From the IMG/VR virus record IMGVR_UViG_3300034198_005031, positions 1 through 35,448 of that record: DNA of 35,448 bases, one strand, 5' to 3'. How positions within the stretch are numbered: the first letter of the stretch is position 1; each line of letters begins with the position of its first letter. Position numbers and translations under genes: made by a program. A model generated the notes under the pieces. That model ran no database searches. It was not told the DNA's origin and was given only the letters and a program-made list of their open reading frames with translations. Positions 1-35,448 of this stretch are shown one piece after another. Origin of the DNA: a virus.

Positions 1-1
1 A

Positions 2-562
2 ACTATTGCGCGACCAGAGGGAGAAGATCTGTCATGGTGGCAAAGCGATGGACTCAAGCAGGTAGAGGCGTATCAGAAATGGTATGAATCTTCTGGCTGG
101 CAAATCGCTAAGATGCCCGATGGTCGTCCTGGGATTGAATGGGCTGCTGACGTACACTTCGGTGGCATGCCAGTGCGCTTTATTGTAGATGCCATCTACC
201 AAGTAGGGGAAGACTTGGTTATTGTTGACTACAAGACAGGTTCCAGGACACCACTCGGTGCAATCCAGGCAGGTCTATACGCTAGTGGAATTGAACGTGC
301 CACTGGTATCCGCCCCAAGTGGGGAGCTTTCTTCATGACCCGCACCGGGGTACTAGATGACCTGATAGATCTATCCCATCTTACGATGGACTACTTTGAT
401 TATGTATTCGGTGCCATGAACCACTCAGTCCTTAACGGTTACTTTCCCCCATCGGTGGGAGATTCGTGTAGGATGTGTTCATTCACGGCACAGTGTCCAG
501 CTATGGGATCCACAGATTTTCCACTGCAAATCAAACCGATAGATAAGGAGAAGACAAAGTGA
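2..562 (+). CDS. PD-(D/E)XK nuclease, RecB/Cas4-like (5'-truncated)
   Basis: The reading frame is open from base 2, so the true start lies outside the window; the first internal ATG is at 113. The visible protein has the core of a RecB/Cas4-type exonuclease: an Asp in a VDAIY strand, then the VDYKTG motif that supplies the metal ligand and catalytic Lys, then a helix with QAGLYA. Near the C-terminus a Cys cluster (SCRMCSFTAQC) resembles the C-terminal Cys set that holds a 4Fe-4S cluster in Cas4/AddB-like enzymes. Family knowledge suggests it processes DNA ends in replication or recombination. It is followed by a GTGA overlap with the next gene. No helicase domain is visible in the part present. 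Confidence 0.85.
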   Translation, partial: TIARPEGEDLSWWQSDGLKQVEAYQKWYESSGWQIAKMPDGRPGIEWAADVHFGGMPVRFIVDAIYQVGEDLVIVDYKTGSRTPLGAIQAGLYASGIERATGIRPKWGAFFMTRTGVLDDLIDLSHLTMDYFDYVFGAMNHSVLNGYFPPSVGDSCRMCSFTAQCPAMGSTDFPLQIKPIDKEKTK

Positions 563-1011
563 CCGAGGCAAACTACTCATTCACTACCAAGATCAATGGC
601 GATCTGTTTACCGTTCGCGGTAACACCATTGATGAGTTCGTCAACAACCTTGTTGATGCACACGCAGCACATGGTGCTGTGCGTTCATTGCAAGGAATGC
701 AATCATCACCAGTAATTACCACACCCAACACACACGAAGAAGCTGCATATGTTATTGCTGCTGCTGGCATGAACCCTCAAGTTATCCAAACATCTACGCC
801 ATCTATTGAGGTGTTGCAAGATAGGTATGGGAACGAGTGGACTTATGGGCATCCGGATGCACCAGATCTTCCAGACGGGCGTGGTAAGTATGCAAAGAAG
901 AAGGGCGTATCCAAGGCGGGTAAGTCGTATACTGGTTGGTTCGATCCAGCCAAAGGACCAAAGCCCTTTAAGCCTGGTGCCGTAGAAGCGGAAACGATCT
1001 GGGTTAAGTAA
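559..1011 (+). CDS. Hypothetical phage protein, 150 aa
   Basis: The GTG start overlaps the stop of the preceding nuclease gene (GTGA), with AAGGAG about 8 bases upstream, so the two are probably translationally coupled. The N-terminal part (residues 1-45) reads as a short beta/alpha domain. The last 60 residues are rich in Lys, Gly and Pro with a DRYGNEWTYG segment that looks like a small basic module. I recognise no family. Its position between a RecB-like nuclease and an AAA ATPase suggests a role in DNA replication or recombination, perhaps as an accessory or single-strand DNA-binding factor, but the sequence does not prove this. Confidence 0.8.
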   Translation: MTEANYSFTTKINGDLFTVRGNTIDEFVNNLVDAHAAHGAVRSLQGMQSSPVITTPNTHEEAAYVIAAAGMNPQVIQTSTPSIEVLQDRYGNEWTYGHPDAPDLPDGRGKYAKKKGVSKAGKSYTGWFDPAKGPKPFKPGAVEAETIWVK

Positions 1012-1014
1012 CTC

Positions 1015-1848
1015 ATGCGTTCCCTGCTGCAAGTAGTGGGGGTGGAGTCTCCGACTGGTCATCTCCTGCCGGAGATTCTTCCACAACTTACTGCTCATCA
1101 AATTCAGTTCCGTCAAGCACAACTGCATTTGATTGCTGCTCAACCAGGTGGCGGTAAGACCATGCTTGCATTATGGTACGCAATTGTTTCCAAGACTCCA
1201 GCTTTATATTTCTCTGCCGATTCAGATTCTCGGACGATGGCTCTCCGAGCGGGAGCCATCCTCCTGAATCGTTCGGTTACCGAAGTAGAAAAGATGATGG
1301 ACTCGGAAGCAAGCGTCCTATTAGAGGACGCATTAGCTGATGGTGCTGGTCATATTAGATTTTCATTTGATCCTTCTCCCTCTCTTCAAGATATCGAAGA
1401 AGAGGTAGAAGCTTGGATAGAATTACATGGAGCGCCACCAGTAGCAATCTATGTAGATAACTTAATGAATGTTGCCACCGCCAGTGACAACGAATGGACT
1501 GCGCTGCGTGATTCCATGTCAGCGTTTCACTATATGGCTCGTGAATATGAGTCGGCGTTCATTGTTCTTCACCATGTAAGTGAGAACGAGAAGATGTCGA
1601 AGCCAAACTTTCCAGCGCCACGCAAAGCATTAATGGGAAAAGTGTCAGCCCTACCGGAGTTGGTGCTGAGCGTGGCGTTGGATAGTGGAACCAGTAATTA
1701 TCGTGTAGCAGTGGTAAAGAATCGCCATGGTAAGGCTGATCCCACCGCCGAAGATTTTGTTGTCCTGTCTGTAGAGCCCAGCCATATGACTTTGTATAAT
1801 AATTCTGCCGATCTTAATCGCGCTAGGACTATGCGCCAATGGCAATGA
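1015..1848 (+). CDS. RecA/DnaB-fold AAA ATPase (RepA-like helicase candidate)
   Basis: 277 aa. A Walker A motif (AQPGGGKT) lies at residues 42-49 and a Walker B strand (VAIYVD) at 143-148. A later strand, FIVLHHVSE, at 182-190 matches the sensor/motif 3 strand of the RecA-KaiC-DnaB fold. The protein is short and has no DnaB N-terminal domain, so it resembles the hexameric RepA-like ATPases of phages and plasmids more than a full DnaB. It probably loads or acts as the replicative helicase, or acts in recombination. It starts 3 nt after the upstream stop and its own stop overlaps the next gene. The primase domains at 3323 and 4179 are likely partners. Confidence 0.85.
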   Translation: MRSLLQVVGVESPTGHLLPEILPQLTAHQIQFRQAQLHLIAAQPGGGKTMLALWYAIVSKTPALYFSADSDSRTMALRAGAILLNRSVTEVEKMMDSEASVLLEDALADGAGHIRFSFDPSPSLQDIEEEVEAWIELHGAPPVAIYVDNLMNVATASDNEWTALRDSMSAFHYMAREYESAFIVLHHVSENEKMSKPNFPAPRKALMGKVSALPELVLSVALDSGTSNYRVAVVKNRHGKADPTAEDFVVLSVEPSHMTLYNNSADLNRARTMRQWQ

Positions 1849-2366
1849 TACCTATTGATCTTACTGAAGATGACATCATGGATGTACTTCGATTTGTGCA
1901 TCGCGTACGTTCTAAGAAAAAAGAACATGACGTTGTCGATAAGAAGTTTGACAAGAATAATTCATCATACTCGGTCAATCTTATGGGAAGGCTGGGTGAG
2001 GCAACGGTTGCTAAGTATCTTAATGTTCCTACTGATAATTCTATTACTGCAGGTGGGGATGTGGGTCATGATCTATCTTTCAATGGGCTTAGGATTGCGG
2101 TAAAAACATCCACACTTCACTGTCTTATCTTCAATAAAGAAGATGACTTCTCTGCAGATGTAGCTATCTTGGTAAATTTTGTGGGAGATAAAGTTCTACC
2201 TCACGTTGATAGTTGGTACTACATTATGGGCTGGGTTGATCGCCAAACTTTTATTGACAACCACTACAAGCGTGACTACGGTTACGGTATCCGACTAGTA
2301 ATGGATGCTGATCGGCTTTATCCAATGGAGGATTTGTTCAACTATGAAATACCCAGACTTCAGTGA
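1839..2366 (+). CDS. PD-(D/E)XK-like nuclease candidate, 175 aa
   Basis: The central part has MGRLGEATVAKYL, then GGDVGHDLSFNGLRIAVKTS. An early Glu, a following Asp and a VKTS strand give the E...D...xxK pattern of restriction-endonuclease-like folds. In phages such proteins are often uncharacterised nucleases of the replication block. The ATG at 1839 lies inside the preceding gene; a second ATG at 1845 would give an ATGA overlap, the usual junction in this genome, and may be the true start. The fold assignment rests on motif reading only. Its neighbours (ATPase, WhiB, resolvase) support a DNA-related role. Confidence 0.75.
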   Translation: MAMIPIDLTEDDIMDVLRFVHRVRSKKKEHDVVDKKFDKNNSSYSVNLMGRLGEATVAKYLNVPTDNSITAGGDVGHDLSFNGLRIAVKTSTLHCLIFNKEDDFSADVAILVNFVGDKVLPHVDSWYYIMGWVDRQTFIDNHYKRDYGYGIRLVMDADRLYPMEDLFNYEIPRLQ

Positions 2367-2607
2367 AGCAGCTTGTACTGGGATTGGTGTAGAACTTTTT
2401 TTTGAAGAAAGCAAAACTCCTACTATAGAAGAAAAAATGGTGATGCGATTATGTCGATCATGTCCAGTGCAAAAGGATTGTTTAGAATGGGGACTACGCC
2501 ACGAGTCTTATGGAATTTGGGGCGGGTTAACAAGAGCGGAGCTACGCAGGATGCGTGCTGCTCGCAACATTCTTCTTGTTCCAATAATGGCAAGTGATTA
2601 TTTATGA
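2344..2607 (+). CDS. WhiB-family transcriptional regulator
   Basis: 87 aa. Four Cys ligands for a 4Fe-4S cluster are visible: C11, C37, C40 and C46 (the CRSCPVQKDC pattern), followed by the G-[IV]-W-G-G turn at residues 57-61 and a basic TRAELRRMR tail that binds DNA in this family. WhiB proteins are largely confined to Actinobacteria and their phages; they bind the primary sigma factor region 4 and change promoter choice. The ATG at 2344 lies inside the upstream gene (23-nt overlap). A longer frame starting at 2305 only adds residues that do not fit the family. It probably redirects host transcription or affects superinfection, as phage WhiB proteins are known to do. Confidence 0.92.
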   Translation: MKYPDFSEAACTGIGVELFFEESKTPTIEEKMVMRLCRSCPVQKDCLEWGLRHESYGIWGGLTRAELRRMRAARNILLVPIMASDYL

Positions 2608-2957
2608 CGAATCCCAACAAAGAAAAGGGTTCACAATATGAACGCGATGTCGTCAAGTGGCTACGTTCGTATGGTTTCCCGTGTGCTGAAAGGGCTTATG
2701 GCGCTGGTCGGCATGATGATGTTGGGGATATTGATGGCATTGACGGTGTTGTCATTGAATGCAAAAATGAGAAACGAATAAATATTCCTGGGTATTTGCA
2801 AGAGCTTGAAGATGAAATGATTCATGCTGATGCAGAAACTGGAGTAGTATTAGTAAAGAAGCGTGGCACCACAAATGTCTCAGAGTCTTATGCGATTATG
2901 CCAGCATGGCTCTGGGCAGATCTGCTAAAACAGGCAGGTTACAATGGACATAGGTAA
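2604..2957 (+). CDS. Holliday-junction-resolvase-like PD-(D/E)XK nuclease
   Basis: 117 aa, the usual size of Hjc/Hje-type resolvases. The N-terminal KGSQYERDVVKWL carries the conserved Glu (E13). The motif GDIDG...VVIECKN supplies D42, E52 and K54, the catalytic PD-(D/E)XK triad, with a loop before it (AYGAGRHDD) as in resolvases. The ATG at 2604 overlaps the WhiB stop (ATGA). It is expected to cleave branched DNA during replication, recombination or before packaging. A VRR-NUC-like or other structure-specific nuclease is the main alternative. Confidence 0.85.
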   Translation: MTNPNKEKGSQYERDVVKWLRSYGFPCAERAYGAGRHDDVGDIDGIDGVVIECKNEKRINIPGYLQELEDEMIHADAETGVVLVKKRGTTNVSESYAIMPAWLWADLLKQAGYNGHR

Positions 2958-2977
2958 CCAAGTGAAAGTTGGTTACC
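2953..2977 (+). repeat. Perfect 9-bp inverted repeat with 7-nt loop
   Basis: The arms at 2953-2961 and 2969-2977 are exact reverse complements (GGTAACCAA and TTGGTTACC). They span the stop of the resolvase gene (TAA, 2955-2957) and end 15 bases before the ATG of the next gene. No T-run follows, so it is a poor intrinsic terminator. A regulatory hairpin that exposes or protects the ribosome-binding site at 2982-2987 is possible. Confidence 0.6.
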
Positions 2978-2992
2978 GAAAGAAAGGTAACT

Positions 2993-3319
2993 ATGTTGTT
3001 TCTAATGGACGTACCACCTCCACCCCCACCCATCTATGTCTTTCTCACGAAGGAACAAATGGTGGATCGTGCAATCAGAACTATCAAAGTAAGTCGGTCG
3101 GAAGCTCGATGTTCCAAACAGATTGCGTATAAAGAAAGCCGGTACGATTCGAAGTCGCTGAACAAAAGTTCGGGAGCACGAGGCGCTTGGCAACTCATGT
3201 GGGGTAAACCCAACTGGAGTATCTTCAAGCAAATCCAAGAGGCTAACGATTATGTTGAGCACCGTTATGGATCTTGGTGCCAAGCATACAAGTTCCATCA
3301 AGAAAGGAATTGGTATTAG
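2993..3319 (+). CDS. Small lysozyme/transglycosylase-like protein
   Basis: 108 aa from the ATG at 2993, chosen because GAAAGG precedes it by about 5 bases; a TTG at 2969 would add 8 residues. The core, CSKQIAYKESRYDSKSLNKS followed by SGARGAWQL, matches the SLT/lysozyme-like fold, in which the Glu of KESRYD is the catalytic acid and the S-x-A-x-G-x-x-Q strand lines the cleft. The N-terminus has a Pro run (six) and no clear signal peptide. Such domains cut peptidoglycan, as endolysins or resuscitation-factor-like enzymes. Lying among replication genes rather than next to a holin is unusual, and no second lysis gene is seen nearby. Confidence 0.75.
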   Translation: MLFLMDVPPPPPPIYVFLTKEQMVDRAIRTIKVSRSEARCSKQIAYKESRYDSKSLNKSSGARGAWQLMWGKPNWSIFKQIQEANDYVEHRYGSWCQAYKFHQERNWY

Positions 3320-3322
3320 TTA

Positions 3323-3655
3323 ATGGATCAACCTGAGTTCCTTGCTGCAGTCTTTAATCATTATGGGTTAACGCTTCCGTTGGGTGGAGAGAAATCAATT
3401 CTCTGCCCAGTTCATGATGATTCACATAAGTCTGCTTCAGTGAACTCAGACAAGGGTGTATGGGTATGTTATGCCTGCCAAGGATCTGGGTCTGGTATCC
3501 AGATCGTTATGGCAAAGCAGAATCTTTCATACCCTGACGCTCTTCAATGGGCTGAGAAGAACATTGGAACCATGGTCACCCGCTCTGCCCCAAGTCGGGG
3601 CAGGGTGGGTAGATCAGGGCGTTGGATTCCACCACGATTAAGACAACGATCATGA
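3323..3655 (+). CDS. DnaG-type primase zinc-binding domain protein (CHC2)
   Basis: 110 aa. The zinc ribbon is complete: C28-P-V-H31 and C49-Y-A-C52, with SGSGIQIVM after the last Cys, as in the CHC2 domain of DnaG and T7 gp4. The rest is a basic, low-complexity tail. The catalytic Toprim half is encoded separately at 4179-4823, so the primase is split. The zinc domain normally picks the template trinucleotide for primer start. The ATG at 3323 follows the previous stop by 3 nt and the stop overlaps the next gene by ATGA. Confidence 0.9.
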   Translation: MDQPEFLAAVFNHYGLTLPLGGEKSILCPVHDDSHKSASVNSDKGVWVCYACQGSGSGIQIVMAKQNLSYPDALQWAEKNIGTMVTRSAPSRGRVGRSGRWIPPRLRQRS

Positions 3656-4182
3656 CAACTATCATTGGTGTACAAGCTGACGATCATTGCATTATCGCTG
3701 CCGACTCCCGCGCCACCGATGACGGAGGCAGACCATACAGTCATGTATCCATGTCAAAGATTACCAAGAACGGTAAGTACCTTATTAGCGGAGCCGGGTC
3801 AACACTGCCTTGCGATATCATTCAACACATCTGGCGACCACCATTGCTGGCTGCCAACAAGAAAGACTTATATCATTTCATGATTACCGAGGTGGCTCCC
3901 AGTGTGCGAGCCTGCCTTAAGGAGAACGGGTATACCCCCAAGGAATCAGATGAATCTGATTTCCAATTCCTTATTGCATTGAACGGTAACCTGTTTGAGT
4001 TCGATGACTCTCTCTCGGTATTGTTGCGAGATGATGGGCTGTATGGCATAGGGTCAGGTTCGCCGTATGCTCTTGGTGCCATGCAACAGGGCGCAGTATG
4101 GAAGAAAGCTTTGCAGATTGCTGCTAAGAATGACGTGTATACTGCACCTCCATTCATTATGCAGAGGCAGGATAAGGCATGA
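3652..4182 (+). CDS. HslV/proteasome-beta-like Ntn hydrolase
   Basis: 176 aa from the ATG at 3652 (ATGA overlap with the zinc-finger gene); the frame is open further up, but this start puts TTIIGV right after Met, as in HslV. After Met removal Thr1 would be the nucleophile. An Asp at position 17 (in AADSRAT) matches the conserved Asp17, and a Lys near 33 (K35 in SMSKI) fits the catalytic Lys. The C-terminal part, GIGSGSPYALGA then ALQIAAKNDVYT, matches the closing part of HslV. Length is that of HslV (about 175 aa). No HslU, Mpa/ARC or other unfoldase is present in the window, so it may use a host ATPase or act alone. Its place between two primase parts is notable. Confidence 0.85.
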   Translation: MTTIIGVQADDHCIIAADSRATDDGGRPYSHVSMSKITKNGKYLISGAGSTLPCDIIQHIWRPPLLAANKKDLYHFMITEVAPSVRACLKENGYTPKESDESDFQFLIALNGNLFEFDDSLSVLLRDDGLYGIGSGSPYALGAMQQGAVWKKALQIAAKNDVYTAPPFIMQRQDKA

Positions 4183-4823
4183 GGATCAACCCTAAGCTCA
4201 TGGAACTCTGGACTAAAGCATCCCACCAATACCATGCTAGCTTGGCTGGCTCACCAGCAGAAGAGTACCTGCATAACCGGGGAATCTTAGAAGGTTCCCA
4301 AAGGTTCCGTCTTGGTTACGTTGCCGAGGTAGCGCCCGGTCATGAGGACAGGCTCAGGTACCACCTATCCATCCCGTACATTACCGAAGCTGGGGTGGTG
4401 GGGTTCAAGTTCCGCAGGATAGACGGAGGCGAACCCAGGTACATGATACCCACCGGGCAGAAGCAACATCTCTATAACGTAGATGCCATCATCAACGCTG
4501 TTGGTAGGGTGCTAGTAGTAGAAGGCGAGATCGATGCGATCTCTGCCACCCTGGCTGGGTTCCCCGCCGTTGCGGTAGCCGGGGTCAACGCATGGAAACC
4601 CCACTTTGCCCGATGCTTTGATGGCATAGGTGAGGTGATCATCTGTACGGACAATGATGCTAAGGAAGATGGGTCAAACCCGGGTCAGGATCTAGCACGC
4701 AGATTACAGGATGCAATTCCTCAATCCATACGCGTGTCGCTATCGCCTGGTATGGATATTAATGGTATGATTTGTGATCAAGGAGCTCAAGCATTGGCAA
4801 GCCTAGTCAATGCTATTGATTAG
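4179..4823 (+). CDS. Primase Toprim (catalytic) domain protein
   Basis: 214 aa. The Toprim motif VLVVEGEIDAI (Glu115, Glu117) and the later IICTDND (Asp158, Asp160) form the metal-binding site. The upstream segment YLHNRGI...FRLGYV is the start of the DnaG RNA-polymerase domain. There is no zinc finger and no helicase domain, so it must work with the zinc protein at 3323 and with a separate helicase, perhaps the ATPase at 1015. The ATG at 4179 overlaps the stop of the protease-like gene (ATGA). Confidence 0.92.
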   Translation: MRINPKLMELWTKASHQYHASLAGSPAEEYLHNRGILEGSQRFRLGYVAEVAPGHEDRLRYHLSIPYITEAGVVGFKFRRIDGGEPRYMIPTGQKQHLYNVDAIINAVGRVLVVEGEIDAISATLAGFPAVAVAGVNAWKPHFARCFDGIGEVIICTDNDAKEDGSNPGQDLARRLQDAIPQSIRVSLSPGMDINGMICDQGAQALASLVNAID

Positions 4824-4834
4824 AGAGGTGCTCC

Positions 4835-5137
4835 TTGGCATTACCCGATCTTACTAAATTTATACACGACTCTAATGAAATCTATGAGGAACTAGCAGAC
4901 ATCCTTGTCACTAAGCAGCGTGACTATGGCAAGCTTAATATCTGGAACTCACCTGGTGGTGCCACTAATGGGATCATGGTACGGATGTCTGACAAGATGG
5001 AACGTTTAAAGAATCTTATCTACAATTCCCAGGATCCCAACCATGAATCTATTGAAGATTCATTCATAGACATAGCCAACTATGCGGTCATCGCACTCAT
5101 GTGCGAACGTGGTAAGTGGATGGATGACGATGCCTAA
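4835..5137 (+). CDS. DUF1599-like (nucleotide-modification-associated) protein
   Basis: 100 aa. TTG start at 4835 with an AGAGGTG ribosome-binding site 6 bases upstream. The arrangement E-L-A-D-I-L-V-x-K-x-x-D-Y-G, then RMSDKMERLKNL, then ESIEDSFIDIANYAVIAL, is that of the DUF1599 family, all-alpha and distantly related to MazG-type nucleotide pyrophosphohydrolases. In phages these occur with nucleotide metabolism or base-modification genes. No modification enzyme is visible here, so the substrate is unknown. Family assignment is by memory of the motif pattern. Confidence 0.75.
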   Translation: MALPDLTKFIHDSNEIYEELADILVTKQRDYGKLNIWNSPGGATNGIMVRMSDKMERLKNLIYNSQDPNHESIEDSFIDIANYAVIALMCERGKWMDDDA

Positions 5138-5405
5138 AACCCACGAGCAAAGGCGCAGACAACGCATCCAAGCTTATGGTATTACCGTCGATGAATACAA
5201 TGCTATGTATAAGGCACAAGAGGGTGGCTGTTACATATGCGGGGAGCCCGAGATAGGTAAGTCTTTAAGTATCGATCATGATCATGCGTCTGGTAAAGTT
5301 CGTGGCTTATTGTGCTCCAACCACAATCGCGCATTGGGTTTGCTGCAAGACGACCCCGATCTATTACTTAAGGCTCACGAATACTTGGTCAAAGATCATG
5401 GTTGA
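5130..5405 (+). CDS. HNH endonuclease, endonuclease VII family
   Basis: 91 aa from the ATG at 5130 (5124 is also possible), overlapping the previous stop by 8 nt. The zinc knuckle CYICGEPE and the later CSNHN supply four Cys/His positions, and SIDHDHASGKVRGLLC is the hallmark of the recombination endonuclease VII (His-Me finger) family, with DHDH as catalytic core. Such enzymes cut branched DNA and may also be homing-type nicking enzymes. No inteins or introns are seen around it. With the resolvase at 2604, the phage would have two different junction-cutting enzymes. Confidence 0.9.
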   Translation: MPKTHEQRRRQRIQAYGITVDEYNAMYKAQEGGCYICGEPEIGKSLSIDHDHASGKVRGLLCSNHNRALGLLQDDPDLLLKAHEYLVKDHG

Positions 5406-6036
5406 TATCCCCAAAGATCACCCCGTTTGGGAAGAGATCAATGAGATCACCAGCTTTATTGCTTACGGATTATCGAAACGATACCATCGTTTCGTTGAAC
5501 TTCAAGATGTAAAGCAGGCAATGAATGAGTATGCATGGAAGAGACGCGACAAGGTAGAGGAGTATCTACTTCGTGAAGACCCCGATGAGAAACGTATGGG
5601 ATATAAAGCATTCTCTACATTCATTCGCCGAGCGGGTGAAAGGTATGCCCGAAAAGAAAAAGCTCGCACTCTTGGCTACGAGTTGGGTGATGAGTATTTT
5701 TATAGACTGGAATTGGTGGAAGGATTAATCAGAGTCCTCTGTTCCGGAGAGGCTTATCTATCCAACCAAGTGTTTGATCCCGACGTGCATGGCATAAAGG
5801 TAAAGAAGCTAGCCAATGAGGGCAACAATCTTGCAGCCATGCTGGCTGATGTTGATAAAGCTTTCAAGAAATTAGATGCAAGAATGCAAGGCATTCTTAA
5901 TAGCAGGTTCGCAATGGACTTGCCATTGACCGAGATAGCTGCAGCTTGGGACATCTCACCTCAACGAGTAGAACAACTCGTTGCTAAAGGAACACGAACA
6001 ATAGTGGAGGATCTTGGTGGCTACTCACCGTACTAA
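5398..6036 (+). CDS. Sigma-70-like protein (region 4 HTH)
   Basis: 212 aa from the ATG at 5398, which overlaps the HNH gene by 8 nt; the open frame extends further up, but that part is an out-of-frame shadow of the HNH gene. The last 50 residues (LDARMQGILNSRFAMDLPLTEIAAAWDISPQRVEQLV) form a sigma region 4-type helix-turn-helix of the kind that reads -35 boxes. The N-terminal part is helical and charged, and could be a diverged region 2, but I cannot identify its -10-binding motifs. It may direct RNA polymerase to late promoters. A non-sigma HTH regulator is the alternative. Confidence 0.75.
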   Translation: MVDIPKDHPVWEEINEITSFIAYGLSKRYHRFVELQDVKQAMNEYAWKRRDKVEEYLLREDPDEKRMGYKAFSTFIRRAGERYARKEKARTLGYELGDEYFYRLELVEGLIRVLCSGEAYLSNQVFDPDVHGIKVKKLANEGNNLAAMLADVDKAFKKLDARMQGILNSRFAMDLPLTEIAAAWDISPQRVEQLVAKGTRTIVEDLGGYSPY

Positions 6037-6763
6037 ACCAAAGAGCAAAGGCAGTATCATCCTTGGATGGTGCGACAATGGATTAGTGGATGGCAAGTTC
6101 ACCGAAGGCATTGTCTATTCCATCCTCACCTCTGGTGTACCCATCGCCAGTGCTGCACGCGTACAAGGAAACCAGATAGGTCGACAACGCCAAGTCCTTT
6201 TCGACATGTGGCACAAGAGATCAGACTTCGAATGGATACTATGGGTTGACTCAGACATTGTGATTACCAATGAGGTGCTGCGACTAGTATGGGATAGCGC
6301 TGACCCAGTAACACGACCTGTTGTTAGCGGAACTTACTTCATCTCCAAAGAAAACGAACAGTCACTTATGGAACCATACCCAGCCCTGTTCATGGCACAC
6401 CCGGATGACCCGTACATGATGGCATACGTCCACCCCTTAACACCCAACGAGCTGCTACCAGTGGACTACGCTGGCTTCGGGTTCCTATTGATGCACCGTT
6501 CAGTAGCAGACAAGATGCGTGAGCATCATGGTGAACGTCCATTCTTTATGGAAACAGATGGCGAAAGCTCAGACTCAAACAATAAGTTTGTATCGGAAGA
6601 CATTCGATTCTTCAAACTCATGAAGGATGCTGGCATCCAACTCTATGCACACACTGGTGCAGTGGTTAAACATATGAAACGCTTTGCGTTTGATGCAGAG
6701 TTCTATAAATTGTATTGGATTACGCAAGCCAACTCGGAACAAAAAAAAGAGGCTGAGTCATAA
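6017..6763 (+). CDS. Glycosyltransferase, GT-A fold (GT2-like)
   Basis: The GTG at 6017 is preferred because GGAGG stands 6 bases upstream; a TTG at 6014 adds one residue. The protein begins with a beta strand (SIILGWCDNG) and has the metal-binding DxD motif in WVDSDIVI (Asp78, Asp80). Downstream there is an aromatic/acidic acceptor region and FVSEDIRFFKLMKDAGI, as in family 2-like transferases. No membrane segment is visible. The target could be modified DNA bases, phage protein or host surface sugar; the sequence does not decide. The last codons and the stop lie inside a terminator hairpin. It starts inside the end of the sigma-like gene. Confidence 0.88.
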   Translation: MATHRTKPKSKGSIILGWCDNGLVDGKFTEGIVYSILTSGVPIASAARVQGNQIGRQRQVLFDMWHKRSDFEWILWVDSDIVITNEVLRLVWDSADPVTRPVVSGTYFISKENEQSLMEPYPALFMAHPDDPYMMAYVHPLTPNELLPVDYAGFGFLLMHRSVADKMREHHGERPFFMETDGESSDSNNKFVSEDIRFFKLMKDAGIQLYAHTGAVVKHMKRFAFDAEFYKLYWITQANSEQKKEAES

Positions 6764-6786
6764 GACTCAGCCTCTCTCTTTGTTTA
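6748..6786. terminator. Bidirectional intrinsic terminator between convergent operons
   Basis: A perfect 12-bp stem (6748-6759 with 6764-6775) closes a 4-nt loop that contains the TAA of the rightward glycosyltransferase gene. Eight A's precede the stem (6741-6748), which read as a U-run on the leftward transcript, so it is a strong terminator for the leftward operon. On the rightward strand it is followed by CTCTTTGTTT, a weaker tail. Confidence 0.88.
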
Positions 6787-6942
6787 CCATTTGCTCGTGT
6801 ATTTACCTAACGCTTCTTGCATTCTTCGGTAACGCTGAATAGTTTCTCGCTCGCCTTCGTCTCTGCCATAATGCCTACCTACCCAATAGCCAGTGGCACC
6901 AGCAAAAATTTGCATGAGCAAAGTGAATCCGTTGTAGAACAT
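6784..6942 (-). CDS. Small hypothetical protein, 52 aa, hydrophobic N-terminus
   Basis: The leftward ATG at 6942 overlaps the TAA of the upstream gene (TAATG), with a GGGAGAGAA ribosome-binding site. Residues 6-22 (FTLLMQIFAGATGYWVG) are mostly non-polar and could be one membrane segment, followed by a charged tail with many Arg, Glu and Lys. It is the last gene of the leftward operon and ends next to the terminator. No family recognised; a small membrane-anchored protein is a guess. Confidence 0.7.
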   Translation of the reverse strand: MFYNGFTLLMQIFAGATGYWVGRHYGRDEGERETIQRYRRMQEALGKYTSKW

Positions 6943-7244
6943 TACTTCTCTCCCATCCGTTGAAGGAATAAGTCCGGGTCTTCCAGCTTAGTGATGATAC
7001 CTCCGCCAGATTTGCTGATCTTATCTGAAAATTTTTCAGCTTGTAACCGGGTGCTGAAATCTCCGGCTGCTAGGTACCATGACTCTATCTTACCTACATA
7101 TACAAACGATTCTCGTTTGTTCCTTGCCATGTCTAACGCTTCGATGATCTCTTTAGCCAGATCGGTAGCGCCTTCTGACCCAGGGTTATCCGGGTCTAGA
7201 AGGTTGGCTACCAACTTGATCTCAGTGGGTCTTGGCTTTGCCAT
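6942..7244 (-). CDS. Hypothetical protein, 100 aa
   Basis: Starts at the ATG at 7244 (MAKPRPTEIKLV), which overlaps the stop of the upstream gene by ATGA; the open frame extends to 7262 but that start lacks coupling. The centre (VGKIESWYLAAGDFSTRLQAEKFSDKI) reads as a beta-strand plus helix. A perfect 8-bp hairpin with a TTC loop lies inside at 7102-7120. No family recognised. Confidence 0.75.
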   Translation of the reverse strand: MAKPRPTEIKLVANLLDPDNPGSEGATDLAKEIIEALDMARNKRESFVYVGKIESWYLAAGDFSTRLQAEKFSDKISKSGGGIITKLEDPDLFLQRMGEK

Positions 7245-7396
7245 CAGTACCCTTCGATGCACTTCACAAACTTGTAATGAAACTGCACACGCTCAATCAG
7301 ATCTTCTTCTTTGATGGCTTCGATCTCAGCGTTGCAATAACTGCAACGATGCATTAGTAAACCATCTACTTCTTTAGCCTCGGTTATTATGCTCAT
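7244..7396 (-). CDS. Zinc-ribbon-like microprotein, 50 aa
   Basis: Start ATG at 7396 with a strong GAGGAGG about 5 bases upstream. The motif HRCSYCNAEIEAI gives a CxxC pair, and a single Cys near the end (KFVKC) may be a third ligand, so a small metal-binding protein is likely. It is joined to both neighbours by ATGA overlaps. Partner and function are unknown. Confidence 0.72.
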   Translation of the reverse strand: MSIITEAKEVDGLLMHRCSYCNAEIEAIKEEDLIERVQFHYKFVKCIEGY

Positions 7397-7473
7397 GCTT
7401 CCTCCTCTACGCAGGTATGAATTTCCCAAACTCCTTCTTTCATTTCATCACCACACCAATTACATGTGCTCAT
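7393..7473 (-). CDS. Very small Cys-rich microprotein, 26 aa
   Basis: Frame read from the ATG at 7473: M-S-T-C-N-W-C-G, ending HTCVEEEA before a TGA that overlaps the next start (ATGA). GGGAGG stands close upstream of the ATG. The C-x-x-C pair plus the later His and Cys could bind one zinc ion. Support is from the ribosome-binding site and its exact fit between coupled neighbours; length alone would not be convincing. Confidence 0.6.
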   Translation of the reverse strand: MSTCNWCGDEMKEGVWEIHTCVEEEA

Positions 7474-7649
7474 GCTGCCTCCCTCCCCTTGCATCCGCCC
7501 CATAATTGGTAACCAATTATGACATCTCCTGTTTGTTTGAACTCACGAACCAGTTGAATCCAGTGCGTTCCCCCTACTGGGGGATGGTAAATAATGCACT
7601 TGCATTTACTCTTCACAATTTCTTGTGATGTATCTATTACTTTGCTCAT
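7470..7649 (-). CDS. Hypothetical protein, 59 aa
   Basis: ATG at 7649 with GGAAGGA upstream; both ends are joined to neighbours by ATGA overlaps, so it sits in a tightly coupled run of small genes (7900 down to 6784). The protein starts MSKVIDTSQEIVKSKCKC and ends GGCKGREAA, with three Cys. The codons for DVIIGYQLW cover a 21-bp palindrome at 7501-7521. No family recognised, but IIYHPPVGGTHWIQL may be a short beta domain. Confidence 0.7.
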   Translation of the reverse strand: MSKVIDTSQEIVKSKCKCIIYHPPVGGTHWIQLVREFKQTGDVIIGYQLWGGCKGREAA

Positions 7650-7900
7650 GCTATTCCTTCCAGTGGTAGGGGTATCTGCTCTGCCTTATGTGTATGCTCT
7701 CTCAGATAAAGGTCGCAACGCTCTTGCGTCAGCTCTTGATAATTCATGTGAGCACCAGCCATGTAAAGCACCTCATCCTCATCATCTCCGATACCATAGG
7801 TATCATGGTACGAGCAGTACCATGACCACCCTGCTACTGGTCGGATATGTATTGACTCTGGTCGTACTGCTATCTCATTCTTGCTTATCAGTTTTGCCAT
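7646..7900 (-). CDS. Hypothetical protein, 84 aa
   Basis: The frame starts at the ATG at 7900 and its last codons overlap the next gene. The protein begins MAKLISKNEIAVRPESIHIRP and has an aromatic stretch GWSWYCSYHDTYG followed by an acidic DDEDE segment. It overlaps the upstream gene by 26 nt. No recognisable domain. A hairpin with 9-bp arms lies inside at 7803-7825. Confidence 0.72.
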   Translation of the reverse strand: MAKLISKNEIAVRPESIHIRPVAGWSWYCSYHDTYGIGDDEDEVLYMAGAHMNYQELTQERCDLYLREHTHKAEQIPLPLEGIA

Positions 7901-8132
7901 TGATCTCCTCCTTCATACCTTGGTACATGATGATGTCCACCATGATGGCACACAGATTGTCATGAAATTTGCGATCAATCTCCGTAGTTCCATTAATACC
8001 TGAACGCAGTACCTTGTCATACAGATCTAACGTATCGATAAGATACTGAGCCTGCTCAGCAGTGAGTGCTGGCTGCACCCAACTGTCTCGCTTATTAAAT
8101 ATGTCTACATATTTCTGCAACGGGTTATCCAC
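7875..8132 (-). CDS. Hypothetical protein, 85 aa
   Basis: ATG at 8132, overlapping the stop of the DUF932-like gene by ATGA. The product is a charged, mostly helical small protein (LTAEQAQYLIDTLDLYDKVL, then CAIMVDIIMYQGMKEEI). No signal peptide or domain seen. Coupling suggests it is made with the DUF932 protein. Confidence 0.75.
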   Translation of the reverse strand: MDNPLQKYVDIFNKRDSWVQPALTAEQAQYLIDTLDLYDKVLRSGINGTTEIDRKFHDNLCAIMVDIIMYQGMKEEINGKTDKQE

Positions 8133-9127
8133 TAGATTCCTTTCGTGAGTAGGGATAAAGCACGACGCTTCTGCTTGTCAAACGTACCGTTTACGGTACG
8201 CTCAGCTCGAATCGCTGCATCCTTGTGACTGTAGTGATCGATGTATTCCACGATGGCTTGATACGCAGCGAACTCGGTACCTTGGATGTTCTCTTGTGTA
8301 CCAGTAGCACCAAAGTAGATCTTTCGGGCTGTCTGTCGGGCATGCTCTGCCTTGTTGTACTGTCGCCGTTGACCAGTGCTGAGCATGGAGTAAGGCATAC
8401 CTTCAACCTCACTAGGTAGTGACCACATCTTCTTGAAGATCTCATTGACCTGGTCATCATTTACCTCACGACCCAGAAGGTAACGAGAGATACTCTCGTA
8501 CTCTTCAATGCCCTGATAGATGATCGGGATTACCTTACGGATATCCTCGACCTGCACCTTAGCGTTGGTCGTATGCTTGAGCGAATAGGTTGCTGTCTTG
8601 CGGAAGATGCCACTGATCTGGTTGATGCAGTGAATCCGCTCCACAATTGGGGCTATCTGCAGCGATGACGAACCATCATGTGAGGTACGAGCCAACAGGT
8701 ATGCCTTGTGTGGATCACCCTTCACCTTCACACCTTCAGGTAATTCCATCACCATGTAAACCGATGCACCTTTGTTGATCTCCCCAGCATAGGCATACCG
8801 GGCATCACCACTGTCTACTAATCCATCCAGTGCCGAGAACATCTCGGTGTTCTGGAAGACCTGATACCTACCACCTACTGTGCCAAGCACAGACTGACTA
8901 CCGTCAGCATTGGTACGGACAGTGGCAAACTTGCCACCCACCGGAAGGGTAGTCACACCCTCATTGCTGAGGGCTAAAGCCTGGAGTTCAGCAAGCTGAA
9001 CGTGCCAGGTCAGACCTGCCTGTTCGGCTGCACCTCGGGCAGAGGTAGCCTCAACTGCAGTACCCACCTTGGAGTGGGCATTAACACGACGGCTTACCGC
9101 CTCAGCGGTTGACCTATATGCTGTCAT
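8132..9127 (-). CDS. DUF932-family phage/plasmid protein
   Basis: 331 aa with the features of the DUF932 (TIGR03299) family: an N-terminal helical part, then ATVRTNADGSQSVLGTVGGRYQVFQN, then SVYMVMELPEGVKVKGD and a central LLARTSHDGSSSLQIAP...RIHCINQI. Members are common on phages and plasmids; their biochemical role is not established, though they are often found with DNA metabolism genes. ATG at 9127 with AGGAG upstream in the pattern AGGAGAATGAAATG, also seen for other starts in this operon. Confidence 0.88.
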   Translation of the reverse strand: MTAYRSTAEAVSRRVNAHSKVGTAVEATSARGAAEQAGLTWHVQLAELQALALSNEGVTTLPVGGKFATVRTNADGSQSVLGTVGGRYQVFQNTEMFSALDGLVDSGDARYAYAGEINKGASVYMVMELPEGVKVKGDPHKAYLLARTSHDGSSSLQIAPIVERIHCINQISGIFRKTATYSLKHTTNAKVQVEDIRKVIPIIYQGIEEYESISRYLLGREVNDDQVNEIFKKMWSLPSEVEGMPYSMLSTGQRRQYNKAEHARQTARKIYFGATGTQENIQGTEFAAYQAIVEYIDHYSHKDAAIRAERTVNGTFDKQKRRALSLLTKGI

Positions 9128-9164
9128 TTCATTCTCCTATCTGTTTGGTTGTGAGAGTATTGTC

Positions 9165-9422
9165 TCATAGTCGGCTGTCGAAATCAAGTAACGCTTCGTG
9201 CAATTCTTCATAATAATGACCTGCCTCACACACAATCTGATCATCTGTGATGCGAGCTAACCAGGTTACATAAGGGTCAAAGGTTCTCACCCTCACCCCA
9301 GTCTCCGGGTTCTGGGTATCCTCCACCCAAAGGCAGAGGACAACCCAGCCCAGATTGTCACGCTTCATATCGATGACGATCGCACCATTCTTAGTGCGAT
9401 CACCTCTCCTGATCGTATCCAT
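9165..9422 (-). CDS. Hypothetical protein, 85 aa
   Basis: The ATG at 9422 follows directly after the TAA of the upstream gene. The protein starts MDTIRRGDRTKNGAIVIDMKRD and looks like a small all-beta (SH3-like) fold (GWVVLCLWVED, VRVRTFDPYVTWLARI), with an acidic C-terminal helix (CEAGHYYEELHEALLDF). No known family. A hairpin with 8-bp arms and an 8-nt loop lies inside at 9378-9401. Confidence 0.72.
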   Translation of the reverse strand: MDTIRRGDRTKNGAIVIDMKRDNLGWVVLCLWVEDTQNPETGVRVRTFDPYVTWLARITDDQIVCEAGHYYEELHEALLDFDSRL

Positions 9423-9932
9423 TTATGCCTCCTTTACTTGGTAGATGTGAGTACTTTCGATGACGTAGTGGGGATCAGATGTCACCACGTTGTCGTCGCA
9501 ATCCCACTCGATGCTACTAACACCGATCCCTTCGGCAAGTTCCCGGGCTTCATCTTCGTTGCTGGCTGTGACGGTAACAATACTTGCGATGTTATGCACC
9601 ATCTCTACTTGGTAGTCCCTAAGGAATAACAGTGAACTGTTGAACACATCAAGCAATACCTCATCAAGGAACTTGATGCTGATGTCATCTGTCTTGCTCA
9701 ACTTTTCATCTTTGATGTGATCATTGATCTGCTCAAACAGTGAGCGAATCTTCTCTCGATGGTCGACTATTGTACGCGCTTGATTCTTTATGCGATCAAG
9801 GTCTGATTTGATACGTTCGATCAGAGCCTTCTCTACATGATTTGCTGGCACAAAAGTTTCCACATTATCAAGGATAAACTTTTGCATGGGAGTAACTGTT
9901 GCTGGGAATGGTGTTTCAATTGCTTCGGTCAT
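9423..9932 (-). CDS. Hypothetical coiled-coil protein, 169 aa
   Basis: ATG at 9932 with AAAGGAAATGAA upstream. Residues 40-85 (ALIERIKSDLDRIKNQARTI, then a second Arg/Lys/Glu-rich helix) have heptad-like spacing and probably form a coiled coil. The C-terminal 60 residues are a beta/alpha module (VTVTASNEDEARELAEGIGV). The gene begins about 44 bases beyond the hairpin repeat at 9976-9992. No family recognised. Confidence 0.75.
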   Translation of the reverse strand: MTEAIETPFPATVTPMQKFILDNVETFVPANHVEKALIERIKSDLDRIKNQARTIVDHREKIRSLFEQINDHIKDEKLSKTDDISIKFLDEVLLDVFNSSLLFLRDYQVEMVHNIASIVTVTASNEDEARELAEGIGVSSIEWDCDDNVVTSDPHYVIESTHIYQVKEA

Positions 9933-9970
9933 TTCATTTCCTTTCGGTTGGAGTTGGCTAACACTTCTTA

Positions 9971-9997
9971 TATATGCACAGCTTCGCTGTGCTATCT
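9971..9997 (-). repeat. Intergenic hairpin repeat, copy 1
   Basis: A perfect 7-bp stem (9976-9982 with 9986-9992) and 3-nt loop, with TA-rich flanks. On the leftward strand the hairpin tip reads GCGAAGC, a sequence known to form an extraordinarily stable DNA mini-hairpin. It lies between two leftward genes, 11 nt after the stop of the upstream one. Copy 2 at 11095-11111 has the same stem and similar flanks but the inverted loop. No U-run follows, so a classical terminator is unlikely. Confidence 0.75.
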
Positions 9998-10003
9998 ATA
10001 TGA

Positions 10004-10312
10004 TTAAGATCCGCAAGTACAGTTGATCTCTTCCATGAGATTGGATTCGACCATCCATTCTCTTAGGTGTTCCACTAAGAGTTCTGACCCGTACTCAATG
10101 GTGAATCCCTCTTTGTCGGCATCCCGATATAAGGCAGCGAAGATCTCCTTATCGGTAGCATTTACTATCAACTCAGTATCATCCTTGAATCCAAGGATGA
10201 CAACCCATACATACACCCAGATTAATGGCAAGCCAAGCGGGATCTTAGACACAGCCTTAGCAGTATCTTGCAAAGCAAGATAAGCCTTTCGTTGATCGCG
10301 GTTCAATTTCAT
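10004..10312 (-). CDS. Hypothetical protein, 102 aa, possible membrane segment
   Basis: The ATG at 10312 is preferred because AGGAGCGAA precedes it; an in-frame ATG at 10324 would give an ATGA overlap with the Gp88 gene and cannot be ruled out. The segment IPLGLPLIWVYVWVVILGF (about residues 24-42) is strongly hydrophobic and fits one transmembrane helix, followed by an acidic, helical C-terminal part ending with two Cys (CTCGS). Three hairpins lie in or near its coding sequence (10179-10200, 10264-10282, 9976-9992). Role unknown. Confidence 0.7.
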   Translation of the reverse strand: MKLNRDQRKAYLALQDTAKAVSKIPLGLPLIWVYVWVVILGFKDDTELIVNATDKEIFAALYRDADKEGFTIEYGSELLVEHLREWMVESNLMEEINCTCGS

Positions 10313-10320
10313 TTCGCTCC

Positions 10321-11046
10321 TCATTTCTTACTCGCACTGAATCGGATGTCGGCTTTGCCGAACACACACAGTCCACAAGAAACACAAGCAGAACCATTGG
10401 TGGAAATCAATGGAATTGATTTGTTATTCTCCGGACATTTAGCACCAGGCTTGCCGGTAAGTTCAAGCATCATCGGCTTAGATGCCTCAAAAGTATCGGC
10501 AAGATAGGCAAGGTTTACCTTGGTCTTACGCTTGAGATCATAAGCAATCTCCTTGTTGTCATCATCTGTACTAAAGTACAGTGACAGGTTGTCAATTCCA
10601 TTAAGCCATGTAATGGCAGACGGAACTCTTGTATACACCCAGAACTGTACGTCTGTATGCTTCTCGATTACATCACGCCAAGCCCTAGCGTAAGTATCAT
10701 TAAAGAAGTCACCATCCCAATGGATCCGGAACAACTTCTCAGCACCATGCTTGTCACAATCCTTGATGAAATCAAGGATCATATCGTCCAACAAGTCAAA
10801 CATCTGATTGTAATCTGCATCCTTGAGGAGATTCCAATTGTGTAACAATACATCTCTCACACCCTTGTAAACCTTCTCCAACTTCCCGGCATAACAGATC
10901 TTCAGACACACTGAGGTAGCACCAGGGCAAGAGTAAGCCTTGCCTGCTGGAAGACCAAAGGTATTGGCGATCTTGCTGGTCTTGCCATTCGGTGACACAA
11001 GATTAGTCACCTTACGATCATTCGAACGCTTCAACTTCTGTTCCAT
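10321..11046 (-). CDS. Gp88-family phage protein
   Basis: 241 aa. Residues 27-52 (ANTFGLPAG, SCPGATSVC, KICYAG) are the signature of the Gp88 (gene product 88) family known from mycobacteriophages, with conserved Cys residues; the middle has RIHWDGDFFNDTYARAW and a C-terminal Cys trio (CVSCGLC). The Cys pattern suggests a metal or Fe-S site. No function is established for the family, and a radical-SAM-like role would be speculation. ATG at 11046 with AAAGGAG upstream. Two strong hairpins occur inside the coding sequence (10404-10422 and 10759-10779). Confidence 0.85.
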   Translation of the reverse strand: MEQKLKRSNDRKVTNLVSPNGKTSKIANTFGLPAGKAYSCPGATSVCLKICYAGKLEKVYKGVRDVLLHNWNLLKDADYNQMFDLLDDMILDFIKDCDKHGAEKLFRIHWDGDFFNDTYARAWRDVIEKHTDVQFWVYTRVPSAITWLNGIDNLSLYFSTDDDNKEIAYDLKRKTKVNLAYLADTFEASKPMMLELTGKPGAKCPENNKSIPLISTNGSACVSCGLCVFGKADIRFSASKK

Positions 11047-11082
11047 TGCATTGCTCCTTTCGTTGATTGAATTTGCCGAACC

Positions 11083-11118
11083 CTATATATCTATGCACAG
11101 CGAAGCTGTGCTATCTAT
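11083..11118 (-). repeat. Intergenic hairpin repeat, copy 2 (inverted loop)
   Basis: Same 7-bp stem as copy 1 (11095-11101 with 11105-11111) with near-identical TA-rich flanks on both sides. The loop is GAA on the plus strand here but TTC in copy 1, so the palindrome core appears flipped while the flanks keep their direction. It lies 3 nt after the TAG of the 126-aa gene and about 50 nt before the start of the Gp88 gene. Confidence 0.75.
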
Positions 11119-11495
11119 GATGCGTAATGGTACCCGAATGGAGTCCAAGTCTTCTTGCCTCCGGCATTCGGAATCTCATGAACAATTCCGCCACGCTGAA
11201 TGAAAGCCTTCAGTATCTCATAAGAGATACTCTTATCATGCCCACCCAAGTGCCATGAATACACCTCATCCTCTCCGAGGATGTAGTCATAGTTCTTGTA
11301 ATCGTAAATAGTTCCAACGGTTACACCGTTCTCATCTTCGAATGCAAGCACCCACTCAAAGTTAACTTTGTCACCTGCGTAGAACTCTTGCTTCCCGAAA
11401 ACTCTGTCAAGTTCCCGGCGAGTTGTTACCAAGTCACCTTGGTAAGACGTGCCATCGGTATTAATCCATGCCTCATTCATGCCCTTTAACTTCAT
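11115..11495 (-). CDS. Hypothetical protein, 126 aa
   Basis: Start ATG at 11495, following the TAA of the upstream gene closely, with GAGAGGG upstream. The protein is acidic and aromatic (FEWVLAFEDENG, TIYDYKNYDYILGEDEVYSWHLGG) and predicted mostly beta. It ends AGGKKTWTPFGYHYAS. No known domain recognised. Hairpins at 11212-11231, 11267-11283 and 11426-11445 fall inside its coding sequence. Confidence 0.75.
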   Translation of the reverse strand: MKLKGMNEAWINTDGTSYQGDLVTTRRELDRVFGKQEFYAGDKVNFEWVLAFEDENGVTVGTIYDYKNYDYILGEDEVYSWHLGGHDKSISYEILKAFIQRGGIVHEIPNAGGKKTWTPFGYHYAS

Positions 11496-11496
11496 G

Positions 11497-11655
11497 TTAT
11501 GCCCTCTCTATTACAGTGTAGGTTTCATCATTGCCATCCAATTGATCCCAATCAGATTGCTGAGCAATCTTAAGGGCTTCATCTGCATCCTTGACATTAT
11601 TAATGTCAACTTGCACCTCATACATGACTGTCTTTACGACAGTGTAATTAGCCAC
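11497..11655 (-). CDS. Hypothetical protein, 52 aa
   Basis: GTG start at 11655 with GAAGGAG 6-7 bases upstream. The protein begins MANYTVVKTVMYEVQVDINN, then an acidic helical part (VKDADEALKIAQQSDWDQLD) and ends TYTVIERA. The strand-helix-strand form is typical of small phage proteins of unknown function. It overlaps the upstream gene by 8 nt. Two palindromic hairpins (11554-11570, 11591-11609) lie inside it. Confidence 0.72.
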   Translation of the reverse strand: MANYTVVKTVMYEVQVDINNVKDADEALKIAQQSDWDQLDGNDETYTVIERA

Positions 11656-11818
11656 AGCATTCTCCTTCGCTAGTATCGGCGCAGCATTCTGAACAGAATG
11701 CTTCGTTATCTTTCATGCTATTGCGACAACCATATTCATCCATTGTGTTGGTCTTGCATTTAATGCAAGCAACTTGAGCCAGTTCTTCGGCAGACATATC
11801 GTAGATATGTTTAGACAT
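11648..11818 (-). CDS. Cys-rich small protein, 56 aa (metal-binding candidate)
   Basis: The ATG at 11818 is chosen as the first start that removes an implausible upstream extension. The protein has eight Cys: CIKC, YGC, CSECC, then ECCG at the C-terminus. Cys pairs of this kind bind zinc or an Fe-S centre. No family name can be given. It overlaps both neighbours by 8 nt. Hairpins at 11683-11702, 11753-11769 and 11794-11810 lie within the coding region. Confidence 0.72.
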   Translation of the reverse strand: MSKHIYDMSAEELAQVACIKCKTNTMDEYGCRNSMKDNEAFCSECCADTSEGECCG

Positions 11819-12020
11819 GGGGGTTCCACTGATCATCGGCATAACGTTTAGCGTCGAACGGAGCAGTCTCCCCATAGAAGTAACGGGGACGCTGACCCGG
11901 AATAGCCACCTTGAAAAATGCAAAATCTATGTCAGAGACATAGACCTTAGCGTTATCGTTGCTCATCACGCCAAGCCCCATCCACTGCTTGACCTCACTT
12001 ACCTTCGGTTTAGTCACCAT
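11811..12020 (-). CDS. Hypothetical protein, 69 aa
   Basis: ATG at 12020, overlapping the stop of the 57-aa membrane protein by 7 nt. It starts MVTKPKVSEVKQWMGLGVM and has a beta-rich centre (AKVYVSDIDFAFFKVAIPG, then PRYFYGETAPFDAKRY). No domain recognised. A hairpin with 8-bp arms and AGA loop (11926-11944) lies inside. Confidence 0.72.
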   Translation of the reverse strand: MVTKPKVSEVKQWMGLGVMSNDNAKVYVSDIDFAFFKVAIPGQRPRYFYGETAPFDAKRYADDQWNPHV

Positions 12021-12187
12021 TCTTCAACCTCTCTTGGTAGGGTCTTCCATGTCTCTTCCATAAAAGCAGAACTCTGTTCTGCTATCTTGACGCGCCTGAT
12101 CACTGTAAGATCACACAGGAAAGACACGAACAGGATCGAACAGACACCGCTAAGCAAACCAATAGCAAACCAATCACCTTCAAACAT
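12014..12187 (-). CDS. Small single-pass membrane protein candidate, 57 aa
   Basis: ATG at 12187 with GAAAGGTGGAAAC directly upstream; an upstream ATG at 12241 only adds a charged stretch and lacks a good site. Residues 5-29 (WFAIGLLSGVCSILFVSF, then LCDLTVI) form a long hydrophobic segment, followed by a charged tail. It is the first gene of the leftward operon. Near the start the DNA carries a tandem 11-bp repeat (AGCAAACCAAT twice, 12154-12175), and a hairpin lies at 12065-12083. Holin or membrane regulator are only possibilities. Confidence 0.72.
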   Translation of the reverse strand: MFEGDWFAIGLLSGVCSILFVSFLCDLTVIRRVKIAEQSSAFMEETWKTLPREVEEW

Positions 12188-12479
12188 GTTTCCACCTTTC
12201 GACCTTGCCGACCTTGTTGCCGACCCTTCCTTATCAAGCAAAGGTTCCCTTTGCTATCAAAGAAAAGACACACACACGCGAGCTGAACCTGCCACTTGCC
12301 CATCCGCTGCCACCTGCTACCTGCCAATTCGCCATTCTTTACATACACATGATCGCATCAAGATCAAGATCAAGACAAGAAACGCTCACACAGCCAGCCA
12401 GAATTGACATTGAGTAGCCGATACGATAAGATGATGCCATCAAACCAACTCCGGTCTGATCAAATCGAAAGGCAACATC
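12188..12479. promoter_or_regulatory. Divergent intergenic control region
   Basis: About 290 bases between the start of the leftward operon and the rightward 85-aa gene. It holds a perfect 8-bp hairpin with TTC loop (12237-12255), a tandem ATCAAG repeat (three copies at 12357-12374 plus a partial copy), and the rightward promoter described separately. A leftward promoter should also lie here; on the minus strand TTGATC and TATGTA stand 16 nt apart inside the ATCAAG repeat region, but the match is weak. Longer plus-strand frames crossing the region oppose the leftward genes and are not counted. Confidence 0.6.
12404..12432 (+). promoter_or_regulatory. Sigma70-type promoter for the 85-aa gene
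   Basis: The -35 box is a perfect TTGACA (12404-12409), followed by 17 bases and a TAAGAT -10 box (12427-12432). Transcription would start near 12439, giving a leader of about 40 bases before the ATG at 12480. GAAAGG at 12467 serves as ribosome-binding site. This is the best consensus promoter I found in the window. Confidence 0.75.
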
Positions 12480-12737
12480 ATGAAAACATTCTGGGCGAGC
12501 AATGATCTATTGATCAACCTAGACGGGCTCATCGAAGATGTTCTAGGAGAGTTCAGCATCTCTTCATTCGAAGAGATTCCGGATCACCTAGTAGTTCCAA
12601 AATTCTTTTGGAAAGATGCACAGATCGACCAATTCATTCTCTTAGAGAATGGCACAGTGGCTCTGGTCATTGATCTAGAAGATCACCGACTCACCGGGCT
12701 ATTGACTGGTGGCAGCATCATCCGCCGAACTATCTAA
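12480..12737 (+). CDS. Hypothetical protein, 85 aa, single-gene transcript
   Basis: ATG at 12480 with a good ribosome-binding site. An acidic protein with strand-rich C-terminal half (IDQFILLENGTVALVIDLEDH); no known domain. It has its own promoter and its own terminator and is the only gene in the control region, so it is likely expressed separately, perhaps at an early stage. A regulator or host-takeover protein is a reasonable guess but nothing in the sequence proves it. A short inverted repeat (AACTATC, TAAA, GATAGTT; 12728-12745) straddles the stop. Confidence 0.75.
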   Translation: MKTFWASNDLLINLDGLIEDVLGEFSISSFEEIPDHLVVPKFFWKDAQIDQFILLENGTVALVIDLEDHRLTGLLTGGSIIRRTI

Positions 12738-12752
12738 AGATAGTTCAGCAAG

Positions 12753-12786
12753 GGGCAGGGCTCTCTGAGGAGGGCTCTGCCCTTTT
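12753..12786 (+). terminator. Intrinsic terminator after the 85-aa gene
   Basis: A 13-bp GC-rich stem (12753-12765 with 12770-12782, two G-U pairs) with TGAG loop, followed by TTTT. Good match to a rho-independent terminator. Confidence 0.85.
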
Positions 12787-12878
12787 GTCGTGCGCGTAGC
12801 ACATTTCTCCCCGGTTGTCAAGCCGGGAAAGGGAGCCGATTCAGGGCTCGCGCCCTAGCCGACCCGGGGGATGTTTAA

Positions 12879-12898
12879 CCCCACCCCCACCCTACCCC
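12879..12898 (-). other. G-quadruplex motif (four G-tracts, minus strand)
   Basis: On the plus strand four C-runs of 4, 5, 3 and 4 bases are separated by A, A and TA. The complementary strand thus has four G-runs of at least 3 with loops of 2, 1 and 1 bases, a strong quadruplex motif. It lies outside genes. Confidence 0.7.
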
Positions 12899-12922
12899 TC
12901 ACTATCAACCAAATAATTTTCA

Positions 12923-12955
12923 CCAGGTCGTGTGCTCTGACCTGGGGTTTTATTT
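12923..12955 (+). terminator. Second intrinsic terminator
   Basis: A 7-bp stem (CCAGGTC 12923-12929 with GACCTGG 12939-12945), 9-nt loop, followed by GGTTTTATTTT. It would stop any rightward read-through from the control region before the late genes. Confidence 0.7.
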
Positions 12956-13144
12956 TGTACAAAAAATAGTTTGGGTTTACCCCTTGAGACACGCCGTAGC
13001 TCTAGTCCCCTATATAAGTATAGGGCGAAATACTTATTGAGCCCTGGTAAGCAAGCTTGAAAGCTTGCGTTGAATTGTATTTATGCTTAAGTGGGGATAC
13101 CTCTGTCATGGCACTGGTTACCCCCTACAACCCCTGGAGGATCT

Positions 13145-15034
13145 TTGGATAGGCAGTTAAGTCCAGAGGAAGCTAGGAAAGAATTGATCTTGTTGGTGCG
13201 CCAAGGGCGCACTATTGTGGATGCTCTTAAAGTAATAGGTCGCTCTCGCTCTTGGTATGATACTCAGCGCCGTGAAGCTCAAGGCTTCTCGGCTTTGATT
13301 GATAATGCTCGGTTTAGGAATGCTGACCTCGCTGATTCAGCTCGGTCTAATTTGTCTGACTTTGGTGATTTCTCTGCCAAGTATCTTGGTACGATTGTTC
13401 CTCCCCATATGTTAAATGTGGTGGATATGTTGGAAGGACGGGATCCGTCCTTTTTGCACCCTTCGATGGTATATGAGAAGGGTTCTGCTGGTTTGTCCCG
13501 GTTGTTGGTGAACACTCCCCCCAACCATGCTAAGACCATGACGATCACTATTAATTATGTGACGTACCGTATTGTGAAGAACCCAAACATTAACGTCATG
13601 GTTATTTCTAAAACCCAAGAGCAAGCTAAAAAGTTTTTGTATGCCATCAAGCAACGCTTGACGCATCCCCGGTACGCCGACCTTCAGGTAGCCTTTGGTC
13701 CCGCCGATGGTTTCAAAGCCACCGCTGACCAATGGTCAGCTACCAAAGTATACCTCGGTGGAGACACCAGAGACTCTGACGCTAAAGACCCCACCATAGA
13801 AGCCATAGGCATGGGTGGACAAGTTTACGGTAACCGCGCTGACCTTATCGTCTTAGACGACGTTGTGACCCTCTCCAACGCTAGCGAATGGGGCAAGCAG
13901 CAAGAATGGATCCGACAAGAGGTTGCCTCCCGCCTTCCACCGGGAGGGGGGCAGCTTCTTGTTGTTGGTACCCGCGTCTCAGCAGTTGACCTATATAAAG
14001 AACTCAGATCAACCGCACACTACACAGACGGTGTCATACCCTGGTCATACCTTTCAATGCCAGCCGTACTAGAATACGCTGACAAACCCGAAGACTGGAA
14101 AACACTCTGGTCAAAGTCGCAACAACCCCTCACCGAAGACGACACACCCGATGAGAACGGTAACTACGACAGATGGACTGGACCGCGTCTCGCAGCGGTC
14201 CGTAACGAGGCTGGACCATCAAAGTGGTCTTTGGTATACCAGAACCTCGACATTGCAGAGAATGCAATCTTCGACCCGACATGCGTCAGAGGCGCAGTTA
14301 ATGGTATGAGAAAGCCGGGTGCGTTGGTTGCAGGCGCAGCGGGTCATCCTGAGAACTCCCAAAACTTTTATAGGGTGATCGGGATTGATCCAGCCATGTC
14401 TGGTGACACGGCAGCTATTGCTTACGCGGTTGATCGCAGGACACATAAACGCTATGTCATGGATGTTCACATCATGACTGCTCCTACACCTGCAGCAATT
14501 CGGACTCTCATTAGAGAATGGACAGACGCATATCATCCCCACACTATTATTGTGGAATCAAATGCGTTCCAACTTTTTCTTACACAAGATGAAGAGATTA
14601 GAAACTTTTTATCCACACGAGGAATCAACTACCGACCTCACTATACGGGAAACAATAAACAAGATCCCGAGTTCGGCGTAGCCTCACTTGCACCACTGTT
14701 TGGCACCATCATTAAGCGAGATGGTGTCAACAATAACTTCAAACATGCTGGCGATAATCTTATCGAATTGCCAGACTCGTCGAAGTCAGAACATGTTAAG
14801 AAACTCATTGAACAACTAGTAACCTGGCAACCAGGCAAACAAGGTAAACAATTAAAAATGGATGCCGTCATGGCACTATGGTTCTGCGAAATTGTAGCCA
14901 GAGAAACACTCTTAACATCAACCAATGTACCTAACTTCCTTAGTAATCAATTCACCCCCAGGGGTCAAGTGGAATCAAGGTACCTCATCAACCTAGATGA
15001 TCTCGCTGCACAACAGCGAGTCGTAAGATTGTGA
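13145..15034 (+). CDS. terL: Terminase large subunit with N-terminal HTH
   Basis: The TTG at 13145 is preferred since GGAGG stands 4 bases upstream; the open frame also has a GTG at 13091, but no ribosome-binding site precedes it. From the TTG the protein has 629 aa. An ATPase half has a Walker A-like NTPPNHAKT (about residues 123-131) and Walker B LIVLDD (234-239); a nuclease half begins with VIGIDPAMSGDTAA (Asp near 415). The first 50 residues (VRQGRTIVDALKVIGRSRSWYDTQ) look like a helix-turn-helix of the small-terminase type, so both roles may be fused; no separate small subunit is seen. A portal gene follows. Confidence 0.93.
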   Translation: MDRQLSPEEARKELILLVRQGRTIVDALKVIGRSRSWYDTQRREAQGFSALIDNARFRNADLADSARSNLSDFGDFSAKYLGTIVPPHMLNVVDMLEGRDPSFLHPSMVYEKGSAGLSRLLVNTPPNHAKTMTITINYVTYRIVKNPNINVMVISKTQEQAKKFLYAIKQRLTHPRYADLQVAFGPADGFKATADQWSATKVYLGGDTRDSDAKDPTIEAIGMGGQVYGNRADLIVLDDVVTLSNASEWGKQQEWIRQEVASRLPPGGGQLLVVGTRVSAVDLYKELRSTAHYTDGVIPWSYLSMPAVLEYADKPEDWKTLWSKSQQPLTEDDTPDENGNYDRWTGPRLAAVRNEAGPSKWSLVYQNLDIAENAIFDPTCVRGAVNGMRKPGALVAGAAGHPENSQNFYRVIGIDPAMSGDTAAIAYAVDRRTHKRYVMDVHIMTAPTPAAIRTLIREWTDAYHPHTIIVESNAFQLFLTQDEEIRNFLSTRGINYRPHYTGNNKQDPEFGVASLAPLFGTIIKRDGVNNNFKHAGDNLIELPDSSKSEHVKKLIEQLVTWQPGKQGKQLKMDAVMALWFCEIVARETLLTSTNVPNFLSNQFTPRGQVESRYLINLDDLAAQQRVVRL

Positions 15035-16806
15035 AGCCAATGACAGATCTTGTAAATGCATTCGAACAATTAAAAGTTCGAAATACCGAGCGCGATAAGC
15101 GCATGCGCGAGGTTGCTCTTATTAGAGCAGGCAATGCTGAACAGGTTTTTCCTGGTCTTTTCCCAGAGGGTGTATGGTCACGTCCGATCATTGCCAATCT
15201 TATTGATGTTGTTGCTCGAGATATTGCTGAGCAAGTTGGCGTGCTCCCTACCATTACTGCTGCTGGTGATTCTTCTTTAGATGATAATCAGCGTACCAAG
15301 GCTGATAAGAGAACAAAGATTGCTAACTATTATGTTGCAGCTTCTCGTCTTGGTACGGAACTACTGCGTGGCGCAGATCAATTAGCAACCTATGGTTTTG
15401 TTCCTCTTCGTGTCGAACCACACTTCAAGGATCAAAGACCACACATTCATGTCGAGAACGCGTTTGGAGCATATTTCGACATTGATCGTTTCGGTACGGT
15501 AAACACTTATGCTCGTTCCTATCATCGTAAAGCTGGAGATCTTGCTGCCCATTTTCCGGAGCAGGCAAATGTTATTCTTCAAACTGGTTCCTTCGGCGCA
15601 AGGACCGACGGTAACTCACTTCTTGAAGTGGTACGATGGATGGACAAGAACACTACTACTTTGTTCTTGCCTCAACGCGGAGGTTTAGTCCTTGCCCAAA
15701 CGCCAAACAAACTTGGTCGAGTCCCAGTTGCGGTTGCTTTCCGTCCTTCACTTGATGGCGAACAACGGGGTCAGTTCGACGATGTACTCCCAGTCTATGC
15801 AGCAAAAGCGCGTCTCGCGCTCCTCACTATGGAAGCTGTTCAAAAGTCTGTTGAAGCTCCTCTTGCTTTGCCCAATGATGTTACTCAGCTTAGCATTGGT
15901 CCCGATAGCGTCATTCGCTCGAATAGTCCGGAAAAGATTCGCCGGGTAAATCTTGATGTTCCTCAGTTTGCTTTTGCTGAGAACAATGTTCTTGCTGATG
16001 AAATGAAGTTGGGTACTCGTTTTCCTCAAGCTCGTGCGGGTCAAGCCGAAGGTTCCATAGTAACTGGTCAGGGTGTAAAAGCCTTAATGGCTGGTTATGA
16101 TTCACAAATTAATGTGTATCAATCTATTCTTGGCGAGGCAATCGGTCAAGCAATTTCTATTGCTATGCAAACTGATGAAATTTATTTTGGAAATATTACC
16201 AAAGAAGTTTCGGCTAAAGCCAATGGTGTTCAATACAAGTTGAACTATAAGCCATCTTCTGACATTAAAGGTAATTATGGTGTCACTGTTGAATATGGGT
16301 TAATGGCTGGGCTTGATCCTAACCGCGCTTTAGTATGGGGATTGCAAGCTCGTGGAGATAAACTTATTTCTCGTGGCATGTTGCGTCGTAATCTTCCTAT
16401 CTCAATTAACGCGGGTGAGGAAGAGCGAGCTATTGATATTGAAGAAATGCGTGACAGTTTGAAGTCATCTGTGTCTTCTTTGGCACAAGCTATTCCGCAA
16501 ATGGTTTCTCAAGGACAAGATCCTATGAAGATTGTTAATGCTATGGCTAGTGTTATTAATGATCGCAAAAAGGGTACTTCATTAGAGGATGCTGTAGCTA
16601 ATGCGTTTAAGCCTGAAAAGCCTAAACCTGCTGCCCCTGGCGTACCTGAGACTGAAACTCCCGGTATGCCTGGTGAACCAGGCGCTGGGCAAATGCCACA
16701 AATGCAAAACCAAGGTCGACCACCTATGCAGGAACTCCTCGCGGGGCTCACTGGTGGGGGTCGTCCTAATTTATCTGCGAGAGTTACTCGTCAAATACCA
16801 GCATAA
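15031..16806 (+). CDS. Portal protein
   Basis: 591 aa; GTG start at 15031 overlapping the terminase stop (GTGA). The N-terminal half (WSRPIIANLIDVVARDIAEQVG, then ADQLATYGFVPLRVEPHF) is that of portal proteins with a long alpha-beta clip region. The C-terminal 70 residues are Pro/Gly/Met-rich and probably disordered. It forms the dodecameric ring through which DNA is packed. Its place directly after terminase supports the call. Within the first 30 codons there is an inverted repeat (TTCGAAC and GTTCGAA, 15061-15082). Confidence 0.9.
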   Translation: MKPMTDLVNAFEQLKVRNTERDKRMREVALIRAGNAEQVFPGLFPEGVWSRPIIANLIDVVARDIAEQVGVLPTITAAGDSSLDDNQRTKADKRTKIANYYVAASRLGTELLRGADQLATYGFVPLRVEPHFKDQRPHIHVENAFGAYFDIDRFGTVNTYARSYHRKAGDLAAHFPEQANVILQTGSFGARTDGNSLLEVVRWMDKNTTTLFLPQRGGLVLAQTPNKLGRVPVAVAFRPSLDGEQRGQFDDVLPVYAAKARLALLTMEAVQKSVEAPLALPNDVTQLSIGPDSVIRSNSPEKIRRVNLDVPQFAFAENNVLADEMKLGTRFPQARAGQAEGSIVTGQGVKALMAGYDSQINVYQSILGEAIGQAISIAMQTDEIYFGNITKEVSAKANGVQYKLNYKPSSDIKGNYGVTVEYGLMAGLDPNRALVWGLQARGDKLISRGMLRRNLPISINAGEEERAIDIEEMRDSLKSSVSSLAQAIPQMVSQGQDPMKIVNAMASVINDRKKGTSLEDAVANAFKPEKPKPAAPGVPETETPGMPGEPGAGQMPQMQNQGRPPMQELLAGLTGGGRPNLSARVTRQIPA

Positions 16807-16818
16807 CAAGGAGAAAAA

Positions 16819-16968
16819 ATGTTTGGAAAGCAAGGAAAGCCAGCCAAGGCTATTGTCGGCGTAAAGATCGAAGGCAAGAAGCCAGGCGGAAAAGTTGTCG
16901 GTGGCGGAATGGTGAAGCAAGGTATCACCCCCAAGGGCATCAAGGGCAATAACAACAAGCTTAAGTAA
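16819..16968 (+). CDS. Small Lys/Gly-rich protein, 49 aa
   Basis: ATG at 16819 with AAGGAG 5 bases upstream. Basic, Gly-rich sequence (MFGKQGKPAKAIVGVKIEGK and a tail ending GNNNKLK). No domain. It lies between portal and the LysM protein and is probably a virion or assembly component; small basic proteins of this style recur after the capsid gene. Confidence 0.75.
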   Translation: MFGKQGKPAKAIVGVKIEGKKPGGKVVGGGMVKQGITPKGIKGNNNKLK

Positions 16969-16998
16969 ATTTTAATCAAATTTAAGTAAAGGATAATT

Positions 16999-18399
16999 AT
17001 GGCAGCCAAGGGCAATGGTAAACCCGCTACCCCAAAAAAGTTTAAGCAGGCTAGAGCCGACGCACGTCCGGCTGCCAAGGCTGCCTTCAGTGGTAAATCA
17101 AAAGCAGGGTTGAAAGATCCTACTCTTAAATTAACCGCCGATGATAAAAAAGCTATTTCTGAAATGCAAAAATCTGGCAGGGCTGATACAAAAGCTGGTT
17201 TAACCCAAGCGGATACTGAGGCTCGTGCTGCCGAACGGCAACGCGCTTTGGATCGATTCCGTCAAGGTGAATCTGGACCTTCTTCTACTTCCCCTAAGTC
17301 TACTCCGGTGGTAAAAGATGCGCCTTCCAAGCCTCGCTTGCAGGGTACTTCTCAAGCAGCTGCATCTAAGCCAGCCAAAGCCCCTTCTGGTAAGGCAGCT
17401 AACAGCAGCCCCGGATCGAGCCAAGGTATTAGCAAAGTTGAAAAGCCTGAAACTAAGCCTCAAACTAAGAAGCCTTCCACTACTCGCACCGCCACTCGTG
17501 GTGCTAGCAGTGTCAGCAAGCCTGGTAAGTCTTTGGCTATTCGTCCCGATGCAGTTATTTCGCCAAAAGAACGGCAACGCTATCAAGGTATGTTTGCAGA
17601 TAACTCTCCTAAGACTGGCAAAGAAGTTGCCATTCGTTCTAAGGGTACGGTGGCTACTACTTCCACTAAGGGTGGAGCTCCTGCCGTTCGTGAAGCTAAA
17701 GTTACTGTTATTCCTCGCGCTGAAACTGCAAAGCCCAAATTTGGTAAAATCAAAGCAGGTGGCAAAGGTTTATTAGGAACTGCGGTTGCTGCCGAAGGCT
17801 TAAGCATGGTTAAAGGTTCTACCGATAAAGACCTTAAAGAGCTGGATCGCTTAAAGGCTAAGCTTGCCAAGGCTCAAGGTAAAACTTATAAGCCTGGTTT
17901 CTTTGGTAATTTTAAAGCAGACGCTGCTGGTGAGCTTTCTCAACTTGGAAGTCTTGCCACTATGGGATTAGTGGGAAAGACTCGTCGTCAATATATGGAT
18001 GAGTTAAATACCAAGATCGCCAAGGCTGAGGCAAAGAAGGCAGCCGTTAAGAAACCTTCTGTTCCCGTACCACCCGTAGGAACCGCCCAAGGTGGTATGC
18101 CAGGCGGAGGAATTGCCAAGGCTCAATCAGCAGCTTCTATGGCTACCAAGAAGCCACAGATTCCAGCGGGTGGACCATCAGGTGGTTCTGCTGCTCCTAA
18201 GGGATCTACGGGCAAAACAGTGGCTCCTGGAGGGGTATATACCGTCGTGAAGGGCGATACCTTATGGGATATTGCCAAGCGTCATGGCGTAACCTTAAAG
18301 CAGGTTCGTGAAGCCAACCCAGTATTTACAGAAAATCCCAAGTACAAGAACGGATCAATGATCTGGTCGGGGACAAAGGTACGAATTCCAGGAAAGTAG
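16999..18399 (+). CDS. LysM-domain structural protein with long disordered N-terminus
   Basis: 466 aa, ATG at 16999 with AAAGGA upstream. Residues 1-230 are rich in Lys, Ala, Ser, Pro and Thr and likely unstructured. Residues about 250-350 form a more ordered part with a helix (LKELDRLKAKLAKAQGK) and LGTAVAAEGLSMVKG. The last 55 residues (VYTVVKGDTLWDIAKRHGVTL, then NGSMIWSGTKVRIPG) are a LysM domain, which binds peptidoglycan or chitin-like glycans. In a virion such a domain could help the particle hold or cross the cell wall. A scaffold or head-associated role is the alternative, given its place beside portal. Confidence 0.82.
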   Translation: MAAKGNGKPATPKKFKQARADARPAAKAAFSGKSKAGLKDPTLKLTADDKKAISEMQKSGRADTKAGLTQADTEARAAERQRALDRFRQGESGPSSTSPKSTPVVKDAPSKPRLQGTSQAAASKPAKAPSGKAANSSPGSSQGISKVEKPETKPQTKKPSTTRTATRGASSVSKPGKSLAIRPDAVISPKERQRYQGMFADNSPKTGKEVAIRSKGTVATTSTKGGAPAVREAKVTVIPRAETAKPKFGKIKAGGKGLLGTAVAAEGLSMVKGSTDKDLKELDRLKAKLAKAQGKTYKPGFFGNFKADAAGELSQLGSLATMGLVGKTRRQYMDELNTKIAKAEAKKAAVKKPSVPVPPVGTAQGGMPGGGIAKAQSAASMATKKPQIPAGGPSGGSAAPKGSTGKTVAPGGVYTVVKGDTLWDIAKRHGVTLKQVREANPVFTENPKYKNGSMIWSGTKVRIPGK

Positions 18400-18406
18400 G
18401 TGACCC

Positions 18407-18808
18407 ATGGCTGAAGCCGTTAGCGGTCCAGGGGCGTTTTCACAACGCACCGATCTTCCACAAAAACAAGGGATAAAGGCATTGCCTAACGCAGCGTATG
18501 GGGAGCAACAAGACTTCCAAGGCATCCAACAGGGTGCTCCAATGGAGAAGGCATCTAACCCTATGGCTGATGTTGTCCCGTTGAATGCTCCTACCCAGCG
18601 ACCTGGGGAACCAGTCACTGCAGGAGTGGACGCTGGTCCAGGTCCTGGTAGAGAAATCCTTGGTTTGAGCAATCCTGTTGATTCTCAATTACAAGATCTT
18701 TCAATGCTTGCTGAATATATTCCATTAATGCAGCAATATGCAGATTCTCAACAGTCAACGGGAACGATGAAGGCTTTTGTTAAATACCTTCGGAGTCAAA
18801 CAGGGTGA
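18407..18808 (+). CDS. Hypothetical Pro/Gly/Gln-rich protein, 133 aa
   Basis: ATG at 18407, preceded by AGGTGA. The first 85 residues have no regular structure (GPGAFSQRTDLPQKQG, TAGVDAGPGPGREIL); the last 45 are helical (SQLQDLSMLAEYIPLMQQYA). Its stop overlaps the next gene by GTGA. No family seen; likely a virion or assembly protein from its context. Confidence 0.75.
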   Translation: MAEAVSGPGAFSQRTDLPQKQGIKALPNAAYGEQQDFQGIQQGAPMEKASNPMADVVPLNAPTQRPGEPVTAGVDAGPGPGREILGLSNPVDSQLQDLSMLAEYIPLMQQYADSQQSTGTMKAFVKYLRSQTG

Positions 18809-18984
18809 AAATTTTGCAAAAGTTTGAAGACAACCTTGAGTATCTTGGATTTGAGATGGCTCCAGTTGCTTGGGATTTAGCTCGTTTTCCTTTTAAGAAT
18901 GATGCAGACCGAACCGCATTGCTTGAAGAACTGACCGCAAAGAAGGAGGCTGTGCCTAATGACGGACAGCAACCAACCGCTTGA
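18805..18984 (+). CDS. Small hypothetical protein, 59 aa
   Basis: GTG at 18805 overlapping the previous stop (GTGA), with CGGAG about 10 bases upstream. The frame reads MKILQKFEDNLEYLGFEMAP and ends PNDGQQPTA, overlapping the next gene by 26 nt. It looks like a small helical protein. Coupling on both sides and codon choice like its neighbours favour a real gene. Confidence 0.68.
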   Translation: MKILQKFEDNLEYLGFEMAPVAWDLARFPFKNDADRTALLEELTAKKEAVPNDGQQPTA

Positions 18985-21900
18985 TTGGTCGTTATGGAAC
19001 AGCAATATGCCACAGAATGCTGCTGGAGAACCAGCAGCACCTGTATCTACAATTGATGGTTTTAAAAAAAAGCAAAAAGATGATGGCACCAAGGTTGGTG
19101 GAATTGAATCTGCTGTCCTGCCCAAGTTAGAAAGTGCTATCAAGTCTGGTAAAAGCAATGCTGCTACTGGATGGCTCGTTAACCCAGCAATGCGCGTGAT
19201 GGAAACATTCGGCAAGCGTGTAGTACAACCCTTGACTCAAGGTGTATCCACTGGGTTCCTTACTGTAGAAGCTTTGCAGCAAGGAAAGGGAGCAGAGTCT
19301 TTCAGGTTTGCTAAAGAACAAGCCAAAAAGATTTCTATGGGTCAAGCTTTGGCAACCGAAGTTGGTCAAGCATTGGGTGGTGGATTTATTCCATCTAGTG
19401 TTACCCCTACCTTTATGGATCCAGGTTTTAATGTTTTTGATGATGCTCAAAGAACCAAAGCTTTTCGTGATGAATGGTGGGGAATAGCAGCATCTGGAAG
19501 CACTGATCTTGCATTAGCTGCTATTGGAACCAAGGGTGCTGGAACATTAGTTAAGAGTGGTGTAAAAGCTGCCCTGGGTCCTAAGAAAATTTATACCCCA
19601 CAAGATATGAATGTCTTTAGGAACAAGGCACAAGAAACTGTTGATTGGGCTAAAGCTGCAGATGGAACACCACCACCATCTGGTCTTGGTGTATTAATTA
19701 ATAATGCTGTTAAAGAAACAGATGTTACTAAACTGTCTGCAAACCCACTTGTTTCTGAAACATCTAATCCTTATCGTACGGCAACCATTCTATCTCGTTT
19801 AGATAATCATGAAGATGTTGCAAACTATCTTCTTGCTGAGCGTGGGGATGCTCAGGCATTTAATAACTTTTTCAAAAGCAAGCCACTTGCTGCTGACCAT
19901 TTAGATAACTATGGTATTAATAATTTTGAACCAATTTCAGATTGGTCAACGATTCATTTAGATACAATCAGTCCTAAACTTACTGATCGTTACCAAGCAT
20001 TGATCGACGCTAAAGCAAAAACTGATCCTAATTTTGCTGCTGCTCTTGATGACTTTAAATCTAAAGCAACTTCCGGAGTAATCGAAAGTTATCAACCTGG
20101 TCGTTTTGGCTTTGCAGAAAATATTGCTTTACAGAAGAAGAATCTTTCTCTTGCTGCAAAGTACGGTGATATTAAACTTTTTGGAAAAGATGCTGTAGAC
20201 AGCGGTTGGAAAACTTCTGTTTATCAATCAGAAACATATGATCGTGCTATTAGAACAATAGCATGGGTTGGATCTGGAAGACCTCAGGGTCATATTAACA
20301 TTTCTAATCCTCGTAAATTTGAAGCATCCAATGATCTCCTTTCAGATCTTAATCGCCTTCAAATGCTACGCGGTGCTTCTGGAGCTCAATTCAAAAGAGA
20401 CATGGTCAAGAAATTTCTTGATGCTCAAGATGATACTCAACGTGCCATTGCTCTTGCGGATATTGAAAAGCAAGTTATGTTTAAGCTTGCAGATAGTTAT
20501 GGCGTTAAGTCTGTTGGCGGGATAACCACGGATAAAGATGCTGTAGATCAAATTACGCGTTGGCATGTAGGCACTTCTCAACGCAGACAAACCATTAAGC
20601 AGTATGCAGTTAATCATGGTTTTATACCAGATGATAACGGCAATCTTAATGTTACTAATTTTTGGTCACCCACCAATGAAGCTCAAACTGTTCCCATGCT
20701 TGATTTCCGCAAGCTTGAAATTGAGGTAATGTTACAGACAAAGCGCCTTGCTGGCGCTGCTGCCCCTATATCCAAGGGACAGATAGCTGGAGCATACGCA
20801 TCTAGAGCGTTAATGTCCACTGGTCAAGTTCTTGATTTAGCAAATATGGTTTTTAATAGTTTGAACCTTTTGCGCGTTGCTTACATTCCCAAGAACTCTA
20901 TGGTTGATCCGCTTGCTCGCGGAAGCATGGCTATGGAAAGCACCGAACTTATTAACAATATTTTTCCAGGAGCATCTAATGCTGCATACAATTCTTCGTT
21001 AAGAGCTCAGTCCCTTGGTCGCTGGATACCGGGAACTGCTGGTTCTACATCAAGAAAAATGGAAAAAGCAATTTCCAAAGAAATGGAACTTCTTAAAGGA
21101 GATCTAGATAAGGCTGTTCCAGCATGGGAAACTGCTCAAAAAGATTATGATATTGCAAACTCTTTATATGTTAGCGCTAAAAACAAGCAAGCAAAAGCTG
21201 CTGCTAAAGCGAATAAACTTAAAACACCTGACGCTGAAACTGCTATGTTTAATGCAGACAAAGCTGCTTGGGAAGCAGAAAAAGAATTATCAAATGCCAA
21301 AGATATTTTGGATAGAACTGGATCAAGCGTCCAGGGACTTTCTACCGTTATGGAAAAGCACCGGGCTAAATTAACTCAATCCGTTATTGCTACTGGCAAT
21401 AAGAATAGATATCGACATCTTGGTCAAGATGCTGAGATCATTGAGGTAAATGGTAAGAAGTACAACATCGCTGGACTTGCTGATCCAAATGTTCGTGGTG
21501 CTAACGCCTATATGTCCGAAGTTGATTCAGCACAAAACTTTATTAATACTGCTATGCAATCTGAAATTAGCAGAAACCTTAGTTCTCGTGGAGCACGATT
21601 TGTAACCATAGCAAGCAATGAAGGCAAACCATATTGGAATGCTTTGACCCACGTTGCTAATCGTCAAGTTCGCAATGAACTTGATATGCCTATTGGTATG
21701 ATGATGCGTGGAGATGATCCTGCTTCCATCCTTAAATGGCTTTATACTGGAGATGCTGGCAAAGAATACCGTCGTCGTATGGCTTCTCGGGCGGGTAGGG
21801 ATTTAACTCAAGAAGATTTTGCCACATGGATTTCTACCACTTCAGATAAACTGAATAAAATGTATCCAAGTCAAGAACTTCGTGATCTTATTCTACAAAG

Positions 21901-23908
21901 ACCAGTAAGCATTAAAGAAGTTGAATCTCTTCTTAAGGGAAGAACTGATCTTTCTCCTACGGTTGATGGACCAAACATTGATCTTACAGATCTAAGCAAT
22001 GCTGAACGCAAGTTTGCTAAAGTTCTCGGAGCTCAGGATGCAGCGTGGAGACTTTTAGCTGCATCTGAAACTCGCATGGTTCGTAATCCAATGTTCTTAT
22101 CTTATACACGCGAAGAGATGAAAACTCTTATTGCTGCAGCGCATAGGGCTGGAATAGATCCGTCTGAATCTGTTGTGAATAATCAAATTCGCCAAGTTGC
22201 TTATCGCAATGCTCTTGCCCGTGTTGAAAAAACTTTGTATTCTTCTCGCCGTCTTACTAATGGTATGTATGCTGCTCGTTATGCTATGAGCTTTCCATTA
22301 GCTTTCTTCAACAGCCAAGCAGTAGCTTTGCGATTGATGGCGAAGAATCCAATGAACGCATATTGGTATAATAGTATTGCCAATGCTTTTGATAACTTTC
22401 ATGCATATGAAGATAAAAATGGTAATACATATAAATCCGCATCTGATGTTCCTAAGGGAACTCAAGTCACTGTAAGTTATCCACTTCCATTTGGAAATAA
22501 ATTACCGCAATGGGCTAAGGATGCTTTGCAGCCATATGTCGACAAACGCGGTGGTGGAGTCAAGTGGAATCCAAAACAGATGGCTTTCATGTTAGCTGAT
22601 CCAAGCGTTTCTTGGTTTGGTACGGTAGCAATTTCTGATCTTGTTAGCCATGGATTTAATACTCCTCTATGGAAAGCTCATGGAGAAGATATATCAACAG
22701 CTTTGCGTTCTGCTCTTGGAAATGATGTTTATGAAAATAGTATTTTGTATGGTGGTTATCCTACAGAAGGCAGCAATCTTATGAAGATTGCAGCGAATAC
22801 TGTTCTTCCTGGATATATGCAATCAACTTTAGATGCCATTGGTCTAACAAAGAGTGATCGTCATTTGGATGAAATATACACTCATTATAGAACATTGTAT
22901 TCTGAATGGGATCGTAATGGAAGAGTTGGTGAACCACCAACTATGGAAAAGGCTGCAGCAGCTGCTGGAAATATGGCTTTCATTAGAGCCATAGCACAAT
23001 TCAATCTTCCAATTGCTACCAGTTTTGATCCAGTAACGCGAGCTGCTACTTCATACTACGCCAAACTTCTTAAAGAAAATGGCGGAGACTATAACGCTGC
23101 ACAGAAACAAATGGAAAGTGAATGGGGTGTTGACTCTATTGCACTCATTGGTTCTAATCAAAAGAATGTTGCTGGTATAGCTCCGAATATTGCTGATATT
23201 AAAATGATTAGAAATAATAAAACCCTTCTTGAAAAGATTGCAAGAACTGATCCAAATTATGCTCAAATGCTTTCTGTTGGGTATGGAGATATTACCGATC
23301 AGGGTCAGTATTCTGTTGAGGTTTCCTCTATCTATAAGGGTCTTGACTTTCCTGGAACCATGACAAAACTTACCACTAAGAAAAGTGATCTTGAATTAAA
23401 GCAAGACATTGAATCTAAGCGTGGTTGGTATGAATATAATAAAGCCGTACAGTGGCGTGATTCTACAATGTATCAATGGGGAGTTAAATCAACTTCTGAT
23501 TCTAGATATGAAACACTTGGTATTAAACAACAGTTTGATGGCATGGTTAAACAAACAGCTCAAGACTTTAAAGGTTGGGCTATTCAACGCCAGAAGAGTA
23601 GAAATGATTTTTGGTTAAGTACGTTTCCTATGATTGAAACTATTGCCAATGATCCTGCATGGCGTAAAAAGGCAGATGCTGCTGGTCCTAAATGGCAAGA
23701 GATTTCTTATTGGGTTAATGTAGCTAATGATTTTAAGAATCAATATGATTCTCCCATGAGTTCAACTGCACGCAAATCTTCTCTTGTTGATGACTTTTCA
23801 CAATTTCATTATAACTTTATGCAAGGTGCATCCGATGAGTTTGGTGCTTTTGCTTCGCGTTGGCTTGAGTCAATGCCTCAACTAGATATAGGTCAGGTGA
23901 TTGGTTAA
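18959..23908 (+). CDS. Very large virion protein, 1649 aa (ejection-protein candidate)
   Basis: ATG at 18959 with AAGGAGG upstream. The longest gene in the window. No known catalytic domain is recognisable. The protein is mostly helical, with an Ala/Lys/Glu-rich stretch around residues 700-800 (AKAAAKANKLKTPDAETAMF, DKAAWEAEKELSNAKDILDR) that should form a coiled coil. Such size in a phage without a sheath or tape measure fits internal virion proteins that are injected with DNA, or a tape-measure substitute. The many aromatic and turn segments in the C-terminal third are unlike a tape measure. The following gene starts by TAATG overlap, so expression is coupled. I cannot name a family. Confidence 0.8.
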   Translation: MTDSNQPLDWSLWNSNMPQNAAGEPAAPVSTIDGFKKKQKDDGTKVGGIESAVLPKLESAIKSGKSNAATGWLVNPAMRVMETFGKRVVQPLTQGVSTGFLTVEALQQGKGAESFRFAKEQAKKISMGQALATEVGQALGGGFIPSSVTPTFMDPGFNVFDDAQRTKAFRDEWWGIAASGSTDLALAAIGTKGAGTLVKSGVKAALGPKKIYTPQDMNVFRNKAQETVDWAKAADGTPPPSGLGVLINNAVKETDVTKLSANPLVSETSNPYRTATILSRLDNHEDVANYLLAERGDAQAFNNFFKSKPLAADHLDNYGINNFEPISDWSTIHLDTISPKLTDRYQALIDAKAKTDPNFAAALDDFKSKATSGVIESYQPGRFGFAENIALQKKNLSLAAKYGDIKLFGKDAVDSGWKTSVYQSETYDRAIRTIAWVGSGRPQGHINISNPRKFEASNDLLSDLNRLQMLRGASGAQFKRDMVKKFLDAQDDTQRAIALADIEKQVMFKLADSYGVKSVGGITTDKDAVDQITRWHVGTSQRRQTIKQYAVNHGFIPDDNGNLNVTNFWSPTNEAQTVPMLDFRKLEIEVMLQTKRLAGAAAPISKGQIAGAYASRALMSTGQVLDLANMVFNSLNLLRVAYIPKNSMVDPLARGSMAMESTELINNIFPGASNAAYNSSLRAQSLGRWIPGTAGSTSRKMEKAISKEMELLKGDLDKAVPAWETAQKDYDIANSLYVSAKNKQAKAAAKANKLKTPDAETAMFNADKAAWEAEKELSNAKDILDRTGSSVQGLSTVMEKHRAKLTQSVIATGNKNRYRHLGQDAEIIEVNGKKYNIAGLADPNVRGANAYMSEVDSAQNFINTAMQSEISRNLSSRGARFVTIASNEGKPYWNALTHVANRQVRNELDMPIGMMMRGDDPASILKWLYTGDAGKEYRRRMASRAGRDLTQEDFATWISTTSDKLNKMYPSQELRDLILQRPVSIKEVESLLKGRTDLSPTVDGPNIDLTDLSNAERKFAKVLGAQDAAWRLLAASETRMVRNPMFLSYTREEMKTLIAAAHRAGIDPSESVVNNQIRQVAYRNALARVEKTLYSSRRLTNGMYAARYAMSFPLAFFNSQAVALRLMAKNPMNAYWYNSIANAFDNFHAYEDKNGNTYKSASDVPKGTQVTVSYPLPFGNKLPQWAKDALQPYVDKRGGGVKWNPKQMAFMLADPSVSWFGTVAISDLVSHGFNTPLWKAHGEDISTALRSALGNDVYENSILYGGYPTEGSNLMKIAANTVLPGYMQSTLDAIGLTKSDRHLDEIYTHYRTLYSEWDRNGRVGEPPTMEKAAAAAGNMAFIRAIAQFNLPIATSFDPVTRAATSYYAKLLKENGGDYNAAQKQMESEWGVDSIALIGSNQKNVAGIAPNIADIKMIRNNKTLLEKIARTDPNYAQMLSVGYGDITDQGQYSVEVSSIYKGLDFPGTMTKLTTKKSDLELKQDIESKRGWYEYNKAVQWRDSTMYQWGVKSTSDSRYETLGIKQQFDGMVKQTAQDFKGWAIQRQKSRNDFWLSTFPMIETIANDPAWRKKADAAGPKWQEISYWVNVANDFKNQYDSPMSSTARKSSLVDDFSQFHYNFMQGASDEFGAFASRWLESMPQLDIGQVIG

Positions 23909-24723
23909 TGACACCCAAGCCAAAAGTTAATACCACTGATACAGATGGTGATGGAATCATTGATATTAATGATTCTCAACCACAAGTTCCAAATGTTACA
24001 GTAGCAAATAACGGTTATATCCAATCTGGACCAAATGCTGGTCAACAAATACTTAAGCCTATTGTTTCTAATATTCAACTTCCTGGAGTTCCTCGTGGAG
24101 TAAGTCCAGATGAAGCAAAAAATTGGTTTAAGTATTTATCATCAAACAATAAATCTTTATATGATCAATTTGTTGCAAATGCTAAAGCCCTTGGCATACC
24201 TGGCGATTCTAAAACAATGCAAACATTATGGAATGATGCTGTTGATTGGACTCAAGCAATAGGTAGCAATAGCACTAGTCCTCAACAATACTTCAGTGTT
24301 ATTAATCCAGAGGCTTACCAAGATATTTCTGGAAATAAGTATGGCACTACTCAGCAATATCAAAAAACTGTTACCGAGTATAGCCCATCCACGGCTGCAC
24401 AAAATGTGCAGCAGACATTCAAAGGTGAGCTTGGTCGGGAAGCTACGGCTGGAGAGGCGACTGCCTATACCCAAGCGGTCAACAAGGCAGCGTCTACTTC
24501 CGCAGCAGCATTTTCTGGATCGACAACTACTTCACCAGGAGCTGATGGAAAAACTATTTCTTCTACGGTGGGTAAGCAAACAACTGGTTTTGATCCTACA
24601 GAGTTTTCTAAGAACTTTGCTAGAAGCATGCCAGACTATGCAGAGAACTATGCTGCTAGAAATTTTATGTCTTTAATTCAACAATCATTAAGTGATCCCA
24701 ACCGTATCGGCAAGGTGGTCTAA
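23908..24723 (+). CDS. Structural protein with Ca-binding-like repeat, 271 aa
   Basis: ATG at 23908 (TAATG). Residues 11-22 (DTDGDGIIDIND) match the Asp-rich loop of dockerin/thrombospondin-3-type calcium sites. The middle part is helical (PDEAKNWFKYLSSNN, MQTLWNDAVDWTQAIG), then GELGREATAGEATAYTQAVNKA and a Ser/Thr/Gly-rich tail. It belongs to a run of three structural genes with similar low-complexity composition (also 24726 and 25806). Probably a virion protein; exact place unknown. Confidence 0.78.
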   Translation: MTPKPKVNTTDTDGDGIIDINDSQPQVPNVTVANNGYIQSGPNAGQQILKPIVSNIQLPGVPRGVSPDEAKNWFKYLSSNNKSLYDQFVANAKALGIPGDSKTMQTLWNDAVDWTQAIGSNSTSPQQYFSVINPEAYQDISGNKYGTTQQYQKTVTEYSPSTAAQNVQQTFKGELGREATAGEATAYTQAVNKAASTSAAAFSGSTTTSPGADGKTISSTVGKQTTGFDPTEFSKNFARSMPDYAENYAARNFMSLIQQSLSDPNRIGKVV

Positions 24724-24725
24724 CA

Positions 24726-25802
24726 GTGGCAACTCCAACCAAGACATCTACCTCTGCCGTTAAGACTGCTACTGCTAGCAGCCAGTTCACCAAAGTTCCA
24801 GCAGTTCCAACCCCTAGCCCTACGGTAGCAACTAAGCAAGACACCATGACCATTGCTTCTCTTGAGGCTAAATGGAGTATCGCTGCTGCGGTTATTAAAC
24901 AAGACCCTAGTCTTTTAGAAGTTTTGTACAAAATTCTTGGTACTGATGCTGCTGGAAATAAGATCAGTGGACAGATTACTGATCCAGTTCTTCAACAACA
25001 GTTATTGATGAATACTGATTGGTTCAAAAAGAACACTGATGACTATCGTAAGTTTCAATATTATAAAGAAACTAACCCAGCAACATTCAACGCAGACCTT
25101 GCGGAAAATGCTAAGACTATAGCTCAAAAATATTTTGAGAATGGCATTAAGATTGAACCATCTGTCGCAATAAATCTTGCTGAACAAGCAATGATGAAGA
25201 GCGCTATTGTTAATGGTAAAGCTGTTAATTATGATACAAGCTGGCTTAATCGATCAATGGCTGATGCCATTGACTTTACTAAAACCAAGACCATTGGTGG
25301 AGTAAAAGTTTATGACATGCAAGGTAACATAGCAAATATTGCCAATAGTCTTTATCAAACAGCAAATGATTATGGTTTTAAGGCTAGCCTTTCTGATAAG
25401 AACTTCACTGATTGGTTTCAATCAAATGTTAAGGGTCTTGTGTCTGGAGATATTCTTCCAGACCAGGTTGCAAACGAACTCCATAGTCGGGCGATATCTA
25501 TGTTCCCCGGGTTGGCTCCACAAATTCAACAAGGTAAAACATTGCGCGATGCAGCAGATCCTTGGTTGCAAGCCATTGCTAGTACATGGGAAGTGGATCC
25601 CAATAGTCTTGATTTGAACAATGATTTTGTTCAACGTGTCCTTAATAATCAAGACGAAAAAGGAAACGTGGCTCCAATGAATCTTTATGAAGCCAAAAAG
25701 ACTGCACGTCGCAGTCCTCAATTTGACTACACCAGCACTGCTAAAGAAGAAAAAACTGGGATCGCTTCCAAGATCCTTAAAGACTTCGGATTCTTGGGGT
25801 AA
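24726..25802 (+). CDS. Structural protein, 358 aa
   Basis: GTG at 24726, two nt after the previous stop. The first 45 residues are Thr/Ser/Pro-rich and disordered; the rest is helical with QDPSLLEVLYKILG, NADLAENAKTIAQKYFENG and a C-terminal basic segment ending ILKDFGFLG. No known domain. It shares the domain style (disordered head, helical body) with the next gene and is likely part of the virion or of the ejected protein set. Confidence 0.78.
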   Translation: MATPTKTSTSAVKTATASSQFTKVPAVPTPSPTVATKQDTMTIASLEAKWSIAAAVIKQDPSLLEVLYKILGTDAAGNKISGQITDPVLQQQLLMNTDWFKKNTDDYRKFQYYKETNPATFNADLAENAKTIAQKYFENGIKIEPSVAINLAEQAMMKSAIVNGKAVNYDTSWLNRSMADAIDFTKTKTIGGVKVYDMQGNIANIANSLYQTANDYGFKASLSDKNFTDWFQSNVKGLVSGDILPDQVANELHSRAISMFPGLAPQIQQGKTLRDAADPWLQAIASTWEVDPNSLDLNNDFVQRVLNNQDEKGNVAPMNLYEAKKTARRSPQFDYTSTAKEEKTGIASKILKDFGFLG

Positions 25803-25805
25803 TGA

Positions 25806-27320
25806 ATGTTTGATCAAAACTTTTGGAACGCTATAGCGTCAACTGCTGAAGCAAGAACCACTGCTGCTGTTCAAAAAACAAATGACATTGTTGCCGAAAT
25901 GAAAAGAGCAACCGAGGCTGCCTTTGCTCCCGCAGTTACGCCAACACCCATTTCTGTCAGTAACAGGGCTGGAGCAGATCGTGCTGGCGGAGATGCGGGA
26001 ATGCAACCATCTGCATCAACCCCGGTTCAAGTAGTTCCCGCTCCACAGGTCGTAGATCCAACGGAGTCTGCTCGTATTCAAACAGCAAAACCAGTTGCTC
26101 CAGAAAAAGCTGCTCAGGGAGCAGCCGGTGCTACCGCTGCAACATCTTCTCCAACACCCACGCCAACACCCGCGCCTACACCCACAACCCCAAAACAAGA
26201 AGATCCAGCTTTGCAAGGAGTTCTTGCAGAAATTGCAAAATTAGTTCAACAAAATGCTGCTCAAGCTTCTTCGCAAGTTGCACAACAACAATCATTTACC
26301 GAAGCAATTAGCGCTTTAAACACCCCAAAAGTTGTTGGTCAACAAACTGTTCGTAGGCTTGGAGGAGTGGTAGAGACATTTGAAAAAATGTCTGATGGCA
26401 CTACTGGTAAATTAATTAGTTCTGATAAAGATTATTCTGCTAGAGATTCAGCTATGAAAATGTTTGAGAATACTGGTCTTGGTCAAACATTTATTACATC
26501 ACTTATGAATACCATAGATAAAGTTTATGCAGAAAACATTATGCCAACAGATGCACAAGTAACTAATTCTATTTATAACAGTGATGCATATAAGACACGT
26601 TTTGCAGCAAATCAAGTTATTGCTCAACGGTTGTCGAGTGGCAAAGGGTTGCCAGGAGATAAGCTTCTCACTCCAGCGGAGTATATTGCTACCGAGAATA
26701 CGTTTAGAGATCTTATGGTTGAAGCAGGATTGCCTTCTGGTTTCTATGATACGCCAGAAGATTTTTCTAAATTCATAGAAAACAATACCAGCGCAGCAGA
26801 AGTTTCCGCTCGTATCAATGTTGCTAAATCCGCTTTACAAAATGCTGATAAAAATATTGTTAACGCATTAAAGACTTATTATGGTTTTGATAATAATGAT
26901 TTGGCTGCATATCTTCTTGATCCAGCTAAAGCAATGGATATAGTTAACGCCAATCAATTTAAGTATACATCAACCCAGGCAAAGCAAATGCTTACTGCTG
27001 CCCAAGTTGGTGGAGCAGCGCTTAGTGCTGGCACTACAGCAAGCAAAGGTTTGTCTGAAGAAATCGCTACTGCTGGCAAGGAAGGTCAATCAGCTCAAGC
27101 GTTCCAGACTGCATCACAAAGTCAGAAAGATTATAGTCGTCTTCTTGGACTATCTGGTCAAGTCGCTGGTAGTGAAGATCTTGTTCGTCAGCAACTTGAT
27201 CTTACTGGTGGTGCTGAAATTGCCAAGAATACTAAGAAACTTGCATCTAGAGAAAGAGCAAGATTCCAGCAACAGGGAGCACTTGGACAAAAATCTTTGT
27301 CTAAGAGAACAGACCTGTAA
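25806..27320 (+). CDS. Structural protein with Pro/Thr linker, 504 aa
   Basis: ATG at 25806, 3 nt after the previous stop. Residues 1-45 are helical; 46-135 are a low-complexity linker with PTPTPAPTPTTP; the remainder is helical (QQNAAQASSQVAQQQSFTEA, SFYDT-type turns absent). The C-terminal 60 residues are Gln/Lys/Arg-rich. No enzymatic motif seen. The gene ends just before a GC-rich non-coding stretch. Probably a virion protein, third of the run starting at 23908. Confidence 0.78.
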   Translation: MFDQNFWNAIASTAEARTTAAVQKTNDIVAEMKRATEAAFAPAVTPTPISVSNRAGADRAGGDAGMQPSASTPVQVVPAPQVVDPTESARIQTAKPVAPEKAAQGAAGATAATSSPTPTPTPAPTPTTPKQEDPALQGVLAEIAKLVQQNAAQASSQVAQQQSFTEAISALNTPKVVGQQTVRRLGGVVETFEKMSDGTTGKLISSDKDYSARDSAMKMFENTGLGQTFITSLMNTIDKVYAENIMPTDAQVTNSIYNSDAYKTRFAANQVIAQRLSSGKGLPGDKLLTPAEYIATENTFRDLMVEAGLPSGFYDTPEDFSKFIENNTSAAEVSARINVAKSALQNADKNIVNALKTYYGFDNNDLAAYLLDPAKAMDIVNANQFKYTSTQAKQMLTAAQVGGAALSAGTTASKGLSEEIATAGKEGQSAQAFQTASQSQKDYSRLLGLSGQVAGSEDLVRQQLDLTGGAEIAKNTKKLASRERARFQQQGALGQKSLSKRTDL

Positions 27321-27458
27321 CTAGTTTCCGTCCCGGATCTACCAGCCCCGGTGACGTGTATAAGTCTGGCAGTCATCGCGTCCATGATCGGGTTCCCCTG
27401 CCCAGGAGTGCGTGCGGTGCAAACCTGATGAAGGTAACTACTAATAGGGAGAAAAACA
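27321..27458 (+). other. GC-rich leader before the capsid genes
   Basis: The 138 bases between the 504-aa protein and the scaffold gene hold no clear gene. By hand count 65 of the first 108 bases are G or C (60 percent), well above the AT-rich genes around. Possible paired segments include GGTGAC with GTCATC and CCCGGATC with GATCGGG (one bulge). It may be a structured 5' leader or a small RNA, and could hold a promoter or processing site for the abundant capsid genes. The last 15 bases hold the AGGGAG ribosome-binding site of the scaffold gene. Confidence 0.5.
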
Positions 27459-27905
27459 ATGGCAGAATACGAGTACGACATCGAAGATGATACCGAGGAC
27501 TTTGGTACTGACTTGGTTAAGAAACTAAGAAAGCAAGTTGAATCACTTTCTAAACAACTTAAGGAAAGAGATCAAACTCTTTTGGAGTTTCAAGCATATA
27601 GTCACGAAGCAGCAATTGGTGAAATCTTAGAAGGTTATGGACTCAATCCAAAGATTGCTAAATTCATCCCAGAGGATGTTGAAGCCGATGAGGATGCAGT
27701 AGCCGAATGGTTAAATGAATACGGCGATGCCTTTGGTATCACTGCCGTTGAGGAATCAGCATCTGACGATGCTGATGCCCAAGCTTATGGGCAAATATCA
27801 GACTTTGAAGAGGGCGGTATCGATCCATTTGTGGGTCAAGATATTGCTTCAAGGATTGCGGGAGCCACCTCTGCTGAGGAACTCACCAGTCTTCTTCGTG
27901 GCTGA
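27459..27905 (+). CDS. Scaffolding protein
   Basis: 148 aa, very acidic (MAEYEYDIEDDTEDFGTDLV). Residues 20-45 (VKKLRKQVESLSKQLKERDQ) form a coiled coil, the usual mark of head scaffolds. The C-terminal part has more Asp/Glu stretches and a helix (VGQDIASRIAGATSAEEL). It stands directly before the major capsid gene, the normal place. No protease is visible nearby, so it may leave the procapsid intact. AGGGAG lies upstream of the ATG. Confidence 0.85.
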   Translation: MAEYEYDIEDDTEDFGTDLVKKLRKQVESLSKQLKERDQTLLEFQAYSHEAAIGEILEGYGLNPKIAKFIPEDVEADEDAVAEWLNEYGDAFGITAVEESASDDADAQAYGQISDFEEGGIDPFVGQDIASRIAGATSAEELTSLLRG

Positions 27906-27938
27906 TATATAAACACATCAACCCTATAGAAGGAAACA

Positions 27939-28913
27939 ATGCCAACTACACCAGCTACATCAACAACGACATCAACGATGTCGAACTTGATCCAAACTGC
28001 GTATGATAAGTTCATTGAGTTCAACCTTCGTTCAGAGCCAATGTTCCGCAAGTTTGCGGATAAGCGCCCTGTCGATGTAACGAACCCAGGGAACACTGTC
28101 GTATTCCAGGTATACACGGATCTTTCACGCGTTTCCAGCGCACTAACCCAAACCGAAGATCCAGACGCGGTGACCTTAAGCAACACTAACAAGGTTAACG
28201 TCACGGTCAACGAGTACGGCAATGCCGTAATCACGACTGAGCGTTTGGCTCTTGAAGCCATTTCGGCAATTGATCCTGCTGTCGCAGACATGTTGTCTTT
28301 CAACATGCGCGATTCGCTTGATGCTCTTGTCTGGGCAAAGCTCACCGCTCTTGCAACGGGTCGTTATACTGGAACCACCTCTGCTGACGAATCAAGCCTT
28401 AACGGTGTTGACGTTTCGTCATCTACTTCTAACACCAAGATCACTGCAGCTCTTGCACGCCAAGGCGTTGCCAAGCTTCGTGGAGCATCTGTTCAACCTC
28501 GTGATGGTGGTTTCTACACCGCCCTCATTCACCCAGATGTTTCGTACGATCTTCGTTCGGAAGCACAATCAAGCGGATCTGCCGTATGGCAGCTCCCACA
28601 CACCTACACCGATGCCGGTGTGGGTAATCTTTGGAATGGTGAGATCGGTATCTTCGATCAGATCCGCTACATTGAAACCCCACGCGCTGAATCCCTTTCG
28701 GGATCTGGCGTAAACAAGATCTACAAGACTGTCATCCTCGGCAAGCAAGCCCTCATTGAGGCTGTTTCTTACGAGCCTAAGACCGTCATTGGTCCTGTCA
28801 CCGACAAGTTGATGCGCTTCCGCCCAGCGGGTTGGAAGGGTCTTCTCGGATGGAACATCTTCCGTCCAGAAGCACGCTACATCGTCACCTCAAAGTCAAG
28901 CATCGCGTCTTAA
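27939..28913 (+). CDS. Major capsid protein, N4-gp56 type
   Basis: 324 aa, ATG at 27939 with AAGGAAAC upstream. It begins with a Thr/Ser-rich arm (PTTPATSTTTSTMSNLIQTA), then FIEFNLRSEPMFRKFADKRPV, VVFQVYTDLSRVSSALTQ and AVITTERLALEAI, which match the N4-gp56 family of HK97-fold capsid proteins. The C-terminal part (SFEPKT-like loop: VSYEPKTVIGPVTDKLMRF) is the typical end. It assembles the head with the scaffold in front. Codons in this gene are richer in C-ending choices than in the genes before it, as expected for high expression. Confidence 0.9.
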   Translation: MPTTPATSTTTSTMSNLIQTAYDKFIEFNLRSEPMFRKFADKRPVDVTNPGNTVVFQVYTDLSRVSSALTQTEDPDAVTLSNTNKVNVTVNEYGNAVITTERLALEAISAIDPAVADMLSFNMRDSLDALVWAKLTALATGRYTGTTSADESSLNGVDVSSSTSNTKITAALARQGVAKLRGASVQPRDGGFYTALIHPDVSYDLRSEAQSSGSAVWQLPHTYTDAGVGNLWNGEIGIFDQIRYIETPRAESLSGSGVNKIYKTVILGKQALIEAVSYEPKTVIGPVTDKLMRFRPAGWKGLLGWNIFRPEARYIVTSKSSIAS

Positions 28914-28920
28914 TTTGAGA

Positions 28921-28948
28921 GGAGGGGGGCTCTTCGGAGCCCTCCTCC
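28921..28948 (+). terminator. Very stable hairpin with UUCG loop after the capsid gene
   Basis: A 12-bp GC-rich stem (28921-28932 with 28937-28948, one G-U pair) closes a TTCG tetraloop, about 8 bases after the capsid stop. Only scattered T's follow, so it may act as a partial terminator or as a 3'-end protecting structure that raises the level of capsid messenger over the genes after it. Confidence 0.75.
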
Positions 28949-28986
28949 ACCACGGTATTGATTCTATTCTATAAAGGGGAAAAACA

Positions 28987-29202
28987 ATGGCACAAGAAAA
29001 GTACTCAGCAAAAGCTTCTGCAAAGCAGAACAAAGCATACAACATGTTTGAGAAATCAGAATCGTCAAAGATGAAGAAGGCTGAATTAAAGAAGCCTGAA
29101 ACCAAATCTGAAAAAGCTAAAGAACTTAAGGCTGGCATGCACATGATGAATGGCAAGCCAATGAAGAACTCTTCTATGAAAAAAATGGGCAAGAAGAAGT
29201 AA
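28987..29202 (+). CDS. Small Lys-rich protein, 71 aa
   Basis: ATG at 28987 with AAAGGGG upstream. Lys and Met make up much of the product (SSKMKKAELKKPETKSEKAK, MKNSSMKKMGKKK). Highly basic and probably disordered until it meets DNA or the capsid. No named family. It opens a run of three small basic genes after the capsid gene. Confidence 0.8.
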   Translation: MAQEKYSAKASAKQNKAYNMFEKSESSKMKKAELKKPETKSEKAKELKAGMHMMNGKPMKNSSMKKMGKKK

Positions 29203-29355
29203 ATGGCTGTTAATAAAGTAAATAAAGTAATGAAAGAATTTAAAGCTGGCTCACTACATTCTGGTTCTAAAAAAGGACCAACTGTTAATTCACGCAAGCA
29301 AGCCATTGCTATTGCATTGAGTGAAGCAAGCAAGGCTAAAAAGAAAGGCAAGTAA
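29203..29355 (+). CDS. DUF6496-like small basic protein, 50 aa
   Basis: ATG at 29203 directly after the previous TAA. The sequence VMKEFKAGSLHSGSKKGP and then SRKQAIAIALSEASK is the signature of a small conserved family (I recall it as DUF6496) with a basic, helical C-terminal half. Function unknown; found in phages and bacteria. A role in DNA or capsid binding is suggested only by its charge and by its neighbours. Confidence 0.8.
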   Translation: MAVNKVNKVMKEFKAGSLHSGSKKGPTVNSRKQAIAIALSEASKAKKKGK

Positions 29356-29631
29356 ATGGATCCACGCCTTGAGAGAGCTGGTGTTTCTGGTTTTAATAAA
29401 CCAAAGGCAACGCCTTCTCATCCAACAAAGTCTCATATTGTTGTAGCCAAATCTGGTTCACAGATTAAGACTATTCGTTTTGGACAACAAGGCGTATCAG
29501 GTTCACCAAAGAAGGCTGGCGAAAGCAAAGCTTATGCCCAACGTCGCCAATCATTTAAAGCACGTCATGCTAAGAACATTGCAAAAGGTGTGATGTCGGC
29601 AGCGTACTGGGCAAATAAGGTGAAATGGTAA
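29356..29631 (+). CDS. Conserved small basic phage protein, 91 aa
   Basis: ATG at 29356, adjacent to the previous stop. The pattern RLERAGVSGFNKPKATPSHP, HIVVAKSGSQIKTIRFGQQG and FKARHAKNIAKGVMSAAYWA is a well-conserved phage family that I recognise from other phage genomes but cannot name by number with confidence. Rich in Lys, Gly and aromatic residues; probably a nucleic-acid or capsid-binding protein. Confidence 0.8.
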   Translation: MDPRLERAGVSGFNKPKATPSHPTKSHIVVAKSGSQIKTIRFGQQGVSGSPKKAGESKAYAQRRQSFKARHAKNIAKGVMSAAYWANKVKW

Positions 29632-29885
29632 TGGCAAAAATATTTCGTGGACCCACATACCGTTATAAACTAGGTAGACCAAATGATCTTTGGTTTGTTT
29701 CATATCAAAAAGGAAAAACCGTTGTTAAACGCGACGGTGTGTGGAGTACGGTCATTACACCACAAGATAGTTTTCTTCAATCTTGTCAGCGTTATTTGCG
29801 AAGTGGTTATGAAGAACCCATTACAGAGGCTGAAGCTGCGGAGCTTACCGCAGCAGGGTATGGAGATTATGTTTTTAATGAGTAA
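29631..29885 (+). CDS. Hypothetical protein, 84 aa
   Basis: Start ATG at 29631 (TAATG overlap with the gene before; a further ATG at 29625 adds two residues). Beta-rich N-terminus (RGPTYRYKLGRPNDLWFVSY) and an acidic, helical C-terminus. No family recognised. Likely a small virion or assembly protein. Confidence 0.75.
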   Translation: MAKIFRGPTYRYKLGRPNDLWFVSYQKGKTVVKRDGVWSTVITPQDSFLQSCQRYLRSGYEEPITEAEAAELTAAGYGDYVFNE

Positions 29886-30120
29886 CTGTAGAACAGGATG
29901 CGCTACCCAAAACCATGATTCGTGGGGTGAGTGCGCTCGCAACGCAAACATTAGTACAGCCAATATGCAAATTGCTTTGGTTTCTCGTGGCACTGATGCC
30001 GAGTTGGGTGCTTATCGTGATGCAAGGAAGCAAGGCATTCAGCCTGCTTCCACTAAAATGCATGATGTTATTGCTGCTACTCGCGCTTCAGACAAACTTG
30101 GTAGGGCGGTGCAAGCGTAA
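29878..30120 (+). CDS. Hypothetical Cys-containing protein, 80 aa
   Basis: ATG at 29878, overlapping the previous stop by 8 nt; an ATG at 29869 is also possible. The N-terminus has three Cys (SNCRTGCATQ, GECARN) that could form a disulfide or metal site, followed by a helix-rich part (AELGAYRDARKQG). No family recognised. It ends in a TAATG overlap with the adaptor gene. Confidence 0.75.
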   Translation: MSNCRTGCATQNHDSWGECARNANISTANMQIALVSRGTDAELGAYRDARKQGIQPASTKMHDVIAATRASDKLGRAVQA

Positions 30121-31019
30121 TGTCAACATTGAATCAAATTACTGATCAGATTGCTAGCGAAATAACTGGTTATGTTCGCGCCCAGGAATCTATTACATAT
30201 GCGGTCAACGCAGTAACTGCTACTGATCTTACTGTAACGGTTGATGATACTACAGCAATCTCTAAAGGAATCATTGAGATAGATGATGAGCTTCTTTATG
30301 TAAAGAAGTCTGTTGCAAGCAGCGGTTCGTTACAGATCCTTGGTAGTACTAGTAATCCTGTTGGTAGGGCGTGGCGTTCAACTGCAGCTACTAGCCATGT
30401 TGCTGGTTCTATTGTTCGTAACAATCCTATTTTTCCACGGTCACAAATTAAACGTGCTGTGAATGAAACAATTACGGGAATGATTTTTCCATGCATTGCA
30501 AACCAAACTTTTACTTTCAACGGCAGCACATATGCTTACGAAATGCCCAGCGCTATGGTAGACATTACGGGAGTATCTTGGGAACTTCCGGACGCAAGTG
30601 GTGTGTGGGGACTTATCAAGCGTTGGAGAATAGATACAAACTATTATAATGGTACTACCACAACGCAAGCAATTATTTTAAATGAAGCACCACAACCCGG
30701 TAAGTCCGTTCGTGTTCAATACACAAAGCCTCCTACTGCCATTACTGATTCACAAGAAATTACTGCAAGCGGTTTGCCTGCTTCTTGTGAGGACGTAGTC
30801 CGGCTTGGTGCAATGTGGCGTTTGCTTACAACGGTTGACCCAGCCAAGACTCTTATTACTTCCGTTGAAGCTCGTGCTATGGATCGTTTCTCTCCTGTTA
30901 CTGCTGGTGCTTCTACCAGTGCTGCAAAATATATTTTTCAACTTTACACTGTTCGGCTTCAAGAAGAAATAGCAAAGCAACAATCCTTTTTCCTCAACAC
31001 CATACAGTATTCGAGGTAA
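30120..31019 (+). CDS. Head-tail adaptor/connector candidate, 299 aa
   Basis: ATG at 30120. A mixed alpha/beta protein with ITYAVNAVTATDLTVTVDDT and GIIEIDDELLYVKK strands, a mid SQIKRAVNETITGMIFPCIA helix and a C-terminal SAAKYIFQLYTVRLQEEIAK helix. Its size and position between head genes and fibre genes fit an adaptor or gatekeeper that joins portal to tail. The assignment is from context and general shape, not from a clear motif. Confidence 0.65.
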   Translation: MSTLNQITDQIASEITGYVRAQESITYAVNAVTATDLTVTVDDTTAISKGIIEIDDELLYVKKSVASSGSLQILGSTSNPVGRAWRSTAATSHVAGSIVRNNPIFPRSQIKRAVNETITGMIFPCIANQTFTFNGSTYAYEMPSAMVDITGVSWELPDASGVWGLIKRWRIDTNYYNGTTTTQAIILNEAPQPGKSVRVQYTKPPTAITDSQEITASGLPASCEDVVRLGAMWRLLTTVDPAKTLITSVEARAMDRFSPVTAGASTSAAKYIFQLYTVRLQEEIAKQQSFFLNTIQYSR

Positions 31020-31022
31020 TAC

Positions 31023-33278
31023 ATGCCCCCAAGTCGTTATTATAGTTCTCAAGCAGCTAAGACAACTTTGTCTTTAGCTATGAGCAGTGTGTCAACTACT
31101 CTTGAAGTTGCTGCATCTACTAACTTCCCAACTCAGTATCCGTTTATTCTTGTTCTTGAGAAGGATACAGCCAATGAGGAAGCGGTTCAAGTTGATTCCA
31201 AGGTTGGTTCAACATATAACATTACGCGAAGCTACGATGGTTATACTGCTAAGTCGCATTCCGTTGGTGCATTGGTTGAGCATGGTGTTACCGCTAAAGA
31301 CTTTACTGACTCTAGGGCTCATGAGATCGCTACAACTACTCATGGTGTTACTGGTGACATTGTTGGTACTGGGGCTGCACAAACCTTTACTGGTATAAAG
31401 ACTTTCTCTGCATCACCAATTATTGCTGGTGCTACTATTAGTGGAACATTTACTTCTACCGCCACTATCAGTGGTGGCACCATTACTGGTGCTACCATTA
31501 CTAATCTTCCAGCACCCACCAGCGCTAATGATGCTGCTACTAAAACATATATTGATACTCAGACGGTAAGCGCTGCAGCTTCTGCTACTGCAGCAGCTTT
31601 GTCTGCAGCGTCTTCAGCAACTAGCGCTTCTAGTTCTTTAACTTCTCAAACTAGTGCAGCTACATCTGCTACTAGCGCAGCCACATCTGCTTCATCAGCA
31701 CTTGTTTCTGCTTCATCTGCTGCAACAAGTGCTACTTCTGCTGCAGCTTCAGCTTCAACTGCTTTGGCTTCCGCTGCTACCGCTACTACATCGGCAGCCA
31801 CAGCAGTCACTTCAGCAGCTACTGCAACTTCATCTGCTGCAACTGCCACTACTTCTGCAGCGCAAGCTGCAACTAGTGCTACTAACGCAGCCACATCAGC
31901 AAGTTCTGCTGCAACTAGTGCATCAAGTGCTCTTACTTCTCAAACCTCTGCTGCCACCTCAGCATCATCGGCTGCAGCCTCGGCTACTTTATCAGCAGCT
32001 AGCGCTGCAACTGCTACCACGTCGGCTGCTACTGCAGTAACTAGTGCTGCAACAGCAGTTACTTCAGCTGCAACAGCGGTTTCTTCGGCAGCCACTGCAA
32101 CTACATCTGCAGCACAAGCAGCCACTAGCGCCACAAGCGCAGCAGCCAGTGCTACTGCTGCTGCAACTAGTGCTACTTCTGCTGCAGCCTCTGCTACGGC
32201 TGCTGCCACTTCTGCTACTAGTGCTTCCACCTCTGCTTCTAGTGCTGCTACTTCAGCAACTTCGGCAGCTGCTAGTGCAACATCGGCAGCAGCGAGTGCA
32301 GCTACCGCTACTACTTCGGCTGCTAACGCAGCCACCAGTGCTACGTCTGCAGCAACAAGTGCATCAAGTGCAGCAACGTCTGCAAGTGCTGCAGTAGTTT
32401 CTGCATCTAGTGCAGCCACGAGCGCTTCTAGCGCTGCTGCATCTACAAGTGCTGCTGCGGTGTCAGCCAGTTCTGCTGCTACGTCTGCATCGAGTGCAGC
32501 TACCAGTGCAACTAGCTCTGCATCTTCTTATACTAGCATTGACCAAAAATATCTTGGTTCTAAGTCTTCTGCTCCTACCTTAAACAATCAAGGTGGTGCT
32601 CTTTCAACTGGTGCGTTGTATTGGAGTACTGCAACTAATGCCATGTATTCTTGGACTGGTTCAGCATGGGGAACTATTTCATCTACTGCTGATATATTCC
32701 GGTACCGATATACTGCTACTGGTGGTGAAACTAGCAAGTCTGGTTTGGATGATAATAGTCTTACCCTTTCTTATCTTGTTGGTAAAGAACAAGTTTATTT
32801 GAATGGTGTTCTTCTTGTTCGTGGTGTTGATTATACTGCTTCTACTGGTAGCAGTATTACTGCCTTAACTGCTCTTGCTGCTTCTGACGTTCTTGAGATC
32901 ATTACGTTTACACCATATGATGTGTCTACTGCAGTTAATAAGTCAACCATTTCAGCCAAGGGCGATATCATTGTTGGTACTGCAGCGCAAACCCCTGGTG
33001 CTCTTACTGTAGGTGCTAACACTTATATTTTGACTGCTGATTCTACTACAGCAACTGGAATTAAATGGGCAGCACCTGCTGCTGGATACTCAGCACCAAC
33101 TCTTGGCTCAACTTCAATTGCCTCTGGAGCCACAGTAACAACAATCGCTGGTCTTACTCTGACAGCACCAACATTGACTGGAACAGTAACATCATCTGGT
33201 GATATTACAATATCTGCTGCTGGTGCTTTTGGAAGTATTATAGATTTTCAAACACTTAGCTTAATGGGAGCACTATAA
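31023..33278 (+). CDS. Tail fibre with long Ala/Ser/Thr heptad repeat
   Basis: 751 aa. Residues 1-95 (SLAMSSVSTTLEVAASTNFP, ITRSYDG) form a beta-rich attachment domain. A short region with ATISGTFTSTATISGGTIT follows. From about residue 182 to 500 (DNA 31570-32520) nearly every residue is Ala, Ser or Thr, with a 7-residue beat such as SAATATT-SAATAVT, which should form a long trimeric rod. The end (residues 505-751) is beta-rich (GVDYTASTGSSITALTALAA). Such fibres reach out to the host. Antisense open frames in the repeat are artefacts. Confidence 0.85.
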   Translation: MPPSRYYSSQAAKTTLSLAMSSVSTTLEVAASTNFPTQYPFILVLEKDTANEEAVQVDSKVGSTYNITRSYDGYTAKSHSVGALVEHGVTAKDFTDSRAHEIATTTHGVTGDIVGTGAAQTFTGIKTFSASPIIAGATISGTFTSTATISGGTITGATITNLPAPTSANDAATKTYIDTQTVSAAASATAAALSAASSATSASSSLTSQTSAATSATSAATSASSALVSASSAATSATSAAASASTALASAATATTSAATAVTSAATATSSAATATTSAAQAATSATNAATSASSAATSASSALTSQTSAATSASSAAASATLSAASAATATTSAATAVTSAATAVTSAATAVSSAATATTSAAQAATSATSAAASATAAATSATSAAASATAAATSATSASTSASSAATSATSAAASATSAAASAATATTSAANAATSATSAATSASSAATSASAAVVSASSAATSASSAAASTSAAAVSASSAATSASSAATSATSSASSYTSIDQKYLGSKSSAPTLNNQGGALSTGALYWSTATNAMYSWTGSAWGTISSTADIFRYRYTATGGETSKSGLDDNSLTLSYLVGKEQVYLNGVLLVRGVDYTASTGSSITALTALAASDVLEIITFTPYDVSTAVNKSTISAKGDIIVGTAAQTPGALTVGANTYILTADSTTATGIKWAAPAAGYSAPTLGSTSIASGATVTTIAGLTLTAPTLTGTVTSSGDITISAAGAFGSIIDFQTLSLMGAL
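31570..32525 (+). repeat. Low-complexity coding repeat (GCW/ACW/TCW codons)
   Basis: Around 950 bases of near-repeating Ala-Ser-Thr codons inside the fibre gene. Synonymous codons vary a good deal (GCA, GCT, GCC, GCG), so the protein repeat is kept while the DNA repeat is blurred, which would limit slippage and recombination. Confidence 0.8.
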
Positions 33279-33517
33279 TGAGTAAAGCAAGAACACTTGC
33301 AGATAATTATGCTGGAGACATTACTGGAGTTACTGCAGGAACTGGACTTACTGGTGGTGGTACCACTGGTGCGGTGAGTCTTGCCCTTAGTACTTCTGGT
33401 GTAACTGCGAATACTTACACTGTAGCAACCGTGACTGTAGATACTTATGGTCGTATTACTAGTGCCTCATCCGGCTCGGGTGAGTCTTTCCATCCATTCC
33501 TTCTTATGGGAGCGTAA
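33278..33517 (+). CDS. Small fibre-module protein, 79 aa
   Basis: ATG at 33278 (TAATG). The middle, TAGTGLTGGGTTGAVSLALS, and TVATVTVDTYGRITSASSG are a module seen in many tail fibres, usually as part of a longer protein. Here it is a separate small gene, ending HPFLLMGA. It may be a fibre tip or a split-off repeat of the large fibre, whose own last residues end LMGAL. Confidence 0.78.
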   Translation: MSKARTLADNYAGDITGVTAGTGLTGGGTTGAVSLALSTSGVTANTYTVATVTVDTYGRITSASSGSGESFHPFLLMGA

Positions 33518-33520
33518 CTA

Positions 33521-33859
33521 ATGGCGAATGCCTATAAAGTATTAGGACAATCTAATCCTGCTGCAACGACAGTAACAACTCTTTACACAGTGCCTGCTTC
33601 TACACAATCAGTAGTGTCAACTATTGTGGTTGCTAATCAGGCAGCAACTTCTGGTACTTACAGAATCATTGTTCAACCTTCAGCCGACGTGTCGGCTACT
33701 ATTCTTGCTAAACAATATGTTGCATACGATTCTACTGTTACTGCTAATAATAGTACGATGATTACTATTGGTCTTACTCTTGCTACTGGTGATGTAGTGA
33801 AGGTGTATGCATCTACGGCTACTATGTCGTTTCTTGCGTTTGGAACGGAGATTTCCTAA
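33521..33859 (+). CDS. Beta-rich tail/virion protein, 112 aa (paralogue of 35076)
   Basis: ATG at 33521. Contains ATTVTTLYTVPASTQSVVST, then a SGTYRI strand and a C-terminal FLAFGTEIS. The gene at 35076 has the same layout: L-Y-T-V-P-A-S-T, then T-N-I-A-V-T-N, then a TFTLAL strand and an ending SGVEIA. The two probably arose by duplication. A small jelly-roll-like virion decoration protein is likely. Both are followed by a TAATG start. Confidence 0.78.
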   Translation: MANAYKVLGQSNPAATTVTTLYTVPASTQSVVSTIVVANQAATSGTYRIIVQPSADVSATILAKQYVAYDSTVTANNSTMITIGLTLATGDVVKVYASTATMSFLAFGTEIS

Positions 33860-34101
33860 TGTCTGTTTCTAATATTGCTTCAGTATCAACTGCAGCAACA
33901 TTAAAACATACTTTTACAGCAAGTGGAACTGCAACAATACCTTCTTCTAATGGTGCTGTGTATGTAATTATTGGAACTTCTACAACTGCTCCTTATTTTG
34001 CAGGTTGGGTTATTGCCAGTAGTACCGTTACTGTTGGGACTCCAACTATTTATTCAAATGCTTATTCCGCAAGTGGCGGTAATGTTTATATTTATTACTA
34101 G
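33859..34101 (+). CDS. Small beta protein, 80 aa (short relative of 34110)
   Basis: ATG at 33859 (TAATG). TLKHTFTASGTATIPSSNGA, VYVIIGTSTT and an end GGNVYIYY match the start and end of the glycine-rich protein that follows (LQQTLTSSGSVTIPSTVTYV, VYAIVVGG and GGNGCVLLYY), but without its Gly-rich middle. It looks like the bare fold without the insert. Confidence 0.75.
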   Translation: MSVSNIASVSTAATLKHTFTASGTATIPSSNGAVYVIIGTSTTAPYFAGWVIASSTVTVGTPTIYSNAYSASGGNVYIYY

Positions 34102-34109
34102 GAGTTAAT

Positions 34110-34853
34110 ATGGCAATTAGTACTCTCGTAACCCCAACTGCTGGCGGAATGGTATGTCCTGCTCCTGGTGCTTTAACTTTGCAACAAACTTTAACCTCTA
34201 GTGGTTCTGTCACTATTCCTAGCACCGTAACTTATGTATATGCGATAGTGGTTGGTGGTGGCGGTGGCGGATACAATGGTGGTTATGCTGGTGGCGGTGG
34301 CGGTGTAGCTTGCGGATTTACATTACCTGCAACTACTGTAACTATTGGTGCGGGAGGCACTGGAGGTGGCGGTGGCGGTGCTGGTACTGACCCCAATCCT
34401 GGTCAAACATCTTATTATGGTTCAATAATTGCAGGAGGAGGTAGTCAAGCCTATCTTGCTACTAATGCTACTGCTAGGGGCAACGGTAAAGGTGGAGGAG
34501 TATTTGGTGGGCAAGGTTCTGGTATAGGTTTTGATTCGGATGCTAACTCTGGTGGTGGTAGTGCTTCCGGTTCTGGTGCGTTTGGTACAAGCAGTACTCC
34601 AGGTGCTGGTCATACCGGAGGCGGTGCTCCAATAAATACTGCTGGCGCATCAGGTAAGGGCGGTGCCGGAGGAAACGGAGTTGCTAATGCTGGCGGTGGC
34701 GGAGGTGGTTATCTCGGTGCTGGAAGCAATGGTGTAAGTTCAACCGGAGGCGCAGGCGGTTCTGGTGGCGGCGGTGGTGGTGGCGGCGGTGGCGGCAATA
34801 GTTCATACAAGGGTGGCGCTGGTGGTAATGGATGTGTTCTTCTTTATTACTAA
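34110..34853 (+). CDS. Glycine-rich tail adhesin candidate, 247 aa
   Basis: ATG at 34110 with AGGAGTT upstream. After the first 48 residues come about 190 residues with Gly runs (VVGGGGGGYNGG, AGGGGGVACG, GGTGGGGGGAG, GGSGGGGGGGGGGGNSS). Gly-rich domains of this kind form polyglycine-II packed tips in the adhesins of T4-like phages and decide host range. Loops between Gly runs (PNPGQTSYYGS, RGNGKGGGVFGG) would be the receptor-contact parts. The ending VLLYY is shared with the short neighbour upstream. Confidence 0.8.
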   Translation: MAISTLVTPTAGGMVCPAPGALTLQQTLTSSGSVTIPSTVTYVYAIVVGGGGGGYNGGYAGGGGGVACGFTLPATTVTIGAGGTGGGGGGAGTDPNPGQTSYYGSIIAGGGSQAYLATNATARGNGKGGGVFGGQGSGIGFDSDANSGGGSASGSGAFGTSSTPGAGHTGGGAPINTAGASGKGGAGGNGVANAGGGGGGYLGAGSNGVSSTGGAGGSGGGGGGGGGGGNSSYKGGAGGNGCVLLYY

Positions 34854-34865
34854 GATGGGAAAAAA

Positions 34866-35051
34866 ATGAGTGTTTATATTTGTTTAGATGAAAACAATAT
34901 TGTTGTAAATGCTGTTGATGCTGATGATGAAATTGAAGCACAAGAAAAATGTTCTGTTGGTGGAGTAACATTTATTGAACATATCAACGGTATGCCTTTT
35001 TTGCCTGGTTGGACTTGGGATGGCGAAAAGTTTTTTGATAGTAATGTCTAA
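34866..35051 (+). CDS. Small fibre-associated protein, 61 aa
   Basis: ATG at 34866 with GGGAAAAA upstream. Acidic; MSVYICLDENNIVVNAVDAD, then GMPFLPGWTWDGEKFFD. The PGWTWDG pattern with a following F is common at the C-terminus of small phage tail proteins and some fibre-assembly chaperones. Unknown exact role. Confidence 0.72.
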   Translation: MSVYICLDENNIVVNAVDADDEIEAQEKCSVGGVTFIEHINGMPFLPGWTWDGEKFFDSNV

Positions 35052-35075
35052 ACCAATACTAAGGAGTAGTAACTA

Positions 35076-35393
35076 ATGGCTACAACAACTAAAGTGCTCG
35101 CTCGTACAGCAGCATCATTAACAACAACAACTGTATTATATACAGTTCCTGCATCAACTACTACAGTAGTTACAAATATTGCTGTAACTAATACAACATC
35201 CACGGCGGGTACTTTTACTCTTGCTTTGGGTCCTTCAGCAGGGCAGGTTGCTTTGCATAATACTGCTGCGATTGCTGCTAGCTCTACAGTATATATTGAT
35301 TTGAAACAAGTGTTGCTTACTACTAATACTATTACTGGTGGCGCTTCTGCTACTACTATTAACTTTCATATTAGCGGAGTGGAGATAGCGTAA
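35076..35393 (+). CDS. Beta-rich tail/virion protein, 105 aa (paralogue of 33521)
   Basis: ATG at 35076 with AAGGAG upstream. TTTTVLYTVPASTTTVVTNI, TFTLALGPSAGQV and SGVEIA follow the plan of the protein at 33521-33859. Thr-rich, no Cys. It ends with a TAATG overlap with the next gene. Likely a virion decoration or fibre-base component. Confidence 0.78.
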   Translation: MATTTKVLARTAASLTTTTVLYTVPASTTTVVTNIAVTNTTSTAGTFTLALGPSAGQVALHNTAAIAASSTVYIDLKQVLLTTNTITGGASATTINFHISGVEIA

Positions 35394-35448
35394 TGGCAAC
35401 CACAGTAATTCCAGCAGCAGGTTCTACTCCGACTACGGCGCAGGGCGA
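35393..35448 (+). CDS. Start of a further tail gene (truncated)
   Basis: ATG at 35393 overlaps the previous stop (TAATG). Only 18 codons are visible (MATTVIPAAGSTPTTAQG) before the window ends. Thr/Ala-rich, like its neighbours. Identity cannot be told. Confidence 0.6.
   Translation, partial: MATTVIPAAGSTPTTAQG

Follow-up and report, generated by a model that had tools for sequence, protein, structure and literature searches.

The leftward gene block of virus record IMGVR_UViG_3300034198_005031 carries one short, perfectly paired hairpin per ~190 bases, and the majority of these lie within genes. Matched changes in the two arms among related sequences point to DNA phages using RNA shape in a way not described before. 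A first-pass annotation of the window (positions 1 to 35,448 of the record, 35,448 nt) had claimed 17 hairpins with three-nucleotide loops and six with four- or five-nucleotide loops; a recheck of the window sequence recovered 17 of 17 and six of six, each where it had been placed. An overlapping hairpin at 11220, absent from that list, brings the total with three-nucleotide loops in 6784-12260 to 18. The outer loop bases are able to pair as well at 7501, 11554, 11591 and 11753, and likewise at 8097 and 8183. A strict count gives 14 three-nucleotide-loop hairpins with arms of at least 7 bp, and loop lengths from 6 to 20 give 0-2 each.

Synonymous codons of the leftward coding sequences (CDSs) were permuted, preserving the protein and the pooled codon use. 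These CDSs contain 10 three-nucleotide-loop hairpins with arms of at least 7 bp, versus 0.40 +/- 0.60 in the shuffles (highest value 3 among 400), and 25 hairpins with loops of 1-5 nt, versus 1.54 +/- 1.26 (maximum 6). The first-pass annotation had named a codon-preserving shuffle beforehand as the check on its claim; when run, the shuffle did not reproduce a similar number of hairpins. Both the claimed excess over chance and the idea that codons are fitted to hairpin retention agree with these counts. Late genes (18 kb) also exceed their shuffles, by a smaller margin (9 vs 1.2, 26 vs 6.1), in line with the earlier impression that they are poorer in hairpins. Nearly all leftward genes carry at least one hairpin, and density is about equal in coding and non-coding sequence (5.07 vs 6.74 per kb). 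Regular spacing was considered and rejected: the median interval is 144 nt, and the evenness is only mildly above random (CV 0.89 vs 0.98). The features are as follows.

6784-12260, minus strand: leftward block of small genes, DUF932 and GP88, bearing the array (ORFs, density, convergence, codon shuffles)
6748-6775, unstranded: 12-bp perfect hairpin AGAGGCTGAGTC, loop ATAA, between converging genes (sequence, density step)
7025-7039, minus strand: short-loop-class hairpin in CDS
7102-7120, minus strand: array hairpin, 8 bp, 3-nt loop, CDS (ORF 6942-7262)
7330-7348, minus strand: array hairpin, 7 bp, 5-nt loop, in CDS
7501-7521, minus strand: array hairpin, 9 bp, 3-nt loop, CDS 7470-7649
7803-7825, minus strand: array hairpin, 9 bp, 5-nt loop, CDS 7646-7900
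8097-8114, minus strand: array hairpin, 7 bp, 4-nt loop, CDS 7875-8132
8183-8200, minus strand: array hairpin, 7 bp, 4-nt loop, DUF932 CDS
8483-8499, minus strand: array hairpin, 7 bp, 3-nt loop, DUF932 CDS
8922-8937, minus strand: array hairpin, 4-nt physical loop, DUF932 CDS
8986-9001, minus strand: array hairpin, 4-nt physical loop, DUF932 CDS
9662-9678, minus strand: array hairpin, 7 bp, 3-nt loop, CDS 9423-9932
9976-9992, minus strand: class I intergenic hairpin, GATAGCACAGC-GAA-GCTGTGC on that strand
10179-10200, minus strand: array hairpin, 9 bp, 4-nt loop, CDS 10004-10324
10264-10282, minus strand: array hairpin, 8 bp, 3-nt loop, CDS 10004-10324
10404-10422, minus strand: array hairpin, 8 bp, 3-nt loop, GP88 CDS
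10566-10581, minus strand: array hairpin, 4-nt physical loop, GP88 CDS
10759-10779, minus strand: array hairpin, 9 bp, 3-nt loop, GP88 CDS
11095-11111, minus strand: class I intergenic hairpin, GATAGCACAGC-TTC-GCTGTGC on that strand
11212-11236, minus strand: two alternative overlapping hairpins (11212-11231, 11220-11236), CDS 11115-11495
11267-11283, minus strand: array hairpin, 7 bp, 3-nt loop, in CDS
11426-11445, minus strand: array hairpin, 8 bp, 4-nt loop, in CDS
11554-11570, minus strand: array hairpin, 7 bp, 3-nt loop, CDS 11497-11655
11591-11609, minus strand: array hairpin, 8 bp, 3-nt loop, CDS 11497-11655
11683-11702, minus strand: array hairpin, 8 bp, 4-nt loop, CDS 11648-11818
11753-11769, minus strand: array hairpin, 7 bp, 3-nt loop, CDS 11648-11818
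11794-11810, minus strand: array hairpin, 7 bp, 3-nt loop, CDS 11648-11818
11926-11944, minus strand: array hairpin, 8 bp, 3-nt loop, CDS 11811-12020
12065-12083, minus strand: class I hairpin, GATAGCAGAAC-AGA-GTTCTGC on that strand
12237-12255, minus strand: class I hairpin closest to the block start, GATAGCAAAGG-GAA-CCTTTGC on that strand

The first-pass annotation held that shape recurs and sequence does not. This is true of the array, but the hairpins at 9976, 11095, 12065 and 12237 form a sequence-conserved family (class I) that it overlooked. The hairpin at 6748-6775 is a likely bidirectional terminator, and array density drops past it. An Rfam 15 search of the window gave no match reaching the gathering score, and the position profile 3' of the stems contains no T-run, i.e., the U-run of intrinsic terminators is missing. 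The stems in excess consist of 6-8 contiguous Watson-Crick pairs, and their loops are mostly of 3 nt and less frequently of 4 or 5; the excess peaks at 7 bp and is absent after 8. Stem GC is no higher than in chance pairs, and longer stems are lower in GC. The loop-closing pair is C-G in more than half, GAA, AAA and AGA loops are frequent, and loops on the sense strand are purine-rich. The RNA-specific, extra-stable UUCG and GNRA tetraloops are not favoured. Downstream of the hairpins, class I excepted, no conserved motif was found.

The same array is present in about 30 related loci (terminase at least 82% identical), whose leftward blocks hold ~20 hairpins per 10 kb, compared with ~0.6 when control loop lengths are counted; the excess is small in more distant relatives. 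The recurrence of the pattern in independent contigs with intact reading frames rules out an assembly artefact. Seventy-three phage loci that share the GP88 gene but fall outside the clade have at most 7 hairpins in their richest 5,477-bp stretch (mean 2.9), compared with 18 in this block and 8-20 among clade members. The GP88 CDS, encoding the same protein with different codons, has 2.59 hairpins per kb in the clade versus 0.45 in other phages. The leftward families that every clade genome shares are GP88, DUF932 and small proteins without known function, and hairpins recur in numerous small operon genes that are unrelated to one another. With the convergence point set for each genome, density falls where leftward and rightward genes meet, from 38-68 per 10 kb leftward to 17.6 in the first kb beyond; a fixed 6.4-kb boundary had spuriously spread the strand signal described below into the rightward genes. 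A smooth gradient from terL was rejected: density is level, though raised over the first 2-3 kb, and drops stepwise at convergence. An explanation by the genome end was also set aside: many contigs stop shortly before terL, but at varying positions, and the end could not be fixed. The viruses bearing the array are uncultured and probably infect actinobacteria. Their nearest cultured relatives are Streptomyces phages (Beephvirinae; terminase about 43% alike), and a host search found no relative within the genome collection.

Comparison of relatives demonstrated the compensating changes that the first-pass annotation had proposed looking for. For hairpins in coding sequence, in pairs 90-97% alike, two-sided Watson-Crick change amounts to 2.53% versus 0.30% in control pairs (~8x; Fisher p about 3e-12), and one-sided change to 7.7% versus 12.8%; other regions show a weak two-sided excess at most. 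Stem divergence is about 5%, versus 11% for loops and 10.5% for flanks, and single sites that were inspected retain their shape through sequence change. Because some of the paired changes are non-silent, hairpins are sometimes preserved at the expense of an amino-acid change. Mobile hairpin insertion was rejected: in the examples inspected, hairpin-less orthologues align without gaps, and hairpins therefore arise by substitution. Template switching, or quasi-palindrome correction, is known to make and maintain hairpins in DNA, yielding two-sided changes (PMC8794818), and might account for the array with little or no function. The dominance of perfect Watson-Crick stems, the many paired changes that replace amino acids and the similar coding and non-coding densities all fit such an origin. 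We nevertheless consider it unlikely, since stems diverge at half the flank rate, the majority of changes are single or one compensated pair and not blocks, density steps at the transcription-unit boundary, and hairpin centres avoid the codon phase that pairs third positions with each other (p about 0.001, odd loops).

Strand asymmetry also bears on that origin, which predicts G.U and A.C decay products in equal number. Among hairpins with one mismatch, sense G.U versions occur at 149 sites (background 72) and sense A.C versions at 76 (background 78), an excess of 77 versus -2. At sites with a perfect member the counts are 40 and 12 (p = 1.3e-4), whereas in control pairs G.U and A.C change are equal. 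Template-switch hairpins resemble the array in their perfect stems and two-sided changes (PMC8794818), but mutation alone does not predict its one-strand tolerance of G.U. Since G.U versions exceed background on the leftward (messenger) strand alone, what is selected is a sense nucleic acid in single-stranded form, in the simplest case the leftward mRNA. G.U pairs are scarcer than in many RNAs, and absent at three hand-picked sites. The C-G closing pair was dropped as a strand marker, since it is its own reverse complement.

A sense-strand ssDNA would yield an identical strand signal, and hairpins might form in the strand displaced during transcription (R-loop control) or in the lagging-strand template. 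GNA triloops with C-G closing, very stable in DNA, are common here, and the block may sit at one end of a linear genome, terL starting 624-661 bp from the left end in related Streptomyces phages. This account appears quite improbable: the signal tracks the transcription unit, and the adjacent rightward early genes lack the strand bias that a replication-fork explanation would require. In addition, T-rich loops are favoured in DNA, yet the sense strand has more AAA than TTT loops.

Two further DNA-level readings were weighed. The window phage encodes RusA, endonuclease VII and its own sigma factor, and the first-pass annotation had suggested cruciform substrates for the two nucleases. That suggestion is unsupported and scarcely credible, because a cruciform is strand-symmetric and the signal is strand-specific; 7-bp arms are also short for cruciform extrusion. 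Hairpin promoters of phage N4 (Schitoviridae), used by a virion RNA polymerase, share a short stem, a 3-nt loop and a C-G closing pair with the array (P1 is GTTGC-GAA-GCAAC), and the capsid protein of a related phage is annotated as N4-type (TIGR04387). We regard N4-type promoters as very improbable. N4 has three, on the template DNA strand, whereas the array has dozens of sites within genes and on the sense strand, where purine-rich loops correspond to pyrimidine loops on the template, opposite to N4. The phage has a sigma factor of its own, and a sequence search, on a contig possibly partial, matched no polymerase structure in the PDB to its largest virion protein, of 1,649 aa.

We tentatively favour a reading in which the hairpins act as RNA, in a polycistronic and probably early leftward messenger whose decay they would slow. 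Among the roles listed by the first-pass annotation, RNA processing or stability elements of this messenger best match the data. The hairpins would form in the mRNA behind or between ribosomes, and many small structural blocks could slow 3'-to-5' exonucleases of the PNPase/RNase R type and hinder endonuclease movement along the transcript. This might let a long early transcript, made up of very small genes, persist long enough for host takeover. Secondary structure does protect RNA against 3'-to-5' decay (PMC7866481; PMC9927376). A minimum of about 7 pairs would be decisive and stems beyond 8 would add nothing, so that sequence and GC content would matter little. Against decay blocks, 7-bp stems should be melted by ribosomes, and such blocks would be expected chiefly at gene 3' ends, a placement that the near-equal coding and non-coding densities do not show. 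The lack of preference for extra-stable RNA tetraloops and the scarcity of G.U pairs also count against the RNA reading.

The narrow geometry may instead be what is recognized. Under this somewhat unlikely alternative, a phage or host factor would bind or load at the hairpins by reading a 7-8 bp helix, a 3-nt loop and a mostly C-G closing pair, not sequence. It might, for instance, be an antiterminator that loads repeatedly, an RNA chaperone or a marker sparing phage mRNA. The cut-off after 8 bp, the unselected GC, the common closing pair and loops, the retention of shape through sequence change and the spread over many unrelated genes are as expected. On the other hand, the clade-wide leftward families give no candidate protein, no conserved downstream motif exists apart from class I, and the need for dense packing is unexplained. 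A broader shape code is doubtful but a serious possibility: early clade transcripts would be marked every 100-200 nt, intragenically, in a standard geometry with free sequence, and codons, even amino acids, would be adjusted to retain the marks. Its phage or host reader might act in antitermination or in sparing from decay or RNA-targeting defence.

Several known systems resemble the array in part. Genome-scale ordered structure of RNA viruses likewise comprises many local intragenic RNA structures kept by covariation and codon choice; here, one small geometry (7-8 bp, 3-nt loop) is repeated in one dsDNA-phage operon. Stabilising and 3'-end stem-loops of bacterial and phage mRNAs (T4 intercistronic, exonuclease-trimmed ends) are also short, and their structure blocks 3'-to-5' exonucleases, but they stand at gene ends, one per transcript end, with UUCG or GNRA loops, whereas the array is mostly intragenic, with one triloop hairpin per about 190 nt. 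Lambdoid boxB and put antitermination hairpins are small, lie in an early phage transcript and could similarly act on transcription; they number one or two per operon and are sequence-specific, and no antiterminator was identified for the array. A literature search of openly licensed PMC papers found no description of such a hairpin array.

If the RNA reading is true, dozens of RNA elements are superimposed on the protein code of a dsDNA phage operon, invisible to annotation because only their shape is conserved, and silent recoding of phage genes may not be neutral. The array offers a natural system in which to study the function of short mRNA hairpins in bacteria. The scan used here (fixed-loop inverted repeats, codon shuffles and the G.U/A.C strand test) is applicable to any phage clade, and the about 30 related genomes of this one provide roughly 250-300 hairpin sites.

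The leftward block (6784-12260, minus strand) carries a real and unexpected feature, an array of hairpins that is found throughout the clade, is one-stranded and tied to one operon, and has a narrow geometry and pairing under selection. Besides GP88 (PF17338) and DUF932 (PF06067), the block contains numerous small variable genes. Elsewhere the 35,448 bp IMG/VR record encodes terminase, portal, capsid, primase, DnaB, RusA, endonuclease VII, sigma factor and WhiB proteins, and these genes and their order are like those of Beephvirinae phages of Streptomyces (43% terminase identity), a relative of which has a capsid protein annotated as N4-type. A search of the genome collection found no relative. 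The block matches in position the right-end leftward block of the Streptomyces phages, which includes an anti-restriction protein, and from this resemblance we infer that it is early.

The 17 hairpins with 3-nt loops and six with 4- or 5-nt loops reported in the first-pass annotation are all present at the positions assigned to them. Counting each stem once, with its tightest loop, 6784-12260 contains 14 perfect hairpins that combine a 3-nt loop with arms ≥7 bp, and 5, 6, 3 and 2 more at loop counts 1, 2, 4 and 5, respectively; physically, counts 1 and 2 are 3- and 4-nt loops in which the outermost bases are able to pair too. Control loop lengths of 6-20 give 0-2 hairpins per length. The excess survives the codon shuffle that the annotation had proposed as a refutation: with synonymous codons permuted within the leftward CDSs, 10 hairpins with 3-nt loops were observed vs 0.40 ± 0.60 (maximum 3 in 400), and 25 vs 1.54 ± 1.26 over loops 1-5. 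A smaller excess is present in the late genes (9 vs 1.2 over 18 kb).

The array is characteristic of a clade. Searching with the terminase returned ~60 loci at ≥82% identity, ~30 of which extend left enough to include the block; in these clade blocks, triloop hairpins with arms ≥7 number ~20 per 10 kb vs ~0.6 at control loop lengths. Loci whose terminase identity is 68-78% or 50% have little excess. Among 73 phage loci with GP88 outside the clade, the richest 5,477-bp stretch has at most 7 hairpins, and hairpin density within the GP88 coding sequence itself is 2.59 per kb for clade members and 0.45 for other phages, against a control level of 0.35-0.70. The Streptomyces phages Manuel, Abafar and FlowerPower (L196, L198 and L199) show a milder excess of 4-nt-loop hairpins in their leftward right-end genes (9-11 per 10 kb vs ~1), exceeding that of their late genes and perhaps representing a weaker form of the trait in cultured phages.

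Perfect palindromes are strand-blind; imperfect ones are not, since a G.U pair becomes A.C when read from the opposite strand. One-mismatch hairpins in the leftward genes have a sense-strand G.U excess of 77 sites and an A.C excess of -2; at sites perfect in some genome, G.U outnumbers A.C by 40 to 12 (p = 1.3e-4). Both change types occur at equal rates in control pairs, so biased mutation does not explain the G.U excess. No comparable bias was found in the rightward early and late genes. Hairpin density is 38-68 per 10 kb over the leftward genes and 17.6 in the first kilobase past the convergence with the rightward genes. Together with the strand bias, this ties the array to one transcription unit, the leftward one, and to its sense strand. 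The form on that strand is most simply the leftward RNA, or less simply the non-template DNA strand. Template switching (PMC8794818) may be among the sources of perfect stems, but the strand bias is not one of its predictions. N4-like promoters have the same type of loop as the array (N4 P1 is GTTGC-GAA-GCAAC), but are not supported: sequence searching found no polymerase on this contig, which may be partial, and the strand that carries the purine loop is opposite to that in N4.

The annotation had proposed that homologous genes of related phages lacking the hairpins, with no compensating changes, would refute the array; compensating changes do occur. Between clade sequences 90-97% alike, with controls at equal distances, two-sided Watson-Crick changes affect 2.53% of coding-hairpin pairs vs 0.30% of control pairs (p ~3e-12), and one-sided changes 7.7% vs 12.8%. 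For all hairpins with duplicates retained, two-sided change is 1.67% vs 0.23%. Sequences 65-85% alike show a two-sided excess of 2.2- to 3.3-fold in the leftward block, compared with ~1.35-fold in other regions. Divergence is 5% in stems, 11% in loops and 10.5% in flanks. One site of the class I hairpins described below covaries with 0 one-sided changes in 152 cells; cells are non-independent because related sequences have changes in common, and the relevant evidence is the contrasts with matched controls. The evidence is strong, and the hairpins are very probably selected on the sense strand.

In the pooled clade, the excess of 3-nt-loop hairpins over control loops rises from arm 4, peaks at arm 7 (137 vs ~9 expected), is still large at arm 8 (79) and collapses at arms 9-10. 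Stem GC (0.47) is not enriched over chance Watson-Crick pairs (0.45), and is lower in 8-9 bp than in 6-7 bp stems. Over half of the hairpins have C-G as the loop-closing pair, and GAA, AAA and AGA are common sense-strand loops. Together these data indicate that ~7 contiguous pairs are favoured, not maximal stability.

Using mechanical ORFs as gene calls, some possibly wrong, density is 5.07 hairpins per kb in coding and 6.74 in non-coding sequence. Hairpin centres shun the phase that pairs third codon positions together (23.6 vs 53 and 53; p ~0.001), as expected if stems are built from silent positions. One CDS retains the peptide EIKLVANLLDP (EIRLVANLIDP in one genome) while the codons of both arms change in step. 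Coding hairpins have 184 two-sided changes, only 33 of which a simple codon test scores as silent on both sides, indicating that some hairpins are kept with a change of amino acid.

Two classes can be distinguished. Class I (GATARCANANC-NNN-GNTNTGY) occurs 2-5 times in each of 10 related genomes, is confined to the block and its leftward strand, and is absent from an outgroup genome. The window contains four:

9976-9992, minus strand, class I hairpin
11095-11111, minus strand, class I hairpin
12065-12083, minus strand, class I hairpin
12237-12255, minus strand, class I hairpin

Stem positions 4 and 6 covary freely. These hairpins are mostly intergenic, shortly upstream of an AGG-type ribosome site and often followed by ATATATA, and could be a separate processing, start or regulatory element. 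Two more GATAACATC matches in other genomes lie inside the DUF932 gene and were rejected as class I. Class II comprises the far more numerous intragenic hairpins, which share no sequence. The window has no match in Rfam.

We propose that the hairpins form in the RNA of the leftward unit and would serve as small decay blocks spread along an early transcript made up of very small genes; a 7-bp stem would be about the shortest able to stall 3'-to-5' exonucleases. RNA structure protects from such exonucleases (PMC7866481), and Rho-terminated ends are trimmed back as far as stem-loops (PMC9927376). Against decay blocks, no clustering of the hairpins at gene ends is seen. Ribosomes would also melt them. 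A shape-reading factor and decay blocks fit the geometry about equally well, but the former has no candidate. Conserved mRNA structure is a known kind of element; the density and uniformity here are uncommon, and no description of their like was found in the openly licensed literature.

Several other features were observed. The primase is apparently in two pieces, zinc-binding and TOPRIM (3323-3655 and 4179-4823), with an HslV-like peptidase ORF (3622-4182) between them. A 1,649-aa protein (18959-23908; phrog_10618, unknown) lies between portal and capsid, has ~20% identity across Streptomyces Beephvirinae and had no relative among solved structures. A good sigma-70-like promoter (12405-12438; TTGACA and TAAGAT) points rightward toward a small gene (12480-12737) and terL. 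In clade loci the palindrome CATGTCATGACATG lies ~740 bases left of the terL start (sense coordinate 741 in locus L083) among TGTGTATG repeats, in 7 of 15 aligned loci; it is operator-like and possibly marks where the leftward unit starts. Many related contigs (L097, L103, L107, L113, L115, L117, L118, L120, L121, L122 and L152) start at varying positions 80-250 bp before terL, perhaps reflecting a genome end or a coverage gap.
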